DNA of 64,000 bases from Lautropia sp. (lineage in GTDB: Bacteria; Pseudomonadota; Gammaproteobacteria; Burkholderiales; Burkholderiaceae_E): NCBI GenBank assembly GCA_030527825.1, contig JAUNAC010000001.1:372001-436000 (forward strand), read 5' to 3'. Within the stretch, counting starts at the first letter, position 1. Every line of letters begins with the position of its first letter. A model generated the notes under the pieces. It saw only the letters and a program-made list of their open reading frames with translations. It was not told the origin of the DNA and did no database searches. Made by a program: the position numbers and the translations under genes. Shown here one piece after another: positions 1 to 64,000 of the stretch.

Positions 1-753
1 CACGACACGACCGCCATCTTCGATCAGCTCGACCTGACGCCTGACCTCGAACTGGATGGCCCGCTCCAGAAAACGGAATGAATTCAGATTCTTGATTTCT
101 GCCCGCGTGCCGAAGGCGGTCTGTCCCAGTGGCCGAACCGACACATTGGCATCCACCCTGAACGAACCCTCCTGCATGTTTCCATCACAAATGCCCAGCC
201 ATGTCACCAGCCCGTGCAGGGCCCTGGCATAGGCCACCGCCTCGGCAGCACTGCGCATCTCGGGTTCACTGACAATCTCCAGCAACGGAGTGCCGGCCCG
301 GTTCAGGTCGATGCCCGACAATCCGGCAAAATCCTCGTGCAGCGACTTGCCAGCATCCTCTTCCAGATGCGCACGGGTCAGCCGAATGGTCCGGATGCGC
401 GGTGCCACATCGTCCCCCTCCCCAGGTACGGCAATATCCAGCGTTCCGCCGCTCACAACGGGCTGTTCGTACTGGCTGATCTGATAGCCCTTGGGCAGAT
501 CGGGATAAAAATAGTTTTTGCGGGCAAACACCGACACCGGCGCAATGTCTGCGCCAATGGCCAGACCAAAGCGGATGGCATGCTCGACAGCCTGACGATT
601 CAATACGGGCAGGGTGCCTGGCAGACCCAGATCCACCGGGCAAGCCTGTGTATTGGGCTCAGCACCGAACTGGGTGGACGCCCCTGAAAAAATCTTTGAC
701 CGGGTCAGCAGCTGGACATGCGTTTCCAGCCCGATTACCACTTCCCATTGCAT
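1..753 (-). CDS. gatB: Asp/Glu-tRNA(Asn/Gln) amidotransferase subunit B, N-terminal part
   Basis: GatB is the kinase/transamidase subunit of GatCAB, which activates Glu-tRNA(Gln) or Asp-tRNA(Asn) and amidates it with ammonia from GatA. The gene is cut by the left edge, so only the first 251 codons are present. The start ATG (complement of 751-753) gives [20 protein letters not shown], the usual GatB opening. The family signature [18 protein letters not shown] follows within the first 40 residues. Later stretches [19 protein letters not shown] and [14 protein letters not shown] are typical of the catalytic cradle. It is co-directional with gatC and gatA but separated from gatA by a lipoprotein gene. 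The family call is certain; the C-terminal part lies outside the window. Confidence 0.97.
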
Positions 754-769
754 GAGCGTATTTCCCGTA

Positions 770-1339
770 TCAGCGTTCCAGACTGGCGCAACGACCCGTC
801 TGAGGATTGAACATCACCGGCCAAGCTTCTTCTTCCACACTGGGCGGCGAGCAGAAAGTGGGACAATTGGCGTGGGCCAGCGTGACGCGGCGCGCATCCT
901 GGTAGATCAGCAATTTGCAACTACCTCGGTCACGCGCTGCCAGCTCCAGGTGCGGTGCCTGCTTTGTCTGCCGAAAGTCCCGCAGATTGAAATAACACTG
1001 ACCACGGCGCCCAACCCGCGCATGCCAGTCCAGCTGCAGGACCTGTCCACCCATCACCCGAAGCACCGCATCCTCGGCAAACCCGTCAACCTCGGTCTGC
1101 CGGCAGCTGCCGACAAAATTCTGCAGACCGCCACTGACGCTTCCAGCCTCAGGCAATCCCCGAGTGGCAGGCATGGGTGCCACGATCCTTGGCCGTGTCA
1201 CGACCGGCCTTTTCGGGTGCCGGACCATCGGCATGGTCGTGGCATGACAGGCAGCCAGCATGACGGTCACCAAGCACAGCATCGCGCCTGTCAGTCTGTG
1301 CGGCATCCGGCTCATTTTCTGTAATACAGAATTCATCAT
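770..1339 (-). CDS. Small putative lipoprotein between gatA and gatB
   Basis: 189 codons from the first ATG; an ATG nine codons later ([10 protein letters not shown]) is an alternative start. A short basic N-region, a hydrophobic stretch ([13 protein letters not shown]) and a lipobox with Cys31 predict a lipidated envelope protein. The mature part is short and basic, with several further cysteines ([33 protein letters not shown]) that may form disulfides. I do not recognise the family. It lies 15 bp after the gatA stop and 16 bp before the gatB start on the same strand, so it is probably co-transcribed with the amidotransferase genes although no functional link is known. Function unknown. Confidence 0.7.
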
Positions 1340-1354
1340 TTTTCGACAAATCTC

Positions 1355-2887
1355 TCATCGCTGATTGCGCACGTCACCCACCGATCTGCCGGGGCGGCGC
1401 AGATGCCAGTCCGTCACCTGCTGATAAATATGGCCAATCGTAAGCAGGCGCGCCTCGGATAGTGCCGGTCCCACCAGCTGCAACCCAACCGGCAACCCCC
1501 CCTCGTCAAATCCGCAGGGCAGGGACACACCCGGTAGACCGGCAAGCGAAGCAGGAAGCGTATAGATATCCGCCAGATAATTGCGTACCGGGTCATCAAC
1601 CTGCCGGCCGATCGGCCATGCCGTGTCAGGCGAGACCGGGCCGGCAATGAGATCGACCTGCTGGAACACCCGGCTAAAATCATCGGCAATCAACCGGCGC
1701 AACTGCTGTGCCTTGCGGTAATAGGCGTCGTAATAACCGTGCGATAGCACATAGGTGCCGATCATGATGCGCCGTCTTACCTCGGGGCCAAAGCCTTCTG
1801 CCCGGCTGTTCATATAGAGCGATTTCAGATCGGCAGCATCAGCCGAACGATGGCCAAAGCGCACGCCATCAAAACGGGCCAGGTTGCTGGACGCCTCGGC
1901 CGGCGCAATCACATAGTAGGCAGGAATCGCCAGTTCGGTATGCGGCAGCGACACGGGAACCACGATGGCCCCCAGCGCTTCAAGCCCCTTCAGCGCCTCC
2001 TCTACCGCCTGTCGGACGGACGGCGCCAGGCTGGATCCGAGAAACTCTTCCGGTATCCCGACCCTCAGCCCCCCCAAGGGCAAGTCACCTCCCTCAGCCC
2101 AGCTCATGGCCGGCACCGCCGCCAGGTCCTCTGCCAGCACCGGCAAACTGGTGGCATCGCGATCGTCCACACCGGCCATGACCGCCAGCAGCTGGGCGCA
2201 GTCCGCTGCCGACCGGGCGAATACACCTGCCTGATCCAGACTGCTGGCGAAAGCAATCATGCCATACCGCGATACCCGGCCATAGGTTGGCTTGACACCG
2301 GTAACACCGCACATCGCCGCCGGCTGGCGTACCGAGCCCCCCGTATCGGTTCCGGTCGAGAGCGGCACCAACCCGGCGGCCACCGCTGCCGCGGATCCGC
2401 CTGACGACCCACCCGCCACACGGGTTTGATCCCAGGGGTTCAATACCGGGCCAAAAAAGGAATTCTCGTTACAGGACCCCATGGCAAACTCATCACAATT
2501 GAGCTTGCCAATGCAAACGGCGCCTGCTTCGCGCACCTTGCGTACCACGGTGGCATCGAAGGGGCTGTAGTAGTCAGCCAGCATCCGCGACCCCGCGGTG
2601 GACTTCCAGCCGCGCGTCACAAAGACATCTTTGTGTGCCACAGGCACGCCCAGCAGCGGGCTGGTTCGTTCACCGCGCTGCCTGGCCTCGGCCAGCCGAG
2701 CATCAGCCTGTCGCGCCTGCTCCAGCGTCAGCTCCGGCTGCACATCCAGAAAAGCGTTGATCTGACTGTCGGACACAGCGTCCAGACAGTTTTTGGCCAG
2801 CTCCTGAGCCGATACCTCACCGGACCGCAGCGCCGCGCTCAGGGCTTGCAGATCACCCTTTTCCAGCAACGTTATGCCTGTGCTCAT
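1355..2887 (-). CDS. gatA: Asp/Glu-tRNA(Asn/Gln) amidotransferase subunit A (glutaminase)
   Basis: 510-residue amidase-signature protein that hydrolyses glutamine and channels ammonia to GatB. The Ser-cisSer-Lys triad is visible: Lys in VAHKDVF, the Gly/Ser-rich [12 protein letters not shown], and Ser in [15 protein letters not shown]. The length fits GatA (usually about 485-500). The gene starts 3 bp after the gatC stop, so the two are translationally coupled. C-terminal motifs [24 protein letters not shown] and [19 protein letters not shown] are typical. The last residues ([14 protein letters not shown]) extend slightly beyond the usual end. The presence of GatCAB implies that at least one of Asn-tRNA or Gln-tRNA is made indirectly. 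Confidence 0.97.
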
Positions 2888-2890
2888 CGG

Positions 2891-3178
2891 TCACTCCACG
2901 ACGCGGGGAACAAGATAGAGGCCATCCGCCACCGCAGGCGCCGAACGCTGGTTTTCCGCCCGGTGATCGGTTTCCGTCACGACATCCGCACGCAGCCGCA
3001 AACCGATGCGCTCAGCATGTGTCATAGGCTCGACACCGGCTGTGTCCACGGCGCGCAGCCGCTCGATCAAACCGAAAATATCGTCAAGCTGGGCGAGCAG
3101 GCGAACGCGCTCATCATCATCAAGCCGGATACGGGCCAGCTCACCGAGACGTGTCATGTCATCGGGCGTCAGTGACAT
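2891..3178 (-). CDS. gatC: Asp/Glu-tRNA(Asn/Gln) amidotransferase subunit C
   Basis: 95-residue GatC, the small subunit that stabilises the GatA-GatB interface. I chose the ATG at 3178 (MSLTPDDMTRLGELARIRL) because it gives the family's normal length and opening; an upstream in-frame ATG at 3235 would add 19 unrelated residues. The typical core LLAQLDDIFGLIERLRAVD and the middle VEPMTHAERIGLRLRADVV are present. The C-terminus ends LYLVPRVVE, the usual VP(R/K)V(V/I)E ending. It is first in the minus-strand gatC-gatA-lipoprotein-gatB run and divergent from mreB, with a 238 bp shared upstream region. Confidence 0.95.
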   Translation of the reverse strand: MSLTPDDMTRLGELARIRLDDDERVRLLAQLDDIFGLIERLRAVDTAGVEPMTHAERIGLRLRADVVTETDHRAENQRSAPAVADGLYLVPRVVE

Positions 3179-3365
3179 CAAAAATCCCCTGGCAGCCGGT
3201 GGGTGGCCATCGCGCCAACTGACCAACACCGGCACACGAAAAATGGAAACTCCCGCAGGCTGAAAGCCGCATGCGGTGGTATGGCTGCAACGCTAAAGAA
3301 ACGTTTACCACGAGCGAGCGACCGGCAGTCCCCGAACCGGGCCGCGGGCGGACATGGCCAGAAGT

Positions 3366-3379
3366 ATAACGGTATGATC
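3366..3379 (+). promoter_or_regulatory. Possible -10 elements upstream of mreB
   Basis: Two overlapping -10-like hexamers, TATAAC (3366-3371) and TATGAT (3374-3379), lie about 40 bp before the mreB start in the gatC/mreB divergent region. No good -35 box is found at 16-18 bp, so this is a weak positional prediction only. Confidence 0.25.
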
Positions 3380-3416
3380 CCTGAGTCATTTTGGAAACGG
3401 AAAGCGACGAGCCGTC

Positions 3417-4460
3417 ATGTTCGGTTTCATTAAGAAATATTTTTCAAACGACCTTGCCATTGATCTGGGTACCGCCAATACGCTGATCTATGCCAAAGGC
3501 AAGGGTATCGTCCTGGACGAACCATCGGTCGTTGCTATCCGGACCGATACGGCGCCCGGCAGCAAACGCACCATCACGGCGGTAGGTCGCGAGGCTAAAC
3601 TGATGCTGGGCAAAGTACCCGGCAATATACAGGCCATCCGTCCCATGAAAGATGGTGTCATCGCGGACTTCACTGTCACCGAACAAATGCTCAGGCAGTT
3701 TGTTCGCATGGCGCACCCGGGGACAGTCTTTGCGCCCAATCCGCGCATCGTCATTTGCGTACCTTGCGGATCTACTCAGGTCGAGCGTCGGGCCATCCGG
3801 GAATCAGCCCTTGGCGCCGGCGCTTCTGAAGTCTACCTGCTGGAAGAGCCCGTTGCCGCAGCCATCGGTGCCGGGCTTCCCGTCTCCGAAGCCACCGGTT
3901 CGATGGTCATCGACATCGGAGGTGGCACGACAGAAATCGGGGTCATCTCGCTGGGGGGCATTGTCCATGCCAATTCGCTGCGGGTGGCTGGTGACCGCTT
4001 TGACGAGGCCATCATCACGTATGTGCGGCGCAACTACGGCATGCTCATTGGTGAAAGCACGGCCGAACAGATCAAGAAGGAAATCGCATCGGCATTTCCC
4101 GAACCCAATACCCGGGAAATCGAGGTCAAGGGCCGCAATCTCTCGGAAGGCATTCCCAGAGCGTTCCGGATCAGCTCCAACGAAATCCGGGAAGCGCTGG
4201 CTACCCCACTTAATCACATCGTATCAGCCGTCAAGATCGCCCTGGAGGAAGCGCCTCCTGAAATCGGCGCAGACATTTCCGAACGTGGCATCATGTTGAC
4301 AGGTGGCGGCGCGATGATTCCCGGACTCGATCGTCTGCTGGCCGAAGAAACCGGCCTTCCGACGCTCATTTCTGACGAACCCCTCACCTGCGTTGTACGA
4401 GGATGCGGCCTGGCATTGGAGCGCATGGATGAGCTGGGTGGCATCTTCACCCACGAATGA
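3417..4460 (+). CDS. mreB: Rod-shape-determining actin homologue MreB
   Basis: 347 residues, the standard MreB length. This actin-fold ATPase polymerises under the inner membrane and positions the elongasome. The N-terminus [20 protein letters not shown] carries the amphipathic membrane helix and the phosphate-1 loop ([10 protein letters not shown]). Phosphate-2 ([16 protein letters not shown]) and the adenosine motif ([11 protein letters not shown]) follow in order. It heads the mreB-mreC-mreD-mrdA-rodA operon and overlaps mreC by 4 bp (ATGA), so the two are translationally coupled. Nothing is unusual in the sequence. Confidence 0.98.
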
Positions 4461-5500
4461 ACACCCGTCCACCCCTGTCCACATCCCCCAATCCCAGCAT
4501 TGCCCTGCTACTGGTCCTGCTGGCTCTGGCGTTGATGTTTGCCGATGTGCATCTTGAGGTGATGATGCCAATGCGCCAGACACTGGGCGGGCTGCTTTAC
4601 CCGGTGCAGGTCGCGCTGGGCTGGCCCGGTCGCCAGCTGGCGACGCTTGACGGCTACTTCAACGACATCGCCGCCCTGCGCGAAGACAACCAGACGCTGA
4701 AGCTGGCACTGACTCAACAGGCTGGCCTGCTGGCCACTACCGAACGACTGCGTCACGAAAACCAGGCCCTACGGAAGCTGGCCGCCCTTCGTCCGCAAAT
4801 TCCCCAGCCAGGCATCGTAGCCGAATCGCTACTCCAGCCGCGTGCACCAGGTACCTACCGGCGACTGCTGGACAAGGGGCGGCAAGATGGTGTTTCACCT
4901 GGCCAGCCCGTGATTGACGCCCTTGGCGTGATCGGGCAGATTACCCGCGTCTATCCGTTCAGCAGCGAGATGACCCTCATCACGGATCCAGTCATGAGCG
5001 TTCCGGTAAGTATCCGCCGCAACGGTCTACACGCGCTGGTCTTCGGTACAGCCACACCTGCCCGCATGGAACTGCGCTTTCTCACACAGGACGCTGACGT
5101 CCAGACAGGAGACCTCCTGCAGACATCCGGACTGGATTTTCTGTATCCTCCCGGTATTCCGGTCGGCGTGGTTGAGGATGTCAGGCACCCGGCAGACGAG
5201 CCCTTCGCCCAGGTTATCGTGCGTCCCCTGGCCGCTCTGGCAGACCCCCGTCTGGTATTGATCCTGCAGCCCGATACCTCACTGATCCCAGATGAGGATC
5301 TCACCCAGACTGCACCAGCAGGCACTGCCCATACCAGCGCCACCACCGACCCAGCCCGCCGCCGCAAACCGGACGCCGCCCCGGGCGCCACCGCCGCGCC
5401 CACATCCGGCAGCACGCCAACGGTCATGGATGACGGGCCGGGTAGCAGCGATCCGTCATCCGATCCCACGGCCTCTGGCCCTGCCGCCCCACAACCATGA
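4457..5500 (+). CDS. mreC: Cell-shape protein MreC
   Basis: 347-residue bitopic inner-membrane protein linking MreB to the periplasmic cell-wall synthases. After a short cytoplasmic stretch, one membrane helix lies at about residues 14-30 ([19 protein letters not shown]). A coiled coil follows at about 65-110 ([15 protein letters not shown]...[14 protein letters not shown]), then the double beta-barrel core with [17 protein letters not shown] and [20 protein letters not shown]. The core ends near residue 275. The remaining 70 or so residues are a Pro/Ala/Thr/Ser tail that looks disordered. It overlaps mreB and mreD by 4 bp each. Confidence 0.95.
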
Positions 5501-6297
5501 GCAGCCCTGTTCCCTCCCCTCATGCCTTTCCCTGGCTGCGGGCCAGCATCTCCCTGCTGCTGGCTACACTGCTGAACCTCGCCCCCTGGGGACAGAGTCC
5601 AGTCGTACCGGATTTCCTGATGCTGGTCCTGACCTGGTGGGCACTGCAGCAGCCCCATCGCACACTGCTGGTCACCGGCTTCCTGCTCGGCCTGCTGATC
5701 GACACCCATCAAGGCAACGTGCTGGGCGAACACAGCCTGCTCTACACTGTTGCCGTCTGGATGACGCTGCAATTCCAGCGCCGCATCACCTGGTTCCGGC
5801 AAGGCGGGCAGATGCTGCACATCCTTGGCGTCATGCTGGTCGCACAGGCCGCCCTGTCCGGCGCACGTCTGTTGATGCGCCAGCCCCTGCCTGGCCCGGA
5901 GCAGGGATTGACCTGGCTCAGCACCACCCTGCTCTGGCCTCTGGCCGACCTGCTGCTGCCGGCCCGGGCACAGCGGCGCCAACCGGCCGGCACCCGGCCC
6001 GCCAGCGCCCCCTTTGTCGATCTGGCGGATCTGGATGCCCCGGCCACGCCCGAACCGATGCTGGCCACTGAACCCGCCATTTACGCCGATGCCGATGTCG
6101 ACGACCACACGCATCAGCCCATGGACATGTCCTCCGCACAACCGGACAGCCAACCCAGCTGGATAGCGCCGGAAGATCTGCTGGCCAGCGCCAGTGCGCC
6201 CGGCGACGCTCCCCACACCAGTCAGGCATCAGGCCGGCCAGCCAGCACAAGGCCACCGGCATACTGGCATTACCAGCCCGACGAGCGGGCATACTGA
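5497..6297 (+). CDS. mreD: Cell-shape membrane protein MreD with long C-terminal tail
   Basis: 266 residues against about 160-170 for typical MreD. Residues 1 to about 170 hold the usual five or so membrane segments, with the family-like stretch LLVTGFLLGLLIDTHQGNVLGEHSLLYTV. From about residue 172 on there is a Pro/Ala/Asp-rich, probably cytoplasmic extension with no recognisable domain. Its 3' end approaches the mrdA start closely: the open frame of mrdA continues upstream inside mreD, but the likely GTG start of mrdA lies 10 bp after the mreD stop. Family call rests on topology, motif and operon position. Confidence 0.9.
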   Translation: MSSPVPSPHAFPWLRASISLLLATLLNLAPWGQSPVVPDFLMLVLTWWALQQPHRTLLVTGFLLGLLIDTHQGNVLGEHSLLYTVAVWMTLQFQRRITWFRQGGQMLHILGVMLVAQAALSGARLLMRQPLPGPEQGLTWLSTTLLWPLADLLLPARAQRRQPAGTRPASAPFVDLADLDAPATPEPMLATEPAIYADADVDDHTHQPMDMSSAQPDSQPSWIAPEDLLASASAPGDAPHTSQASGRPASTRPPAYWHYQPDERAY

Positions 6298-6307
6298 CGG
6301 TGATATT

Positions 6308-8173
6308 GTGGTAATTCGCCGCCAGGGAGCCGATACACCGGTCCGTTTCAAACGACGCCTGATGGTCGCCATGGTGGGCTGCCTGGCCGGATTCGGTCTG
6401 CTGGCTGCACAGTCCTGGCATCTTCAGGTCGTGAATTACGACAAGTATCACGCCCTGGCCGAAGACAACCGCATCACCATGCTGCCGCTGCCGCCTCAAC
6501 GCGGACGCATTCTTGACCGCAACGGTATCGTTCTGGCCGAGGATATCTACACACCCGCGCTGGAAATCGCCACCCGTCAGGCCCACCACATCGACCGGAT
6601 TGCGGCACAGCTGGGCCGGATCGTACCCATCAGCGCACTGGAAATACTGCGCTTCAAGCGACTGGCCGCCGGCAGCAAAAATGCCGATGGCACCATTCCC
6701 CTCAAAACACGCCTGACCGACCAGGAAGCGGCGCGCCTGGCGGCCGTACGCTTTCGCTTCGATGGCATCGAGATCAAGACCCGTCCGCATCGGAACTATC
6801 CCCTGGGCACCACCGCAGCCCATGTCATCGGCCACATTGGCCGGATTTCCAAAGCCGACAACGACGCGCTGGCCAAAAATGACCAGACATCCAACTACGC
6901 GGGTAGTACCCATATCGGCAAACTGGGCCTGGAGCAGAGCTATGAAGCGCCGCTGCACGGCAAAGTGGGACTGGAAGAGGTCGAAATCACGGCCAGCGGC
7001 CGCCCTGTACGCGCGCTGTCCAGACAGTCCGCTGTTCCCGGCCAAGATATCCGCCTGGCACTGGACATCCCGCTCCAGCAGCAGGCCGAAGAGCTGCTGG
7101 CCGGTCGCCGCGGCGCACTCGTGGCCATCGAACCCCACACTGGCGAGATCCTCGCCTTTGTTTCCGAACCGAGTTTCGATCCCAACCTGTTCGTTGACGG
7201 CATTGATCACAAAAACTGGCGACTTCTCAACGACAACCCCGACCATCCCCTGCTGAACCGGCCACTCCGTGGCACCTATCCTCCCGGCTCAACTTACAAA
7301 CCCTTCATGGCCCTGGCCACGCTGGAATATGGGGTACGCCGGCCTGAGGACACCATTCAGGATCCGGGTTTCTGGATGCTGGGCAAGCACCGCTTCCGGG
7401 ATTCGAAACCCCAGGGACACGGTCGGGTCGACCTGTTCAAATCCATTGTCGTGTCATCCGATACCTATTACTACGGCGCGGCCTATGATCTTGGCGTCGA
7501 TCGCATTCATGACTTCATGAAGCCCTGGGGATTCGGACAGCTGACAGGCATCGACCTTCCCGATGAACAGGCCGGAATTCTGCCTTCCCCGGCATGGAAA
7601 AAACAGCGCTTCAAACAGCCGTGGCTACCGGGTGAAACCCCCTCGATCGGTATCGGTCAAGGCTATAACGCCTTCACGATCCTGCAACTGGCCCACGCGA
7701 CCGCCACCCTGGCCAACAACGGGCTGGCCCAGCGGCCGCATCTGGTCACTCACATCGGCACTGTCATGCCTGCGGAAGACGCGCTTGCCAGCGCCACGCC
7801 CATGCAGGTATCACCCAGAAATCTGGCACTGGTACAGCACGCGATGACCGAGGTCACCCGACAGGGGACTGCGCGCGCAGCATTTCTGGGCGCCGAATAT
7901 GACTCGGCAGGCAAGACCGGCACGGCCCAGGTCATCGGCATCCGCCAGAATGAAAAGTACGACGAGAAAAAAGTCGCCCACCAATTCCATGACCACTCAC
8001 TCTACATCGGCTACGCCCCGGCCCGGAATCCGCGTATAGCGCTCGCCCTGGTCGTCGAAAATGGCGGATTCGGTGCCCACACCGCTGCCCCCATCGCGCG
8101 CAAGATCTTCGATTTTTATCTTTTGGGGAAATCTTCCTCACCTCACGCCCCTCCGGAGGAGGTGCAGCCATGA
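6308..8173 (+). CDS. mrdA: Penicillin-binding protein 2, elongation transpeptidase
   Basis: Monofunctional class B PBP that crosslinks peptidoglycan during elongation with RodA. I place the start at GTG 6308 (VVIRRQGADTPVRFKRR), giving 621 residues and the usual short basic N-terminus before the membrane helix (LMVAMVGCLAGFGLLAAQSW). The open frame continues upstream to 6194, but that would overlap mreD by 104 bp. The transpeptidase motifs are all present: SxxK in YPPGSTYKP (Ser about 328), the SxD form in VVSSDTYYYG, and KTG in SAGKTGTAQV. The pedestal begins at PPQRGRILDRNG. It overlaps rodA by 4 bp. Confidence 0.95.
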   Translation: MVIRRQGADTPVRFKRRLMVAMVGCLAGFGLLAAQSWHLQVVNYDKYHALAEDNRITMLPLPPQRGRILDRNGIVLAEDIYTPALEIATRQAHHIDRIAAQLGRIVPISALEILRFKRLAAGSKNADGTIPLKTRLTDQEAARLAAVRFRFDGIEIKTRPHRNYPLGTTAAHVIGHIGRISKADNDALAKNDQTSNYAGSTHIGKLGLEQSYEAPLHGKVGLEEVEITASGRPVRALSRQSAVPGQDIRLALDIPLQQQAEELLAGRRGALVAIEPHTGEILAFVSEPSFDPNLFVDGIDHKNWRLLNDNPDHPLLNRPLRGTYPPGSTYKPFMALATLEYGVRRPEDTIQDPGFWMLGKHRFRDSKPQGHGRVDLFKSIVVSSDTYYYGAAYDLGVDRIHDFMKPWGFGQLTGIDLPDEQAGILPSPAWKKQRFKQPWLPGETPSIGIGQGYNAFTILQLAHATATLANNGLAQRPHLVTHIGTVMPAEDALASATPMQVSPRNLALVQHAMTEVTRQGTARAAFLGAEYDSAGKTGTAQVIGIRQNEKYDEKKVAHQFHDHSLYIGYAPARNPRIALALVVENGGFGAHTAAPIARKIFDFYLLGKSSSPHAPPEEVQP

Positions 8174-9306
8174 ACGCTTCCGCCCTGTGGCAATTCCTGC
8201 GCCATCGCGTCTTCATCTTTGACCCGCTGCTCTCCACCGTCCTGCTGGCTATCTCTCTCATCAGCCTGGTCACCATGTATTCGGCCGCTGGCGACAGCAG
8301 CGTGCGCCTTATCGTCCACGCCCGCAATCTGGCCATGGCCGTCCTGATCACCTGGATGGTGGCGAGTCTGCATCCACAGCATCTGCGGGCTGTAGCCATC
8401 CCAATCTACCTGATCGGCATTGCGCTGCTCTTTGGCGTCGAATTTTTCGGCACATCGGCCAAAGGGGCCAAGCGCTGGCTGGATCTGGGCTTTACCCGTA
8501 TCCAGCCAGCCGAGCTGATGAAAATCGCCATCCCGCTCATGCTTGCCTGGTTCTTTCACATCAGCCAGAACCGGCTGCGCGACCGTTATGTGCACCTGAT
8601 GGCCATCATGCTGCTGGTTCTGCCGGTTGCCCTGGTCGGCCGACAGCCTGATCTCGGCACCGCCATCCTGATCGGCTCGGCCGGTGCATACGTCATCTAT
8701 TTTGCCGGACTGAGCTGGCGCGTCATCATTGGCAGTCTGGTCATCGGCATTGCAGCGCTGCCCCTGCTCTGGCTCAACATGAAGCCCTACCAAAAAGAGC
8801 GCGTGCTCACCATGATCGACCCCACCAATGATCCGCTGGGCAAAGGGTTTCACATTATCCAGTCCACCATCGCCGTCGGCTCGGGTGGACTGGATGGCAA
8901 GGGCTGGCTCAAGGGTACCCAGGCGCACCTTGACTTTGTGCCCGAGCGCACGACCGACTTTGTCTTTTCAGTCTACGCCGAAGAATTCGGCCTGATCGGC
9001 ACTAGCATCCTGTTGCTGCTGTATGCTGCCCTCGTTGCCCGTGGCCTGACCATCGCCAACCAGGCACAGAGCCTTTTTACCCGATTGCTGGCCGCCTCGA
9101 TGACGATGATCATTTTCACTTATGCCTTTGTCAATATTGGCATGGTCATCGGTATTCTCCCCGTGGTGGGCGTTCCTCTACCCTTCATGTCCTACGGCGG
9201 CACGGCACTGGTGACACTTGGTGTTGGCTGCGGCGTGCTGATGGGCATCGCTCACGAAAACGCGCTGATACGACGCAATCCAGGCCGCGCTTTTTTTCTG
9301 GGCTGA
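8170..9306 (+). CDS. rodA: Peptidoglycan glycosyltransferase RodA
   Basis: 378-residue SEDS-family polytopic protein (about 10 membrane helices) that polymerises lipid II as partner of PBP2. Typical motifs are AKGAKRWLDLG, GRQPDLGTAIL, PERTTDFVFSVYAEEFG (the Asp-containing periplasmic loop essential in SEDS proteins) and GVPLPFMSYGGTALV near the C-terminus. A strong Shine-Dalgarno stretch, GGAGGAGGTG (8156-8165), lies at the end of mrdA just upstream of the ATG. This is the last gene of the mre operon. Its stop codon abuts the stop of the convergent oxidoreductase with no intervening base. Confidence 0.97.
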   Translation: MNASALWQFLRHRVFIFDPLLSTVLLAISLISLVTMYSAAGDSSVRLIVHARNLAMAVLITWMVASLHPQHLRAVAIPIYLIGIALLFGVEFFGTSAKGAKRWLDLGFTRIQPAELMKIAIPLMLAWFFHISQNRLRDRYVHLMAIMLLVLPVALVGRQPDLGTAILIGSAGAYVIYFAGLSWRVIIGSLVIGIAALPLLWLNMKPYQKERVLTMIDPTNDPLGKGFHIIQSTIAVGSGGLDGKGWLKGTQAHLDFVPERTTDFVFSVYAEEFGLIGTSILLLLYAALVARGLTIANQAQSLFTRLLAASMTMIIFTYAFVNIGMVIGILPVVGVPLPFMSYGGTALVTLGVGCGVLMGIAHENALIRRNPGRAFFLG

Positions 9307-10299
9307 TCATTCAATCGCCGGATCAACTGCCAGCATAATCTTGCCGATGTGCTCGGAGCTCTCCATGCGTCGATGCGCCTCGGCTGCCTGAGCCAGTGGA
9401 AATACCCGATCAATGACCGGACGTACCTGCCCCGATGCCAGCATGGGCCAGAGTTGTGCCTGCAGCGCTCCGGCCAGGTGATCCTTCTCTTCGGGGGAAC
9501 GCGAACGCAGCGTCGACCCCGTAAAGGTCAGACGCTTGAGCATCAACCTCATCCAGTCCATTTCTACCTTTGATGTCTGTAAAAAGGCAATCTGCACCAG
9601 TCGCCCCTCCAGCGCCAGACTCTTCAGGTTGCGCGCTATGTAGGGGCCGCCCACCATATCCAGAATGACGTCCACCCCCTCACCCTCGGTCAGACGCGCC
9701 ACGTCCACCACAAAATCGCGCTGCCGATAATCAATGGCGGCATCAGCCCCCAGATCCAGTGCCGCACGGGCTTTCTCGGGAGATCCCACCGTACAGAAAA
9801 CCCGCGCGCCCAGTGCCTTGGCCACCTGAATGGCCAATACACCGATACCCGACGTTCCGCCATGAACCAGCAGCGTCTCTCCCGCAACAAGCCGCCCTCG
9901 CTCCACCACGTTGGCCCAGACCGTAAACGCGGTCTCCGGCAGTGACGCGGCCTGTAGCATGGACAGCCCGGCGGGTACTGGCAACACCTGACCCGCTGCG
10001 GCGGTGACGTATTCTGCGTATCCGCCCCCGTCCACCAGCGCGCACACCCGGTCTCCCGCTTTCCAGTCCTGCACGCCCTGCCCGACGGTAGCCACGGTAC
10101 CGGCCACCTCCAGCCCGAGCCAGGGTGATGCACCACGCGGCGGCGGATAGCTGCCAGCCCGCTGCAATACATCAGGGCGGTTCACCCCGGCATACGCCAC
10201 GCGGATCAATACCTCTCCGGCCCCAACTTCAGGTTTCTCACGCTCAGCCAGTACAAGCACATCGGCATCACCACCCCGGCCGTGATCAATATATTTCAT
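9307..10299 (-). CDS. NAD(P)H quinone oxidoreductase, zeta-crystallin/PIG3 type
   Basis: 330-residue medium-chain dehydrogenase/reductase of the zinc-free quinone reductase group. The N-terminal GroES-like domain has AYAGVNRPDVLQRAGSYPPP and LGLEVAGTVATVG. The Rossmann domain has VHGGTSGIGVLAIQVAKALG (AxxGxxG-type dinucleotide loop) followed by DLGADAAIDYR. These are the hallmarks of the TIGR02824/PIG3 family, predicted to reduce quinones or enals with NAD(P)H. It is convergent with rodA and its stop codon directly abuts that of rodA. The physiological substrate cannot be read from sequence. Confidence 0.92.
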   Translation of the reverse strand: MKYIDHGRGGDADVLVLAEREKPEVGAGEVLIRVAYAGVNRPDVLQRAGSYPPPRGASPWLGLEVAGTVATVGQGVQDWKAGDRVCALVDGGGYAEYVTAAAGQVLPVPAGLSMLQAASLPETAFTVWANVVERGRLVAGETLLVHGGTSGIGVLAIQVAKALGARVFCTVGSPEKARAALDLGADAAIDYRQRDFVVDVARLTEGEGVDVILDMVGGPYIARNLKSLALEGRLVQIAFLQTSKVEMDWMRLMLKRLTFTGSTLRSRSPEEKDHLAGALQAQLWPMLASGQVRPVIDRVFPLAQAAEAHRRMESSEHIGKIMLAVDPAIE

Positions 10300-10470
10300 G
10301 ACTCGTCCTCATTCCTTGTCTGGCATGCTGACCATTTTACTGATCCTCACCATCAACATATCCTCCGGCGCCCAACGCTATACCATGCAGTCTTCGGGCT
10401 TACGTTGTGGGCTGCAAGACTAGTCAGTCCAGACGCCCCAACCCACTAACCCATCTGTCAACGGTATGCC

Positions 10471-11295
10471 ATGTGCCACATGACTGATTCCCGACCCCCT
10501 ACTCTTTCTTCACCTGTCAGCCGTGCCTCTGCCTCCCGCTCTGACGACGCCAGCCAGTGCCTGATCGAAGCAGCTGCCCGCTTGCGTGACGAACTGCAGC
10601 TTCTGCACTTCGCTCCCCCTGTCAACCATGTCTACAACCCGCTGCAATATGCCTGGGCTGCTCACGCCACCTATCTGGCACGGTTCGGTCATCGCCCCAA
10701 ACAGATCATCTTTCTGGGCATGAACCCAGGCCCCTTCGGCATGATGCAAACCGGCATTCCTTTTGGTGAAGTCGCCGCTGTCCGAAACTGGATGGGCATC
10801 GAAACCACCATCGACGCCCCTCCACAACAGCATCCCAAGCGCACGATAGACGGTTTTTCCTGCACTCGGTCAGAAGTAAGTGGCCGCAGACTTTGGGGCT
10901 GGATACAGCGTCGCTTTGGCAGTGCCGAACAATTCTTCTCCCGGGCGATCGTTATCAACTATTGCCCCCTGGTTTTTCTGGAAGCTTCCGGGAAAAATCG
11001 CACCCCGGTACAACTCCCCGCCAGCGAACAGCGGGCCCTGGAAATTCCCTGCGATCGGCACCTTGCCACCGTCATCGAATCGCTCCGGCCAGACTGGCTG
11101 ATCGGCATAGGTAGCTTTGCCGAAAAACGCCTCAGACATGTCGTCTCCGATACCCTGGACGACCGTTCCCTGGCCCGACACCTGCAGATCGGGCATCTTT
11201 TACATCCCAGTCCGGCCAACCCCGCCGCCAATCGCGGCTGGGATGAAGCAGCCGACCGGCAGATGCGGGCCTATGGGCTGTTGCCCTCCGGGTAA
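10471..11295 (+). CDS. SMUG1-type uracil-DNA glycosylase
   Basis: 274 residues. The two active-site motifs of the SMUG1 family are clear: GMNPGPFGMMQTGIPFGEV (motif 1, Asn-Pro-Gly water-activating segment) and LLHPSPANPAANRGW (motif 2, His intercalation loop). Also family-like are PLQYAWAAHATYL and the middle VINYCPLVFLEASGKNRTP. Predicted role: excision of uracil or oxidised pyrimidines from DNA in base-excision repair. The first 35 or so residues are Ser/Pro-rich and unconserved, so the real start may be the ATG three codons in (10480) or later. The gene stands alone between the oxidoreductase and the acyl-CoA ligase. Confidence 0.9.
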   Translation: MCHMTDSRPPTLSSPVSRASASRSDDASQCLIEAAARLRDELQLLHFAPPVNHVYNPLQYAWAAHATYLARFGHRPKQIIFLGMNPGPFGMMQTGIPFGEVAAVRNWMGIETTIDAPPQQHPKRTIDGFSCTRSEVSGRRLWGWIQRRFGSAEQFFSRAIVINYCPLVFLEASGKNRTPVQLPASEQRALEIPCDRHLATVIESLRPDWLIGIGSFAEKRLRHVVSDTLDDRSLARHLQIGHLLHPSPANPAANRGWDEAADRQMRAYGLLPSG

Positions 11296-11387
11296 GTGCC
11301 GGGTGCCAGTGCTACCCGGCACATGCTATCTATATTGGCCGACCCCACAATCCACCATGCATCGCTACCGATGTCAGGACAGGATCA

Positions 11388-13316
11388 ATGCCCAGTCTCC
11401 TATCCCCTCCCCTCGCCCTGCCGGATGACGCCTATCAGCAATTGCATGCTGAGAGTCTGCGGGATCCGGCCACCTACTGGCAGGCCGCCGCGCAGCGGCT
11501 GCAGTGGATCACACCTCCCACCACCCCGGGAACAGCCAGTTTCGTACCGGGCAACCTGCGGCTGCGCTGGTTTTCCGATGGGGAAATCAACGCCAGCGTC
11601 AACTGTCTGGACCGCCACCTGCCCGCACGGGCCACGCATCCCGCACTGATCTGCGTCAGTGACCAGCCTGCGGTCCCAACGCGCCAGCTCAGCTACCGGG
11701 ATCTCCATGACACCGTTTGTCGCCTGGGCAATGCCCTGCGGACACTGGGTATTGGCAAAGGCGACCGGGTCACACTCTATCTGCCCATGGTGGCCGAAGC
11801 CGTGGCCGCCATGCTGGCCTGCGCACGCATCGGCGCGATCCATAACGTCATCTTCAGTGGCTTCTCCGCCCTGTCTCTGGCCGAACGGCTGCGTGACAGC
11901 GGCAGCCGGGCCGTGATCACCGCCGATGAGGGGCTGCGCACCAACCGGCGTATCCCTCTCAAACAACATGTTGACCAGGCGTTGCAGCAACCCGGCACCG
12001 ACATCGTCGAACATGTACTCGTGCTGCAAAACACCGGGCGCTCGGTTCCCATGCAGCCAGGCCGTGATCACTGGTTGCGCGAGCTGATGGCTGCCCAGCC
12101 AGCAGAATGTCCGCCTGAAACCATGCAGGCGGAAGACCCTCTCTTCATGCTCTACACATCAGGCAGCACCGGCCGTCCCAAGGGTGTCGTACACAGCACT
12201 GCCGGCTATCTGCTTTATGTCAACCATACTCACGCCAGCGTTTTCGGCGCCCAGACGCACGACGTTTTCTGGAACACCGCCGATCTGGGCTGGATTGCGG
12301 GCCACAGTTACGGCGTTTACGGCCCACTGTCTCATGGCATCACTACCCTGATCTTCGACGGCAGCCCCATCTGGCCCGATGCCAGCCAGTTCTGGCATGT
12401 GCTTCACCAGCACCAGGTCAGCGTGCTGTATACCGTGCCCACCACTCTGCGGGCGCTCATGAATACCGGCACCGAACCTCCAGAAAACCTGCCTCTCGCA
12501 TCCCTGCGCCTGTTAGGCTGCACCGGTGAACCTCTCGATCCCACTACATGGTACTGGTACCAACAGGTTGTCGGCCGGGGCGCCTGTCCTGTCGTCGACA
12601 CCTGGTGGCAGACCGAAACCGGCGGTATCCTGATGGCCTCCTCACTGCTGCATCCCCAGAAACCTGGTGCAGTTTCACGTGCCCTGCCCGGCATACAGGC
12701 AGACATCATGGACGACAATGCCGATATACTGCCCGAGCACCAGGCTGGCCAGGGATTACTGGTCATCCGTCAGCCCTGGCCTGGTCTGGCCCGCACCCTG
12801 TTTGGGGATGACAAACGCTATATGGACACCTGTTTCAGACCCTGTCCCGGCATGTATTTCACGGGTGACAGTGCATCGCGGGACGAATCAGGTGACTGGT
12901 GGGTGACTGGCCGGGTGGATGATGTCATCAGTACCGGCGGGACCCGTCTGAGCACCCTCGAAGTGGAAAGCGCACTCATTGCCCATCCGGCTGTTGCCGA
13001 GGCCGCCGCCGTCAGTTGCACGACCGCTGATCGCGGCCAGGGGATCTACCTGTATGTCACCCTGCGCGATGGCATCGAACCCAGCGATGCCCTGCGTGAG
13101 GCACTGGCCGAGCATCTGCGCCAGACGGTCAGCCCGGTCGCTACCCCCGATTACATCCAGTGGACAGTCGGCCTGCCCAAAACTCGTTCTGGGAAAATCA
13201 TGCGTCGCATCCTGCGCAGAATTGCTGACGACGCCCCTGAACAGCTTGGCGACACCAGCACCCTGGTCGATCCTTCCGTAGTGGATGCCCTGGTGGCTGA
13301 ACGGCGTATCCGCTAA
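11388..13316 (+). CDS. Acetyl-CoA synthetase-like AMP-forming acyl-CoA ligase
   Basis: 642 residues, the normal length for Acs/PrpE. AMP-forming motifs occur in order: LFMLYTSGSTGRPKGVVHS (P-loop), FWNTADLGWIAGHSYGVYGP, and DTWWQTETGGI (the second Trp of WWQTE limits the acyl pocket to acetate in Acs). The hinge TGRVDDVISTGGTRLS and the C-terminal LPKTRSGKIMRRILRRIA follow, the latter carrying the Lys acetylated in regulated Acs enzymes. The hinge reads TGGTRLSTLE where Acs usually has SGHRLGTAE, so it is a divergent paralogue. Acetate is likely but propionate or another short acid is possible. An AGGA-type ribosome site precedes the ATG. Confidence 0.88.
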   Translation: MPSLLSPPLALPDDAYQQLHAESLRDPATYWQAAAQRLQWITPPTTPGTASFVPGNLRLRWFSDGEINASVNCLDRHLPARATHPALICVSDQPAVPTRQLSYRDLHDTVCRLGNALRTLGIGKGDRVTLYLPMVAEAVAAMLACARIGAIHNVIFSGFSALSLAERLRDSGSRAVITADEGLRTNRRIPLKQHVDQALQQPGTDIVEHVLVLQNTGRSVPMQPGRDHWLRELMAAQPAECPPETMQAEDPLFMLYTSGSTGRPKGVVHSTAGYLLYVNHTHASVFGAQTHDVFWNTADLGWIAGHSYGVYGPLSHGITTLIFDGSPIWPDASQFWHVLHQHQVSVLYTVPTTLRALMNTGTEPPENLPLASLRLLGCTGEPLDPTTWYWYQQVVGRGACPVVDTWWQTETGGILMASSLLHPQKPGAVSRALPGIQADIMDDNADILPEHQAGQGLLVIRQPWPGLARTLFGDDKRYMDTCFRPCPGMYFTGDSASRDESGDWWVTGRVDDVISTGGTRLSTLEVESALIAHPAVAEAAAVSCTTADRGQGIYLYVTLRDGIEPSDALREALAEHLRQTVSPVATPDYIQWTVGLPKTRSGKIMRRILRRIADDAPEQLGDTSTLVDPSVVDALVAERRIR

Positions 13317-13329
13317 CTTTCTCCTCATC

Positions 13330-13794
13330 ATGATTCAAGAAGCCCTCCTCTCATACTTCCATCTCTCTGCCATCCTTGCCATGGTCGTTTTCGTTACGAG
13401 TGAAAGCGTTCTCTGCCGTCCGGAATGGTTCAATGCCGCCGCCCTCAAACGGCTGCAACGTGTTGACATCATTTACATGATCTGCGGCTTTGCTGTCGCC
13501 ATCTCCGGGATTACCCGCATCATTCTCGGTGCCAAAGGCACGGACTGGTACATCGTCCAGCCTATGCTGCACGCCAAGATACTTCTGTTCCTGATTGTCG
13601 GCATCCTGGCTGTCCGGGTATCCATGGCACTGCAGACGTGGTACCAGACCTGGCAAGAAAACGGGAAACTGCCCCCCGACACCGAGATCCGGCGTATCCG
13701 TCGGCTGATCATGGTCGAGGCCCACATCATCATGATCATCCCGCTCTTTGCCGTGTTCTTCGCACGGGGCGTCTTTGGAGTCGCTGCCGGCTGA
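13330..13794 (+). CDS. DUF2214 family membrane protein
   Basis: 154 residues from the ATG at 13330 (MIQEALLSYFHLSAILAMVV); an in-frame start 45 bp upstream would lie inside the ligase gene. There are four predicted membrane helices. It resembles the DUF2214 family (LSYFHLSAILAMVVFVTSESVL at the N-terminus; LIMVEAHIIMIIPLFAVFFARG at the C-terminus). No biochemical function is known. It begins 14 bp after the acyl-CoA ligase and is probably co-transcribed. The epimerase remnant begins immediately after its stop. Confidence 0.8.
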   Translation: MIQEALLSYFHLSAILAMVVFVTSESVLCRPEWFNAAALKRLQRVDIIYMICGFAVAISGITRIILGAKGTDWYIVQPMLHAKILLFLIVGILAVRVSMALQTWYQTWQENGKLPPDTEIRRIRRLIMVEAHIIMIIPLFAVFFARGVFGVAAG

Positions 13795-13799
13795 CAACC

Positions 13800-14639
13800 C
13801 GCCAGCGCCACACACGCTTTCCCGACCAGACTCACAACCGGCTGGATCCCAGCATGGAAACCCTGGTGGCCCCGGCACACCTCGACCCAAGCATCCGGCC
13901 GGATCTGCTGATCAACCTGGCCGGTGCCTCCGTCGGCGAAGGTCGCTGGAACACTGCCCGCAAGCGCGTTCTGCTGGCCAGCCGCCAGAGTGCCACCCAG
14001 CAAATAGCCGGATTCCTGAAGCGGTATACCCATCGTCCCCGCCTGATTATCCAGGCATCTGCTGTCGGCTTCTATGGCAACGGCAGCCACCGGCACTGGC
14101 AAGACAGCTGTACCGAAAACAGTCCGCCACAGGACGTTTTTATCTCCCGTCTCTGTCAGCTCTGGGAGGCCAGCGCACTCGCCCTGCAGCAAGACAGCGG
14201 CGTGCCCTTCGCCATCTGCCGGTTTGGCGTCGCGCCCGGCCGCACTGGCGGCATTCTGCCAAGTCTTCTCAAGCCGGTTCGCCTGAGCATCGGACGCCTG
14301 GGCAGCGGCAGGCAGCCGCTAAGCTGGATCCACCTTGACGATGTGCTTGCAACCATCCGCTTCATCAACGCGCAACCCATCGACAGCCCCTGGCGCATCT
14401 TTAATCTCACCTCTCCCGACAACACGACACAACTGGCCTTTGCCCAGGCCGCAGCCCGACTGCTGCATCGTACCCTGTGACTGTCACTACCGGCCAGACT
14501 CCTTCGCTCAATCATGAGTGAACAGGCCGACCTGATCCTGGATGGCCCGCGGATGGACCCCGCCAACTTGACCAGCGCGGGCTACTCCTTCATCTATCCG
14601 ACGCTGGACAGTGCACTGCTCAACCTGCTCAAGGGCTGA
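13800..14639 (+). pseudogene. Truncated, nonsense-interrupted YfcH-like SDR epimerase (TIGR01777) remnant
   Basis: One reading frame carries most of a TIGR01777/YfcH-type nucleotide-sugar epimerase-like protein: LLINLAGASVGEGRWNTARK, IIQASAVGFYGNGS, RLCQLWEASALALQQ, SWIHLDDVLATIRF. Two defects are visible. The N-terminal 30 or so residues with the GxxGxxG dinucleotide loop are missing, because the similarity begins directly after the DUF2214 stop. An in-frame TGA at 14478-14480 interrupts the C-terminal domain: the same frame continues LSLPARLLRSIMSEQADLIL and on to YSFIYPTLDSALLNLLKG, ending at 14637-14639. An internal ATG at 13854 could give a 208-residue fragment, which would lack cofactor binding. 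Confidence 0.8.
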
Positions 14640-14707
14640 CACAACAACACTCATACCGTGCATCACGAACCGAGCCCAGTGTCAGAGGTCACCATCCCGG
14701 CTCTGTA

Positions 14708-14724
14708 TTGATAACGATTATCAA
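14708..14724 (+). promoter_or_regulatory. Fur-box-like operator
   Basis: TTGATAACGATTATCAA is a perfect 7 bp inverted repeat (TTGATAA, 3 bp, TTATCAA) with the GATAAnGATTATC pattern of Fur boxes. It lies 116 bp upstream of the TonB-dependent receptor start and nowhere near another gene start. The TTGATA at its left end could double as a -35 box with TACATT as a -10 box at 18 bp, so Fur-Fe binding would block the promoter. Predicts iron-repressed transcription of the receptor. Confidence 0.75.
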
Positions 14725-14839
14725 AATCTAGTACATTCCATACTGCTGAAAAAAAGGGCCCAGGCAGGCCATACCATCCCCCAACTCAGCTCACTCGCCT
14801 GCCTCTCTATCTCCTCACAAACCTCTTACCTTATCCATC

Positions 14840-17023
14840 ATGGAACACATCTCCCAGCGCGGTGGCTGTCCTCATTATCTGATATGGCTGCTCAGCAGCC
14901 TGCTCAGCCTTCCGGTCATGGCACAACAGCAGACCTCGTCTGTCGGCCAGTCGTCTGCCAATGCTCCGACTCAGGAAACAACCCTGGAAAACCTCACCGT
15001 AACCGGCGTCCACGAGAGTGCCAGCCTGCGGCTGCCACTGACGGCCCGCGAAACGCCCCAGTCGGTCAGTGTCACCACCCGCCAGCGCATGGACGAACAC
15101 GCACTGACCAACGTCGACTCCGTGATGAGGCAGACCACCGGTGTCATGACAGCGCTCTATGACACCCAGCGACCGGTCTACTACAGCCGCGGCTTCCAGA
15201 TCAACGATTTCCAGGTGGACGGTGTCCCGACCTACAGCGAAGAGACCAATCAGGAATACGATACAGCCCTCTACGAACGGATTGACCTGATACGGGGAGC
15301 CAACGGTATCCTGACCAGCACCGGTGCACCTTCTGCCACCGTCAACCTGATCCGCAAACACCCTGCCCGCACGCTGGGCGGAACCGTTGATCTCAGCGCT
15401 GGCCAATGGGACTACTACCGTGCCGTTGCCGACCTCAACCTTCCCATAACCGCCGATGGCTCGGTGCGCAGCCGGTTCGTACTGGCGCCCCAGAAAAAGC
15501 ACAGCTTCTACAAGCGCTATGAAGAGAGCAAACTGGCTTTTCTGGGTGTCGTCGAAGCCGATCTGGGCTCATCGACCAATCTCTACGCAGGCTACCAGCG
15601 GCAGAAAAACGCCCCCAAGGCTCCCATCTGGGGCGCCATTCCCCGCTTCAACACCGACGGCAGCCTGGCCGATCTGGACATATCCACCAGCTTCTCACCC
15701 GGCTGGACACGATGGGAGCGCACAACTGGCACCGCCTTCCTCACCCTGAGCCATCAGCTTGACGACAACTGGTCAGTGAAAGCCAACCTTGATCACACCT
15801 CGGGCGAAACACACAGTCTGATTACCTACGGCTACGGGGCCACCGAAGCCGATGCCCCGTTCATCAACAAGCTGACCGGGCAGAACGTTACGCTCTATGC
15901 TTACCCTGGCAAAACCCGTGAAACCCGTAACAGACTGGATGTCAGCCTTAGTGGCAAGCTGCAGCTGGGGGGTCATCAGCACGATCTGATCATCGGCCTG
16001 AATGCAGACAGGAGCATCAGTAAGTCACCCACCTTCGAGCGTACCAACTGGCGCTATGACATTCCAAACATCTATACCTGGGATGGCAGCGCGCCCACAC
16101 CCAATGTCAGCCAGACAGGCGAGCGCAACGACACCGTCATCCAGCAGTCCAGCCTCTACGCCTCGGCCCGCTGGCACCTGACCAAGCCACTTGCCCTGCT
16201 CACCGGTGCCCGCCTGACCCACTGGCGCAGCAGTATCCGCAGCTACGATGCCAGCGGAGCGCTGAGCAAGACCTCGGCCCAGCAGGAAATCAAGCATCAG
16301 GTCAGCCCCTATCTCGGCCTGGTCTATGACCTGACACCGAGCCTGTCCGCCTATGCGAGCCATACCCGCATCTTCAACCCACAGGATCACCGCGACGTCA
16401 ATAATGTCCCGCTAAAACCCGTCGTGGGCATCAACACGGAATTCGGCCTGAAGGCTCAACTGGCCGAGGATCTGGATCTGAACATCGCCATTTTCCAGAC
16501 GCACCAGAACAACTTCGGCGTCATTAACGCCGATGCCGCCCCCAACAGTCTACCCGATGGCTCAACGCCCTACCGGAGCGTCGACGGTACCAAGGGTAAA
16601 GGCTTCGAACTGGAGCTGATCGGCCAGCTACGTCCCAACTGGCATGCCAAAGCCGCTCTGACCCGCGCCAAAGTCACCCGCAACGAAAGCGACCTGCTCT
16701 ATGCCAATTTCCCCACCTGGCAGCTGCAACTGGGCAGCGACTACCGCTTCAGCGACGCCCTGCGCCCGCTGCAGGCCGGTGCCTTCCTCCTCTGGCAGAG
16801 CAAGCTTGAAGGCCACAATATCCCTTCACCTGCCGGCAAGACCGATGTCACCGAGAAGAGCCGGGCCCTGCTGGACCTCTATGCCAGCTGGGACTTCAGC
16901 GATACCTACCGTCTGACACTGGCCATGACCAACGCCTTGAACAAAAAATACTGGGCCAATATAGACTATGCCAACTACGGTCAGCCACGCTTCACCAGCC
17001 TGACCTTCCGGATAGCGTTCTGA
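14840..17023 (+). CDS. TonB-dependent siderophore receptor
   Basis: 727 residues. Signal peptide about 1-29 (YLIWLLSSLLSLPVMA, then QQQ). A TonB-box-like segment (ETTLENLTVTGVHE) follows near residues 50-60. The plug domain has RETPQSVSVTTRQRMDEH, YYSRGFQINDFQVDG and RIDLIRGANGILTSTGAPSATVNLIRK, all typical of the TIGR01783 siderophore-receptor group (FpvA/FoxA/FhuE-like). The 22-stranded barrel ends in FTSLTFRIAF, with the C-terminal aromatic needed for outer-membrane insertion. Extra N-terminal signalling domains are absent. It imports a ferric siderophore using TonB-ExbBD energy; which siderophore cannot be read. A Fur-like box lies upstream. Confidence 0.95.
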   Translation: MEHISQRGGCPHYLIWLLSSLLSLPVMAQQQTSSVGQSSANAPTQETTLENLTVTGVHESASLRLPLTARETPQSVSVTTRQRMDEHALTNVDSVMRQTTGVMTALYDTQRPVYYSRGFQINDFQVDGVPTYSEETNQEYDTALYERIDLIRGANGILTSTGAPSATVNLIRKHPARTLGGTVDLSAGQWDYYRAVADLNLPITADGSVRSRFVLAPQKKHSFYKRYEESKLAFLGVVEADLGSSTNLYAGYQRQKNAPKAPIWGAIPRFNTDGSLADLDISTSFSPGWTRWERTTGTAFLTLSHQLDDNWSVKANLDHTSGETHSLITYGYGATEADAPFINKLTGQNVTLYAYPGKTRETRNRLDVSLSGKLQLGGHQHDLIIGLNADRSISKSPTFERTNWRYDIPNIYTWDGSAPTPNVSQTGERNDTVIQQSSLYASARWHLTKPLALLTGARLTHWRSSIRSYDASGALSKTSAQQEIKHQVSPYLGLVYDLTPSLSAYASHTRIFNPQDHRDVNNVPLKPVVGINTEFGLKAQLAEDLDLNIAIFQTHQNNFGVINADAAPNSLPDGSTPYRSVDGTKGKGFELELIGQLRPNWHAKAALTRAKVTRNESDLLYANFPTWQLQLGSDYRFSDALRPLQAGAFLLWQSKLEGHNIPSPAGKTDVTEKSRALLDLYASWDFSDTYRLTLAMTNALNKKYWANIDYANYGQPRFTSLTFRIAF

Positions 17024-17031
17024 TCGGAACC

Positions 17032-17064
17032 GGCCAGAGGCGGTACCCTATCCCGTCTCTGGCC
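17032..17064 (+). terminator. Hairpin after the TonB receptor gene
   Basis: GGCCAGAGGCGG (17032-17043) pairs with CCGTCTCTGGCC (17053-17064) through 12 positions including one G-U, with a 9-nt loop. It starts 9 bp after the receptor stop. No T tract follows, and a possible GTG start of the next gene is at 17067, so it could be a partial terminator, an mRNA-end stabiliser or a translation-limiting hairpin. Confidence 0.45.
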
Positions 17065-17117
17065 CCGTGACATCCGTCGCAGCCGGAACCTCCCTTCCCG
17101 CCCACGCTGCCGTCCCC

Positions 17118-17789
17118 ATGCATGACACACCCGACCCACTGGCCTTCACAGCCGCAGGCTATCCCGCCTTTTTCGATCAGGCGCCCACGCTGACAGTCCG
17201 GGACATGCTGGCCCAGTTCCTCGGCACCGCCCGGGACGGCCTGTTCACCTATCACTACCTGGATGCGGTACGGCTGGCCGGGCACTCCTGCCCAACCGTT
17301 GCCGGCGCATGGCTGATGGTCACCCGCGGTCTGCGGGCACTCTACGAACGCGACATTCCGGAACGGGGCAACATCGACGTCATGATGCGCGACGAGCGCA
17401 CAGCGGGCACCACCGGCGTTATCGCCGCCATTGCCACACTGCTGACTGGCGCAGCGGCCGAAACAGGCTTTCACGGTATCGGTCCGCAACAGCGCTTCAG
17501 CCGGCAAAACCTGCTGCACTACGATGTCTCGGCCCTGGGCGGCACCCTGGCACTGCGCCGCCGCGACACCGGAAGCATCGTGCAGATCACACTGGACAGC
17601 AGTCAGATTCCGGCAGCTCATCCCGATCTGCCAACGCTCATGCCCAAAGCTATTAGCGGTCAGGCAACCCCGGCTGAAATGCAGCGCTTTGGCCAGATAT
17701 GGCAAGAAAAAGTCCGTGCCCTGCTGATTGATCATGCCAATGACGATAACCTGATCCAGATTCGGCCCTGCCTCCCGCAATCGGGCTGA
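17118..17789 (+). CDS. FmdE-like protein downstream of the siderophore receptor
   Basis: I use the ATG at 17118 (MHDTPDPLAFTAAGYPAFF; 223 residues). An in-frame GTG at 17067 would add 17 residues but begins right behind a hairpin; neither has a good ribosome site. The region LAGHSCPTVAGAWLMVTRGL resembles the metal-binding FmdE domain, first named in formylmethanofuran dehydrogenase operons but widespread in proteins of unknown function. No methanogenesis context exists here. Its position behind a Fur-linked receptor suggests a role connected with metal handling, which is inference only. Weak call, partly from memory of similar proteins. Confidence 0.55.
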   Translation: MHDTPDPLAFTAAGYPAFFDQAPTLTVRDMLAQFLGTARDGLFTYHYLDAVRLAGHSCPTVAGAWLMVTRGLRALYERDIPERGNIDVMMRDERTAGTTGVIAAIATLLTGAAAETGFHGIGPQQRFSRQNLLHYDVSALGGTLALRRRDTGSIVQITLDSSQIPAAHPDLPTLMPKAISGQATPAEMQRFGQIWQEKVRALLIDHANDDNLIQIRPCLPQSG

Positions 17790-17959
17790 TCAGGTTGTCA
17801 TTGCCGGACACCGCACTGCCATCAAGAAAAATGGTGCAATCCGGGCAAATACGATATTCCCTGCCAGCGGCAGTAAACATATGCCCGCCATCCCTGTCCC
17901 CAGCGGGCAAAATCTGTCCCCGACCCGTGCCCCGCTGTCAACGACCAGTTGGCGCCCGC

Positions 17960-18934
17960 TCAAAACGTCTCGTGCTCTGCACGTTTGCTGGCCAGCGCCA
18001 CCGTCTCATTACTGATCCGGGCGAGCATTTCATCCAGCCGCTGATCGGCCAGCTCATTACCGACCTGACAGGTGCCCGCATACTGATGACCCCCCCCGCC
18101 GAACCGCGTGCACAGATCCCCGATGTCAATCCCGGGCCCGGCGTTGAAAATGGAGCGGCCTAGCGCGAACACGGTATTTTCTTTCTCTTTGCCCCACAGC
18201 ACATGCAGTGACATCGTGCAGTTGGGAAACAGTGCATAGACCAGAAACCGGTTGGCTGCGTAGATGACGGATTCATTACGCATATCCAGAACAACGACAT
18301 TCCCCTGAACATATGCACAGCGGCGCAGCTGTTCTATCGCCCGTGTCTCATGCTCATGATAGCAACGCACCCGCTCCGCGACGTCCGGCAGTGCAAGAAT
18401 TCGTCCCGCATCCATCGAGCGGCAGGCATCGACCAGCATCATCATCAATTGCAGATTGGAAATCCTGAAATGATGAAACCGGCCAAGACCTGTTCGAGGG
18501 TCGGTCAAAAACCCAAGCAACGTCCAGTCACGTGGGTGCAGCACATCCGCCAGCGTATACGACGCGCTTCCAGACTTGTCGGCAGCAGACAGCAACGCGG
18601 GTGAGAAACGGGGAAAACGGTTCTCACCACCAAAATGATCATAGATCACGCGCGACACCGATGCCTCACCCACCCCCATCACCAGGTTGCGATAACCTAC
18701 CCTGGGCAGCGTACGAGCACCGGGTGCCTGATAATCAAACACTTGGCCGGCTGTCGCAACATAGGGCAGATTCACCAGCATATCCTGACGGCCGACCGGC
18801 ACCTTGCCATCCTGAACATCCTTCGGATGCACAAACATCACGGTATCAACCACGCCAATGTCTCTAAGCATGGCAGCACTGACAAGGCCATCGAAATCGG
18901 AACGGGTGATGAGGCGATATTGTTCGGTACGCAT
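17960..18934 (-). CDS. DHH/DHHA1-family phosphoesterase-like protein
   Basis: 324 residues. The N-terminus has the DHH motif I in a variant form (LITRSDFDGLVSAAML) and a motif IV-like SAADKSGSASYTLADVL. The C-terminal DHHA1 domain ends with RFGGGGHQYAGTCQVG, the glycine-rich substrate loop of the superfamily. Such proteins are often labelled exopolyphosphatase. However, the canonical Asp-His-His triad is replaced by DYQ (QVFDYQAPGA), so catalytic activity is uncertain. Alternatives include a nucleotide or oligonucleotide phosphodiesterase or a non-catalytic homologue. It is convergent with the FmdE-like gene and divergent from aceK. Confidence 0.7.
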   Translation of the reverse strand: MRTEQYRLITRSDFDGLVSAAMLRDIGVVDTVMFVHPKDVQDGKVPVGRQDMLVNLPYVATAGQVFDYQAPGARTLPRVGYRNLVMGVGEASVSRVIYDHFGGENRFPRFSPALLSAADKSGSASYTLADVLHPRDWTLLGFLTDPRTGLGRFHHFRISNLQLMMMLVDACRSMDAGRILALPDVAERVRCYHEHETRAIEQLRRCAYVQGNVVVLDMRNESVIYAANRFLVYALFPNCTMSLHVLWGKEKENTVFALGRSIFNAGPGIDIGDLCTRFGGGGHQYAGTCQVGNELADQRLDEMLARISNETVALASKRAEHETF

Positions 18935-19182
18935 GAGGCAAAACCTACGTCATCTCGGAGCTAGCAACACTCCACCAAATGGTTAGTATTTCCTCTGTCA
19001 CAACACATGACATGTAGTCATCCGACCTGCGGACATCGCTGCCGTACCAGCGGCACAAACCGAGATTTGTCGCAACACCCCCCCAGCCTTCCTGACCGCC
19101 ACACGACGGCAATACGCGCCCGTCCCCGGGTTTTCACGTATTACGACCGCACCCTGTTCGGTGATGCGGCTAAGATAGCCTC

Positions 19183-20970
19183 ATGCACTCGCATCTGCCG
19201 CCCGAACAAGTTCGCTATTGCCCGTCCGCCATGCCCGCCGCTTCAGCCCTTCCTGCCAGACTCGCCCGCATGATGCTGGCTGGTTTTGACCGCCACTATG
19301 CCCTTTTTCGCTACAACGCCCAACAAGCCAAATCCTGTTTCGAAAATGGCGCCTGGCATCACATGCGCAGACTGGCCAGCGAGCGCATCACCTTCTACGA
19401 CCAGCGGGTCCGCGAGGCAGTCATCGCCCTGCGACAGCAGTTCGATACCGACAGGCTCCCTGACGACATCTGGGCATCCGTCAAACAGCACTACGTCCTT
19501 CTGCTGGCCGAGCACCAGCAACCCGAGCTGGCGGAGTCCTTTTTCAATACCGTCAGCACACGCCTGCTGAAACGGCAATATTTCAACAATGACTTTATCT
19601 TCGTGCGCCCTGCCGTATCCACCGAACACCTGGACGGCACGCCCCCCTGCTTTCGAACCTACTACCCCAAGGATCGTCCCTGGATGCCGGTTCTGCGGCA
19701 GATACTGATCGACACTGGCCTGGCCTGTGCCTACCGGGACATCGACGCCGATCTGGCCCATGTCATCCAGGCAGCCCCCGAGCTATTCGGCGATGAACGA
19801 CCGCGCGCGCTGGATTGCCAGGTGCACGTTCTGCGCTCTCTGTTCTATCGCAACAAGGGCGCCTACCTGATGGGCAGAATCATTAACGACGGTGAAATCC
19901 AGCCTTTTTCGCTAGCTTTGCTCCGGGATGCACAGGGCTACCTGTTCATTGACACCATACTGTTTTCATCCGAATACATTGAAGCGCTCTTCAATTTTTC
20001 CCGGGCCTATTTCATGGTGGACATGGCCGTCCCCTCTGCCTGTGTCCGCTTTCTGCAATCGCTGATGCCCAGCAAACCGGCGGCCGAAATCTACACCATG
20101 CTGGGGCTGCACAAACAGGGAAAAACTCTTTTTTACCGTGACCTGCTTCAACATCTGCATGAATCCACGGACGATTTCATCATTGCCCCCGGCATCAAGG
20201 GCATGGTCATGGGAGTCTTCACCCTGCCATCCTTCCCCTACGTATTCAAATACATCAAGGACGTTCGGCGAAAGGACATCAGCCGGGAGTTCATCGAAGA
20301 CCGCTATCAGCTGGTCAAGAACCACGACCGGGCAGGCCGCATGGCCGATTCCTGGGAGTATTCGGACGTCCCCTTCCCACGCAGCCGGCTTTCCCCCGCC
20401 CTGCTGGACGAGCTCAGACAAACGGCCCCTTCCCTGCTGATCGAAGAAGGTGACAGCGTCATCATCCGCCACCTTTACATCGAACGGAGAATGATTCCGC
20501 TCAATCTCTACCTGGAACAGGCAGATGCCGCAGCGCGAGACCATGCCATTCATCAATACGGCCTGGCCATACGCGATATGGTGGCAGCAAACATTTTTCC
20601 AGGCGACATGCTTTACAAGAACTTCGGTGTCAGTCGCCAAAACCGGGTAGTCTTCTATGACTATGATGAGGTGCAATACCTGACCGACTGTCAATTCCGG
20701 ACACTGCCCGAACCGAGAACACCGGAAGAAGAGATGGCAGACGAACCCTGGTATCCCATTGCGCCAAATGATGTATTCCCGGAGGAATTCGGTACATTCC
20801 TGCTGGGTAATGCCTGGATACGTTCATCTTTCATGAAGCACCATGCTGAACTGCTTGACCCCGCATGGTGGCAAGATCAGCAGACCCGCATCCGACAGGG
20901 CGTTCTGGAAGATATCTATCCCTACCCTCTTCACCTGCGCTTTTCCTGCTGCCGCGCAGCATCGACCTGA
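19183..20970 (+). CDS. aceK: Isocitrate dehydrogenase kinase/phosphatase
   Basis: 595 residues, close to the usual 570-600 of AceK. This bifunctional enzyme phosphorylates and dephosphorylates isocitrate dehydrogenase to send carbon into the glyoxylate bypass. The ATP-binding region APGIKGMVMGVFTLPSFPYV followed by FKYIKDVRRKDIS is diagnostic. Other family stretches are FFNTVSTRLLKRQYFNNDF, HDRAGRMADSWEYSDV, KNFGVSRQNRVVFYDYDEV and EEFGTFLLGN. The start could also be the ATG at 19231 (MPAASALPARLARMML), which is closer to the usual N-terminus. No aceA or aceB is adjacent. Confidence 0.96.
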   Translation: MHSHLPPEQVRYCPSAMPAASALPARLARMMLAGFDRHYALFRYNAQQAKSCFENGAWHHMRRLASERITFYDQRVREAVIALRQQFDTDRLPDDIWASVKQHYVLLLAEHQQPELAESFFNTVSTRLLKRQYFNNDFIFVRPAVSTEHLDGTPPCFRTYYPKDRPWMPVLRQILIDTGLACAYRDIDADLAHVIQAAPELFGDERPRALDCQVHVLRSLFYRNKGAYLMGRIINDGEIQPFSLALLRDAQGYLFIDTILFSSEYIEALFNFSRAYFMVDMAVPSACVRFLQSLMPSKPAAEIYTMLGLHKQGKTLFYRDLLQHLHESTDDFIIAPGIKGMVMGVFTLPSFPYVFKYIKDVRRKDISREFIEDRYQLVKNHDRAGRMADSWEYSDVPFPRSRLSPALLDELRQTAPSLLIEEGDSVIIRHLYIERRMIPLNLYLEQADAAARDHAIHQYGLAIRDMVAANIFPGDMLYKNFGVSRQNRVVFYDYDEVQYLTDCQFRTLPEPRTPEEEMADEPWYPIAPNDVFPEEFGTFLLGNAWIRSSFMKHHAELLDPAWWQDQQTRIRQGVLEDIYPYPLHLRFSCCRAAST

Positions 20971-21088
20971 TACATCTCCTTACCCCCTCACGGCGGCCCG
21001 CGCGCCCTCTGTCACACAATCCGCCTTTCTGGATAAACCAGACCACCGACCGGGCACCGCCAACAGGCTGGCAATGCCACGCAGTTTC

Positions 21089-22102
21089 TCAGATCATCCG
21101 CAGCAGAATTTCACCGATCTGGTGATCCGCCTGCTTGCACGCTACCAGATTGGCCCGACCACGGGTAGGCGCAATGTTTTCCCTCAGGTTGCGAAGATTG
21201 ATCTCACACCAGATATCACGGGCCACCTTTAACGCCTCATCCTCGCTCAGGTGCTGATAATGTCGGAAATAGGAATCCGGCTGCCGAAACACCGTCTGCT
21301 GCAATGACAGAAAGCGATGCTGATACCAGCGCTCGATATCCACTTCCGCAGCATCTATATAGATGGAAAAATCGAAAAAATCCGAGACGACCACGCTGGC
21401 CTGCGGTGCTCCTGCGCTTCGCTCCACGCCCCAGGTCTGCAGAACGTTCAAGCCCTCAAAAACCAGAATGTCAGGCTGCTCGACCCTCTGCACAGCATCT
21501 GGCAGGATGTCGTAAGCCTGATGAGAATATACCGGCGCCTCCAGAACCGGCTGTCCCGCTTTGAGCGCCGCCAGAAAGGAAATCATCCGCTTTCGGTCAT
21601 AACTCTCGGGAAATCCTTTGCGCTTCATCAACCCCCTTTCCTGGAGCACCCGATTGGGAAAGAGAAACCCGTCGGTTGTGAGCAGTGCCACACGGGGGTG
21701 ATCGGGCCAGCGGGCCAGCAACGCCTGCAATACACGGGCAAAGGTGCTCTTGCCCACCGCCACGCTACCGGCAATACCGATCACATAAGGGCGAGCTCCC
21801 ACCGGGCGTCCCAGAAAGTCATCACGAACCCCCGATAGCGCCTGGGCTGAGCGGAAATGCAAGTTCAACAGCCGTGACAGGGGCAGGTAAATGTCCACCA
21901 CTTCCTGCAACGACACCTGATCATTGACACCACGCAAGGCGATCAGATCAGACTCCGACAGCGTCAGGGGAGTACTGGAACGCAGCTTCGCCCAATCTGC
22001 GCGCCGGAAGCGCTGATAGACGGACACCCCATCACCCGCCCGCTCCCGGGACAGGGAAAAACCATCGGTTCCTGGCCCGGCAGCCATACCATTCATTGTC
22101 AC
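21089..22102 (-). CDS. coaA: Pantothenate kinase (type I)
   Basis: Catalyses the first step of CoA synthesis, phosphorylation of pantothenate. P-loop [17 protein letters not shown], followed by [32 protein letters not shown] and [13 protein letters not shown], all typical of bacterial type I CoaA. The frame is open to 22252, but I prefer the GTG at 22102: AGGAG lies 8 nt upstream of it, and it gives 337 residues. The ATG two codons later (22096, MNGMAAGPG) is an alternative at 14 nt from the same Shine-Dalgarno. Convergent with aceK across 118 bp in which I see no clear terminator. Confidence 0.95.
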
Positions 22103-22710
22103 GCAACGATCTCCTCGGCCCCATACACCCGATTCTGCTACCTGGCAGGTTGTACACGAAAAGCCCACAGAACCGTACCGGCGGATACGCCGCCTCCTCG
22201 TATCCCGTTCAACCACAAACTGGGCAGGTTTTAAATCCTGTCCCCACAGCACACCGTCCAGGTTTCATGAACAACATCCGTACGTCATGATACCGGGTCA
22301 GCGCCCACCCTTAATCTCTGGCCGTCTGGCCATTTCTCCGCGTCTTTCCCGCCTTGGAGATCTTTCCGGGAAAAATTTCATCATTGTTCCCAATAGTGAT
22401 GTGATTCAGCGACATATGTAAGCGTTATCCATAATTCCTTGCACAATAGATGAAATGCTGTCAATGCGCCTAAAACCTTTATGGAGCACATCAGACAAGC
22501 GTAAAGCGTGTGTCAATTATTTACAAATTGACACACGCTTCATTCAAAAGTTACCGTCATTCGTCACATTGAGTCGATCATTCTGATGGAATGGCGCCCC
22601 CTAGCCACGCTAGAGTAACCGCCTGGCCACAGTGTTCCAAACACGTGGCGACTATTTTGGCGGCTCCCGTGAGGGCTGAACAGGCTTTCCGTACCACAAC
22701 CCTTTTTGCC
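22103..22710. other. Long intergenic leader of the EPS operon
   Basis: 608 bp between divergent coaA and the first EPS gene, with no credible coding frame. It is visibly A+T-richer than its surroundings from about 22370 to 22560. It holds a weaker 7 bp inverted repeat (TTTCCCG 22345-22351 with CGGGAAA 22367-22373) and a strong 14 bp repeat listed separately. I could not find a convincing sigma-70 or sigma-54 promoter pair by eye. It probably contains the EPS promoter and regulator sites. Confidence 0.6.
22504..22540. repeat. 14 bp perfect inverted repeat upstream of the EPS operon
   Basis: AAGCGTGTGTCAAT (22504-22517) and ATTGACACACGCTT (22527-22540) are exact reverse complements around a 9 bp A+T-rich spacer (tatttacaa). 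It lies 170 bp before the Wza-like start in the A+T-rich part of the leader. No T tract follows, so it is not a standard terminator. It may be an operator for a dimeric regulator or an mRNA leader hairpin. Confidence 0.7.
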
Positions 22711-23319
22711 ATGAGCACGATTCGTTTCCTGTCCGCACTTGCGTTGACCATCATTCTGTCCGGCTGCGCTGGCCTGAATACGCTTCCCTTGGCCCCCGAC
22801 AGGGCTCCCAAGCACAACTATGTTTATCAGATCGGCCCCGGTGATGAACTGGATCTGAAGGTCTGGCGCAACCCGGATCTGTCAGTCAAGGTTCCGGTGC
22901 GACCAGACGGCAAGATCACAGCGCCACTCATCAAGGACATCGTGGCTGTGGGTAAAACCCCTCAGGTTCTGGGGCACGAAATCGAAGAAAAACTGGCGAC
23001 TTATATCCGCGACCCCAGCGTCTCGGTTGTCGTCACCAAGATTGTGGGCGATCCCCTGTCTGTGGTTCGGGTGATAGGCCAGGCACAGAGCCCCGGTGCG
23101 GTTCCCTACCAGAACGGCATCACTTTGCTGGATGTCATGACCAAAGCCAACGGGCTAACGCGCAAGGCAGCTGGCAATCAGGCCATCCTCATCAGGGCCA
23201 TTGAAAACAACAAGCAATACCGTGTTCGACTGGATGATCTGCTGAAAAGCGGTGACCCCAGTGCCAACATCGAAATCGCGCCGGGAGATTCCATCATGAT
23301 CCCCGAAAGCCTGCTGTAA
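22711..23319 (+). CDS. Polysaccharide export lipoprotein (Wza/EpsE type)
   Basis: 202 residues from the ATG at 22711 (MSTIRFLSALALTIILSGC). Lipobox LSGC puts the lipidated Cys near residue 19. The Poly_export domain follows (YVYQIGPGDELDLKVWRNPD, VPVRPDGKITAPLIKDIVAVG), then a SLBB-like segment (VRVIGQAQSPGAVPYQNGITLLDVM) and IEIAPGDSIMIPESLL. The size and pattern match the short export protein of exosortase-A EPS loci (TIGR03027), smaller than E. coli Wza. It forms the outer-membrane/periplasmic exit for EPS. First gene of the operon. Confidence 0.9.
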   Translation: MSTIRFLSALALTIILSGCAGLNTLPLAPDRAPKHNYVYQIGPGDELDLKVWRNPDLSVKVPVRPDGKITAPLIKDIVAVGKTPQVLGHEIEEKLATYIRDPSVSVVVTKIVGDPLSVVRVIGQAQSPGAVPYQNGITLLDVMTKANGLTRKAAGNQAILIRAIENNKQYRVRLDDLLKSGDPSANIEIAPGDSIMIPESLL

Positions 23320-23413
23320 CGTCCTGGAGGCCGCCGGGCGGCCCCGCCATGGTCATTTCTGGAATCCATCGCGCATACTCAGGGCGCGACGAGTCTTTTT
23401 TTCATCAAGCGCT

Positions 23414-25006
23414 ATGCTCGACCTTTTGAAGTCCTACAAAACCTACCTGTCCGGATTATGGAAATACCGGCGGTCAGGGTTGGTAGCCATGCTCCTCTTC
23501 GGAATTCTGGGCATCATCATCTCCGTGGTGTTACCCAGCAACTACGAAGCGACCGCGCGCGCGTACGTCGATACCAAGTCCATCCTCCAGCCCCTGATGC
23601 AGGGTATGACTGTACAGCCCGATGTCCAGGGACAGGTGCAGATGATGGCGCGTACACTGGTCAGCCGCCCCAACCTGGAGGCCATTGTTCAGGCAACCGG
23701 TATGGATCGGGACGAGCAGACGCAAAAGGGTCGAGAAGCCCTGATGCAGACGCTGGAAAAAAACATCAAATTCAAACCGGCCGGCGGCACCAATTTCTAC
23801 AGCATTGAATATCGCAACCCGTCCAGGGAAACCGCCCTGAAAGTGGTAAGCATGCTGCTGGATCTGTTTGTCAAATCCACCCGTACCGGTAAAACCAATG
23901 ACACCCAGCAAGCAGTTGATTTCATTGACCAGGAAATTACCAAGGCCAAGGATCTCCTGCTTCAGACGGAAACTGCACTGAAAGAATTCAAGATCAAACA
24001 TATCGAAGTAATGCCGAATCTGGCACAGGATTATGTTGCCCGGTCAGCCGATATCCAGCATGAATTGCAGACCGCCCGACTGGAGTACCGGCAGGCCGTG
24101 AACTCTCGTACGGCTATCCGAACTCGTCTGGAAGCCGTGCCAGAATATGTCCCGGTTGGCGGGGGCCAGGCAGATGGCGGCGGCAGCGAAACCGAAAGAC
24201 GTCTGGAGGCTGCACGCAAAAAACTGGATGATCTGCTGGTTCGGTATACCGAGGCACATCCCGACGTACTGAACACGCGCAACACTATTCGCGAGCTGGA
24301 AGTCCAGCTTCAAAAAGAAGCTCTTCGGCCTGTCGATTCGCGACCAGGCCGCGGCAAGGTGCCAAACCGTCTGTACCAGGAAATGTCTATCGCAATGGCC
24401 GAAGCCGATGCCAAGGTGGCCTCACTGGCCGCACGGGTCGCCGAGGCTGAAGCCCAGGCCAAACGGGCCCGCGAAATCGCTCTGAGCATTCCAAAGGTCG
24501 AAGCCGAATATATCCAGCTCAATCGCGATTACGATTCAAACAAGCAGAATTATGAAAAACTGCTTCAACGCCGGGACGCCGCTCGTCTGGCAGGAAGCAT
24601 TGAGGAAAACACCGGCTCACGCGAATTTCGGGTTGTCGATCCCCCCCGTGTCGGCCCGCGGCCTGTTTCGCCTAATCGTCCCCTGCTGCTCGGTATATTC
24701 TTTGTCGTCTCACTCATCATAGGCATTGCCGTGGCGCTGACACGGGAACTGGCCAACCCTGCCTTTTATGAACCCAATGCATTAAAAGCGGCCACTCATG
24801 TCCCCCTGTTCGGCGCCATTACCCGCTACCGAGACGCTGCGGCGCGCAAAGAGGCCCGACGCCAGACCACCCGTTTCGTCGCCATCATTGTCGGCTATTC
24901 GGTAATTTTCATGGCGCTTATCATTTTTTACGTCCTTGATACCGGCCAGCATACGCAGCCACCCGTCAGTGCGGCGTTGCAGAATATTCCGGAGGTGATG
25001 GCATGA
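23414..25006 (+). CDS. EPS chain-length determinant (Wzz/GumC type)
   Basis: 530 residues with an N-terminal membrane helix (about 21-40, VAMLLFGILGIIISVVLPSN), a Wzz domain, a long periplasmic coiled coil (about 170-410) and a second helix near the C-terminus (LLGIFFVVSLIIGIAVALTR), preceded by the Pro-rich RVVDPPRVGPRPVSPNRP. A further hydrophobic stretch (FVAIIVGYSVIFMALIIFYV) near residue 495 is as in TIGR03007, the exosortase-A locus version. It sets EPS chain length with the co-polymerase kinase. Its stop overlaps the kinase start by 4 bp (ATGA). Confidence 0.92.
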   Translation: MLDLLKSYKTYLSGLWKYRRSGLVAMLLFGILGIIISVVLPSNYEATARAYVDTKSILQPLMQGMTVQPDVQGQVQMMARTLVSRPNLEAIVQATGMDRDEQTQKGREALMQTLEKNIKFKPAGGTNFYSIEYRNPSRETALKVVSMLLDLFVKSTRTGKTNDTQQAVDFIDQEITKAKDLLLQTETALKEFKIKHIEVMPNLAQDYVARSADIQHELQTARLEYRQAVNSRTAIRTRLEAVPEYVPVGGGQADGGGSETERRLEAARKKLDDLLVRYTEAHPDVLNTRNTIRELEVQLQKEALRPVDSRPGRGKVPNRLYQEMSIAMAEADAKVASLAARVAEAEAQAKRAREIALSIPKVEAEYIQLNRDYDSNKQNYEKLLQRRDAARLAGSIEENTGSREFRVVDPPRVGPRPVSPNRPLLLGIFFVVSLIIGIAVALTRELANPAFYEPNALKAATHVPLFGAITRYRDAAARKEARRQTTRFVAIIVGYSVIFMALIIFYVLDTGQHTQPPVSAALQNIPEVMA

Positions 25007-26142
25007 ATAAACGACTCGTGCATCGGGCCATGCAAAAGCTGGTGGATCAGAATCCTTCACGCCCGCTGCCTGTGTCCAACACCGCAGTCATGCCCTCGTC
25101 TATTCCCATGACCCGGGAAAGCATTAGCCAGGATACGGACATAGTTAGAAAATCATCGACGCAGGATGATGATGAAGAAGCGATGGCAGCCAGCATCCGG
25201 GAAGACATTGCCAAGGCTGAGGCCCTACGGGAAGCCCGTGAACGGCAGCAACAGAATATTCCGTCCACATCCGCCCAGGCCCAAGCCCATAATCTGCACG
25301 GTTCTGTTGACCTGACCAATGGAACTGCCCCAGATTCCATGTCCCTGAACACCCGGCCAGATGCGCCAGCCCAGCAGGAAATGGATCGTCGTGTAGCCCC
25401 TCGCCAGGGCCTGGGTGGGCGCCCGATCATCGAAATTGACTTCGACTATCTCAAAACGAAGGGATTTCTGGTACCTGATGACAAAACTGCCAAGATCCAT
25501 CAGGAGTTCCGGCTGGTCAAGCGGCGTCTGCTGGACAATGCCTTCGGCCGGCTTCGCCCGGTTGTTGATGATGGTCGGCTGATCATGGTGACCAGTTCAT
25601 TGCCCAGTGAGGGCAAGACATTTTCTGCTATCAACCTGGCCATCAGTATTGCCATTGGTGACGAGCATCCCGTGCTACTGCTTGATGCCGATATTGCGCG
25701 CCCCAGCATTGCCAACACATTACAGCTCGACATCCCGGACGAAGTCGGCCTGACCGACTATCTTGAAAACCCCGATATTCCGATAGAAGAACTTCTCCAC
25801 GAAACCTCCCTGTCCGGCCTGACGCTGATGACAGCCGGTCATCTGAAGCAGCGACCAGTGGATCTGCTTGCCTCAAACACCATGGCACAGCTTGTGGAGC
25901 GACTCAAAAACATGTTGCCGCATCATGTCATTGTGTTCGATACGCCCCCCCTGCTGCCAGTCACCGAAACACGCTCGCTGTCTGCTCTGGTTGGACAGGT
26001 CGTCCTGGTGGTTGCTGCCGGCGAAACACCACGCAGTGCGGTGAACGAATCTCTGCTTCAGCTTGAAGACTGTGAAGCCGTTGGCCTGCTGTTCAACAAG
26101 GCCCCCGTTCAGCCCAAAGCCCCCGCATACTACGGATACTGA
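25003..26142 (+). CDS. EPS tyrosine autokinase (BY-kinase, cytoplasmic)
   Basis: 379 residues, no membrane helix. Residues 1 to about 140 are a polar, Gln/Ala-rich linker. The kinase domain has Walker A in VTSSLPSEGKTFSAINLA, Walker A' in LLLDADIARPSIANTL and Walker B in HHVIVFDTPPLLPVTE. The C-terminus ends in YYGY, a short tyrosine cluster suited to autophosphorylation. It matches the exosortase-A locus type (TIGR03018). It works with the membrane chain-length protein encoded just upstream (4 bp overlap) to control polymerisation and export by cycles of phosphorylation. Confidence 0.92.
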   Translation: MNKRLVHRAMQKLVDQNPSRPLPVSNTAVMPSSIPMTRESISQDTDIVRKSSTQDDDEEAMAASIREDIAKAEALREARERQQQNIPSTSAQAQAHNLHGSVDLTNGTAPDSMSLNTRPDAPAQQEMDRRVAPRQGLGGRPIIEIDFDYLKTKGFLVPDDKTAKIHQEFRLVKRRLLDNAFGRLRPVVDDGRLIMVTSSLPSEGKTFSAINLAISIAIGDEHPVLLLDADIARPSIANTLQLDIPDEVGLTDYLENPDIPIEELLHETSLSGLTLMTAGHLKQRPVDLLASNTMAQLVERLKNMLPHHVIVFDTPPLLPVTETRSLSALVGQVVLVVAAGETPRSAVNESLLQLEDCEAVGLLFNKAPVQPKAPAYYGY

Positions 26143-26144
26143 GT

Positions 26145-27119
26145 ATGTACAAATCATTTTTCGGATTGAAATCCAAGCCTTTCCGGCTGAATCCGCACCT
26201 GCGTTTCCTGTTCAATAGCGAAGCGATTCAGCGTGCAGTCAATACGCTCAAATACGGGCTATACCAACGGGAAGGGCTTGTTTTGCTGACAGGCTCTCCA
26301 GGTTGTGGCAAGAGCATGCTGGTGCAGAACATCAGCCGGCGCCTACCGGATGCAGGCATTCAGGTCTACACCATTGCAACACCCCGGGCCAACGACCACT
26401 CATTGTTGCAGCAGATCTTCGCGGGTCTGGGCCTGCAGCTACCGGATACCACGGAGACGGCACAACTCCTGCAGGTACTCCAGAAATACCTGCTGGGCGA
26501 AGTTCAGGCCAACCGCAGGCTGTTGCTGGTCATCGACGAAGCACATAATCTGGAAGATGACGCACTGGAAATCGTGCGACTGCTTTCCGACATGCAGCTC
26601 AGTGGCAATCTGCTGCTACAGATCTTTCTGGTCGCTCAACCCGTACTGCGGGCGCGCCTGGCCACTCCCCGGCTGGAGGCCCTGCGGCAGCGCTTCCTCG
26701 TCACAGATCATATCGATGGCCTCACAGCAGATGAAGTGCCGCTCTATATCCAGAAACGCATGCAACAGGCGGGCTGGCAAGGCGAAATCCCGTTCGACAC
26801 CGAAGCACTCACACGCATCCAGCAGGCCACTGAAGGTAATCCGCGTCAGGTGAACACCCTGTGCGAACGCCTGCTGACCCAGGCGTACGTCGAAGAAAAG
26901 ACACGCGTGACTTTGTCGGATGTCGATAACATGCTGCAGGATATTGAGGACGAATGGCAGACATCCAGCGATCTTGAGGAGAGCCCCGTCGACGCCGTGC
27001 CTGCCCGCCTGCTGGGCCTCGAACGACGTCTGGCTACCCTGGATGCATCTCTGGACCAGATGTCTCAGGTCACCAATACGATCCTGACGCGGCTGGACGG
27101 AATGCAACAGGAACGATGA
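26145..27119 (+). CDS. EPS-locus AAA+ ATPase (GspA/ExeA-like)
   Basis: 324 residues. MYKSFFGLKSKPFRLNPHLR is the typical opening of TIGR03015, the ATPase of exosortase-A/EPS loci, related to general secretion ATPase ExeA. Walker A is LLTGSPGCGKSMLVQNI, Walker B is LLLVIDEAHNLEDDALE, and a sensor/arginine region follows (LEALRQRFLVTDHIDGL, EGNPRQVNTLCERLL). The last 55 residues form a predicted short coiled coil. Its role in EPS assembly is unproven; it may drive assembly or regulation of the export apparatus. It begins 2 bp after the kinase stop. Confidence 0.9.
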   Translation: MYKSFFGLKSKPFRLNPHLRFLFNSEAIQRAVNTLKYGLYQREGLVLLTGSPGCGKSMLVQNISRRLPDAGIQVYTIATPRANDHSLLQQIFAGLGLQLPDTTETAQLLQVLQKYLLGEVQANRRLLLVIDEAHNLEDDALEIVRLLSDMQLSGNLLLQIFLVAQPVLRARLATPRLEALRQRFLVTDHIDGLTADEVPLYIQKRMQQAGWQGEIPFDTEALTRIQQATEGNPRQVNTLCERLLTQAYVEEKTRVTLSDVDNMLQDIEDEWQTSSDLEESPVDAVPARLLGLERRLATLDASLDQMSQVTNTILTRLDGMQQER

Positions 27120-27138
27120 GCAACACGGGAACCTGGCC

Positions 27139-28620
27139 ATGCTGAGCCGGCTAGCTGCCCACTTTTCACGCTACTCGATTGCTGGTCTGCTGGTCACGCT
27201 GGCCAGCATTGTTTCATTCCCATTTCTGACCCGTATCTTCCCCCTGGCCGATTACGGCATGATGAGCCTGATCGGGGTTCTGGTCACCACACTGGCCGCC
27301 ATCGGAAAGCTCGGCCTGCAACAGGCCGCCCTGCGCTTTTACAGTGAAGTGAAGGCAGGCCATTCAGCGTGGACGCTGGCGCAGTACGAAGCCACGGTCT
27401 ATGTAGGCCAGGCCAGCGCTGGCACCATCGCCTCGCTCCTCTGGATCGTAGCCATCGCGCTGCTACCCGATACCCTGTTTGCGAGTACAAAAAACCATCA
27501 TCTCCTGTATCTGGTCGCACCGCTGGCCCTACTGCAGTGTCTGTCCAGCGCCGTGATCAACCAGCTCCGGGCACGGGAATTGAGCGGCATACTGTCGCTG
27601 TATTCCGTCATACAGCGATATGCCGGCCTGGCGCTGATAGTGCTGGCCCTTCTCTACATCTCGACATCACTGTGGGGTCTCTACGGCGCACAGATGGCAG
27701 CAGATGCGCTGTGCCTGAGCGTTCTGGCCTACTGGTTCTTTCACCGGGAGCCCTGGTCTGTCCGGGACTTTTCTCTCCCTTTTCTGAAAACGCTGCTGAC
27801 GTTCAGTCTGCCCCTCGTTGCCATGGAGCTGTCGTCCGTCATGCTGAGTCTGGGTGACAGGATACTGATCCAGCGCATGCTCGGCCCCACGGAACTGGGC
27901 ATTTACTCTGCACCATACAACCTCTGCGAATACATTGCAGCGATCCTGGTCACGGCCTTCACCGGTGCCATCACCCCTATGGTGTTGCGGCTGTGGGCAA
28001 ATGAAGGCGAAGCCGTCACACAGGCGTTCCTGCAACGGGTCTTTCATCTCTATCTGCTTTTTGCCATCCCGATGGTTGCGGGGGTCTCGGCCATTGCCGA
28101 ACCACTCTTGCTGCTGGTAGCTTCTGAAAAATACCGCGCCGGCGCCGTCATCATCCCCTCAGTCATGGGGGGTGTCGCGCTGCAGGGTCTTTTTCCGGTA
28201 GCCACCGCTGGCCTGCAGATCCGCAAACGCTCCGGCGCCATTTTGCTCGCCATCCTCTCGGCCGCTGTCGTCAACCTGCTCCTGAACCTGCTGTTGATCC
28301 CGCTACTGGGCATCCAAGGCTCGGCCATCGCCACCCTGCTCGCCTATGGATTGATGACAGCCGTTGCAGCCACAATGGGGCGCAATACAGTCACCGTGCA
28401 TCCCGAGTATCGGCGCATCCTGACGTTTTTGGCTATGGCACTGCTGATGTATCTGATACTGATACAGATCCATTCGGAACATCACCTGACCACGCTAATC
28501 GTTCGGATGGTGGCTGGCACGCTGATCTATGCAGCAGGCACTTTTTTGCTGGATCGCGAAACGCGTGACCTGGCAAAACAGGCCATCGCCCGCATGACGA
28601 CTCCATTCAGGGGCAAATAA
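27139..28620 (+). CDS. Wzx-type lipid-linked oligosaccharide flippase
   Basis: 493 residues, about 12-14 membrane helices, MATE/MVF superfamily. Family cues are the N-terminal LLVTLASIVSFPFLTRIFPL followed by DYG, and ELSSVMLSLGDRILIQRMLG then LGIYSAPYNL in the middle. It is predicted to flip undecaprenyl-PP-linked EPS repeat units to the periplasm, complementing the Wza, Wzz and Wzy-type proteins in this operon (Wzx/Wzy-dependent pathway). It lies 19 bp after the ATPase, and its TAA stop overlaps the next ATG by one base. Confidence 0.9.
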   Translation: MLSRLAAHFSRYSIAGLLVTLASIVSFPFLTRIFPLADYGMMSLIGVLVTTLAAIGKLGLQQAALRFYSEVKAGHSAWTLAQYEATVYVGQASAGTIASLLWIVAIALLPDTLFASTKNHHLLYLVAPLALLQCLSSAVINQLRARELSGILSLYSVIQRYAGLALIVLALLYISTSLWGLYGAQMAADALCLSVLAYWFFHREPWSVRDFSLPFLKTLLTFSLPLVAMELSSVMLSLGDRILIQRMLGPTELGIYSAPYNLCEYIAAILVTAFTGAITPMVLRLWANEGEAVTQAFLQRVFHLYLLFAIPMVAGVSAIAEPLLLLVASEKYRAGAVIIPSVMGGVALQGLFPVATAGLQIRKRSGAILLAILSAAVVNLLLNLLLIPLLGIQGSAIATLLAYGLMTAVAATMGRNTVTVHPEYRRILTFLAMALLMYLILIQIHSEHHLTTLIVRMVAGTLIYAAGTFLLDRETRDLAKQAIARMTTPFRGK

Positions 28621-29531
28621 TGAATGCTGTGACCGTCCTGATGTACCACGCCATTGTTGACGGAGAAGCCATTGGTGCGGATGCCCATTACAGTGTTGCA
28701 CCTGCCACCTTCGCTCACCAGCTTCATTTGATCCAGACCCGGGGCCGACGCGTTTGCAGCGTGAGCCAGCTTCTGAATGAAGCCTGCTCGATAGCCCATC
28801 GTCAGCCTCCTGTCTGCCTGACATTCGATGATGGCCACCTCTCCAATGCGGGCGCGGCGGAAATCATCGCCCGCTGCGGCGGACAGGCGGAGTTTTTCGT
28901 CAATCCGGCCATGGTGGGGCAACCCGGTTTCCTGGACTGGAGCGCCCTGCGGGACATGGCCGCCATGGGCATGTCAATCCAGTCGCACGGCATGCACCAC
29001 CGCTACCTGGATCAGCTCTCGCCCCCGGAGGTAGAGGCCGAGCTTGCGCAATCCAAGGCTGCCATCGAAGATGCCATCGGCAAGCCCGTTCAGGTTTACG
29101 CCCCGGCCGGGGGCCGCATGCCCGCAGGGTTCATGTCTCTGGCACGGCGTCTCGGATATGCGGCGGTCTGCACCTCCCGCGTAGGTCTATGGTCATGGCC
29201 GGCAGATCATGCCTACACGCCGGGCCAGGCAACGGCCGCTGCGACCTCGCCATCGTCCAATCCACGGGCGCGCGCCGTCCAGGACGGCGCCGCTGCCGCT
29301 GCAATCCAGTCCAGCAGCGCACTGGATATTCCTCGACTGGCCATGCTGCACAGCACCAGTGACGCCCGCTTTCTGGCCTGGATCACCCAACACCCACTGG
29401 AAATGCTGAAACAGCAGACACGCTATCGTGTTCTGCGCCTTTCCAAGCAGATTTTGGGCAACGGCGGACACGAGCGGCTGCGCCGCCTGCTGCTGGGTCA
29501 TGACAAAACCGCATCCAGCCAACCCGACTGA
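28620..29531 (+). CDS. Polysaccharide deacetylase family protein
   Basis: 303 residues. NodB-homology motifs: VTVLMYHAIVDGE at the start, PPVCLTFDDGHLSN (catalytic Asp and metal Asp), SIQSHGMHHRYLDQLS (His-x3-His metal ligands) and VQVYAPAGGRMPAG (motif 3 variant; FAYPxG is more usual). No signal peptide is visible, so it may act in the cytoplasm or at the inner face. The 60 or so residues after GLWSWPADH are Ala/Ser-rich. It probably removes N-acetyl groups from EPS sugars or intermediates. Start and stop overlap the flippase by one base (TAATG). Confidence 0.85.
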   Translation: MNAVTVLMYHAIVDGEAIGADAHYSVAPATFAHQLHLIQTRGRRVCSVSQLLNEACSIAHRQPPVCLTFDDGHLSNAGAAEIIARCGGQAEFFVNPAMVGQPGFLDWSALRDMAAMGMSIQSHGMHHRYLDQLSPPEVEAELAQSKAAIEDAIGKPVQVYAPAGGRMPAGFMSLARRLGYAAVCTSRVGLWSWPADHAYTPGQATAAATSPSSNPRARAVQDGAAAAAIQSSSALDIPRLAMLHSTSDARFLAWITQHPLEMLKQQTRYRVLRLSKQILGNGGHERLRRLLLGHDKTASSQPD

Positions 29532-29540
29532 CGGATACCT

Positions 29541-30713
29541 GTGATGGATACCTTCTGGTTGCTGGCCTACATCATCGCCGCGGCATGGATGGGATACACC
29601 TATCTGGGCTATCCCTTGCTGCTTCGTCTCCAGCTTCGGCGTCTCGCACCGAAAGCGCCCCCCCCTGATAAAAACGTAGTCGGCCACAGCACGGCCGATC
29701 TGCCGGATATCGCCGTCGTCATTGTTGCGCGGCATGCTGCCCATCAGATCGGCCCCAAGATCCGTAGCTGTCTGGACAGTCGCTACCCAGCCGAGCGGAT
29801 CCATGTGCTACTGGCCATTGACGGCGAAGACGAACAGACCGCGCAGGCAGCCGAAGCCCTGAATGACAGCCGGGTCACCGTGCTTCGACATGCACAGCAC
29901 CGGGGTAAGGCTGCATCATTGAACGACGCCATCATGCGCTGCACGCAGGATATCCTGATCCTGACCGATGCCCGGCAGCGGCTCGACCCACATGCTATCC
30001 GCTTTCTAGTCGAATCCCTGCAGCACAACCCGACGATGGCAGCAATAAGCGGCGAGCTCCGCTTTGAAGTGCCTGCAGGAGATTTCGTCGGACAGGGGCT
30101 GGACGCCTATTGGCGTTATGAAAAATGGCTGCGACGTACCGAGGGTCAGGTGGCGTCCACCATCGGCATGACAGGGGCACTCTATGCACTGCGGCGAACA
30201 GCGTTCCGGCCCATTCCCGCGGAAACGATTCTGGACGATGTGCTGATCCCCATGCAGGCCGTTCTGGACGGTCACCGGACTGGATTTGATGGCCGTGCCA
30301 TTGCCTATGACCTGCCATCAACCTCCATGCAGCAGGAAAAACGTCGCAAAATTCGCACGCTTGCCGGTAATTTCCAGCTGCTGCAGCTCTGTCCTGCCCT
30401 GATAAACCCTCGCCGCAATCCTGCATTCCTGGGATTCTTCTCGCACAAGGTCTGCCGCCTGCTGACCCCGTTGGCATTGCTGATCATGCTGCTGGCCAGC
30501 CTGGTGCTTGCCCCTCATTCCCACCTGTTCCAGGCCAGCCTGGCCTGTGCCATGTCGATCATCGCGCTGGCTACCCTGGCCAAGGTACAGCCGGCCAGTC
30601 GCCGCTGGCTGCCTGTCCGTCTGTCCAGTACCTTCATCGAAATGCACCTGTTCATTGTGTATGGTCTCATCGAGTTCCTGCGCAATCGCAACCTGCACCG
30701 CTGGGGAGGTTGA
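29541..30713 (+). CDS. Family 2 glycosyltransferase, membrane anchored
   Basis: 390 residues from GTG 29541, or 389 from the adjacent ATG 29544. There is an N-terminal membrane helix (LLAYIIAAAWMGYTYLGYPL), a GT-A domain with IAVVIVARHAAHQIGPKI, LLAIDGEDEQT, a DxD-like ILILTDARQRLDP, MTGALYALRR and the acceptor motif QQEKRRKIRTL, then two or three C-terminal helices (LTPLALLIMLLASLVLAP and beyond). The layout resembles processive or capsule-type GT2 enzymes. It adds a sugar to the EPS repeat unit; donor and linkage are unknown. Downstream neighbour starts 45 bp later. Confidence 0.88.
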   Translation: MMDTFWLLAYIIAAAWMGYTYLGYPLLLRLQLRRLAPKAPPPDKNVVGHSTADLPDIAVVIVARHAAHQIGPKIRSCLDSRYPAERIHVLLAIDGEDEQTAQAAEALNDSRVTVLRHAQHRGKAASLNDAIMRCTQDILILTDARQRLDPHAIRFLVESLQHNPTMAAISGELRFEVPAGDFVGQGLDAYWRYEKWLRRTEGQVASTIGMTGALYALRRTAFRPIPAETILDDVLIPMQAVLDGHRTGFDGRAIAYDLPSTSMQQEKRRKIRTLAGNFQLLQLCPALINPRRNPAFLGFFSHKVCRLLTPLALLIMLLASLVLAPHSHLFQASLACAMSIIALATLAKVQPASRRWLPVRLSSTFIEMHLFIVYGLIEFLRNRNLHRWGG

Positions 30714-30758
30714 CATGACCGGCTTCAGCCACGGACTCTCCGCACCCTTGCCCACAAG

Positions 30759-33230
30759 ATGACCGCCGCTGCCCACGACGCCCCATCCGATACGGCTGCC
30801 CATATGGCCTCTCCGGCCATCCGCACATCCGCCGAGGGCCATACCGATACTGCGCCATCGTGCCGTATCCTGTATCTGGTGTCGCTATTTCCCTGCTGGT
30901 CGGAAACGTTCATCGTACGGGAAATCCATGCCCTGCAACGGCAGGGGGCCGATATCAGGATCGTCTCGCTCAAACCCCACAGCGAGCCCATGGTGCAACC
31001 TGATGCCCAGTGCCTTCTGGATCAGGTCATCTATCCCCCTGCCAGCCTGACCAGGCGCCTGGCCGTCGCGCTGCCACAAATCCTGCTGCATCCCTGCCAG
31101 AGCGCAGCCGAACTCTGGCCCCTGCTACGCAGTCTCTGGCGTAAACCCGCCGAACTGGCAAAATCCATGATCAGCTGGTGGCGGACACTTGCCGTGCTGC
31201 CAGAGGTCCGCCATTTCGCGCCCGATCACATACATGCCCATTGGGCCACCTATCCCAGTACCGCAGCCCGGATTCTCGCCGGCCGTCTCGGGTGCCCATG
31301 GAGTTTCACGGGCCATGCCCACGATATCTTCATTCACGACCACGATCTGGGCGCAAAACTTCAACAAGCAGCGTTCAGCGTCACCATCTCGGAATTCAAT
31401 CGTCGCCGCCTGGCCAGTCATCTGTCGGCACAACAGCAGGACCAGCTGAGTGTCATCCACTGCGGTGTCCTGCCAGCGGATATCCCCTTCGTGACACAGG
31501 GCCGATCCGATCATGATCTTGTCGGCGTCGGTCGACTGGATCCCATCAAGGGCTTCATCCATCTGATCCAGGCTTGCCAGCGCCTCAGCCAACAAGGTAT
31601 CCGCTTTCACTGCGACATCATCGGCGAGGGGCCGCTGCGCGACGAGCTGACTCAGGCCATTGACCAGGCTGGACTGACTGGTCAGGTCGTCCTGACTGGT
31701 GCACTTCCCCAGCAGGAAGTTCGTCAGCGCATCAGTCAGGCCACACTGTTCGTACTGCCCTCCGTCCAGCTCTCCGATGGCAATGCAGACGGCATACCGG
31801 TGGCACTCATGGAAGCCATGGCCAGCGGCGCAACCGTCATTTCAACGCGCGTGTCCGGTATTCCGGAACTGGTGCAGCATGACAGCAACGGTGTGCTGGT
31901 CGAGCCGGGTCAGGCGGACGAACTCGCCAGCGCCATTGCCGGGCTGCTCAACGATGCACCACGGCGGGCCAGGCTGGCACTGGCCGCACGTGCCACCATC
32001 CTGAAAGACTTCGATGTGGACATTGAGGCGGCCAAACTGCTGACGCGTATACAGCACGCACATTTGCGCGGCACATCCGGACAACCGGCAATGCCCACCC
32101 CGCCCATGAGCAGCGCCATGCGCGTCATGCTGATGACCGATGAAATGGAAGTCGGTGGCAGTCAGCGGCAGATCGTTCAGCTGGCCATGGGACTGAAGTC
32201 CCGCGGCATCGAATGCACGGTTCTTTACTACATCAGGCCATCGTTTCTTGTTGACCGTCTTCACGAAGCTGGCATTCCCACCATCCGCGTCAACAAACGT
32301 CGCCGTATTGACATCCGGTTCGTAGCCGAACTCCGGAAAGCGATCGGTCACTGGTCACCAGATATTCTGCACTGCTATTCATTCACGGCTGAACTGTGGG
32401 GTGCCGTCGTCATCCAGAGCCTGCCCCCCTCCCGCCGCCCCGCTCTCATCACATCCATTCGCGGTACATACGAGTGGTACAGCAAACAGCAATGGAACAT
32501 GAAGCGCTGGGTCAGCCGCCACTCCCAGGCGATCATTTCCAATTCGCGCGAAGGTGCCGAATATGCAGCCCGGCACATGGACTGGCCCATCGGGCGATTC
32601 AGTGTCGTCCATAATGGCGTCGACATCGTTGCGCCCGACCCGGGCGATGTGGCGGCCATGCGGCAACACTATCTCTCGCCTGCGCGGTTCGACACATTGC
32701 TGCTCTTTGTTGGACGGTTGGTCGAACACAAGAATCTGCCCCGTCTGCTGGAGGCATTTGCACAGGTTGCCAGACAGCGTCCCGGTACCCGACTGCTACT
32801 GGCGGGCAGTGGTCCGCTGCAGGATGATCTGCTCGCTCGTATAAAAGAGCTGGCACTGAGAGACCAGGTACTGCTGCTCGGCGAGCGCAATGACGTCCCC
32901 ACTTTGATGGCCGCTGCCGATCTGCTGGTGGCACCCTCATTGCGGGAGGGCATGTCCAATGTCATTCTCGAAGCGCTTGGACTGGGACTGCCCGTACTCG
33001 CCACCCGGGTGGGGGGCACACCCGAAGTGATTGAACATGGGCAGGATGGTATGCTGATCGAACCAACCGACACCCAGGCACTGGCTCATGCCATGCTGCA
33101 ACTGATAGATGATCCGACCATGCGCCGCACCCTCGGCCAGGCTGGCCGGGAAAAGGTTCTGAAACAATACAGCCCCCCCGCCATGGTAAGCGCCATGCTC
33201 AAGGAGTATTCGCGTGTCAGTAAACGGTAA
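30759..33230 (+). CDS. Two-domain (GT4-GT4) glycosyltransferase fusion
   Basis: 823 residues with two complete family 4 glycosyltransferases in one frame. Domain 1 (about 25-430) starts RILYLVSLFPCWSETFIVRE and has the donor-site motif ALMEAMASGATVISTRVSGI followed by PELVQ. Domain 2 (about 450-820) starts MRVMLMTDEMEVGGSQRQIV and has SLREGMSNVILEALGLGLPV followed by ATRVGGTPEVIEHG. Both keep the E-x7-E-type sugar-nucleotide site, so both may be active and add two consecutive sugars. The junction (about 430-450) is a Pro/Ala/Thr linker with a Met (MSSAMRV) that might permit internal initiation. It overlaps the next gene by 17 bp. Confidence 0.88.
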   Translation: MTAAAHDAPSDTAAHMASPAIRTSAEGHTDTAPSCRILYLVSLFPCWSETFIVREIHALQRQGADIRIVSLKPHSEPMVQPDAQCLLDQVIYPPASLTRRLAVALPQILLHPCQSAAELWPLLRSLWRKPAELAKSMISWWRTLAVLPEVRHFAPDHIHAHWATYPSTAARILAGRLGCPWSFTGHAHDIFIHDHDLGAKLQQAAFSVTISEFNRRRLASHLSAQQQDQLSVIHCGVLPADIPFVTQGRSDHDLVGVGRLDPIKGFIHLIQACQRLSQQGIRFHCDIIGEGPLRDELTQAIDQAGLTGQVVLTGALPQQEVRQRISQATLFVLPSVQLSDGNADGIPVALMEAMASGATVISTRVSGIPELVQHDSNGVLVEPGQADELASAIAGLLNDAPRRARLALAARATILKDFDVDIEAAKLLTRIQHAHLRGTSGQPAMPTPPMSSAMRVMLMTDEMEVGGSQRQIVQLAMGLKSRGIECTVLYYIRPSFLVDRLHEAGIPTIRVNKRRRIDIRFVAELRKAIGHWSPDILHCYSFTAELWGAVVIQSLPPSRRPALITSIRGTYEWYSKQQWNMKRWVSRHSQAIISNSREGAEYAARHMDWPIGRFSVVHNGVDIVAPDPGDVAAMRQHYLSPARFDTLLLFVGRLVEHKNLPRLLEAFAQVARQRPGTRLLLAGSGPLQDDLLARIKELALRDQVLLLGERNDVPTLMAAADLLVAPSLREGMSNVILEALGLGLPVLATRVGGTPEVIEHGQDGMLIEPTDTQALAHAMLQLIDDPTMRRTLGQAGREKVLKQYSPPAMVSAMLKEYSRVSKR

Positions 33231-35073
33231 TTTCCTGCTGGTTATCCGGCCGGCAGAGTCCCCTCAACAGCCAGGACATGCCACACCCGATCTGGCCAGC
33301 ATCACTGCCAGCTGGCCTGGCCCTGACCATCAGTCGGCAGCCCGTCACCTGCAGGCGAATCTGCCCGACGGCCGCCGGTTCACCCTGCAATGGCAGGGCG
33401 AAGGCTGGCAATACATCGGCAACGAACAGGTTGGGGCTGTGGGTATGTCCAATGGCCCGCACGGCGATGATTTCACCAGCGTGATGCACACCTGGGTCCA
33501 AGAACGCCACGCGCCAGTGGAACGCTGTCGCGGTCGCTTCGTACTGATCGCCTGGGATATGCCTCAAGGTATTGTCACAGTCATCACTGACGCTTTCAAA
33601 ACCTGGCCGGTATGTCATGTCGAAACAGACAAAGGCATGGCCTGTGCCAGTGATATGCGCCTGCTGGTGGAAACCGCACTGTTCCGGCCTGAACTGTCTG
33701 ATGAAGCAATATATCACTACCTGAACTTTTACTACGTGCCCGCCCGCAGCGCCATCTATCGTGCCGTACAGAAACTGCCCGGCGGACAGCGCCTGATCTG
33801 GAAGAACGGCCAGACCAGCACTGAAGCCTGGTGGACACTGCATTATCCGGAAGATATCAACAACGGCCGTGAACGGGATGTTGTAGCGCTGCGGGAGCAC
33901 ATCATCGACACGGTACGAAGCTACCGGCCGGATCACAGCCGTCGCTGGGGGGCGTTCCTCAGTGGCGGCACAGACAGCTCCAGTATCTGCGGTATTCTGG
34001 CGTCGAGTGCGGCTCCTGTTCCGGTCAGCAGCTTTTCTATCGGTTTTACGGAAGCGGGATATGATGAACTGGGATATGCCACCATTGCCAGCCGGGCATT
34101 CGGCCTGGACGCCCACCAGCGACGGGTAAGCGAACAGGAAGCTGCCGAAGCACTGCCCATACTGATCCGCACATTCGATGAACCATTTGGCAACGCATCC
34201 GCTATTCCCACCTATTTCTGCGCCCGCATGGCGGCAGACGCCGGCAAAGATCTTCTGATTGCCGGAGACGGTGGCGACGAAATCTTCGGCGGCAACGAAC
34301 GCTATCTGAAAGACCGGTTCTTCAGTCTTTACTATCGGTCACCCGCCCTCCTGCGTGCCCTGGGCAGCAAGCTGGCCCAAAGACTGGAAAAAACCGATCA
34401 GCGTTGGGCCAACCGGATCCGCAATTTTATTGAACGCGGCAGCCTGCCCAACCCCGACCGCTTTTATACGGACGACTCGTTTGCGTCGGATCACTATGAC
34501 GAGCTGCTGACAGCGGATTTTCGTCATAAGGTTGCACGAAATGCTTCACTGGATCTGCAGCGGGCGGTCTGGCAGTCACTTACGGCTCCGAGCGAACTGC
34601 ACCGCCTGATGCACCTCGATCTGACCATGGCCATTGCCGATAACGACATCATCAAGGTGACGGGCGCCTGCCGCAGCGCGGGAGTCTCTGTGCTATTTCC
34701 TTATCTTGACCGCAATCTGGTGGAATACACAGCACATTTACCAGCACATTACAAATTGCACGGAATGCAAAAACGTGCGCTGTTCAAACAGGCGATGATG
34801 TCCATCCTTCCGGAAGAGATCCGTCGCAAGAAAAAACAGGGCTTTGGTCTGCCCGTCAGTCTGTGGATGCGCGGTCATGGGCCATTCCGGCAACTGCTCA
34901 ACGACACACTGGAATCCCCGAATGCACGACTGCGCGACGTCGTCCAGATGGATACCGTACGCCGCCTGCTGGATCGCCACCAGCGTGGCGCCTGGGACCA
35001 TGCCAGCGAGCTGTACCAGCTTCTGGTTCTTGAACTCTGGTTGCAGCGCCACGCTCATGACACGCAGCATTAA
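33214..35073 (+). CDS. AsnB-like amidotransferase lacking the glutaminase cysteine
   Basis: 619 residues. GTG start at 33214 with AAGGAG 7 nt upstream, inside the 3' end of the preceding gene. The C-terminal synthetase domain is clear: PP-loop FLSGGTDSSSICG (about residue 250), IAGDGGDEIFGGNERYLKD and RRKKKQGFGLPVSLWMRGHG. The N-terminal region (1 to about 190) is a recognisable but degenerate class II glutaminase fold: the protein starts MSVNGNFLL, with no Cys2 nucleophile. It should therefore use free ammonia or another amine, or depend on a partner's glutaminase. Probable role: amidation of an EPS sugar acid. Confidence 0.85.
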   Translation: MSVNGNFLLVIRPAESPQQPGHATPDLASITASWPGPDHQSAARHLQANLPDGRRFTLQWQGEGWQYIGNEQVGAVGMSNGPHGDDFTSVMHTWVQERHAPVERCRGRFVLIAWDMPQGIVTVITDAFKTWPVCHVETDKGMACASDMRLLVETALFRPELSDEAIYHYLNFYYVPARSAIYRAVQKLPGGQRLIWKNGQTSTEAWWTLHYPEDINNGRERDVVALREHIIDTVRSYRPDHSRRWGAFLSGGTDSSSICGILASSAAPVPVSSFSIGFTEAGYDELGYATIASRAFGLDAHQRRVSEQEAAEALPILIRTFDEPFGNASAIPTYFCARMAADAGKDLLIAGDGGDEIFGGNERYLKDRFFSLYYRSPALLRALGSKLAQRLEKTDQRWANRIRNFIERGSLPNPDRFYTDDSFASDHYDELLTADFRHKVARNASLDLQRAVWQSLTAPSELHRLMHLDLTMAIADNDIIKVTGACRSAGVSVLFPYLDRNLVEYTAHLPAHYKLHGMQKRALFKQAMMSILPEEIRRKKKQGFGLPVSLWMRGHGPFRQLLNDTLESPNARLRDVVQMDTVRRLLDRHQRGAWDHASELYQLLVLELWLQRHAHDTQH

Positions 35074-36289
35074 ACGCCCCCAGCGGGTCTTCATGATCCT
35101 GGACAGCGTCTACCCCTCTACTGGTGGTGGTGGCGCGGAATCCCAGGTTGGCACGCTGACCCGGTGGCTAGCCGGTCAGGGCATTCCCAGCACCATCGTG
35201 GTGCCCATGGTGCCCTGGGGTCCCCAGGCTGCCTACGAACAGCATGGCCTGGTCGACATTATCCGACTGCGCTACCCCCGGCTGCCCATGCTCGGCGGTC
35301 TGGTACTGCTGGCCCGTCTGGCATGGCTGCTTCATCGCCGGCGCAACGAGATCAAGGCCATCCACTGCCATATTGCCAAGAACATGGCCGTCCTCAGTGC
35401 CATACTCAACCGGCTGCTCAAAAAACCGCTGATCGTCAAACTCACAGGCATGACCGAATTGCATGGCGGGATCCTTGATCACCATCCGTCGATATTCATG
35501 CGGATCAAGCGGGCCATTCTTCGCAAGACCATGATCCAGGCCATCAGCCAGGCGCTGGGCAACCGGCTGACCGACGTGGGTTTCTCACCGGCACAGGTCT
35601 ATCGTATTCCCAACGCCGTCGACCTCGATCGCTTCGACCCACAACAGCCCGCGATGCGGGAGCTACGCGAACAAGCCCGCCAAGATGACCATCTGGTCGT
35701 CCTGTACGTTGGGCGTCTGGAGGCGGTCAAAGGGCTGGACATTCTCCTGGATGCATGGATGGATGCCTTCACCAGTGAGCAGAAAGTCCGACTGCTGCTG
35801 GTTGGCACCGGCTCGCTAGAGAGCGAGCTGAAAAAGAAAGTACATGATCTGCGGCGCAGTGCCCAGGTGCTGTTCCTGGGTCAGAGTGATGACGTCTCCG
35901 AGCAGCTAGCTATCGCCGATCTCGGTGTGCTTGCTTCCTATACCGAAGGACTGTCCAACACCCTGCTCGAATCCATGGCTGCGGGCCTGCCGATGATCGG
36001 CTCCCGTGTCAGCGGCAACGAGGATTTCATACAGCCCGGTGTCACCGGTTGGCTCTTTCCGCCCGGCAGTAAGCAGGCCCTTGCCGAATGCCTGCGCGCC
36101 GCCTACCGTCTGGGTCGGCCTGGCCTGAACGACATGGGTCGTGCCGCTCGCCGGTTTGTCGGGGCCAACGCCTCCATCCCGGTCGTTGGCCATCAGCTCA
36201 GAACTGTCTACGACGGCGATGCCTGGACGCTCACTGCGCTGGGCGATCTGACATCGCCCGACACCCAACCCACAGACACGATGCATTGA
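35057..36289 (+). CDS. Family 4 glycosyltransferase
   Basis: 410 residues from ATG 35057 (MTRSIKRPQRVFMILDSVYP), which overlaps the preceding gene by 17 bp; the frame is open further upstream but only inside that gene. GT-B fold with N-terminal STGGGGAESQVGTLTRWLAG and C-terminal YVGRLEAVKGLDILLDAW, LGVLASYTEGLSNTLLESMA followed by AGLPMIGSRVSGNEDFIQPG. This donor-site motif is typical of GT4. It adds one residue to the EPS repeat unit. The specificity cannot be read. Confidence 0.9.
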   Translation: MTRSIKRPQRVFMILDSVYPSTGGGGAESQVGTLTRWLAGQGIPSTIVVPMVPWGPQAAYEQHGLVDIIRLRYPRLPMLGGLVLLARLAWLLHRRRNEIKAIHCHIAKNMAVLSAILNRLLKKPLIVKLTGMTELHGGILDHHPSIFMRIKRAILRKTMIQAISQALGNRLTDVGFSPAQVYRIPNAVDLDRFDPQQPAMRELREQARQDDHLVVLYVGRLEAVKGLDILLDAWMDAFTSEQKVRLLLVGTGSLESELKKKVHDLRRSAQVLFLGQSDDVSEQLAIADLGVLASYTEGLSNTLLESMAAGLPMIGSRVSGNEDFIQPGVTGWLFPPGSKQALAECLRAAYRLGRPGLNDMGRAARRFVGANASIPVVGHQLRTVYDGDAWTLTALGDLTSPDTQPTDTMH

Positions 36290-36292
36290 ACC

Positions 36293-38191
36293 ATGTGTGG
36301 CATAGCCGGACTGATCTCCCTTGACGGGCGTACCCTGCCAGACCCGGAAACCCTGACCACGATGTGTGACACCATCATCCATCGTGGCCCTGACGATCAG
36401 GGCATGTTCCGAACCGACTGGGCCGCTATCGGCATGCGTCGGCTGGCCATCATTGATGTAGCGGGTGGCCAGCAACCTGTCACGAGCGCCGGCGGACGCA
36501 TCCAGCTCGTCTTTAATGGCGAAATCTACAATTTTCGCGAGCTGCGGCAAACGCTGCAGGCCCGCGGCTACGTCTTCCAGAGCCAGTCCGATTCGGAGTG
36601 CATTGTTCACGCCTACGCGGAATATGGCACTGACTGCTTTGCCATGCTGCGTGGCATGTTTGCCATTGCCATCATCGACCAGATCCGGCGCCGCGTCGTG
36701 CTGGCCCGCGACCGGATCGGCAAAAAACCGCTGTATCTGGGTGAACTCTCCCCAGGCATCATGGGATTCGGCTCAGAACTCAAGACCCTGATGGCCGTGC
36801 CCGGCTGGCAGCCTCGCCTGGCCATGCCAGCCATACAGACCTTCTTCAGTCTGGGCTACATTCCCGCCCCCGACACAATTTTCGAGGGGATTGCCAAGCT
36901 GCCACCCGGCCACTGGGTCACGATTGAACCTGGCCAGGACGGTGCGACCCCTACCATCACCCAGACCCGTTTCAGCAAGGTCGACTTTCTGCCCAAGTGG
37001 ACAGATGACGAAACGACGCTGAAGTCGCGTCTCCTGGCCGAACTGGATGAGGCAGTACGCGTGCGCCTGGTCTCTGATGTGCCTTTCGGCGCGTTTCTCA
37101 GTGGCGGGCTGGATTCCAGCGTGGTCTGTGCCCTGATGACCCGCCACCTCTCTCAGCCCCTGAAAACCTTTTCGATCGGTTTCGAAGAAGCTGCGTTTGA
37201 TGAGCTGCCAGACGCCCGCCGTGTCGCACAGCACCTGGGAACCGAACACCATGAAATGGTGGTACGTCCCGATGCAGCCCATCTCCTTGAAACGCTGGCG
37301 CACCATTTTGATGAACCTTTTGGCGACTCATCAGCCATTCCGACCTATCTGGTGTCACAACTGGCGGCACGACATGTCAAGATGGTGCTGTCCGGTGATG
37401 GGGGAGATGAGCTGTTTGCCGGATACTCCCGCTACCAGCGCTACGCCACCCTGCAGCACATCCGCCGCGCCTCACTGGGCCTGGCACCGGCACTGGCCAG
37501 ACTCAGTGGCCGCCTCCTGCCTGGCGCCTGGGGTCGCCGTCTGTCAGGCATAGGCGAACGACTGGGCCTGCCCTGGCCTGACGACTATCTTGCCCAGGTG
37601 GGACTCGCCAATGTAGCGGATCTTCATCTGCTCTTCGGTGACAGGGCATTGTCCGATCCATTCGGCAGCATCCGGCAACGGTTCATCAGATCCGATATCG
37701 ATTCTCACGCCGAACAGATATTGTCTGGCGATATGGACACCTATCTCGTTGACGACATTCTCACCAAGGTGGATCGCACCACCATGGCGAACTCGCTGGA
37801 GGCTCGTGCCCCGTTACTCGACCAGAACCTGATTGACTTTGCGGCCCGTCTGCCCTTCAACATGAAGCTGCGTGACGGTCAGGGCAAGTACCTGTTCCGG
37901 AAGGTGGCGGCCGACCTGTTGCCGGCTGCCGTCCTGGCCAAACGCAAACAGGGCTTTGCCATCCCGCTGGCAGCCTGGTTCCGTACAGATCTCAAACCCA
38001 TGCTGCTTGACACCATCCACAGTCGTACGTTCAAGGAACGCGGCATCTTCGATCAGACCGGTATCCAGCGCCTGGTGGACGAACACCAACAGGGCCTCCA
38101 GGACCGGGGCGAGCTGCTCTGGATGGTGATGGTGCTGGAGACCTGGATGCGAACCCTGCCTGACCGGCCGATTCGGAAACCGGTGAACTGA
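36293..38191 (+). CDS. AsnB-like glutamine amidotransferase of the EPS locus (TIGR03108/WbpS-like)
   Basis: 632 residues, complete class II amidotransferase. It starts MCGIAGLISLDGRTLPD with catalytic Cys2, followed by IIHRGPDDQGMF, LVFNGEIYNFRELR and DSECIVHAYAEYG. The synthetase domain has GAFLSGGLDSSVVCALM (PP-loop about residue 270), LSGDGGDELFAGYSRYQRYA and VDDILTKVDRTTMANSLEAR. It matches the exosortase-A amidotransferase 1 family. WbpS-type homologues turn sugar uronic acids into uronamides in O-antigens, which suits the UDP-GalNAcA pathway predicted at 51099-56280. It begins 3 bp after the GT4 stop. Confidence 0.9.
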   Translation: MCGIAGLISLDGRTLPDPETLTTMCDTIIHRGPDDQGMFRTDWAAIGMRRLAIIDVAGGQQPVTSAGGRIQLVFNGEIYNFRELRQTLQARGYVFQSQSDSECIVHAYAEYGTDCFAMLRGMFAIAIIDQIRRRVVLARDRIGKKPLYLGELSPGIMGFGSELKTLMAVPGWQPRLAMPAIQTFFSLGYIPAPDTIFEGIAKLPPGHWVTIEPGQDGATPTITQTRFSKVDFLPKWTDDETTLKSRLLAELDEAVRVRLVSDVPFGAFLSGGLDSSVVCALMTRHLSQPLKTFSIGFEEAAFDELPDARRVAQHLGTEHHEMVVRPDAAHLLETLAHHFDEPFGDSSAIPTYLVSQLAARHVKMVLSGDGGDELFAGYSRYQRYATLQHIRRASLGLAPALARLSGRLLPGAWGRRLSGIGERLGLPWPDDYLAQVGLANVADLHLLFGDRALSDPFGSIRQRFIRSDIDSHAEQILSGDMDTYLVDDILTKVDRTTMANSLEARAPLLDQNLIDFAARLPFNMKLRDGQGKYLFRKVAADLLPAAVLAKRKQGFAIPLAAWFRTDLKPMLLDTIHSRTFKERGIFDQTGIQRLVDEHQQGLQDRGELLWMVMVLETWMRTLPDRPIRKPVN

Positions 38192-39225
38192 TGCTGGATA
38201 TCGGGAAACAAATCATCAAACAGATCGTCTCACCTCTGGCAGACCGCGCCGGCGTGTATGACGAAAAACTGGAACGGTTGCTGGGCGCAAACAACCGCCT
38301 GCTGGTTCTGATGTATCACCGTGTCATTGATGACCTGGATTCCGATCCGTTTGCGCTGGGGATGTGTGTCCGCCAGAAATATTTTGAGGAGCAACTGGCC
38401 TGGCTGGCCGCTCACACACATGTCCTGCCACTCGGCCTTGCGGTGCAGCGGTTGCTGAACCATGAGCCACTACCCCCGTACGCCGTTGCCATCACCTTCG
38501 ATGACGGGTTGCTGGACAATCTGACCTACGCAGCGCCCCTGCTGGAAAAGTATCAGCTTCCAGCTACCTTTTATATCATCACGGGAGGTCTGGATGAAGG
38601 CCAGCCCATGTGGTGGGATCAGGCCATCGCCATGATTGCATGTACCAGCGCTCAAAGCCTTGATCCGCGCGAGGTGGGGATGCCCGAACTGGCTCACGAA
38701 CTCTCGCTGCATCGCCATGCACGGCGTAGTAGCTGCACCACCATTCTGAACGCACTGTGGGAACGCAACCCGGCCGCCATTGCCCAGTGTCTGGAGCAAA
38801 TGCGGAAAGTGCTCAACCCCTCCCCCATTCCGCCAGCCCTTCAGGCGCCGCGCATGCAGACGAAACAAGTCCAGGAAATGGTGCGCCGTGGTTTCCATAT
38901 TGGCGCTCATACGACCCGACATATTGATCCCAAGCTCTTCAATCGTGAGCAGCTGCATGACGATCTGACCGCTTCACGCCGCCGTCTGCAGGATATCTGC
39001 CAGCAACCGATTGACAGCTTTGCCTATCCCGGTGGCCGGTCTTCGGTCTGGATGCCCGACCTTCTCGATACACTTGGGTTTCACCACGCCGTTGACACCC
39101 GACGGGGCATCAACCAGGCGCCGGCATCGCGCTACGCCATTGCGCGCGTCGGCATGCCTGATACCCCGGTCGGCGATTTCAAACGCGCCATCCGCAACCT
39201 AACTATTATCGACGCAACACATTGA
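38191..39225 (+). CDS. Polysaccharide deacetylase family protein (second)
   Basis: 344 residues. NodB-like motifs are RLLVLMYHRVIDDLD, YAVAITFDDGLLDNLTYAAP, GFHIGAHTTRHIDPKLFNRE (His-x3-His) and IDSFAYPGGRSSVW. No signal peptide is visible. It differs from the first deacetylase in the operon by a helical insert of about 80 residues between motif 1 and motif 2 (DQAIAMIACTSAQSLDPREV onward), as in O-antigen/EPS-type members. It likely acts on EPS amino sugars. The start overlaps the preceding stop by one base, and its own stop overlaps the TTG start of the next gene. Confidence 0.87.
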   Translation: MLDIGKQIIKQIVSPLADRAGVYDEKLERLLGANNRLLVLMYHRVIDDLDSDPFALGMCVRQKYFEEQLAWLAAHTHVLPLGLAVQRLLNHEPLPPYAVAITFDDGLLDNLTYAAPLLEKYQLPATFYIITGGLDEGQPMWWDQAIAMIACTSAQSLDPREVGMPELAHELSLHRHARRSSCTTILNALWERNPAAIAQCLEQMRKVLNPSPIPPALQAPRMQTKQVQEMVRRGFHIGAHTTRHIDPKLFNREQLHDDLTASRRRLQDICQQPIDSFAYPGGRSSVWMPDLLDTLGFHHAVDTRRGINQAPASRYAIARVGMPDTPVGDFKRAIRNLTIIDATH

Positions 39226-40598
39226 ACCAGACCAAGTTTCTCAATGGCCTGCTGGCGGCCATGATCGTCTGGGTGCCAAACCAGCTGCACCTGCCAGCCG
39301 ATCTCGGCATTAAAGGACTCAACAGCATCAACCTGCTGTTTCTGGCCCTCATCTACTACAGCCACACCCGAAACAAAACGCTGCCACGCTCACATGCCAC
39401 CCCGCTCAAGGGGATTTTCATCGCCTATTTCTGCATGTTGGGCTGGGCCTTCATCGCGGGTCAGCTCACAGACCGTTCATTGATGATGGATGATCTGACC
39501 GCCCTGAAGAATTCCGTTTTCTTCATGTGCCTGTTCTTTGTGTTCTACAACGGCGTCCGGGACGAAACCAGTGTCCGCCACCTGTTCTACATGGTACTCG
39601 TGGTGGCGGCCGTTGCCGGCATCGAAGCCATCCGGGAAGGGATCGACTACGGTTTTGGCGTCTATGGCGAAACCAAGCGGGCCGCCGGCCCGTTCGGCAG
39701 CAACTATAAGGCATCCAATCTGGCGGCGGTATTTTTCTCCATGTTCATGCCGGTTTTTGCGGCTGTTGCTTTCTACCAGAAAGGGCGCCCTCTTGTCCGG
39801 CTGGGCGGTATCTCGGGCGTCGTCATCCTGCTCCTGGGCATTTTCTGCACCTATTCCAGACAGGCGTACCTGATCGTGGCCGCCATGTTGCTGCTCATGG
39901 CCATCAAGCGCAATCTGGTCCTGGGACTGCTGATCCTCATTGCCGTGCTCAACTATGAAGCCTGGGTGCCCGAAGGTGTCGTGACCCGGCTGGCCATGAC
40001 GGAGCAGACATCTGCCGAAACAGGTGAAGCACAACTCGATGAAAGCACCGAAAGCCGCTTTATCCTGTGGGAAGGGGCAGGCCGGCTTCTGGCGTCCCGC
40101 CCCTGGGGCATCGGCCTGAACCATTTCAAGCGTGAGATTGGCTCGGAAGAGCCCTCGCTGGCAGGACTGGATGCCCACAATTTCCTGGTGCTGATCACGA
40201 CCGAAGCGGGCCCCCTCGGCGGTGTGATGACCCTGATCCTGTACATCGGTCTCGGCAGCCTCGCCTGGCGCTTCTCGCGCCTGGCCAAAACACCCGACCA
40301 ACAGACCATGGCCGCCGGCTTTGCCGGTGCCACCATGGCCGTCATGCTCGGTAATCTCTATGGCAGCCGCTTGCTTGATGGTGCCGTCACGGGCAACTAC
40401 TGGATTCTGGCCGGTCTGTCCGCCCGCTATTGGGTACTGCTCAAATACGGCACTCCGGACGAAGCAGCCGGATCCACTACGACGCCGGAAGAAAGCGCCA
40501 TGTCTCCCCAAGCAGGCCAGCGCCCGTATCGGGGTACTCCCCCCAGCCACCCTTCACCCAGAGACGCCCAGGGTCGACTGATCCGTCCTGCCAGCTGA
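39222..40598 (+). CDS. Wzy-type polymerase / O-antigen ligase family protein
   Basis: 458 residues with about 10-12 membrane helices. The Wzy_C signature region is CTYSRQAYLIVAAMLLLMAI, then a periplasmic loop ending in ESRFILWEGAGRLLASRPWG and DAHNFLVLITTEAGPLGGVM. This is the arrangement of O-antigen ligases and polymerases. With Wzx, Wzz-like and Wza-like proteins present it is the probable EPS polymerase. The start is taken as TTG 39222 overlapping the previous stop (TTGA); ATG 39261 is possible. The last 60 residues are a polar Ser/Pro tail. Last gene before the terminator at 40630. Confidence 0.85.
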   Translation: MNQTKFLNGLLAAMIVWVPNQLHLPADLGIKGLNSINLLFLALIYYSHTRNKTLPRSHATPLKGIFIAYFCMLGWAFIAGQLTDRSLMMDDLTALKNSVFFMCLFFVFYNGVRDETSVRHLFYMVLVVAAVAGIEAIREGIDYGFGVYGETKRAAGPFGSNYKASNLAAVFFSMFMPVFAAVAFYQKGRPLVRLGGISGVVILLLGIFCTYSRQAYLIVAAMLLLMAIKRNLVLGLLILIAVLNYEAWVPEGVVTRLAMTEQTSAETGEAQLDESTESRFILWEGAGRLLASRPWGIGLNHFKREIGSEEPSLAGLDAHNFLVLITTEAGPLGGVMTLILYIGLGSLAWRFSRLAKTPDQQTMAAGFAGATMAVMLGNLYGSRLLDGAVTGNYWILAGLSARYWVLLKYGTPDEAAGSTTTPEESAMSPQAGQRPYRGTPPSHPSPRDAQGRLIRPAS

Positions 40599-41001
40599 GA
40601 GACTGAAACCTTCTCACTGATACCGTCTGTGCCGGGCCTTCTGCGCCCGGCATTTTTTTGCCATTCACGCCGTCTGCGCCAGCGGCACACAGCTGCCTCC
40701 TCCACCAGCCATCCGCTCAGCGGCCACTCCTTTCAATCCCGTCCGGCGACCGCATGGCGGGCCAGGCCACCCCCGATCCCCAGGCAATGGCCACCCATCC
40801 ATCAGGCTTTTCCATCTGCAACATCAGCGCCTAGAGTGCGTGTGACTTTTTTCTGACACCGGACCTGCTGAAGCTGGCTGCCCTTCGCCCTCGCGGCAGC
40901 ACCGGTGGCTGCGTTACCAAGTCCCAACACTGCACATCACACGCTGGATCATGACCCCTCTCCGCCCGGCTTTTCTGACGATCTCCCCCCAACCCCTTCA
41001 A
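40599..41001. other. Intergenic region after the EPS operon
   Basis: 403 bp with the terminator at 40630-40659. I see no coding frame with a convincing start and no obvious promoter for the next gene. A C/A-rich stretch runs from about 40680 to 40810. Confidence 0.5.
40630..40659 (+). terminator. Intrinsic terminator of the EPS operon
   Basis: TGCCGGGC (40630-40637) and GCCCGGCA (40645-40652) form a perfect 8 bp G+C-rich stem with a 7-nt loop, followed by TTTTTTT (40653-40659). It lies 31 bp after the stop of the Wzy-type gene. It marks the 3' end of the operon that starts at 22711. Confidence 0.92.
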
Positions 41002-43572
41002 ATGTCCACCCGCAGGCGGATGCGTCATGCCAGCGCCACTCTGACCGCCCTGTGTCTGAGTGCCAGCCTGCTCGCGGCCTGTGGCGGTGGCGGTGGCAGC
41101 GAACCGCATGCCACCACCCCGGCCGGCAATACCGGCGCCCTGGCCCTGGCCGACCACAACACGCCCGGCAATGCCAGCGACACCCCGGAAGACGATATCT
41201 GGTTCCAGGACGAGTCGCCATTCAGTAGCGAAAACACTCTCAAGGAAGGAGACGGGGTCACAGCCAAAGCCAGCATCACCCAGCCAGTCATCATACGGGC
41301 GCCATCCTTTGGCCCGCTGGGACAAACTGTACGCGTGGGCGTCCCCATCACCCGGATCCCCGGGGTCTATCGAAATGGCAGCGCCGTCGCAGGGTTTCGC
41401 AGCCGAAACGGCAAAGACATACCCGAAGGACGGCAAGCTACTTACACCCCTACCCAGGCTGACGTCGGCAAACAACTGGTCTACCGCGAGCGTGTTCTCA
41501 ACCCTCGCACCAATGAATACATTCTGGCCTATAGTGCACCGGTTACCGTTGTGTCCAACGCGCCGGAACCGGCCAGCCCCGCCACCACCACCCTGCGCCC
41601 CCCGGTCATCGACACTGGCAACACCCGGATCAGGGCAGGCCACACGATCCGCATCCTGGCCGGCGCCTATCAGAATGGCGAAATCAGCCGCCGCCAGTGG
41701 TTCCGCAATGGACAGGCCATTCCAGGCGCCACGAAGGACACCTACATCCCCACATCCGATGACATCGGCAAAACGCTCAGTTACGCCGAAACCGTGCGCA
41801 ATCCTGCCAGCGGCGCAGTCACGGTCGTGCGCTCTGAATCCATCCGGGTTGTGGCGAGCAACTATCCCTCCATACTCAGCCTGCCACTCACTTCTGTCCA
41901 CGGCGAAACCATTGCCGTGGGCCAGCACCTGAGCGGACAGTCCGGCCGCTATCAATGGGGGCATGTCCGTCAGTCCTACTGGTTCATCGACAATGTCATT
42001 GCAGGTCGCGGCAACAGCTTTACGCCCCTTCCGGCCCACCTGGGCAAGATGCTCACCTACACGGAAGAGATCGAAGGGGATAGCGGCGACATTGTGTGGC
42101 TGTCCGCCCCGGCGCTCAAAGTGACCATCAGTCCCCCCGTCAGCCATACGACGAATGCGGACAACGCCACCGCCCCAACACCCCCGCACCAACCCGCCGC
42201 TCCGACCGCATCGGCACCGCAGCCACAAAATCCTGCCAGGCAGCAGACGCCGGCCACATCAACCGCAGGTATCACCCGGGATGATCTCTGCTGGAATATC
42301 CTGGAAAAGCATCCCGTCAAGCTGATGTCCGGCCAGGAAAATGCACATGTACCCGATCGGCAGGCACCTGCCACCGGGGTCGCCGTGCAGGAGCCTACCT
42401 ACCATACCTGCGAAGTCCGGCTCACGCACAACCGCCAGCTGTCGGGCAACGAAAAGAGCCATCGCAACGACTACTCCCGCCGCCAGGCATTCAACGCCGA
42501 CAACACCCGTCTCCTGATGAGCGCCTCCGATGGCTACTGGCATCTGTACGACGCGCACACCGGCAAATACCTGCATGTTCTGAACGGTCTGGCGGGTGAT
42601 GCGGAGCCACAATGGGATCACGCCAATCCCCATGTGCTGTATTACGTGCCCACGAACGGCGTCGGCATGACCATCAACGAACTCAACGTCGACACCAATC
42701 AGCATCACGTCGTCGCCGATCTGAGCCGGGATCTGCAAAGACTCTGGCCCGATGCCAACAGTGCCTGGACAAAATCCGAAGGCTCCCCCTCTGCCGACAA
42801 TCGCTACTGGTGCCTGATGGTCGACAACGCCCAGTGGCAGGGACTGGGCGTGTTCACCTGGGACATAAAGGAAAAACGGATCCTGGGCCACATGAACCTG
42901 CCAGAGCGCCCGGATCATGTCAGCATGAGCCCCACGGGCAAATACTGTGTCATCTCCTGGGCAAACAGTCCGACCCTGGGCACGCGCGCCTACACACCGG
43001 ACTTCAGCTCGGCACACCCGGCCTCTCCCGAGCACCGGCCCTATCTGCAGCTGCATGCCCAGTCCGAACACTCCGATCTGGCACTGAACAAAAAGGGCGA
43101 AGATGTGTACGTCTCCATCGACTACCAGTCGGACTCGGGCGATCTGTTCATGGTGAACCTGAACACAGGCCGTCGTACCACCCTGTTCCCGACCTACCTG
43201 TCGGGAACCGCCACGGCCCTGCACGTCAGCGGCAAAGCCTACGGACAACCCGGCTGGGCAGTCATCTCCACCTATGGCGAATACCATTCCGGCAACCAGT
43301 CCGCCAGCCTGCGCAATACGTCACTGCAGCAATGGCTGCACCGCAAGATCTTTGCTGTCAGCCTGGAAGACAAACCCAAAATCCGTCCGCTCGCTCACGC
43401 CGACAGTGACTCAAGATCCGAGTGGCAGCAGGACGCCTATTGGGCTGAACCCCAGGCCACGGTCAGCCGCGACTTTACCCGCGTCCTGTTCAACTCCACC
43501 CTGAACAGCGACCGTGTTGAAGACATCGAGACGTACATGCTGGTCATGCCCAAAGGAGCGCTGGATCACTGA
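41002..43572 (+). CDS. Secreted Ig-repeat/propeller-like lipoprotein, paralogue 1 of 3
   Basis: 856 residues from ATG 41002 (an ATG at 40951 adds 17). The signal peptide ends in the lipobox LLAAC-GGGGG. Residues about 94-375 hold three Ig-like repeats of about 90 residues, each ending in a D(V/I)GK-L-Y type strand: TPTQADVGKQLVYRE, IPTSDDIGKTLSYAE, TPLPAHLGKMLTYTE. After a Pro/Ala/Thr linker, residues about 426-856 form the domain shared with the two following genes: DLCWNIL, YHTCEVRL, YSRRQAFNADNTRLL, GDAEPQWD, NRYWCLM, GKYCVIS, DFTRVLFNS. The repeated DG/NTGK turns and final LFNS strand suggest a beta-propeller. Family and function unknown. Confidence 0.8.
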   Translation: MSTRRRMRHASATLTALCLSASLLAACGGGGGSEPHATTPAGNTGALALADHNTPGNASDTPEDDIWFQDESPFSSENTLKEGDGVTAKASITQPVIIRAPSFGPLGQTVRVGVPITRIPGVYRNGSAVAGFRSRNGKDIPEGRQATYTPTQADVGKQLVYRERVLNPRTNEYILAYSAPVTVVSNAPEPASPATTTLRPPVIDTGNTRIRAGHTIRILAGAYQNGEISRRQWFRNGQAIPGATKDTYIPTSDDIGKTLSYAETVRNPASGAVTVVRSESIRVVASNYPSILSLPLTSVHGETIAVGQHLSGQSGRYQWGHVRQSYWFIDNVIAGRGNSFTPLPAHLGKMLTYTEEIEGDSGDIVWLSAPALKVTISPPVSHTTNADNATAPTPPHQPAAPTASAPQPQNPARQQTPATSTAGITRDDLCWNILEKHPVKLMSGQENAHVPDRQAPATGVAVQEPTYHTCEVRLTHNRQLSGNEKSHRNDYSRRQAFNADNTRLLMSASDGYWHLYDAHTGKYLHVLNGLAGDAEPQWDHANPHVLYYVPTNGVGMTINELNVDTNQHHVVADLSRDLQRLWPDANSAWTKSEGSPSADNRYWCLMVDNAQWQGLGVFTWDIKEKRILGHMNLPERPDHVSMSPTGKYCVISWANSPTLGTRAYTPDFSSAHPASPEHRPYLQLHAQSEHSDLALNKKGEDVYVSIDYQSDSGDLFMVNLNTGRRTTLFPTYLSGTATALHVSGKAYGQPGWAVISTYGEYHSGNQSASLRNTSLQQWLHRKIFAVSLEDKPKIRPLAHADSDSRSEWQQDAYWAEPQATVSRDFTRVLFNSTLNSDRVEDIETYMLVMPKGALDH

Positions 43573-43605
43573 CACTTGCCACAACCACATGACATGAAGC
43601 CACCC

Positions 43606-43642
43606 GTCCGGGCAGATGCCAACGCAGCTGCCCGGACTTTTT
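43606..43642 (+). terminator. Intrinsic terminator after paralogue 1
   Basis: GTCCGGGCAG (43606-43615) and CTGCCCGGAC (43628-43637) form a perfect 10 bp stem with a 12-nt loop followed by TTTTT (43638-43642). It lies 33 bp after the stop of paralogue 1, so paralogue 2 most likely has its own promoter. Confidence 0.92.
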
Positions 43643-43820
43643 CCTATCGGCCAGCATCTTCCGCCTGAAAAGCCGCGTCATTGCCAACTCCCGCACAGAC
43701 GCCCGTGTCCAGCCCGACGACCATCGACAGGACTCACCCTGCAGACCCCCTCCGATGAAGCCAACGATCCGGCCCAATCCGTACGCCCCCAGTCACGCTT
43801 CCTGCCAGCACCACACCGAC

Positions 43821-45389
43821 ATGCAATGGAGGCAAATCCAGCGCGCCGGTCTCGTCATCCTGCTGGGCCTGTGCATGACCGCCTGCGGGCAAAGCGCGAC
43901 CGACACCCCGCGCCCGGCCGCCCCCATGAACGACGGCCCGCCAGACAGCAGACGGCCACTCCACACCGCCCCTGCCAGTGACACGGCCAGTCCATCTATC
44001 AATCTGCAGCCGCCGGCCATGAGCGCCGGCCCAAATCCCCCGCTCACCAGCAACAGCCCCCGTCCATCCTCCCCCGCCCTTGACCAGACAGGACTCTGCG
44101 CCGACATCCTGTCCACCATGCCGTCACTGACCATCGGCACCGAACGTCACCCGCTGCCAGACAACCCCCGCCCACCGCTGCTGACCAGCACCCAGGATCC
44201 GGTCTACCACAGCTGCATCGTGCGCATTACCGACAATACCGCCCACCTCGACAGCCCCACACTGCGCAACGACTACTCGCGCCGCCAGGCTTTCAACGCC
44301 GACAACAGCCGCTTTCTGCTTGAGGCAAGCGATGGCTTCTGGCACCTGTACGACGCCCGCACCGGGCATTTCCTGCGCATCCTCAAAGATCTGGCTGGCG
44401 CCACCGATCGACTGGCCGGCGACGCCGAACCCCAGTGGCACCCCACCGATCCAAACCTGCTGTACTTCCTGCCACGTGACGGCATCGGCATGCTGATCTA
44501 CCAGCTCGACCTGAAGAACAACCGCGTCTCGGTCATCGCCGACATGGGACCCCAGGTACGGCAATACTGGCCAGACGCCAACGTTGCCTCCACCAAATCG
44601 GAAGGCTCCCCCTCTGCGGACGGTCGCTACTGGTGCTTCATGGCGCGCAGCATGGTCGATAACAGCCACTGGCCCATGCGCGGCGTATTCACCTGGGATC
44701 TCCAGAAAAAACAGATCATCGGCACCCTCGACCAGATGGGTACCCCAGACCATGTCAGCATGAGTCCGAGCGGCAAATACTGCGTCATCTCCCACACCGC
44801 CGCCACCGGCCCCGGCACCCGTGCCTACCGGCGTGATTTCCGGGCGCCCTACGGCACCGCCAGCAACCGTGCCTGGCTGCAGCTGCACACCACATCCGAG
44901 CACTCTGACCTGGCCTTCAACGACCAGCGGCAGGATCTGTACGTCTCCGTCGACTACCAGAGCAACCACGGAGATGTTTTCATGACCAATCTCGACACCG
45001 GGCAGCGCACCCCACTCTTTGCCACCTACCCCGGACGCACCGAAACTGCGCTGCATATCTCCGGCAAGGCTTATGACCATCCAGGCTGGGCCCTGGTATC
45101 CACCTACGCCGAACACCCGGCAGAAGACAGCACCGTCCAGGGGCTGCACGACGAGCGCCGCCAGTGGCTGCACCGCAAACTGTTCGCTGTCAAACTGACG
45201 GAAAAACCCGAAATCCGTTCCATCGCCTACGTCAACAGCGACGCCTTCCGGTACGAGACCGAACCCCAGGCCACGGTCGACCGGACATTCACCCGCATGC
45301 TCTTCAACTCAACCTGGAACGGCAGCAGCGCCGCTGACCAGGAGGTCTACCTCACGGCCATTTCTGGCAACAGCCTCAATCCCCGGTAA
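43821..45389 (+). CDS. Secreted propeller-like lipoprotein, paralogue 2 of 3
   Basis: 522 residues from ATG 43821 (MQWRQIQRAGLVILLGLCMT, lipobox MTAC); an ATG at 43755 would add 22 residues before the signal peptide. A Pro/Ser-rich linker of about 65 residues replaces the Ig-like repeats of paralogue 1. The shared domain covers about 90-522: GLCADILSTMPSL, YHSCIVRITDN, NDYSRRQAFNADNSRFLLEA, GDAEPQWHPTDPNLLYFLP, GRYWCFMA, GKYCVISH, TRMLFNSTWNG. The four cysteines of the domain line up with those of the other two copies. This is the minimal copy. Function unknown; secreted, probably membrane-anchored. Confidence 0.8.
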   Translation: MQWRQIQRAGLVILLGLCMTACGQSATDTPRPAAPMNDGPPDSRRPLHTAPASDTASPSINLQPPAMSAGPNPPLTSNSPRPSSPALDQTGLCADILSTMPSLTIGTERHPLPDNPRPPLLTSTQDPVYHSCIVRITDNTAHLDSPTLRNDYSRRQAFNADNSRFLLEASDGFWHLYDARTGHFLRILKDLAGATDRLAGDAEPQWHPTDPNLLYFLPRDGIGMLIYQLDLKNNRVSVIADMGPQVRQYWPDANVASTKSEGSPSADGRYWCFMARSMVDNSHWPMRGVFTWDLQKKQIIGTLDQMGTPDHVSMSPSGKYCVISHTAATGPGTRAYRRDFRAPYGTASNRAWLQLHTTSEHSDLAFNDQRQDLYVSVDYQSNHGDVFMTNLDTGQRTPLFATYPGRTETALHISGKAYDHPGWALVSTYAEHPAEDSTVQGLHDERRQWLHRKLFAVKLTEKPEIRSIAYVNSDAFRYETEPQATVDRTFTRMLFNSTWNGSSAADQEVYLTAISGNSLNPR

Positions 45390-45502
45390 AACGGAACCAG
45401 CGGATCAGTCCGAACGATCCGCGGTCGTTGCAATGATGCAACACGCTGCTAAGATTTCTGCGATATAACGCAGCCTTCAAAAAAAAGGCCCTGTTCATCG
45501 CC
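45390..45502 (+). promoter_or_regulatory. Spacer with two small hairpins between paralogues 2 and 3
   Basis: GCGGATC (45400-45406) pairs with GATCCGC (45416-45422), and GTTGCA (45427-45432) with TGCAAC (45437-45442). Neither has a T tract. A TATAAC (45465-45470) could be a -10 element for paralogue 3, without a clear -35 box. Confidence 0.3.
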
Positions 45503-47629
45503 ATGAGACCTGAATCACATCCCCTGACTCCGCACACAGGCGGGCAGACTGCACCCGATGCCAGCCTTGTCAGCACAACCGCTCCTGCCTGCGCTGGCCC
45601 ATTCCGGCTAAACCGGCAACACCAGCCCGACAACGTCAGTCCGCTCACCGCGCGCATCCTCTCTGCCAGCGTGCTGCTGATGAGCCTGTGCCTTGGTGCA
45701 TGCGGCTCCGGCAGCTCCGGCAACGATACAGACAGCGGTTCGCTGCTGTCCATCCGGAAACCGCTGCAAGACCAGCAGACCGCACCACATCGTGACCCGT
45801 TGTCATCCACCACTGCCGGCGACGGTCATGAAAGCACCAGCAGCAGCACCGGCAGCAACGGCAGCAGCAGCGGTGACGCCAGCACCACAGGCCACCTCAA
45901 TCCGCTCCCGCCATCCAGCGCCGCGGACAAAGCAGACACAAAAGACAACCCACCCTCTGACAGCCAGAACAACAACGGCACTGTATCCACCACCGACAGT
46001 GGCAGTGGCACCGTAACCGGGCCATCCAGCGGTGAAACAACAAATGGCCAGTCCGGCAGCCCCCATGCCGGACAGAGCTCGTCTGGCCCGGACACGCCAG
46101 ACAACAGCAACACCCCTCAGCCACCCGTGAACAGCCAATCCCCTGACAACGCGACTGGCGCACCGGCGGGCAAACTCCCCGGTTCGGGTTCGGATGCTGG
46201 TGCTGGTGCTGGTGCTGACACCGATGATACGCCTTCGAAACAAAATCCCGGTGCTGATGTCACACCCAAACCAGACCTCTCGTCACAGCAGGGACGCAGT
46301 CACATCAGCCCGGTATGTGCCCCGGTCCTGTCGCATGCCAAACCACTGGCCAGCGGCACGCTTCTCGGCGACATGGCTGATGCACCCCGCCCCGCCACCG
46401 GCGTGGCCCACGAAGACCCAGACTGGCATAGCTGCGTCGTGCGTCTGACGCATCAGGCCGAAAGTCATTCAGACCATCCGCTCTACACGCCACATGCCGC
46501 CCAGCAGGCTTTCAATGCGGACGACAGCGCCCTGCTCCTGCGCACCGATCACGGTGAATGGCATATCTTCGATCCCCAGACCGCCCGTCCCATCAGGAAA
46601 CTTCAGTACATCGCTGGCGATGCCGAGCCACAATGGGATCCGAAAGATCCGAAGGTGCTCTACTACCTGAATGTGGATGGCAAGGACATGAAAATCTTCC
46701 GCCTGACCATCGACATCAGCCCCAACGGCACCGACCGTGTTGAGTTGATGGCCGACATGGCTCCGGAAATCCGCCAGTACTGGCCTGACGCTACCCATGC
46801 CCGCACCCGCGGCGGCACCCCGTCAGACGACGGTCACACCTGGTGCTTCATGGCGGACATGAACGATGGCGACAGCTGGAGAACTCGTGGCCTGTTCACC
46901 TGGGACATGCAGGCCAAACATATCGTCGGTGTCCTGAAAAACCCGCCCGCATCCCCGGAATACATCACCACCAGTCCGAGTGGCAGTCACTGCGTGGTGC
47001 AGTACCCCTATTCCGTCGGAGTACGTGCCTACAAAAAAGATTTCTCAGCACCGTACAATCAGGATACAGCGGATAACAATCTGCAACTGCTCAGGCAACC
47101 CTATCAGAAATACGGAGACGTCGCCCGCACTGCCTGGGGTGATGATGTGTACCTGGGATTCAACGTTTTCAGCGCACCGCACCAGCTGTACATGGTTAAC
47201 CTCCGTACCGGTGAGCAGACCAAGCTGCTCGAAACCAGCTTTGGCAGCAACAGCGACACGGGCATTCAGGTCTCGGGACGTGCCTTCAACCGGCCAGGCT
47301 GGGTACTGATTTCCGGCTTTGGCGAACGTGATCAGGGCGTCAACAACCTGCACGGCAACCATCCCAAACGGACATGGTTCCACCGCAAAATGTTTGCGCT
47401 CAGCCTGGAAAACCCACCGAAAACACTGTCGATCGCCAGCCTGCACCATGACTGGGACAGCTCAAAAAACAGCGAATGGCCACGGCCGCACGGTACAGTC
47501 AACCGCAACTTCACGCGCATGCTGTTCAATTCAAACTGGAACAGCCTGAACGGCCGTGACCTTGACGCTTACCTGGTGGAAATCCAGCCTGACGCCATAC
47601 CCGGACTGCCTGCTCGCGCATCAGACTGA
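45503..47629 (+). CDS. Secreted propeller-like lipoprotein with long linker, paralogue 3 of 3
   Basis: 708 residues. The lipobox LCLGAC (Cys67) follows an unusually long N-region of about 50 residues; I see no later start codon in frame before the hydrophobic stretch. Residues about 68-265 are a low-complexity Ser/Gly/Thr/Asn/Pro linker (for example SSSTGSNGSSSGD), suited to spanning the cell-wall or EPS layer. The shared domain occupies about 268-708: PVCAPVL, WHSCVVRLTH, QQAFNADDSALLLRT, GDAEPQWDPKDPKVLYYLN, HTWCFMAD, GSHCVVQ, FTRMLFNSNWNS. It is more divergent than copies 1 and 2 and lacks the YSRR motif before the first blade. Function unknown. Confidence 0.8.
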   Translation: MRPESHPLTPHTGGQTAPDASLVSTTAPACAGPFRLNRQHQPDNVSPLTARILSASVLLMSLCLGACGSGSSGNDTDSGSLLSIRKPLQDQQTAPHRDPLSSTTAGDGHESTSSSTGSNGSSSGDASTTGHLNPLPPSSAADKADTKDNPPSDSQNNNGTVSTTDSGSGTVTGPSSGETTNGQSGSPHAGQSSSGPDTPDNSNTPQPPVNSQSPDNATGAPAGKLPGSGSDAGAGAGADTDDTPSKQNPGADVTPKPDLSSQQGRSHISPVCAPVLSHAKPLASGTLLGDMADAPRPATGVAHEDPDWHSCVVRLTHQAESHSDHPLYTPHAAQQAFNADDSALLLRTDHGEWHIFDPQTARPIRKLQYIAGDAEPQWDPKDPKVLYYLNVDGKDMKIFRLTIDISPNGTDRVELMADMAPEIRQYWPDATHARTRGGTPSDDGHTWCFMADMNDGDSWRTRGLFTWDMQAKHIVGVLKNPPASPEYITTSPSGSHCVVQYPYSVGVRAYKKDFSAPYNQDTADNNLQLLRQPYQKYGDVARTAWGDDVYLGFNVFSAPHQLYMVNLRTGEQTKLLETSFGSNSDTGIQVSGRAFNRPGWVLISGFGERDQGVNNLHGNHPKRTWFHRKMFALSLENPPKTLSIASLHHDWDSSKNSEWPRPHGTVNRNFTRMLFNSNWNSLNGRDLDAYLVEIQPDAIPGLPARASD

Positions 47630-48128
47630 CAAAAAACGCGCGGCTCCGCAGGCCGCCACAGGCGGCCATATTGACACCCCGGGTGTATCTGGCACTCGGG
47701 GTGTCTGTCCTTCAGCAGATTCAGACAGCGCATTTTTTCCGATCGTCGCCACGGACTGACTGCCGCCCGTGCTGTACATGTGCTTTGCCTTGCCGCAGAT
47801 GCTGCCAGGAACGGTGCTGTCGTGGATTGGCGGCGGGGTCTCGGATCCGGGCGAGAGCCATGCGGTGCAGCATGTGCGAGGCCAGATGAGCGCTGCGCCG
47901 AAGGCCGGGGTATTCAATCCGTTCAGGAAACCGGCGAAGGATGGTTCTGGAGGCAAAAAAGCCCCCAAAGATGAAAACCCCAACCCCAAGGGCGATCAAC
48001 CGATGCAGGGCGGGCAAGGCACGGGAGAGGCTCCTTTTTCAGATCAAATTCACATGTTTCGCAGCGGCATGCGTGTCTACCCCGTGTCCGGCCCGGACGC
48101 GGATCCCTGACGAATGCCTGTGGGAAGC
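47630..48128. other. Non-coding or degenerate region after the paralogue array
   Basis: 499 bp. It holds GGCCGCC-ACA-GGCGGCC (47651-47667), a perfect 7 bp hairpin, and GACACCCCG (47673-47681) with CGGGGTGTC (47697-47705), a perfect 9 bp inverted repeat. Open frames exist on both strands (for example plus 47769-48110, 113 codons, Lys/Pro/Gly-rich; minus 47721-48017, 98 codons), but they overlap each other and I recognise none of them. Confidence 0.45.
47651..47667 (+). terminator. Possible terminator hairpin after paralogue 3
   Basis: GGCCGCC and GGCGGCC are separated by ACA, 22 bp after the stop of paralogue 3. No T tract follows directly, so termination is uncertain. Confidence 0.4.
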
Positions 48129-49025
48129 TCAGGCCCGCCCCCGCAGGCGGTAGTACCAGACGCCGATCAACTCATGCAGCATGGCCCGCGCATTCCATGG
48201 TGCGCCGTTATTCGGGAACCATGCGGCCCACCCGGGCGATGCCAGCTGGCGATAGTCACTACGTATCGGGATCGGATCCAGGCCGGCCTGATGGGCGACG
48301 GCCAACGAGCGAGGCATGTGCAGCGCGCTGGTCACGAGGATCACCGGACGGGCCGGGTCTTCGCCGCCTTCCGCCTTGATGAGGCGTGCCGCACCGGAAA
48401 TGTCCTGCCAAGTCGTCCAGCTGCCAGACACGATGCGAATGGCCGAAGCCGGCACGCCGAGCCCGATGGCCAGACGGCGCATGTCAGCTGCCAGCGAATA
48501 TTCCGGGTTGTCACCCAGCCCGCCCATCAGAACCAGCAGTCCGCCCGTGCGCTGCCAGGTCTCGATGCCGGCACGCAGCCGCAGGTAACCGCCCTGATCC
48601 AGCCGCGCCTGCAGGCCGTTGGGCGGCGAGGCACCGCTGGAGGGCACGATCACGGCCCGCACACGCACCGCGTCCTGCGGCAGCGGATGCGCGGCATGCT
48701 GGGCGGCAGGCATACCTGACGCCGGCGTCTCCGCGGACACAGGGGCCAGCCGCCGGTCGGGCGTCCCGGCCAGGGCCGCAAAACCCAGTGCATCCAGCTG
48801 CTGCGCCACGGTCTGCGGTGGGCCTTCCAGCGCCCTGACGCCGAGGTTGATCACACCCGGGGTCGACAGCAGGACAAAAACCAGCGCGACCACTGTCCCG
48901 ACCCCATGGCGCAAGCGCCGCTGCCGTGGCCAGATGCGCCGCCAGGCAACAAAAATCGCCATCAACAAGACCAACGTCACCGGCATCGGCAAGAACCACT
49001 CGGAGGCATCTCCCACCAGAAACAT
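48129..49025 (-). CDS. YdcF/ElyC-like DUF218 membrane protein
   Basis: 298 residues from the ATG at 49025 (MFLVGDASEWFLPMPVTLVL); an upstream in-frame start adds 12 basic residues. Two N-terminal membrane helices (about 12-30 and 42-60) are followed by a DUF218 domain: VRAVIVPSSGAS, GLLVLMGGLGDNPEYSLAAD, VSGSWTTWQDISGAARLIKA, VILVTSALHMPRSLAVAHQA and a C-terminal HELIGVWYYRLRG, as in ElyC/SanA/YdcF. The usual GGG in the first strand reads PSSGAS. Family members act in envelope and lipid-carrier homeostasis. It is the last gene of the minus-strand block. Confidence 0.85.
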   Translation of the reverse strand: MFLVGDASEWFLPMPVTLVLLMAIFVAWRRIWPRQRRLRHGVGTVVALVFVLLSTPGVINLGVRALEGPPQTVAQQLDALGFAALAGTPDRRLAPVSAETPASGMPAAQHAAHPLPQDAVRVRAVIVPSSGASPPNGLQARLDQGGYLRLRAGIETWQRTGGLLVLMGGLGDNPEYSLAADMRRLAIGLGVPASAIRIVSGSWTTWQDISGAARLIKAEGGEDPARPVILVTSALHMPRSLAVAHQAGLDPIPIRSDYRQLASPGWAAWFPNNGAPWNARAMLHELIGVWYYRLRGRA

Positions 49026-49101
49026 TGACGATCTTCTCCCGCGCACCCGGCGCCTGCTCAAGCGTTAAACATACCATCATTGCCGGGCCGGCGCGTGTAG
49101 G

Positions 49102-50019
49102 TCAGGCAGGTGTTCCTCGCCGGGTCTCCCCGTCCGCCGCGGCCCGCAGACCACCCGGCTCCGCCGGCAGGGTCGCCAGCCATTGGCGAACATGTCCGAT
49201 GTAGACACGCTGACCATGCAGGGTCGTCATCGTATGGTCAATCTCAGGCAGAAAGTCACAACGGACATCCCGGGCGATCAGGGCACGGTCAGCATCGGAA
49301 AGCGCGGCGGCCTTCATGACATCATCAAACTGGCTGGCGTGGTTATAGCGGTGCAGCACGCTGCCGGTGAACACCAGATAGCAGGGACACGACTGCCGTG
49401 CCCGCTCCGCCAGGCCATGCCCAAAGTCCGTCACGGTCACCACGGGCAGTCCGTAATCCGCGGGTGCGGCCGGTGTCGGGCCAGCACCGGCACGCAGGCG
49501 CGCGAGACGTCCCTGCACGGCCTTCTTCAGCACCGGCCAGGTGAGCGTGCGCAGGCGCAGGCCATAGCGCAGCAGGCGGGTACGGTGATTGGCAAAGCTG
49601 TAGCCATCCACCATCACCAGTCCGGCCACCCGTGAGTCTTCGGGCGCGTATTGATAGCCGTATTCCGCTCCGGAACAGATACCGATGATCACGAAACGCG
49701 TCAGACCGGTTCGCTGCGCCATCAGATCAACGGCCGAACGGATGTCCCGGCGCACCTGTGCGAGCATGCCATCGGTGCCACTGGCGCGGCGGCTGTCGCC
49801 CAGACCGCTCAGATCCAGCCGCAGTGACGGCATGCCGTCTGCAGCCAGCGCCCGCGCCAGCTTCACATGGATACGATGCGGGCCGATACGATGGATGACC
49901 CCTGCATTCAGAAACACCACGCCAACAGATGCCTTGGTGCCCACCGGCTCGACCAGGGTACCGATCAGGTGCTGATTCTCGCCCAGCTGCACCAGCTGTT
50001 CCCGATACACATCAGACAT
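49102..50019 (-). CDS. Exosortase-A-associated alpha/beta hydrolase 1 (TIGR03100-like)
   Basis: 305 residues of the alpha/beta hydrolase fold: GVVFLNAGVIHRIGPHRIHV, LRLDLSGLGDSRRASG, FVIIGICSGAEYGYQYAPED, VFTGSVLHRYNHASQF and a C-terminal FLPEIDHTMTTLHGQ with the presumed catalytic His. The nucleophile elbow reads GICSG, placing Cys where most hydrolases have Ser. This matches the small hydrolase family known almost only from exosortase-A EPS loci. Substrate unknown; an ester or acyl group on EPS or its precursor is a guess. Its start overlaps the stop of the partner hydrolase by 8 bp. Confidence 0.85.
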   Translation of the reverse strand: MSDVYREQLVQLGENQHLIGTLVEPVGTKASVGVVFLNAGVIHRIGPHRIHVKLARALAADGMPSLRLDLSGLGDSRRASGTDGMLAQVRRDIRSAVDLMAQRTGLTRFVIIGICSGAEYGYQYAPEDSRVAGLVMVDGYSFANHRTRLLRYGLRLRTLTWPVLKKAVQGRLARLRAGAGPTPAAPADYGLPVVTVTDFGHGLAERARQSCPCYLVFTGSVLHRYNHASQFDDVMKAAALSDADRALIARDVRCDFLPEIDHTMTTLHGQRVYIGHVRQWLATLPAEPGGLRAAADGETRRGTPA

Positions 50020-50866
50020 GGAACGGATCCTCCGTCAGCCAGGGCAGTAGCCGCCTGAGTGCAGCATCCGGCACCAGGGGGGTATTCAGGGCCTCTTCGG
50101 ATGTCCAGTCGAAATCGACATCGACCGACTCACAATGCAGCGCCGGCGAACGCCTCTCCGCTGGCCAGGGCAGCGCGCCATTGGCCTGCAATACCGCCAC
50201 ATGCGGCGCTGGCAATGTCTGCCAGTCCTGCCGGTCCAGTGCGCGGATATGCCTGACCAGCCGGGGCGAGAGGGCGAAACCCATCGCCTCGGACAGCGAC
50301 GCCTCGGCCTTTTGACGCCGCAATTGCCTGTCCGGCACCGTCGGCAGGCTGAAGGCCGCACGCAGCGCAGCCTGATGATCCTGCCAGAGCGTCTCCAGAT
50401 AGCGCTGACCGAGCACCACTGGATCCCAGCCAATCAGCCGGTCAGGTGGCATCCCTTCAGTCAGCAGCGCCAGCCGGGGATCATGCGCACCACCGAAACG
50501 GGCGGCCGCCTGCCAGCCAACCGCAAAGCCCAGACGGATGCCAAGCCAGCCAACTGCCTCAATACCCGCCCGCTGGCGCAGACCCTGGTGCGCAGCCAGC
50601 ACATCCAGCTGCCAGCCCTTCATGTCGCCATCCAGGTCATCGCCTGATGAGTCACCGCACCCATGGAAATCGAAGCGAAGTACATGCACGCCCAGACGTG
50701 CCAGCCGGTCAGCCAGTACTCTCAACAGCCGGTGTGCCCGCACGGCCTCCTGACCCAGCGGGTTGATCAGCAACACGCCGCGGTGACGGTCTGCCGCCGC
50801 AGGCGGGTGATACAGCGCAGCCAGCCGGCGGCCACTGCCTGCGGGAATATCCATGGGCTCCATCAT
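50012..50866 (-). CDS. Exosortase-A-associated alpha/beta hydrolase 2 (TIGR03101-like)
   Basis: 284 residues from the tandem ATGs at 50866/50863 (MMEPMDIPAGSGRRLAALYH); the frame is open to 51154, but that would overlap the dehydrogenase gene. Hydrolase cues are GVLLINPLGQEAVRAHRLLR and RFDFHGCGDSSGDDLDGDM. The elbow reads GIRLG with Arg in the nucleophile position, so it may not be a hydrolase in the chemical sense. It pairs with the TIGR03100-like gene (8 bp overlap), as in exosortase-A loci. A 232 bp gap separates it from the dehydrogenase upstream; that gap includes a hairpin at 51068-51083 without a T tract. Confidence 0.8.
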   Translation of the reverse strand: MMEPMDIPAGSGRRLAALYHPPAAADRHRGVLLINPLGQEAVRAHRLLRVLADRLARLGVHVLRFDFHGCGDSSGDDLDGDMKGWQLDVLAAHQGLRQRAGIEAVGWLGIRLGFAVGWQAAARFGGAHDPRLALLTEGMPPDRLIGWDPVVLGQRYLETLWQDHQAALRAAFSLPTVPDRQLRRQKAEASLSEAMGFALSPRLVRHIRALDRQDWQTLPAPHVAVLQANGALPWPAERRSPALHCESVDVDFDWTSEEALNTPLVPDAALRRLLPWLTEDPFHV

Positions 50867-51098
50867 CAGATCACCACTGCAGAGAGATACACCAGAAAAA
50901 AGCGCCGAACCAGCTGCCCTGCGAACCCCGTACGGCATAAGCCGGGAATTCCAGACAGTTCGATTCAGCGCTCCCTGGTTCCGAAGAACCGCCCGCATCA
51001 CCACGGGTACATCATAGGCTCCGGATGAGACTATCCGACTGGTCAGGCTCCAAACCAGCATACCAGCGGGTGGCGAGCCACCCGGCCCGGAGTCTGGC

Positions 51099-52379
51099 TT
51101 ACAGCCGCCAGACGGCCTTGCCAGCCTTCTCGATCTCGGCTGGATCCCAGGCACTCTTCACATCAATGAAGACTCCCTTGTCGACCAGCTTGCCGAGCAG
51201 CGCCGGCAGGCCCTGCTTCTGGTAAGCCTGATGCGACACCGCCGCAACGATCGCGTTGGCTTTGGGCAGCTTGTCCCAGTCCACCAGATTCACGCCGTAT
51301 TCCTCGTGAGCCTCTGCCTTGTCGGCAATCGGATCATGGATCAGCACATTGATGCCATAAGCCTCCAGCTCGCGAACCACATCAATCACCTTGGAGTTGC
51401 GCAGATCAGGCACATCTTCCTTGAAGGTCAGTCCCAGCACAATCACGGTCTGGCCAGCGGTATGCAGTCCCTGACGGGCCAGCATCTTGACGGTCTGTTC
51501 GGCAATGAACCGGCCCATGTTGTCATTGATGCGGCGCCCCGCCAGGATAACTTCCGGGTGATAGCCCAGCATCTGGGCCTTGTGAGTCAGATAGTAAGGA
51601 TCCACGCCGATGCAGTGCCCGCCGACCAGTCCCGGACGGAAGGGCAGGAAATTCCATTTCGAACCGGCGGCCTTGAGCACTTCCAGCGTGTCGATGCCGA
51701 TCTTGTCAAAGACAATGGCCAGCTCGTTCATCAGTGCGATATTCAGGTCACGCTGGGTATTTTCAATCACTTTGGCCGCTTCGGCGACCTTGATGCTGCT
51801 GGCACGATGCACGCCGGCCGTGATGACTTTCTCATATAGCGCCGCCACTTTCTCCAGTGTCTCATCCGTATCACCGGACACAACCTTGACGATGGTAGGC
51901 AAACGATGCTGCTTGTCACCCGGATTGATCCGTTCCGGTGAATAGCCAACGTTGAAATCCTTTTTCCATTTCATGCCGGAATGCTTTTCCAGCACGGGAA
52001 TGCAGACATCTTCCGTAGCCCCCGGATAGACCGTCGATTCATAAATGACGGTCGCCCCCCGCTTCATGTTGGCCCCCACAATCTCGCTCGCGGAAACCAG
52101 GGGAGTGAAATCCGGCAGACGTGCCGAATCAATGGGCGTGGGAACCGCTACCACCACCATATCGGCCTGGCCGATCGCCTTTGGATCATCGGTGATCTTC
52201 AGCTTGCTGGCCAAATCAAAATCACCCCGCTCGACCTCACCGGTCACATCATTGTGCTGCTGCAGACGGGCAACCTTCGCTTTCGACACATCGAAACCGA
52301 TCGTATCGAAATATTTCCCAAACTCAATGGCCAAAGGCAGGCCAACGTATCCCAAACCGACTACTGCAACCGTTGTCAT
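51099..52379 (-). CDS. UDP-N-acetyl-hexosamine 6-dehydrogenase (WbpO/TviB type)
   Basis: 426 residues from ATG 52379 (MTTVAVVGLGYVGLPLAIEF). NAD loop GLGYVG; VVVAVPTPID; the active-site region FRPGLVGGHCIGVDPYYLTH with catalytic Cys; and VIVLGLTFKEDVPDLRNSKV. The overall pattern (ESTVYPGATEDVCIPVLEKH, NVGYSPERINPGD) is that of WbpO/TviB, which oxidise UDP-GalNAc or UDP-GlcNAc to the uronic acid, rather than UDP-glucose dehydrogenase. With the WbpP/TviC-like epimerase at 55261 it predicts UDP-GalNAcA. It follows the sugar transferase gene by 20 bp on the minus strand. Confidence 0.93.
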   Translation of the reverse strand: MTTVAVVGLGYVGLPLAIEFGKYFDTIGFDVSKAKVARLQQHNDVTGEVERGDFDLASKLKITDDPKAIGQADMVVVAVPTPIDSARLPDFTPLVSASEIVGANMKRGATVIYESTVYPGATEDVCIPVLEKHSGMKWKKDFNVGYSPERINPGDKQHRLPTIVKVVSGDTDETLEKVAALYEKVITAGVHRASSIKVAEAAKVIENTQRDLNIALMNELAIVFDKIGIDTLEVLKAAGSKWNFLPFRPGLVGGHCIGVDPYYLTHKAQMLGYHPEVILAGRRINDNMGRFIAEQTVKMLARQGLHTAGQTVIVLGLTFKEDVPDLRNSKVIDVVRELEAYGINVLIHDPIADKAEAHEEYGVNLVDWDKLPKANAIVAAVSHQAYQKQGLPALLGKLVDKGVFIDVKSAWDPAEIEKAGKAVWRL

Positions 52380-52399
52380 ATTGTTTCCACACTTTGAGG

Positions 52400-53743
52400 T
52401 CAACGCGCACCCTTCTTACGTAAAACCACCTGAATGGTTTCGATCAAAACCATGCAATCAAGAAACAGAGAATGGTTTTTCACGTAAAAAAGATCGTATT
52501 CCAGCTTTTCCATGGCCTCTTCCACCGAAGCGCCATAATCCATTCGCACCTGTGCCCAGCCGGTAATGCCAGGCTTCACATAATGCCGGATATCGTAATA
52601 TGGTACCTGCTGATTCAGTTTTTCGACAAAATATGGCCTTTCAGGCCGAGGGCCTACAAAGCTCATTTCACCACGCAAAACATTGATCAATTGAGGTAAT
52701 TCATCAATGCGGGTTGCGCGGATGAATCGTCCCACCCGGGTAATGCGATCGTCACCAATGCTGGCCCAACGCGGTTTCCCATCCTTTTCGGCATCCTGAA
52801 CCATTGAGCGGAATTTCAGGATATTGAATGATTCCCCCGGCGCACAAACGCGTTCCTGACGAAAAAACACGGGCCTGCCGGTCTCCAGCAAAATCACCAC
52901 TGCAGCTATCAGCATCACTGGCGACGCCAGACAAAGCAGTGCCGACGCTACCACGATATCGAATAGCCGTTTGATGATGGCTCTGGTCACCCCTTGAGTG
53001 AAACCATCACCGTAGACCAGCCATCCTGTCCGCAGATAACGCAGACGGATCAGACCCAGCTCCTGTTCATAAAAACTCAGCAGATCCAGCACCTGGATGC
53101 CGGCCAGCCGGCATTCCAGCAGCTGATCCATGGGAATATGTCCACCCCGGCGCTCGTGCACGGCCACCACAATATGAGTCGCCTTGTGACGGCGAGCGAC
53201 CTCTAGCACGCTATCCACCTCTGCCTCGACCGGCACCTGCCCCACCAGATGCGCTGCACGCAGATGATGGTTATCCGCGAGAATCGCCAGCACCAGATCC
53301 GCCTCGTCCCCCTCACCCATGACCAGCACGCGCCGGCCACGACGCTGCATGAAACCGAGCCGATAGGCCAGATAGCGCACCACCAGGATACCCAGCAGCC
53401 CCAGAACCGAAGCAATCGCAAACACGCCCCGCCCGACTTCGGATTCCGGGAAGACATAAAACAGGACCGTCTGCGCCAGCAGCGTCACCAGGTAGGCCGC
53501 AAATACCTTCTGAACCACCAGCCGAAAAGGTTCATCCTGCTGGCGCCCATACAGGCCGAACGCAGTCATGGTCAACATCATCAGCGCCGCAAAAAGCGCG
53601 CCTCTCAATGTCGAAAATACCAGACCATCCTGGTTCAACAACCGGATCTGATAGCCCAGAACCATCGACAGCACCAATACCAGTGCATCAATGACGGGCA
53701 AAACGGCAAAACGTACTCGAAGGTAATGAATGAACGCGCGCAT
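52400..53743 (-). CDS. EPS-initiating sugar transferase (EpsB/TIGR03013 type)
   Basis: 447 residues. There are four or five N-terminal membrane helices, a central nucleotide-binding-like domain (RRVLVMGEGDEADLVLAIL, HERRGGHIPMDQLLECRLAG) and the C-terminal bacterial sugar transferase domain: KRLFDIVVASALLC, RQERVCAPGESFNILKFRSM, TRIDELPQLINVLRGEMSFV and GPRPERPYF. It transfers the first sugar-1-phosphate to undecaprenyl phosphate, starting the EPS repeat unit. The ERRGG-LECRLAG-LLSFYE pattern is that of the exosortase-A locus version. It heads the minus-strand block; the region upstream (53744-53923) separates it from the WecA-like gene. Confidence 0.93.
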   Translation of the reverse strand: MRAFIHYLRVRFAVLPVIDALVLVLSMVLGYQIRLLNQDGLVFSTLRGALFAALMMLTMTAFGLYGRQQDEPFRLVVQKVFAAYLVTLLAQTVLFYVFPESEVGRGVFAIASVLGLLGILVVRYLAYRLGFMQRRGRRVLVMGEGDEADLVLAILADNHHLRAAHLVGQVPVEAEVDSVLEVARRHKATHIVVAVHERRGGHIPMDQLLECRLAGIQVLDLLSFYEQELGLIRLRYLRTGWLVYGDGFTQGVTRAIIKRLFDIVVASALLCLASPVMLIAAVVILLETGRPVFFRQERVCAPGESFNILKFRSMVQDAEKDGKPRWASIGDDRITRVGRFIRATRIDELPQLINVLRGEMSFVGPRPERPYFVEKLNQQVPYYDIRHYVKPGITGWAQVRMDYGASVEEAMEKLEYDLFYVKNHSLFLDCMVLIETIQVVLRKKGAR

Positions 53744-53923
53744 GAACTGATGGGGCAGCAGCGGGCCAGCTACAGCGGCCGCCTGAGATCAGAATACCGT
53801 CAAAACATCGACAGGACGGAAAATGATAAAAGGCGAAGACGCGGAAACGCCCCCGCCACGGCGAATGCCCCGACCGCCGGCAAGGTGCGCACGCCTGCTG
53901 GCACCTTCACACTGCCCACCCGG

Positions 53924-55006
53924 TCAGCCACGGTCACTACCGTGCTGTGAATAGGCAGCCCGCGCCAGACCTGCCATGGGCTGACGCCAGGAAAGATAAA
54001 CCGGTACCAGCATATAGCCCACCCCGACCACGCACAGGGAAAGGATCAGCAGATAGCCCGACACTTCCAGCTTGCACAAGCCGATACCCATCAGGCCCAT
54101 CCCGAGCTGGATACCCAGCAATGCCAGAGGCGAATAATGAGCATCGCAGACTGACTGCACCAGGCGGTGAACTCCTGACGCAACTGAAAGCCTGCGCCCC
54201 ATTCCGACCATCAACCAGCCCGCCATGCGCCCCATTGCTGACCTGATGAATTCAAAGGCAGGCACCGCCACCAGCCAGAGCAGGGCAGTGGTGCCACCAC
54301 GTACCTCAGCCGTGATCGATCCTAGCCGAAGCGCCCCCCAGGAAATCATGAATCCGAGCGCCAGCAGGCCGCCGGTGCCAAGCGCCACGCCGGGCTGAGA
54401 ACGCCACGGCATGCTCGACAGATAGACCAGGCAGCCCAGGAGTGCACCAATGACTGGCAGCGCCACAATGGCAAATTCCGCATAAAGCGAATAACGAGAA
54501 CCGCCTGCTGCGTTAGCTGCCCCAAAAAACATCAGCAGCAGCAACTGAACCAACACCATGGCCGCAGGCAAGGATGGAGAAGCGCCCGGCAAACGGTCCA
54601 GCGCGGCCGTGGCACTGGGCAGCAACAGACTGACGGCTGCCAGCATCATGAATCCGACTGACCAGGTCACCCGGGCATGGTCAAGATAGACAAACAGAAA
54701 AACAGCTGCCATGACCGTCCCGGCAACCGCGAAAAGCTGACGAACCAGGGCTCCCCCAGGACCAGCGAGCCTGGCATCCAGGTACAAGCCAGCCATGACC
54801 AGTGCAGCGGATCCGAACACAAGACCCCGATCGGACACCGGCCATGGGTCTGAATAGAAGGCAGCAACCGCCACACCCAACGCCATAGCAATAGCGCCCG
54901 CAGAACGCACGGTTGGCCTGTCACGCAGCAGGTCACGCAGCAACGGCACAGCACCTGCTGACGCAATGAAGGCGATCAGCAAAGAAGCGAAAGCAAAGGT
55001 GGGCAT
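53924..55006 (-). CDS. Degenerate WecA/MraY-like membrane protein
   Basis: 360 residues from ATG 55006, about ten membrane helices. Parts align by eye with the polyprenyl-phosphate HexNAc-1-P transferases: LRDRPTVRSAGAIAMALGVA (cf. the N-terminal HDRPxPRxGG), LVMAGLYLDARLAGPG (cf. GxxDD), VALGTGGLLALGFMIS (cf. LGDAGSxxLGF), VPAFEFIRSAM (cf. PLFDxxR) and SGVHRLVQ (cf. the His-rich loop). Nearly every catalytic Asp/His is replaced. It is probably an inactive relative that may regulate or scaffold lipid-carrier loading, but the homology itself needs a profile search. Confidence 0.6.
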   Translation of the reverse strand: MPTFAFASLLIAFIASAGAVPLLRDLLRDRPTVRSAGAIAMALGVAVAAFYSDPWPVSDRGLVFGSAALVMAGLYLDARLAGPGGALVRQLFAVAGTVMAAVFLFVYLDHARVTWSVGFMMLAAVSLLLPSATAALDRLPGASPSLPAAMVLVQLLLLMFFGAANAAGGSRYSLYAEFAIVALPVIGALLGCLVYLSSMPWRSQPGVALGTGGLLALGFMISWGALRLGSITAEVRGGTTALLWLVAVPAFEFIRSAMGRMAGWLMVGMGRRLSVASGVHRLVQSVCDAHYSPLALLGIQLGMGLMGIGLCKLEVSGYLLILSLCVVGVGYMLVPVYLSWRQPMAGLARAAYSQHGSDRG

Positions 55007-55260
55007 GGTAGCGACTCGGACAAACACTGGTCATCAGCTTAGCGCACCAGTGGAAAAAGGCGTGAGAAGTATGACCGCCGCAGCGTCAGTTGCCAGCAAC
55101 AATTTGAAACTTTATGAGCAATTTAGAATATCGGTAGGGACATTGATCACAACATTGCTCCGCCTCGCTTATCTTTGGAACCGTCACGATTCCCGTGCGC
55201 CGCTGTACCGGGCATTTGGCTCTACTCACGCAAAATCAAGAAAACCCTTTCAGAACACCC

Positions 55261-56280
55261 ATGGACGTTTCTTCCCTGATCGCCGCTCGCCCAGCGCGCT
55301 GGCTCGTGACCGGCGCTGCAGGCTTTATCGGTTCACACCTGGCCGAATCTCTGGCGCTGGCAGGCCAGTCGGTTATTGCCATTGATGATTTTTCAACCGG
55401 AAAACAGGCCAACATCGACGCCATCATGGCCAGCACACGGGCAGCCGGCCAGAACGGACTGCATTTCGAGGAAGGAACCATCTGCGATCGGGCCTTCTGC
55501 GCACGCGTGACCGAAGGCGTCGACTATGTGCTGCACCAGGCGGCCCTGGGCTCGGTGCCCCGCTCCATGAAGACGCCCCTGGTTTCCTTCCAGGCAAACG
55601 TCGCCGGCTTCATGGAAATACTGGATGCCGCCCGTCTGGCCGGGGTGAAGTCGTTTGTCTACGCCTCATCAAGCTCCGTATATGGCGATCATCCGGCACT
55701 ACCCAAAGTCGAAAGCGTCACGGGTCACGTCCTCTCCCCCTATGCAGCCACCAAGGCAACCGACGAGCTGTTTGCCAACACCTATGCCCGCTGCTACGGC
55801 ATGCGGGTAGCGGGCTTGCGCTATTTCAATGTTTTCGGCACCCGACAGGATCCCAATGGCGCCTATGCGGCCGTTATTCCACGCTGGATTACCACCTTGC
55901 TACGCGGCGACCCCGTCCAGATTAACGGTGATGGCCAGACCAGCCGCGACTTCTGCTACATCGACAATGTCGTTCAGGCAAATATCCGTGCGGCACTCAC
56001 ATTGGCCGACGCTGACCCTGGCACGGCAGATGTATTCAACGTCGCGGCTTCCCGGCGCACCACGCTGATTGAGCTCGCCGAACTGCTGCGTCGCCTCCTT
56101 CAGGAATACAAACCTGATCTGCAGATGCCAGACCCGATCTTTGCAGACTTCCGCCCCGGTGATGTCCGCCATTCCCTGGCAGACATCAGCCACAGCCAGC
56201 AGCGCCTTGGGTATCAGCCCAGCCATCTGCTGGAAGACGGCCTGCGCATTTCCCTGCCCTGGTTCATCGAAAACGCCTGA
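55261..56280 (+). CDS. UDP-N-acetylglucosamine 4-epimerase (WbpP/TviC type)
   Basis: 339 residues from ATG 55261 (MDVSSLIAARPARWLVTGAA). Extended SDR: GAAGFIGSHLAESLALAGQ, DDFSTGKQANID, HQAALGSVPRSMKTP, ASSSSVYGDHPALPKVE, and the catalytic Tyr-x3-Lys in LSPYAATKATDE. RYFNVFGTRQDPNGAYAAVI and NGDGQTSRDFCYIDNVVQAN are typical of WbpP/TviC rather than GalE. It interconverts UDP-GlcNAc and UDP-GalNAc (or their uronic acids), feeding the dehydrogenase at 51099. It is transcribed divergently from the WecA-like gene across 254 bp. Confidence 0.93.
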   Translation: MDVSSLIAARPARWLVTGAAGFIGSHLAESLALAGQSVIAIDDFSTGKQANIDAIMASTRAAGQNGLHFEEGTICDRAFCARVTEGVDYVLHQAALGSVPRSMKTPLVSFQANVAGFMEILDAARLAGVKSFVYASSSSVYGDHPALPKVESVTGHVLSPYAATKATDELFANTYARCYGMRVAGLRYFNVFGTRQDPNGAYAAVIPRWITTLLRGDPVQINGDGQTSRDFCYIDNVVQANIRAALTLADADPGTADVFNVAASRRTTLIELAELLRRLLQEYKPDLQMPDPIFADFRPGDVRHSLADISHSQQRLGYQPSHLLEDGLRISLPWFIENA

Positions 56281-56519
56281 CTGATCGCACCCAAAGTCGA
56301 TACATCATACTGAATTACAAATTCGAAAAATTTTTCACAAACTGGCCGCTGGCGATGAGGTCTCCACTATTTTAGTGTTTCCAAAAAACAACGATGTACC
56401 GGCCCTCTGTCGCAATCGCGCCTGATCTGATGACCGTCTACGGCAGATCAGGCGCCGGCTGTCTGCCAGACAGACGGTCTGCACCCGAGCACCAAAGGTA
56501 GCTCCGATAGATTATTGGC

Positions 56520-58385
56520 ATGCCCACGTCCCCCATTTTCCTCCGTGCCCTGATACTCGGGGCATGCAGCCTCGCATTCGCTGCCGCCATGGCCTCGGTC
56601 ACAGTCCTGCTGATACGACACAGCCGGCAGCAGCATAAGCAGGCCGGGTATCGCACACGCCGGGAATTCAGCCTGGTGTCGGCACTAATCTGCGTCAGTT
56701 TCCTGATCGAGTCCCTGGCCATGTTTCGTCACACCATCGTTCAGGATGGCCTGTGGCTGATTCGTGCGGTGGCACTGCTCGGCGCCTGTGTATTCGTTTA
56801 CCGGCTCATTCCGATCGGCAGGCAATTGGCCGCACTACCGGCGCGCTCTGTTCTGGAAAAGAAAAACCGGCAGCTGATGGCCGATATCGAGCGCATACGG
56901 CACACCAACGAAGTCATCGCACTGTCCGAAGCCCGCTACCGCCTGCTGATGGACACTGCCGCTGAAGGCATCTGGATTCTGGACCGTGTCGGACGCATCA
57001 GTCTGGTCAATCCACGACTGGCCGATATGATGGGCATGCCAGCGGACCAAATCAAGGGTCGGGCGCTTCTGGAAATGGTCCCCGAAGCCGAGCGTCCTGA
57101 CATCATCAATCTGCTGCAGCGACAGCAGCGTGGCGAAGCGGCGCGCACCCTGTGTCATCTGCTTCGTCCAGACGGAGAGCTGATCGCTGTTCAGATCTCC
57201 AGCACACCAATCACCCGGGATGGCACAGCGGGCAGCAGTCTGTCAGTCATCACGGATCTGAGTGACCAGATGAAAATCCAGGATCAGCTGCGCCGGGTCG
57301 CGGCCGATCTCCAGGAACAGGTACAGGGACGTACGCTGGCCTACCGGGATACGGCTGCCCGGCTGGCCGCCATGCTGGAAACCAGTCGCAATCAGTCCCG
57401 GGCATACAGCATCCTGCAGGATCTCAACGATATGCTGCAGACCTGCTCCACACCCTACGAAGCAGCGCGCGTGGCAGGCGAGTTCGCCATCAAGCTCTTC
57501 CATGCCGATTCAGGCTCTCTTTACACCGTGGAGCCCGGGCAGTCGACATTCCATATTCTCGGCTCCTGGGGACTGCAGAACGAAACCGCCGACACCCTGA
57601 ATCTGAATGACTGCTGGGGGCTTCGGCAAAATCAGGCCTATCCTCACAGCGACAACCAGATCGGCATCCGCTGCCGCCACCTCAGCATCGGCCCAAACCG
57701 ACACAGCTGCTGCATGCCGATGTTTGCCAACGGCCAGGCCACAGGTCTGATCTGCCTGCGCAGCGACCAACCCTTTATCGGGGCAAATACCGAACACAGC
57801 GCCGCCAACCAGAAAATCCGGCGCCTCTTTGCCAGCAGCGTGGCTCAGTTCATGGCCAACCTCACCCTGCGTCAGACACTGGAGCAGGCATCACTGCGCG
57901 ACCCGCTGACCAACCTCTTCAATCGTCGCTACTTCAATGAACAACTGCTCATTGAGTTTGAACGTGCCAGTCGGGCGCGTTCACCACTGGCCATCCAAAT
58001 GGTCGACATTGATCACTTCAAACGCCTGAACGATCGTTACGGACACGAGGCGGGCGACCGGGTCCTGCGCCAGGTCGCCGATGTCCTCACCCAGAACGCA
58101 CGGGCCGGCGACATCGTTTGCCGCTGGGGCGGGGAAGAGTTCCTGATTCTGATGCCTGGCCTCAATGGCACGTCCGCCAAGCGCCGGGCCGATGAGATTC
58201 GCCGCAGCGTCCATGAGCAGGTTCAAACCGTCAATGGCTCACCTGTCAGCATTTCCATCGGTGTTGCGGCCTACCCTGAACATGCATCTGACCCTGATGG
58301 TCTGATCAATGTGAGTGATCGCGCGCTCTATGCATCCAAAGGAGCCGGCCGCAATCGGGTCACCATGGCCGTATCCGTCCTGTGA
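56520..58385 (+). CDS. Membrane PAS-GAF-GGDEF diguanylate cyclase
   Basis: 621 residues. N-terminal membrane segments (ILGACSLAFAAAMASVTVLL; about 55-70; about 78-95), a PAS domain about 135-255 (YRLLMDTAAEGIWILDRVGR), a short coiled coil, a GAF-like domain about 305-440 (FAIKLFHADSGSLYTVEPG, CCMPMFANGQATGLICL) and a C-terminal GGDEF domain. The signature is RWGGEEF, with the inhibitory I-site RAGD just before it, so it is probably active and product-inhibited. DPLTNLFNRRYFNEQLL opens the domain. It makes c-di-GMP, a common activator of EPS synthesis. It sits 239 bp after the epimerase. Confidence 0.93.
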   Translation: MPTSPIFLRALILGACSLAFAAAMASVTVLLIRHSRQQHKQAGYRTRREFSLVSALICVSFLIESLAMFRHTIVQDGLWLIRAVALLGACVFVYRLIPIGRQLAALPARSVLEKKNRQLMADIERIRHTNEVIALSEARYRLLMDTAAEGIWILDRVGRISLVNPRLADMMGMPADQIKGRALLEMVPEAERPDIINLLQRQQRGEAARTLCHLLRPDGELIAVQISSTPITRDGTAGSSLSVITDLSDQMKIQDQLRRVAADLQEQVQGRTLAYRDTAARLAAMLETSRNQSRAYSILQDLNDMLQTCSTPYEAARVAGEFAIKLFHADSGSLYTVEPGQSTFHILGSWGLQNETADTLNLNDCWGLRQNQAYPHSDNQIGIRCRHLSIGPNRHSCCMPMFANGQATGLICLRSDQPFIGANTEHSAANQKIRRLFASSVAQFMANLTLRQTLEQASLRDPLTNLFNRRYFNEQLLIEFERASRARSPLAIQMVDIDHFKRLNDRYGHEAGDRVLRQVADVLTQNARAGDIVCRWGGEEFLILMPGLNGTSAKRRADEIRRSVHEQVQTVNGSPVSISIGVAAYPEHASDPDGLINVSDRALYASKGAGRNRVTMAVSVL

Positions 58386-58392
58386 TGTCTAC

Positions 58393-58421
58393 TGAATGCT
58401 GAATTAAACATTCAGCATTCA
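58393..58421 (+). terminator. 12 bp perfect hairpin after the diguanylate cyclase
   Basis: TGAATGCTGAAT (58393-58404) and ATTCAGCATTCA (58410-58421) are exact complements with a 5-nt loop (taaac), starting 8 bp after the stop. It is A+T-rich and lacks a T tract, so it may be an mRNA-end hairpin or operator rather than a classical terminator. Confidence 0.5.
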
Positions 58422-58657
58422 TGATCAAACGATCTTGAACAGACAGGCCACGTAACACTTGAACTACACTTTTCCCCAATCTCATCGGTAATACCGACGT
58501 TACCCTACTAAAAATGTTGCTATTAATACGCAAGATGCATCTTTGCGTTACATTAATACCTGCCCGGTGCCATTTCTTGGCGCGCGTACGCATCTGAATC
58601 GCTTCATGCCCCGCATGACGGGGTTACCTGACCCAGACCCTTCTGGTTGGAGCAGCC

Positions 58658-59830
58658 TTGTCACCTTCCCTGGCCTATTTCCAGCACAATCTTCCGGAGT
58701 TGGCCGAACACAGCGCCCATGGCGTTCTTTTGTTGCTGGTTCTTGCGCTCGGTTTTATCCTGGCCTGGTTCATTCAGGCACTGCGGCGTGACCGCACCGT
58801 GCAACGGCTTATCCAACTACGTATAGAACAGCAGCAGGCTGACCTGACAGAAAGTCGCCTGCTGGCCGAGGATCTCGCACTGGAACAGGCCAACCGGATT
58901 GCCCAGCAGGCGCGAAGCATTGAGCATCTGAAGTCCCGACTGGCCGCCCACATTCAGCGTGCCTCCCGGAACGATCGGCCCAACGCTCCCCAGCCAGACA
59001 AAACTGCGTCCTCTCCACCAGGGGTGCATGTCCGGACGGTATCAGAGCGGGCGAAATCATCTGCGCCGGAAACTGCCCCCCACTGCCTGCATCCTACCGG
59101 CACCGGGAACGTACTGACCACCGCCGAGCTGGCACGCCGCGCGGCTGCCCGGACCTGCGCTAGACAAGCGACGGCCACAGCGGGTCCCGCAACCCATCGA
59201 ACACCTTTCACTCAAACTTCCAGCCCAACACCGGTCAGCGCCCGACGCTGCGTTGACGCAGCGACACGCGCCGCCCTGTCAGCCAGCCGCGCAGCCCGGC
59301 TGCATCATGCAACACAGGTCTCACGGGCTAGTTACGCACTGTACGAAACCACCCGGGCGATCGATATAAACCATCGTCTGGCCATGGCCACATTCGAAGT
59401 CAACGCGCTGAAGAAACGTCTGGCACAAGAAATTCTCAACGGCCGAGAAAAGGCCCGCCTGATCAGGCAATACGAACAGGACACGGAAACACTCCGCCAG
59501 ACGCTTAACAAAAGCGCTACCCACCGCGTCAGCCAGCGTATCGCGATCCAAACACTGGAACAGGTACTGCAACAGACCCGACAATCCTGGGCGATCAGTG
59601 AGTCACAACTGACCCAGCTGCGCATGTATATCCAGCAGCAACCGGTTCAGCGTCGTTTCCCTGACCCCCTGGCTGACGATCACACGGCAAGCCTGCTCAC
59701 GGACAGTCAAGGCCACAATAACATCCCACCCCTTGCCACCTTGCTACGTGGCCAGCTGCAGCAGACGCCCCAACCCCTGGGGGGGCGTAGCATCCCGATG
59801 CTGCGGGAAAATCCGCCAAAACATCATTGA
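58658..59830 (+). CDS. Membrane-anchored coiled-coil protein, unknown function
   Basis: 390 residues from a TTG at 58658, chosen because GGAG (58649-58652) lies 5 nt upstream and no ATG fits the N-terminus. One membrane helix at about 20-40 (GVLLLLVLALGFILAWFIQA) follows a short N-terminal part. A coiled coil (about 50-100, RIEQQQADLTESRLLAEDLA) comes next, then a Pro/Thr/Ala-rich spacer of about 85 residues, and a second helical, Gln/Arg-rich region (about 210-330). No enzyme motif is seen. It could be a cell-envelope or division-associated scaffold, but that is a guess. Convergent with the MipA-like gene, 27 bp apart. Confidence 0.7.
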   Translation: MSPSLAYFQHNLPELAEHSAHGVLLLLVLALGFILAWFIQALRRDRTVQRLIQLRIEQQQADLTESRLLAEDLALEQANRIAQQARSIEHLKSRLAAHIQRASRNDRPNAPQPDKTASSPPGVHVRTVSERAKSSAPETAPHCLHPTGTGNVLTTAELARRAAARTCARQATATAGPATHRTPFTQTSSPTPVSARRCVDAATRAALSASRAARLHHATQVSRASYALYETTRAIDINHRLAMATFEVNALKKRLAQEILNGREKARLIRQYEQDTETLRQTLNKSATHRVSQRIAIQTLEQVLQQTRQSWAISESQLTQLRMYIQQQPVQRRFPDPLADDHTASLLTDSQGHNNIPPLATLLRGQLQQTPQPLGGRSIPMLRENPPKHH

Positions 59831-59857
59831 GCTGGCCTGTTCAGCACACGAACGGGA

Positions 59858-60811
59858 TCAGTCTTGCTGACGGACTTCATCTGCCGAACGGGCAAACAGC
59901 CATCCGAGCGCAATGCCAGCACTGAGATTAGCGTGTCGGCGCACCAGCGGCGAAGCCGAAAACGCAGCGCCACCTATCTGACTGGCGCGCACAAAACCGG
60001 CTACCCACGTACGCGAAAAACGCCGGTTCAGTGATGCGCCCAGCACCAGGCCACCATAGCCCCCTGATGCCGGAAAGACCGGGCGCCCCTCCCGGGCATA
60101 TGCTGGATCAACCTGATAATAGTAGCGATGGTAGGCCCGCGTAGCGAATACCGGCCCTCCCCATGCACTGAACTGCCAGCCTGACAGACCTGGAAGATCG
60201 TCGGCCTGCCAATTCAGGGACGGACTGAACACCCACCCCCGATGCTGCCATTTCCCCAGCGGCATCGCATGTCGCACCGGCAGATCCAGACTCATCATCC
60301 GTCGCTGATGGGCAGCATGCCACAACGGTATTTTCAGACGCGGCCCCACTTCAAACAAGGGTTGCAGACGCGGCATGCCAGCCCGTACGCCCGCCGTGGT
60401 TCTGGGCAACGGTGGCGTCAGCCCGACGCTCACATCCAGCTCATAGTGCGCACCAGCCCACAGATCTGCCCGGATGCCACTTCGATCCACACGCAGATGC
60501 GGCGCACGATAGACAAAGACCGGAAACGGCACCAGATACCGACGCTGCCGGTCAGCGCCACGATAGTCTGGCAGACTGATTCCCGACACCGCCACCCCCA
60601 GCTCCCAGACCGGCAGGCGATAACGATTCGAAAAACCCATGACAGCGGTCGACCGGGCAGACAAACCACTATCGGGCGTTACATCATGGGCAACTGCGCC
60701 GGCGGCCGGGCTGGCGGCCGCGGCATGACCAGCCAACACGCTCCACACCAGGCCCGCAAGCCCCCCACCGTGCAGCGCGAACTGACGGATACGACCCACC
60801 AATGAAATCAT
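59858..60811 (-). CDS. MipA/OmpV family outer-membrane protein
   Basis: 317 residues with a signal peptide (cleavage about residue 33 after GHAAA) and a beta-barrel. Family motifs: VSGISLPDYRGADRQRRYLV followed by PFPVFVYR, HLRVDRSGIRADLW, and alternating aromatic strands ending IALGWLFARSADE. MipA in E. coli scaffolds MltA and PBP1B; many members are simply OmpV-like porins. It starts 13 bp after the stop of the small periplasmic protein, so the two form an operon. Confidence 0.88.
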   Translation of the reverse strand: MISLVGRIRQFALHGGGLAGLVWSVLAGHAAAASPAAGAVAHDVTPDSGLSARSTAVMGFSNRYRLPVWELGVAVSGISLPDYRGADRQRRYLVPFPVFVYRAPHLRVDRSGIRADLWAGAHYELDVSVGLTPPLPRTTAGVRAGMPRLQPLFEVGPRLKIPLWHAAHQRRMMSLDLPVRHAMPLGKWQHRGWVFSPSLNWQADDLPGLSGWQFSAWGGPVFATRAYHRYYYQVDPAYAREGRPVFPASGGYGGLVLGASLNRRFSRTWVAGFVRASQIGGAAFSASPLVRRHANLSAGIALGWLFARSADEVRQQD

Positions 60812-60824
60812 GACGCATGTTCAG

Positions 60825-61340
60825 TCAGGGATGAGGTACCGGCGGCCGGGAACTGACCAGCACCTGATCGTCCGACGTACGCAGTAGCACCACCAGCAAT
60901 TCGCCGCGATACTCGTCATGCGCCGAGCGGACATAAACAACAGCCGAAAAAGGGTCTCCAATCTTCAGCAACGCTGGATCGTTCACCAGTGCCCGCGACA
61001 GCCGCCAGTCCAGCGTCAAATCTACCTGCCCAGCACGATCCAGCGGTGCCAGGATTGTCAGCGTCGGACGCGCCTCCGCATCTTCTAGCGGCCGCATCCA
61101 TTCCCGGTCACGTGGTAGGCGTTGACTATCCGGGGCCACCGCAACCGTCAATCGCGAACGAGGCAGAGTAGATTCAATACGTACAACCCTGCCTTGCAGA
61201 TACATGGGCCGGGCAAAATCATACTTGCCCAGAAAACCCGGATAAGCAAAGGCTGCGGACATCCAGCTACCCGTTACCAGTACACCAGCAGCAGGCAGAA
61301 CAGAAAGCAGGCAACAGCGTCTGCCGCGAGATGGCAACAT
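60825..61340 (-). CDS. Small periplasmic protein upstream of the MipA/OmpV gene
   Basis: 171 residues. The signal peptide (basic MLPSRGRR, then a hydrophobic core) is cleaved about residue 32 (SAAFA, then YPGFLGK). The mature part is beta-rich, with MYLQGRVVRIESTLPRSRLT and DPFSAVVYVRSAHDEYRGEL; it somewhat recalls small periplasmic OB-like domains, but I cannot name a family. Co-transcribed with the OmpV-like gene, 13 bp apart. Function unknown. Confidence 0.7.
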   Translation of the reverse strand: MLPSRGRRCCLLSVLPAAGVLVTGSWMSAAFAYPGFLGKYDFARPMYLQGRVVRIESTLPRSRLTVAVAPDSQRLPRDREWMRPLEDAEARPTLTILAPLDRAGQVDLTLDWRLSRALVNDPALLKIGDPFSAVVYVRSAHDEYRGELLVVLLRTSDDQVLVSSRPPVPHP

Positions 61341-61767
61341 GAACCCTCCTGTTCCACAGAGAGCATAACGATAGCGAATCCAACGCCAAGTGCCAATCCG
61401 ATGAACGGTCCACGGCCCGCGCCCCGATCATGAGCTGGTGCAGCCATTCCATTTGTTAGTTGCTACACAACAACTCTCGCCCCCTTCCCCCCCTTCCAGG
61501 CAACGCTTCAATCGTACCGGCATCGTTCCTCACCGCTCCTCGACCATTCATCCTTACCACGAACTGACACGTGTTACTTCTGTCTACAATTCACATCCGG
61601 CAGCGGAAAACGCCCGCACGCGATCTAACACGATGCAACCTGCTCCACCCTTGTCGCCGCCCAGTCACTTCAACGACAATGGAGCGATGATTTTTCTGGT
61701 AGGGAGCACCTGCCTCTGCTTTACCAGCACGCTATCCCATTCTCACCCTCCAACCCGTTCAATTCCT
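61341..61767. other. Intergenic region upstream of the thioredoxin gene
   Basis: 427 bp between divergent genes. The thioredoxin frame stays open across this region, but the upstream codons show no protein-like pattern. The promoter candidate at 61564-61590 is the only feature I can point to. Confidence 0.45.
61564..61590 (+). promoter_or_regulatory. Candidate sigma-70 promoter for the thioredoxin gene
   Basis: CTGACA (61564-61569) and TACAAT (61585-61590) each match 5 of 6 consensus bases, with a 15 bp spacer, slightly short of the usual 16-18. It lies 178 bp upstream of the thioredoxin ATG. Confidence 0.35.
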
Positions 61768-62145
61768 ATGGCCGTCACAGAACTCAAAACCGCCGACTTC
61801 GACACCACCATCAGCAACAACGATATCGTCATCCTCGACTTCTGGGCCCCATGGTGTGGCCCGTGCAGGGGATTCGCTCCCGTCTTCGAAAATGTTTCCA
61901 AGGAACACCCCGACATCGTCTTCGCCAAGATCAACACCGATGAGGAAACCAGTCTGGCGGGCCACTTCGGTATTCGTTCCATACCAACTCTGATGGTCTT
62001 TCGCGAGCGCGTTATGGTCTTCCAGCAAGCCGGTGCGCTTCCCAAAAACGCCCTGGACGATCTGATCCGCCAGATTCGCACGCTGGACATGGAAGAAATC
62101 AAACGCGGCGCCCAGCCTTACGCTGCCCAAAAACCACAAAGCTGA
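61768..62145 (+). CDS. Thioredoxin family protein
   Basis: 125 residues from ATG 61768 (MAVTELKTADFDTTISNNDI). The active site is VILDFWAPWCGPCRGFAPVF with the canonical WCGPC. Conserved Pro follows in IRSIPTLMVFRERVM, the cis-Pro loop. The C-terminus ends in a short polar extension (EIKRGAQPYAAQKPQS) beyond the usual 108 residues. The absence of a signal peptide from this start predicts a cytoplasmic disulfide reductase. The Arg after CGPC (usually Lys) and the extension resemble the Trx-like group often annotated trxA2/trxC-like, which lacks the extra N-terminal zinc ribbon of TrxC. Confidence 0.92.
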   Translation: MAVTELKTADFDTTISNNDIVILDFWAPWCGPCRGFAPVFENVSKEHPDIVFAKINTDEETSLAGHFGIRSIPTLMVFRERVMVFQQAGALPKNALDDLIRQIRTLDMEEIKRGAQPYAAQKPQS

Positions 62146-62720
62146 CCTTCACTGACCTGCCGTCGGGCCGAACCGCATCCGGCGTCTGCACGACGGCTAA
62201 CACGAGAAGCTGCAGCAACAGGCTCGCCCCGGTTCGTGTACGCCTCGAACCACAGGCCGCAGCGCAGCCCCCTGAGCGGGAGCACCAACTCGCCCATACT
62301 GTTGTACCCCGCCGGGGGGGTTCTCCGCACTCCTGAACACCGCTACTGCTCCCGGCGCGCATACGGCCTTTGGGCAACCCCCACTGGTTCATACGCCTGA
62401 CCACCTTGCGTGGCCGTCTCCACTGATGCCATGCGAACCGGCAGCCTGCTGTGGTTCGCCCTTATCCGCCTCCTCCCGCCCCAACTGATCTCTCTCCTGC
62501 CGACCATCATCCCCACGAGATCCGGCGCTATCGTCTTCAACGAGCCTCTGGGCGAGCCACAATGGCTGGCTATCTCCATCGGGGTTAGGATTGTTGCGGT
62601 TCTGGCTGGCGTGACCGTAAAACATTCATCAGACACAAAGAACAAGCACAGCCCTACTGATCAGCCGGCATGAGGACACTGCCCGTCCTGCCGCCCGCCT
62701 CTTGTCGAAAAATTACCCCT
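62146..62720. other. Intergenic region between thioredoxin and prfC
   Basis: 575 bp. The only coding-like piece is the transporter-like fragment at 62410-62673. A poly-G/poly-C stretch (ccgccggggggg, about 62309-62320) is notable but short. No promoter or terminator is clear. Confidence 0.4.
62410..62673 (+). pseudogene. Possible remnant of an EamA/RhtA-type transporter
   Basis: 87 codons. SLLWFALIRLLPPQLISLLP and FNEPLGEPQWLAISIGVRIV recall the end of EamA/DMT permeases (helices 8-10, LGE-L---QWLAI). The preceding eight or so helices are absent from the 264 bp upstream in any frame I could follow, so if real this is a 3' fragment of a lost transporter. The similarity is short and by eye only. 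Confidence 0.35.
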
Positions 62721-64000
62721 TTACGCCGACTGAAACACCAGCCCCGCGTGCTCGCGCATGGCGTGAAAGCGGATCTTCTTCCAGCGGTCTTCGGCAACGT
62801 TCAGATCACTGCGATAGGTCACCATGAAGGTGGGCGCTTCGACCGAGTCCCAGGCGATGCGGGCGGCATTGGCCTCGATGAACTTCTTGAGCTCATTTGG
62901 GTCGTCTGACGTGACCCAGCGGGCCATCTGGTAGCGGGCAGGCATGAAGCGTGTCTCCACACCATATTCCGTCTTGAGCCGGTGGGCCACGACCTCAAAC
63001 TGCAGCTGGCCGATGGCACCCAGCAGCAGGGAACCGCCCAGGTGGGGGCGGAACACCTGGATGGCGCCCTCCTCACCCAGCTGAACGAGCCCGGTACGCA
63101 GCTGCTTGCTTTTCATGGGATCGGCCAGCTCCACAACCTGAAACAGCTCGGGCGCAAAGAAGGGCAGACCGGTGAACTGCAGAGTCTCCCCCTCGGTCAG
63201 GGTGTCGCCCAGCTGCAGCACGCCGTGGTTGGGCAGGCCGATGATGTCGCCCGGCCAGGCGTCCTCGACCAGTTCGCGCCGCTGCGACAGGAAGGCCATG
63301 ACGTTGGTAGTACGGAACTCCTTGCCACTGCGCGTGACCCTGAGCTTCATGCCGCGCTCGAAGCGGCCGGAGGATACCCGCAGGAAAGCGATGCGGTCGC
63401 GGTGGGCCGGATCCATGTTGGCCTGGATCTTGAACACCACGCCGGAGAACTTCTCCTCCGAAGGTTCGACCACACGCTGCAGGGCGGGCCGGGCGCCCGG
63501 CGGCGGCGCCAGATCCACCAGGGCATCCAGCACCTCGCGTACCCCGAAGTTGTTGATGGCGGAGCCGAAGAACACCGGCGTCTGCCGGCCAGCCAGGAAG
63601 GCGTCCCGGTCAAAGGGTTCGGACGCGCCGCTGACCAGCTCGATCTCGCCCTGCGCCTGCTCGTAATACATACCGAAACGCGCACGGGCCTCGGCATTGT
63701 CCAGACCCGCCAGAATCTCGTCATCCCCGGCACCGGCCCGATCCTGGCCAGCCTTGAAGACGCGCATCTGCTCCTTCTTCAGGTCGATCACGCCGCCGAA
63801 GTTCTTGGCCATGCCCACCGGCCAGGTGAAGGGCGCGGTCGGCATGCCCAGCGTGCTCTCGATCTCGTCGAGGATCTCCAGCGGCTCGCGAACCTCACGG
63901 TCCATCTTGTTGATGAACGTGATGATCGGCGTATTGCGCGCCCGGCAGACCTCCAGCAGGCGCAGCGTCTGCGGCTCGACGCCATTCGCAGCGTCGATCA
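62721..64000 (-). CDS. prfC: Peptide chain release factor 3, C-terminal part
   Basis: RF3 is the GTPase that recycles RF1/RF2 after termination. The gene runs off the right edge; the last 426 or so codons are present. The visible part begins in the G domain (DAANGVEPQTLRLLEVC and FINKMDREVREPLEILDEIE, the NKxD motif). It then has WPVGMAKNFGGVIDL, VFFGSAINNFGVREVLDALV, domain II (FLRVSSGRFERGMKL) and the RF3-typical LPFFAPELFQVVELADPMKS, GAIGQLQFEVVAHRL and MARWVTSDDPNELKKF. These patterns separate it from EF-G. The stop is at 62721-62723. Confidence 0.97.
   Translation of the reverse strand, partial: IDAANGVEPQTLRLLEVCRARNTPIITFINKMDREVREPLEILDEIESTLGMPTAPFTWPVGMAKNFGGVIDLKKEQMRVFKAGQDRAGAGDDEILAGLDNAEARARFGMYYEQAQGEIELVSGASEPFDRDAFLAGRQTPVFFGSAINNFGVREVLDALVDLAPPPGARPALQRVVEPSEEKFSGVVFKIQANMDPAHRDRIAFLRVSSGRFERGMKLRVTRSGKEFRTTNVMAFLSQRRELVEDAWPGDIIGLPNHGVLQLGDTLTEGETLQFTGLPFFAPELFQVVELADPMKSKQLRTGLVQLGEEGAIQVFRPHLGGSLLLGAIGQLQFEVVAHRLKTEYGVETRFMPARYQMARWVTSDDPNELKKFIEANAARIAWDSVEAPTFMVTYRSDLNVAEDRWKKIRFHAMREHAGLVFQSA

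Follow-up and report, generated by a model that had tools for sequence, protein, structure and literature searches.

This locus raises the question of what three lipoproteins that share one domain do beside an EPS operon. The window, a stretch of 64,000 nucleotides from a Lautropia sp. contig, contains three consecutive genes on the forward strand. They encode predicted surface lipoproteins, namely lipoprotein 1 (873 aa, 40951..43572), lipoprotein 2 (544 aa, 43755..45389) and lipoprotein 3 (708 aa, 45503..47629). Gene 1 starts at 40951, compared to 41002 in the original prediction. By eye, each protein has a signal-peptide-like N-terminus with a lipobox-like cysteine, and each carries a single C-terminal domain of approximately 430 residues, which confirms the tandem trio of lipoproteins with a common domain that had been proposed. 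Protein 1 contains three beta repeats, likely Ig-like, and a linker in front of its domain (approximately 42226-43569). The domain of protein 2 (44067-45386) follows a short linker and is the one that was modelled, and that of protein 3 (approximately 46289-47626) follows a long Ser/Gly-rich linker. The domains of proteins 1 and 2 are 51% identical and those of proteins 1 and 3 are 37% identical. A fourth copy is located elsewhere in the same genome. Since relatives are found near EPS clusters and in phage tail-fibre genes, two of the three proteins, 1 and 2, are likely to cut the slime sugar that the cell itself makes, and protein 3, judged from its sequence, would only hold it.

The EPS operon and the putative uronate genes

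The operon upstream (22591..40598, forward strand) is of the XrtA type. Its exporter (TIGR03027, 200.7 bits, cut-off 180) and chain-length protein (TIGR03007, 438.4 bits, cut-off 278.85) score above the cut-off, the other XrtA models stay below it, and Pfam matches complete the assignment. It further contains a kinase, an ATPase, a flippase, glycosyltransferases, amidotransferases, deacetylases and a ligase-like protein, an O-antigen-ligase/polymerase-like membrane protein (Wzy_C, PF04932, 42.9 bits, cut-off 31.7) encoded at 39222..40598 on the forward strand. Across the genome, the ligase occurs once and the amidotransferase at three positions, of which two belong to the EPS cluster. A terminator-like hairpin of nine pairs followed by T6 (40629..40653, forward strand) separates the operon from the lipoprotein genes; it matches the consensus, and the count of such matches is not above that in shuffled sequence. 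The XrtA-type operon sits in a genome that is 99.4% complete and gives no match to exosortase (PF09721) at E<=1e-3.

Further genes that point to this type of EPS follow downstream of the lipoproteins. On the reverse strand, these are two hydrolases (49102..51154) that resemble exosortase A-associated hydrolases 1 and 2 (TIGR03100 and TIGR03101, both under cut-off), a TviB-like nucleotide-sugar dehydrogenase (51099..52403; TIGR03026 above cut-off, best TviB model NF011729 at 506.9 bits with a cut-off of 592) and the XrtA-type sugar-phosphate transferase that initiates the EPS repeat (52400..53743; TIGR03013, 483.9 bits, above cut-off). A TviC-like epimerase is encoded on the forward strand (55195..56280; best model TviC NF011728 at 363 bits with a cut-off of 760). 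Between the sugar transferase and the epimerase lies a gene for a hydrophobic protein (53924-55027, reverse strand) for which Pfam gives no match at E<=0.001.

The dehydrogenase is predicted to be the source of a HexNAc-uronic acid and the epimerase to make UDP-GalNAcA. Both genes, with models below cut-off, suggest that the polymer contains a HexNAc-uronic acid, perhaps GalNAcA. A TviB-like gene is present in all 23 genomes picked from EPS-side loci and in 5 of 12 others. XrtA-type clusters are widespread: 22 of 61 relatives have an exporter that passes the cut-off, and 15 of these 22 have no propeller. As a control, we find a TviB-like gene in 13 of these 15 relatives, in 12 of them at >=58% identity. 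This weakens the idea that the uronate dehydrogenase marks propeller loci, and uronate is therefore likely a general trait of XrtA clusters that is not specific to the propeller. In three Lautropia relatives (G005, G006 and G008), the TviB-like match contains one in-frame stop, which may be just the gene end.

Predicted fold and conserved site of the shared domain

The domain of protein 2 was modelled with a pLDDT of 93, and its best solved matches in Foldseek and VIA-align are PL22 enzymes. This bears out the earlier guess of a propeller, and in particular of a likeness to oligogalacturonate lyases. Seven blades can be counted from the strand order of the predicted structure. The prediction for the shared domain is thus a propeller with seven blades, of the type seen in oligogalacturonate lyases (PL22). 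PL22 is far ahead of every other match listed in the fold comparison, with WD40 rows scoring 7 Z units lower. The ulvan-lyase propellers PL24 and PL25 are absent among the fold matches listed.

At the sequence level, the link to PL22 (PF14583; PDB 3pe7, 3c5m) is weak and depends on the fold prediction, since the sequence score of one TolB (31.9) is close to that of PL22 (38.3). Lipoproteins 1-3 do not reach the gathering score of PF14583 and give no row at E<=1, the whole genome gives no match at E<=1e-3, and 1 of 44 family members is matched, with an E of 0.0091. Across 274 genomes of the same class, the model yielded five matches, all weak and probably to other propellers, and no PL22 sequences that could be used. 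PL22 enzymes are cytoplasmic, whereas the lipoproteins are exported, lipid-anchored and contain disulfide-like cysteine pairs. The likeness to WD40 and TolB propellers is that of the general propeller fold; no curated cut-off of these families was reached, with sub-threshold matches in lipoproteins 1-3 and weak matches in members.

That the domain is undescribed holds for Pfam, NCBIfam, PDB sequences and PHROGs, the latter for two phage members. In Pfam and NCBIfam scans, lipoproteins 1-3 gave no model at cut-off for the domain, with sub-threshold WD40, TolB and Ig matches, and the 44 members likewise gave sub-threshold WD40, TolB or Ig matches for it; WD40 is the commonest of these weak matches (26 of 44 members). 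PDB sequence searches yielded no match under E 0.2, and PHROGs has no model for the propeller in the two phage members searched. Literature searches turned up no publication on the family, which lacks a name that could serve as a search term.

An alignment of 111 distinct domains from fetched loci and the query (112 rows, a few of which are overlapping pieces of window genes) reveals 15 conserved polar residues. In the domain numbering of protein 2, these are R67, Y70, R72, R73, Q74, E121, E179, R187, H229, E278, H279, D281, H330, Y396 and E399. The full set is present in 84 of the 112 rows and stays constant across domains as low as approximately 36% identity. Mapped onto the model, the residues lie mostly at or just ahead of the innermost strand of the blade, where the PL22 site sits. 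The cysteines covary among the family rows, consistent with the two disulfides that the original prediction had called for.

The Mn site of PL22 consists of H287, Q350, H353 and H355. In all four MAFFT modes, these align to H330, Y396, E399 and position 401, where 50 of the 112 rows have Gln and 49 have His. One of the four ligands is identical, and Q350, H353 and H355 are replaced by Tyr, Glu and Gln/His. If these PL22 ligands are right, any metal site in the lipoprotein domain is a variant. MAFFT pairs a further PL22 residue, H242, with L282, while an ungapped shift would pair it with H279.

The site is complete in proteins 1 and 2, but protein 3 retains 3 of the 15 residues, together with the cysteines and fold motifs. 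Four relatives of protein 3 (L025, L026, L027 and L035) retain 4, 5, 6 and 7 residues, and these five proteins are the five lowest of the 112 rows. They form one clade with a local support of 99 in FastTree. Part of the Lautropia third copies was fetched, and the statement on degeneracy covers protein 3 and these four relatives. It looks like protein 3 is an old duplicate that lost its site and was then retained, and from its sequence it is a probable non-catalytic paralogue. Retention of a protein without the site fits a role in binding.

Relatives near EPS genes and in phages

A search of 5.8 billion proteins found 1259 relatives at E<=1e-3. Among the matches listed, the best 120 of 1259, are the names Lautropia, Cardiobacteriaceae, Burkholderiaceae, Lysobacteraceae, Caldimonas and Myxococcales. 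Scanned genome contigs contributed 76 loci (from the best 80 of 103), distributed over Pseudomonadota, Myxococcota and Actinomycetota, and 20 of the 76 carry more than one propeller copy. Eight of nine Lautropia genomes, including the one analysed here, contain 3 to 5 copies, and the remaining one (81% complete) contains none. Among 72,556 plasmid records, one matched, at 24% identity. In the tree, the Cardiobacteriaceae copy L030 is nested in the clade of Lautropia gene 1 (support 100), which suggests transfer between bacteria sharing one habitat.

The expected co-occurrence with EPS loci is real but partial, as it holds for approximately two fifths of the loci sampled. In 28 of 76 loci, or in 23 of the 52 loci with full flanks, the stretch includes a ligase homologue or one of the second amidotransferase, and two further loci with paired XrtA hydrolases raise the count to 30 of 76. 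The nearer of the ligase and amidotransferase genes is 0 to 7.0 kb from the propeller gene (26 measured of the 28 loci), and the ligase-like gene recurs as a neighbour in other genera and several bacterial families. The link is partial because in 40 of 76 loci, some of them on short contigs, none of the 19 query EPS genes was found. L001-L024, with flanks of 1.5 kb, were left out of the full-flank count, and their 'no' EPS labels in the tree mean little. For the fourth Lautropia paralogue, none of the six long loci contains EPS-gene homologues. By eye, seven loci from Cardiobacterium, Actinomyces, Schaalia, Acidovorax, Massilia, Myxococcus and Acidimicrobiales have no common neighbour.

The domain is also found in viruses. 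In a search of viral structure models, A0A8E5NQ64 is far ahead of the other rows (E 3.3e-37, TM 0.80 by query length). Among 50,697 phage records, one contains the domain, that of Xanthomonas phage LucasX, in the protein LUCX_246 (1172 aa, annotated as hypothetical), and A0A8E5NQ64 is presumably the same protein, given the equal length. In LUCX_246, residues 18-304 match tail fibres in PHROGs (best E 3.3e-13) and residues 323-768 make up the propeller. The domain thus lies inside a tail-fibre-like protein, as looked for in a phage tail depolymerase. The accessible part of the LucasX paper describes micrographs in which no tail fibres can be seen and says nothing of a depolymerase. The DepoScope work lists propellers among its predicted depolymerases of phages, with 119 of 984 fold hits; the likeness is that of propeller domains, and LUCX_246 is a candidate depolymerase.

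IMG/VR adds 18 loci with the domain. An endolysin gene adjoins or is near it in both loci examined for lysis genes (L109 and L112). L107 and L117 are one contig of 349,660 bases with four propeller copies in separate proteins. Of 16 distinct viral domains, 13 retain 11 to 15 of the 15 site residues, with the full set in L110 and L111, and three retain 4. The distribution of viral and cellular rows on the FastTree tree, which has long branches, needs six changes, so several transfers are likely. In the viral proteins L118, L119 and L122 (approximately 970-990 aa), the propeller site is lost (4 of 15), as in Lautropia gene 3.

Proposed role and alternatives

The PL22-like propeller, the fixed polar site and the placement next to the EPS ligase and in phage tail and lysis regions make a polysaccharide-active domain the best reading. 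We give an even chance to the proposal that the three lipoproteins act at the cell surface on the EPS, a uronic acid included, that the neighbouring genes are predicted to make, with proteins 1 and 2 as uronate lyases and protein 3 as a binder. The original suggestion that they bind, cut or organise the EPS is thereby narrowed to genes 1 and 2 with the whole conserved site and gene 3 without it. In proteins 1 and 2, the mouth of the propeller would take up a hexuronic-acid unit, whose carboxylate the arginines would neutralise, perhaps together with a metal ion on H330, E399 and Q/H401, the metal being a guess. The chain would be broken by beta-elimination, with the catalytic base likewise a guess, and cleavage would trim or free the matrix close to the cell. 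Protein 3 would attach to the polymer but leave it uncut, with its long linker as the tether.

As the main rival reading, all three could instead lack catalysis and act as lectins, EPS-binding lipoproteins that attach the matrix to the outer membrane and use the site for sugar binding. The loss of the site in protein 3 and its four relatives, which were kept nonetheless, indicates that a non-catalytic role is viable, binding is common among propellers, and Bap1 of V. cholerae crosslinks cells and matrix polysaccharide. However, 15 polar residues that are fixed to approximately 36% identity and grouped at the place of the PL22 active site fit an enzyme better, as do the viral copies in tail and lysis regions, and we consider lectins unlikely. 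An enzyme of other chemistry on the same matrix, a hydrolase, esterase or sugar-modifying enzyme, appears improbable. Here, the nearest fold is a lyase, well ahead of the other matches listed, and the cluster contains uronate-making genes, although the set of PL22 metal ligands is not conserved as a whole and the conserved E121, E179, E278, D281 and E399 could support hydrolysis. Least probable to us is a WD40/TolB-like scaffold for protein contacts with no tie to polysaccharide. It would account for the sub-threshold WD40 matches as the commonest Pfam matches of members, for the TolB score close to that of PL22 and for the loci in which EPS genes are missing, but not for the 7 Z units that separate WD40 from PL22, the recurrence of the ligase neighbour in several bacterial families and the copy that follows a tail-fibre N-terminus in a phage protein.

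For the lyase-and-binder reading, V. cholerae offers an analogy of role only. There, the producer's own matrix lyase RbmB trims and Bap1 holds a matrix whose polysaccharide contains modified guluronic acid. For RbmB, the predicted fold is a parallel beta-helix, in contrast to the propeller predicted for the lipoproteins.

To our knowledge, no trimming enzyme has been assigned to XrtA-type EPS clusters. The text of the 2006 paper that defined the XrtA/PEP-CTERM system contains neither 'lyase' nor 'propeller'. If the proposal is true, a lipid-anchored lyase family beside a ligase-like gene would be the trimming enzyme of such clusters. More tentatively, the more than 1000 members, which have no Pfam or NCBIfam model, may form a new polysaccharide-lyase family, a matrix trimmer of uronate-rich XrtA-type clusters that is shared with phages on their tails and whose dead Lautropia paralogue became a tether. 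The dead paralogue would then serve as a natural control, and the viral copies could be used as matrix-cutting tools. Among the database proteins, P0116 (714 aa) carries the propeller followed by a glycoside-hydrolase-20 domain (PF00728), which could reflect a genuine fusion or an assembly error, while the AMP-binding fusion P0110 seems to be a misassembly.
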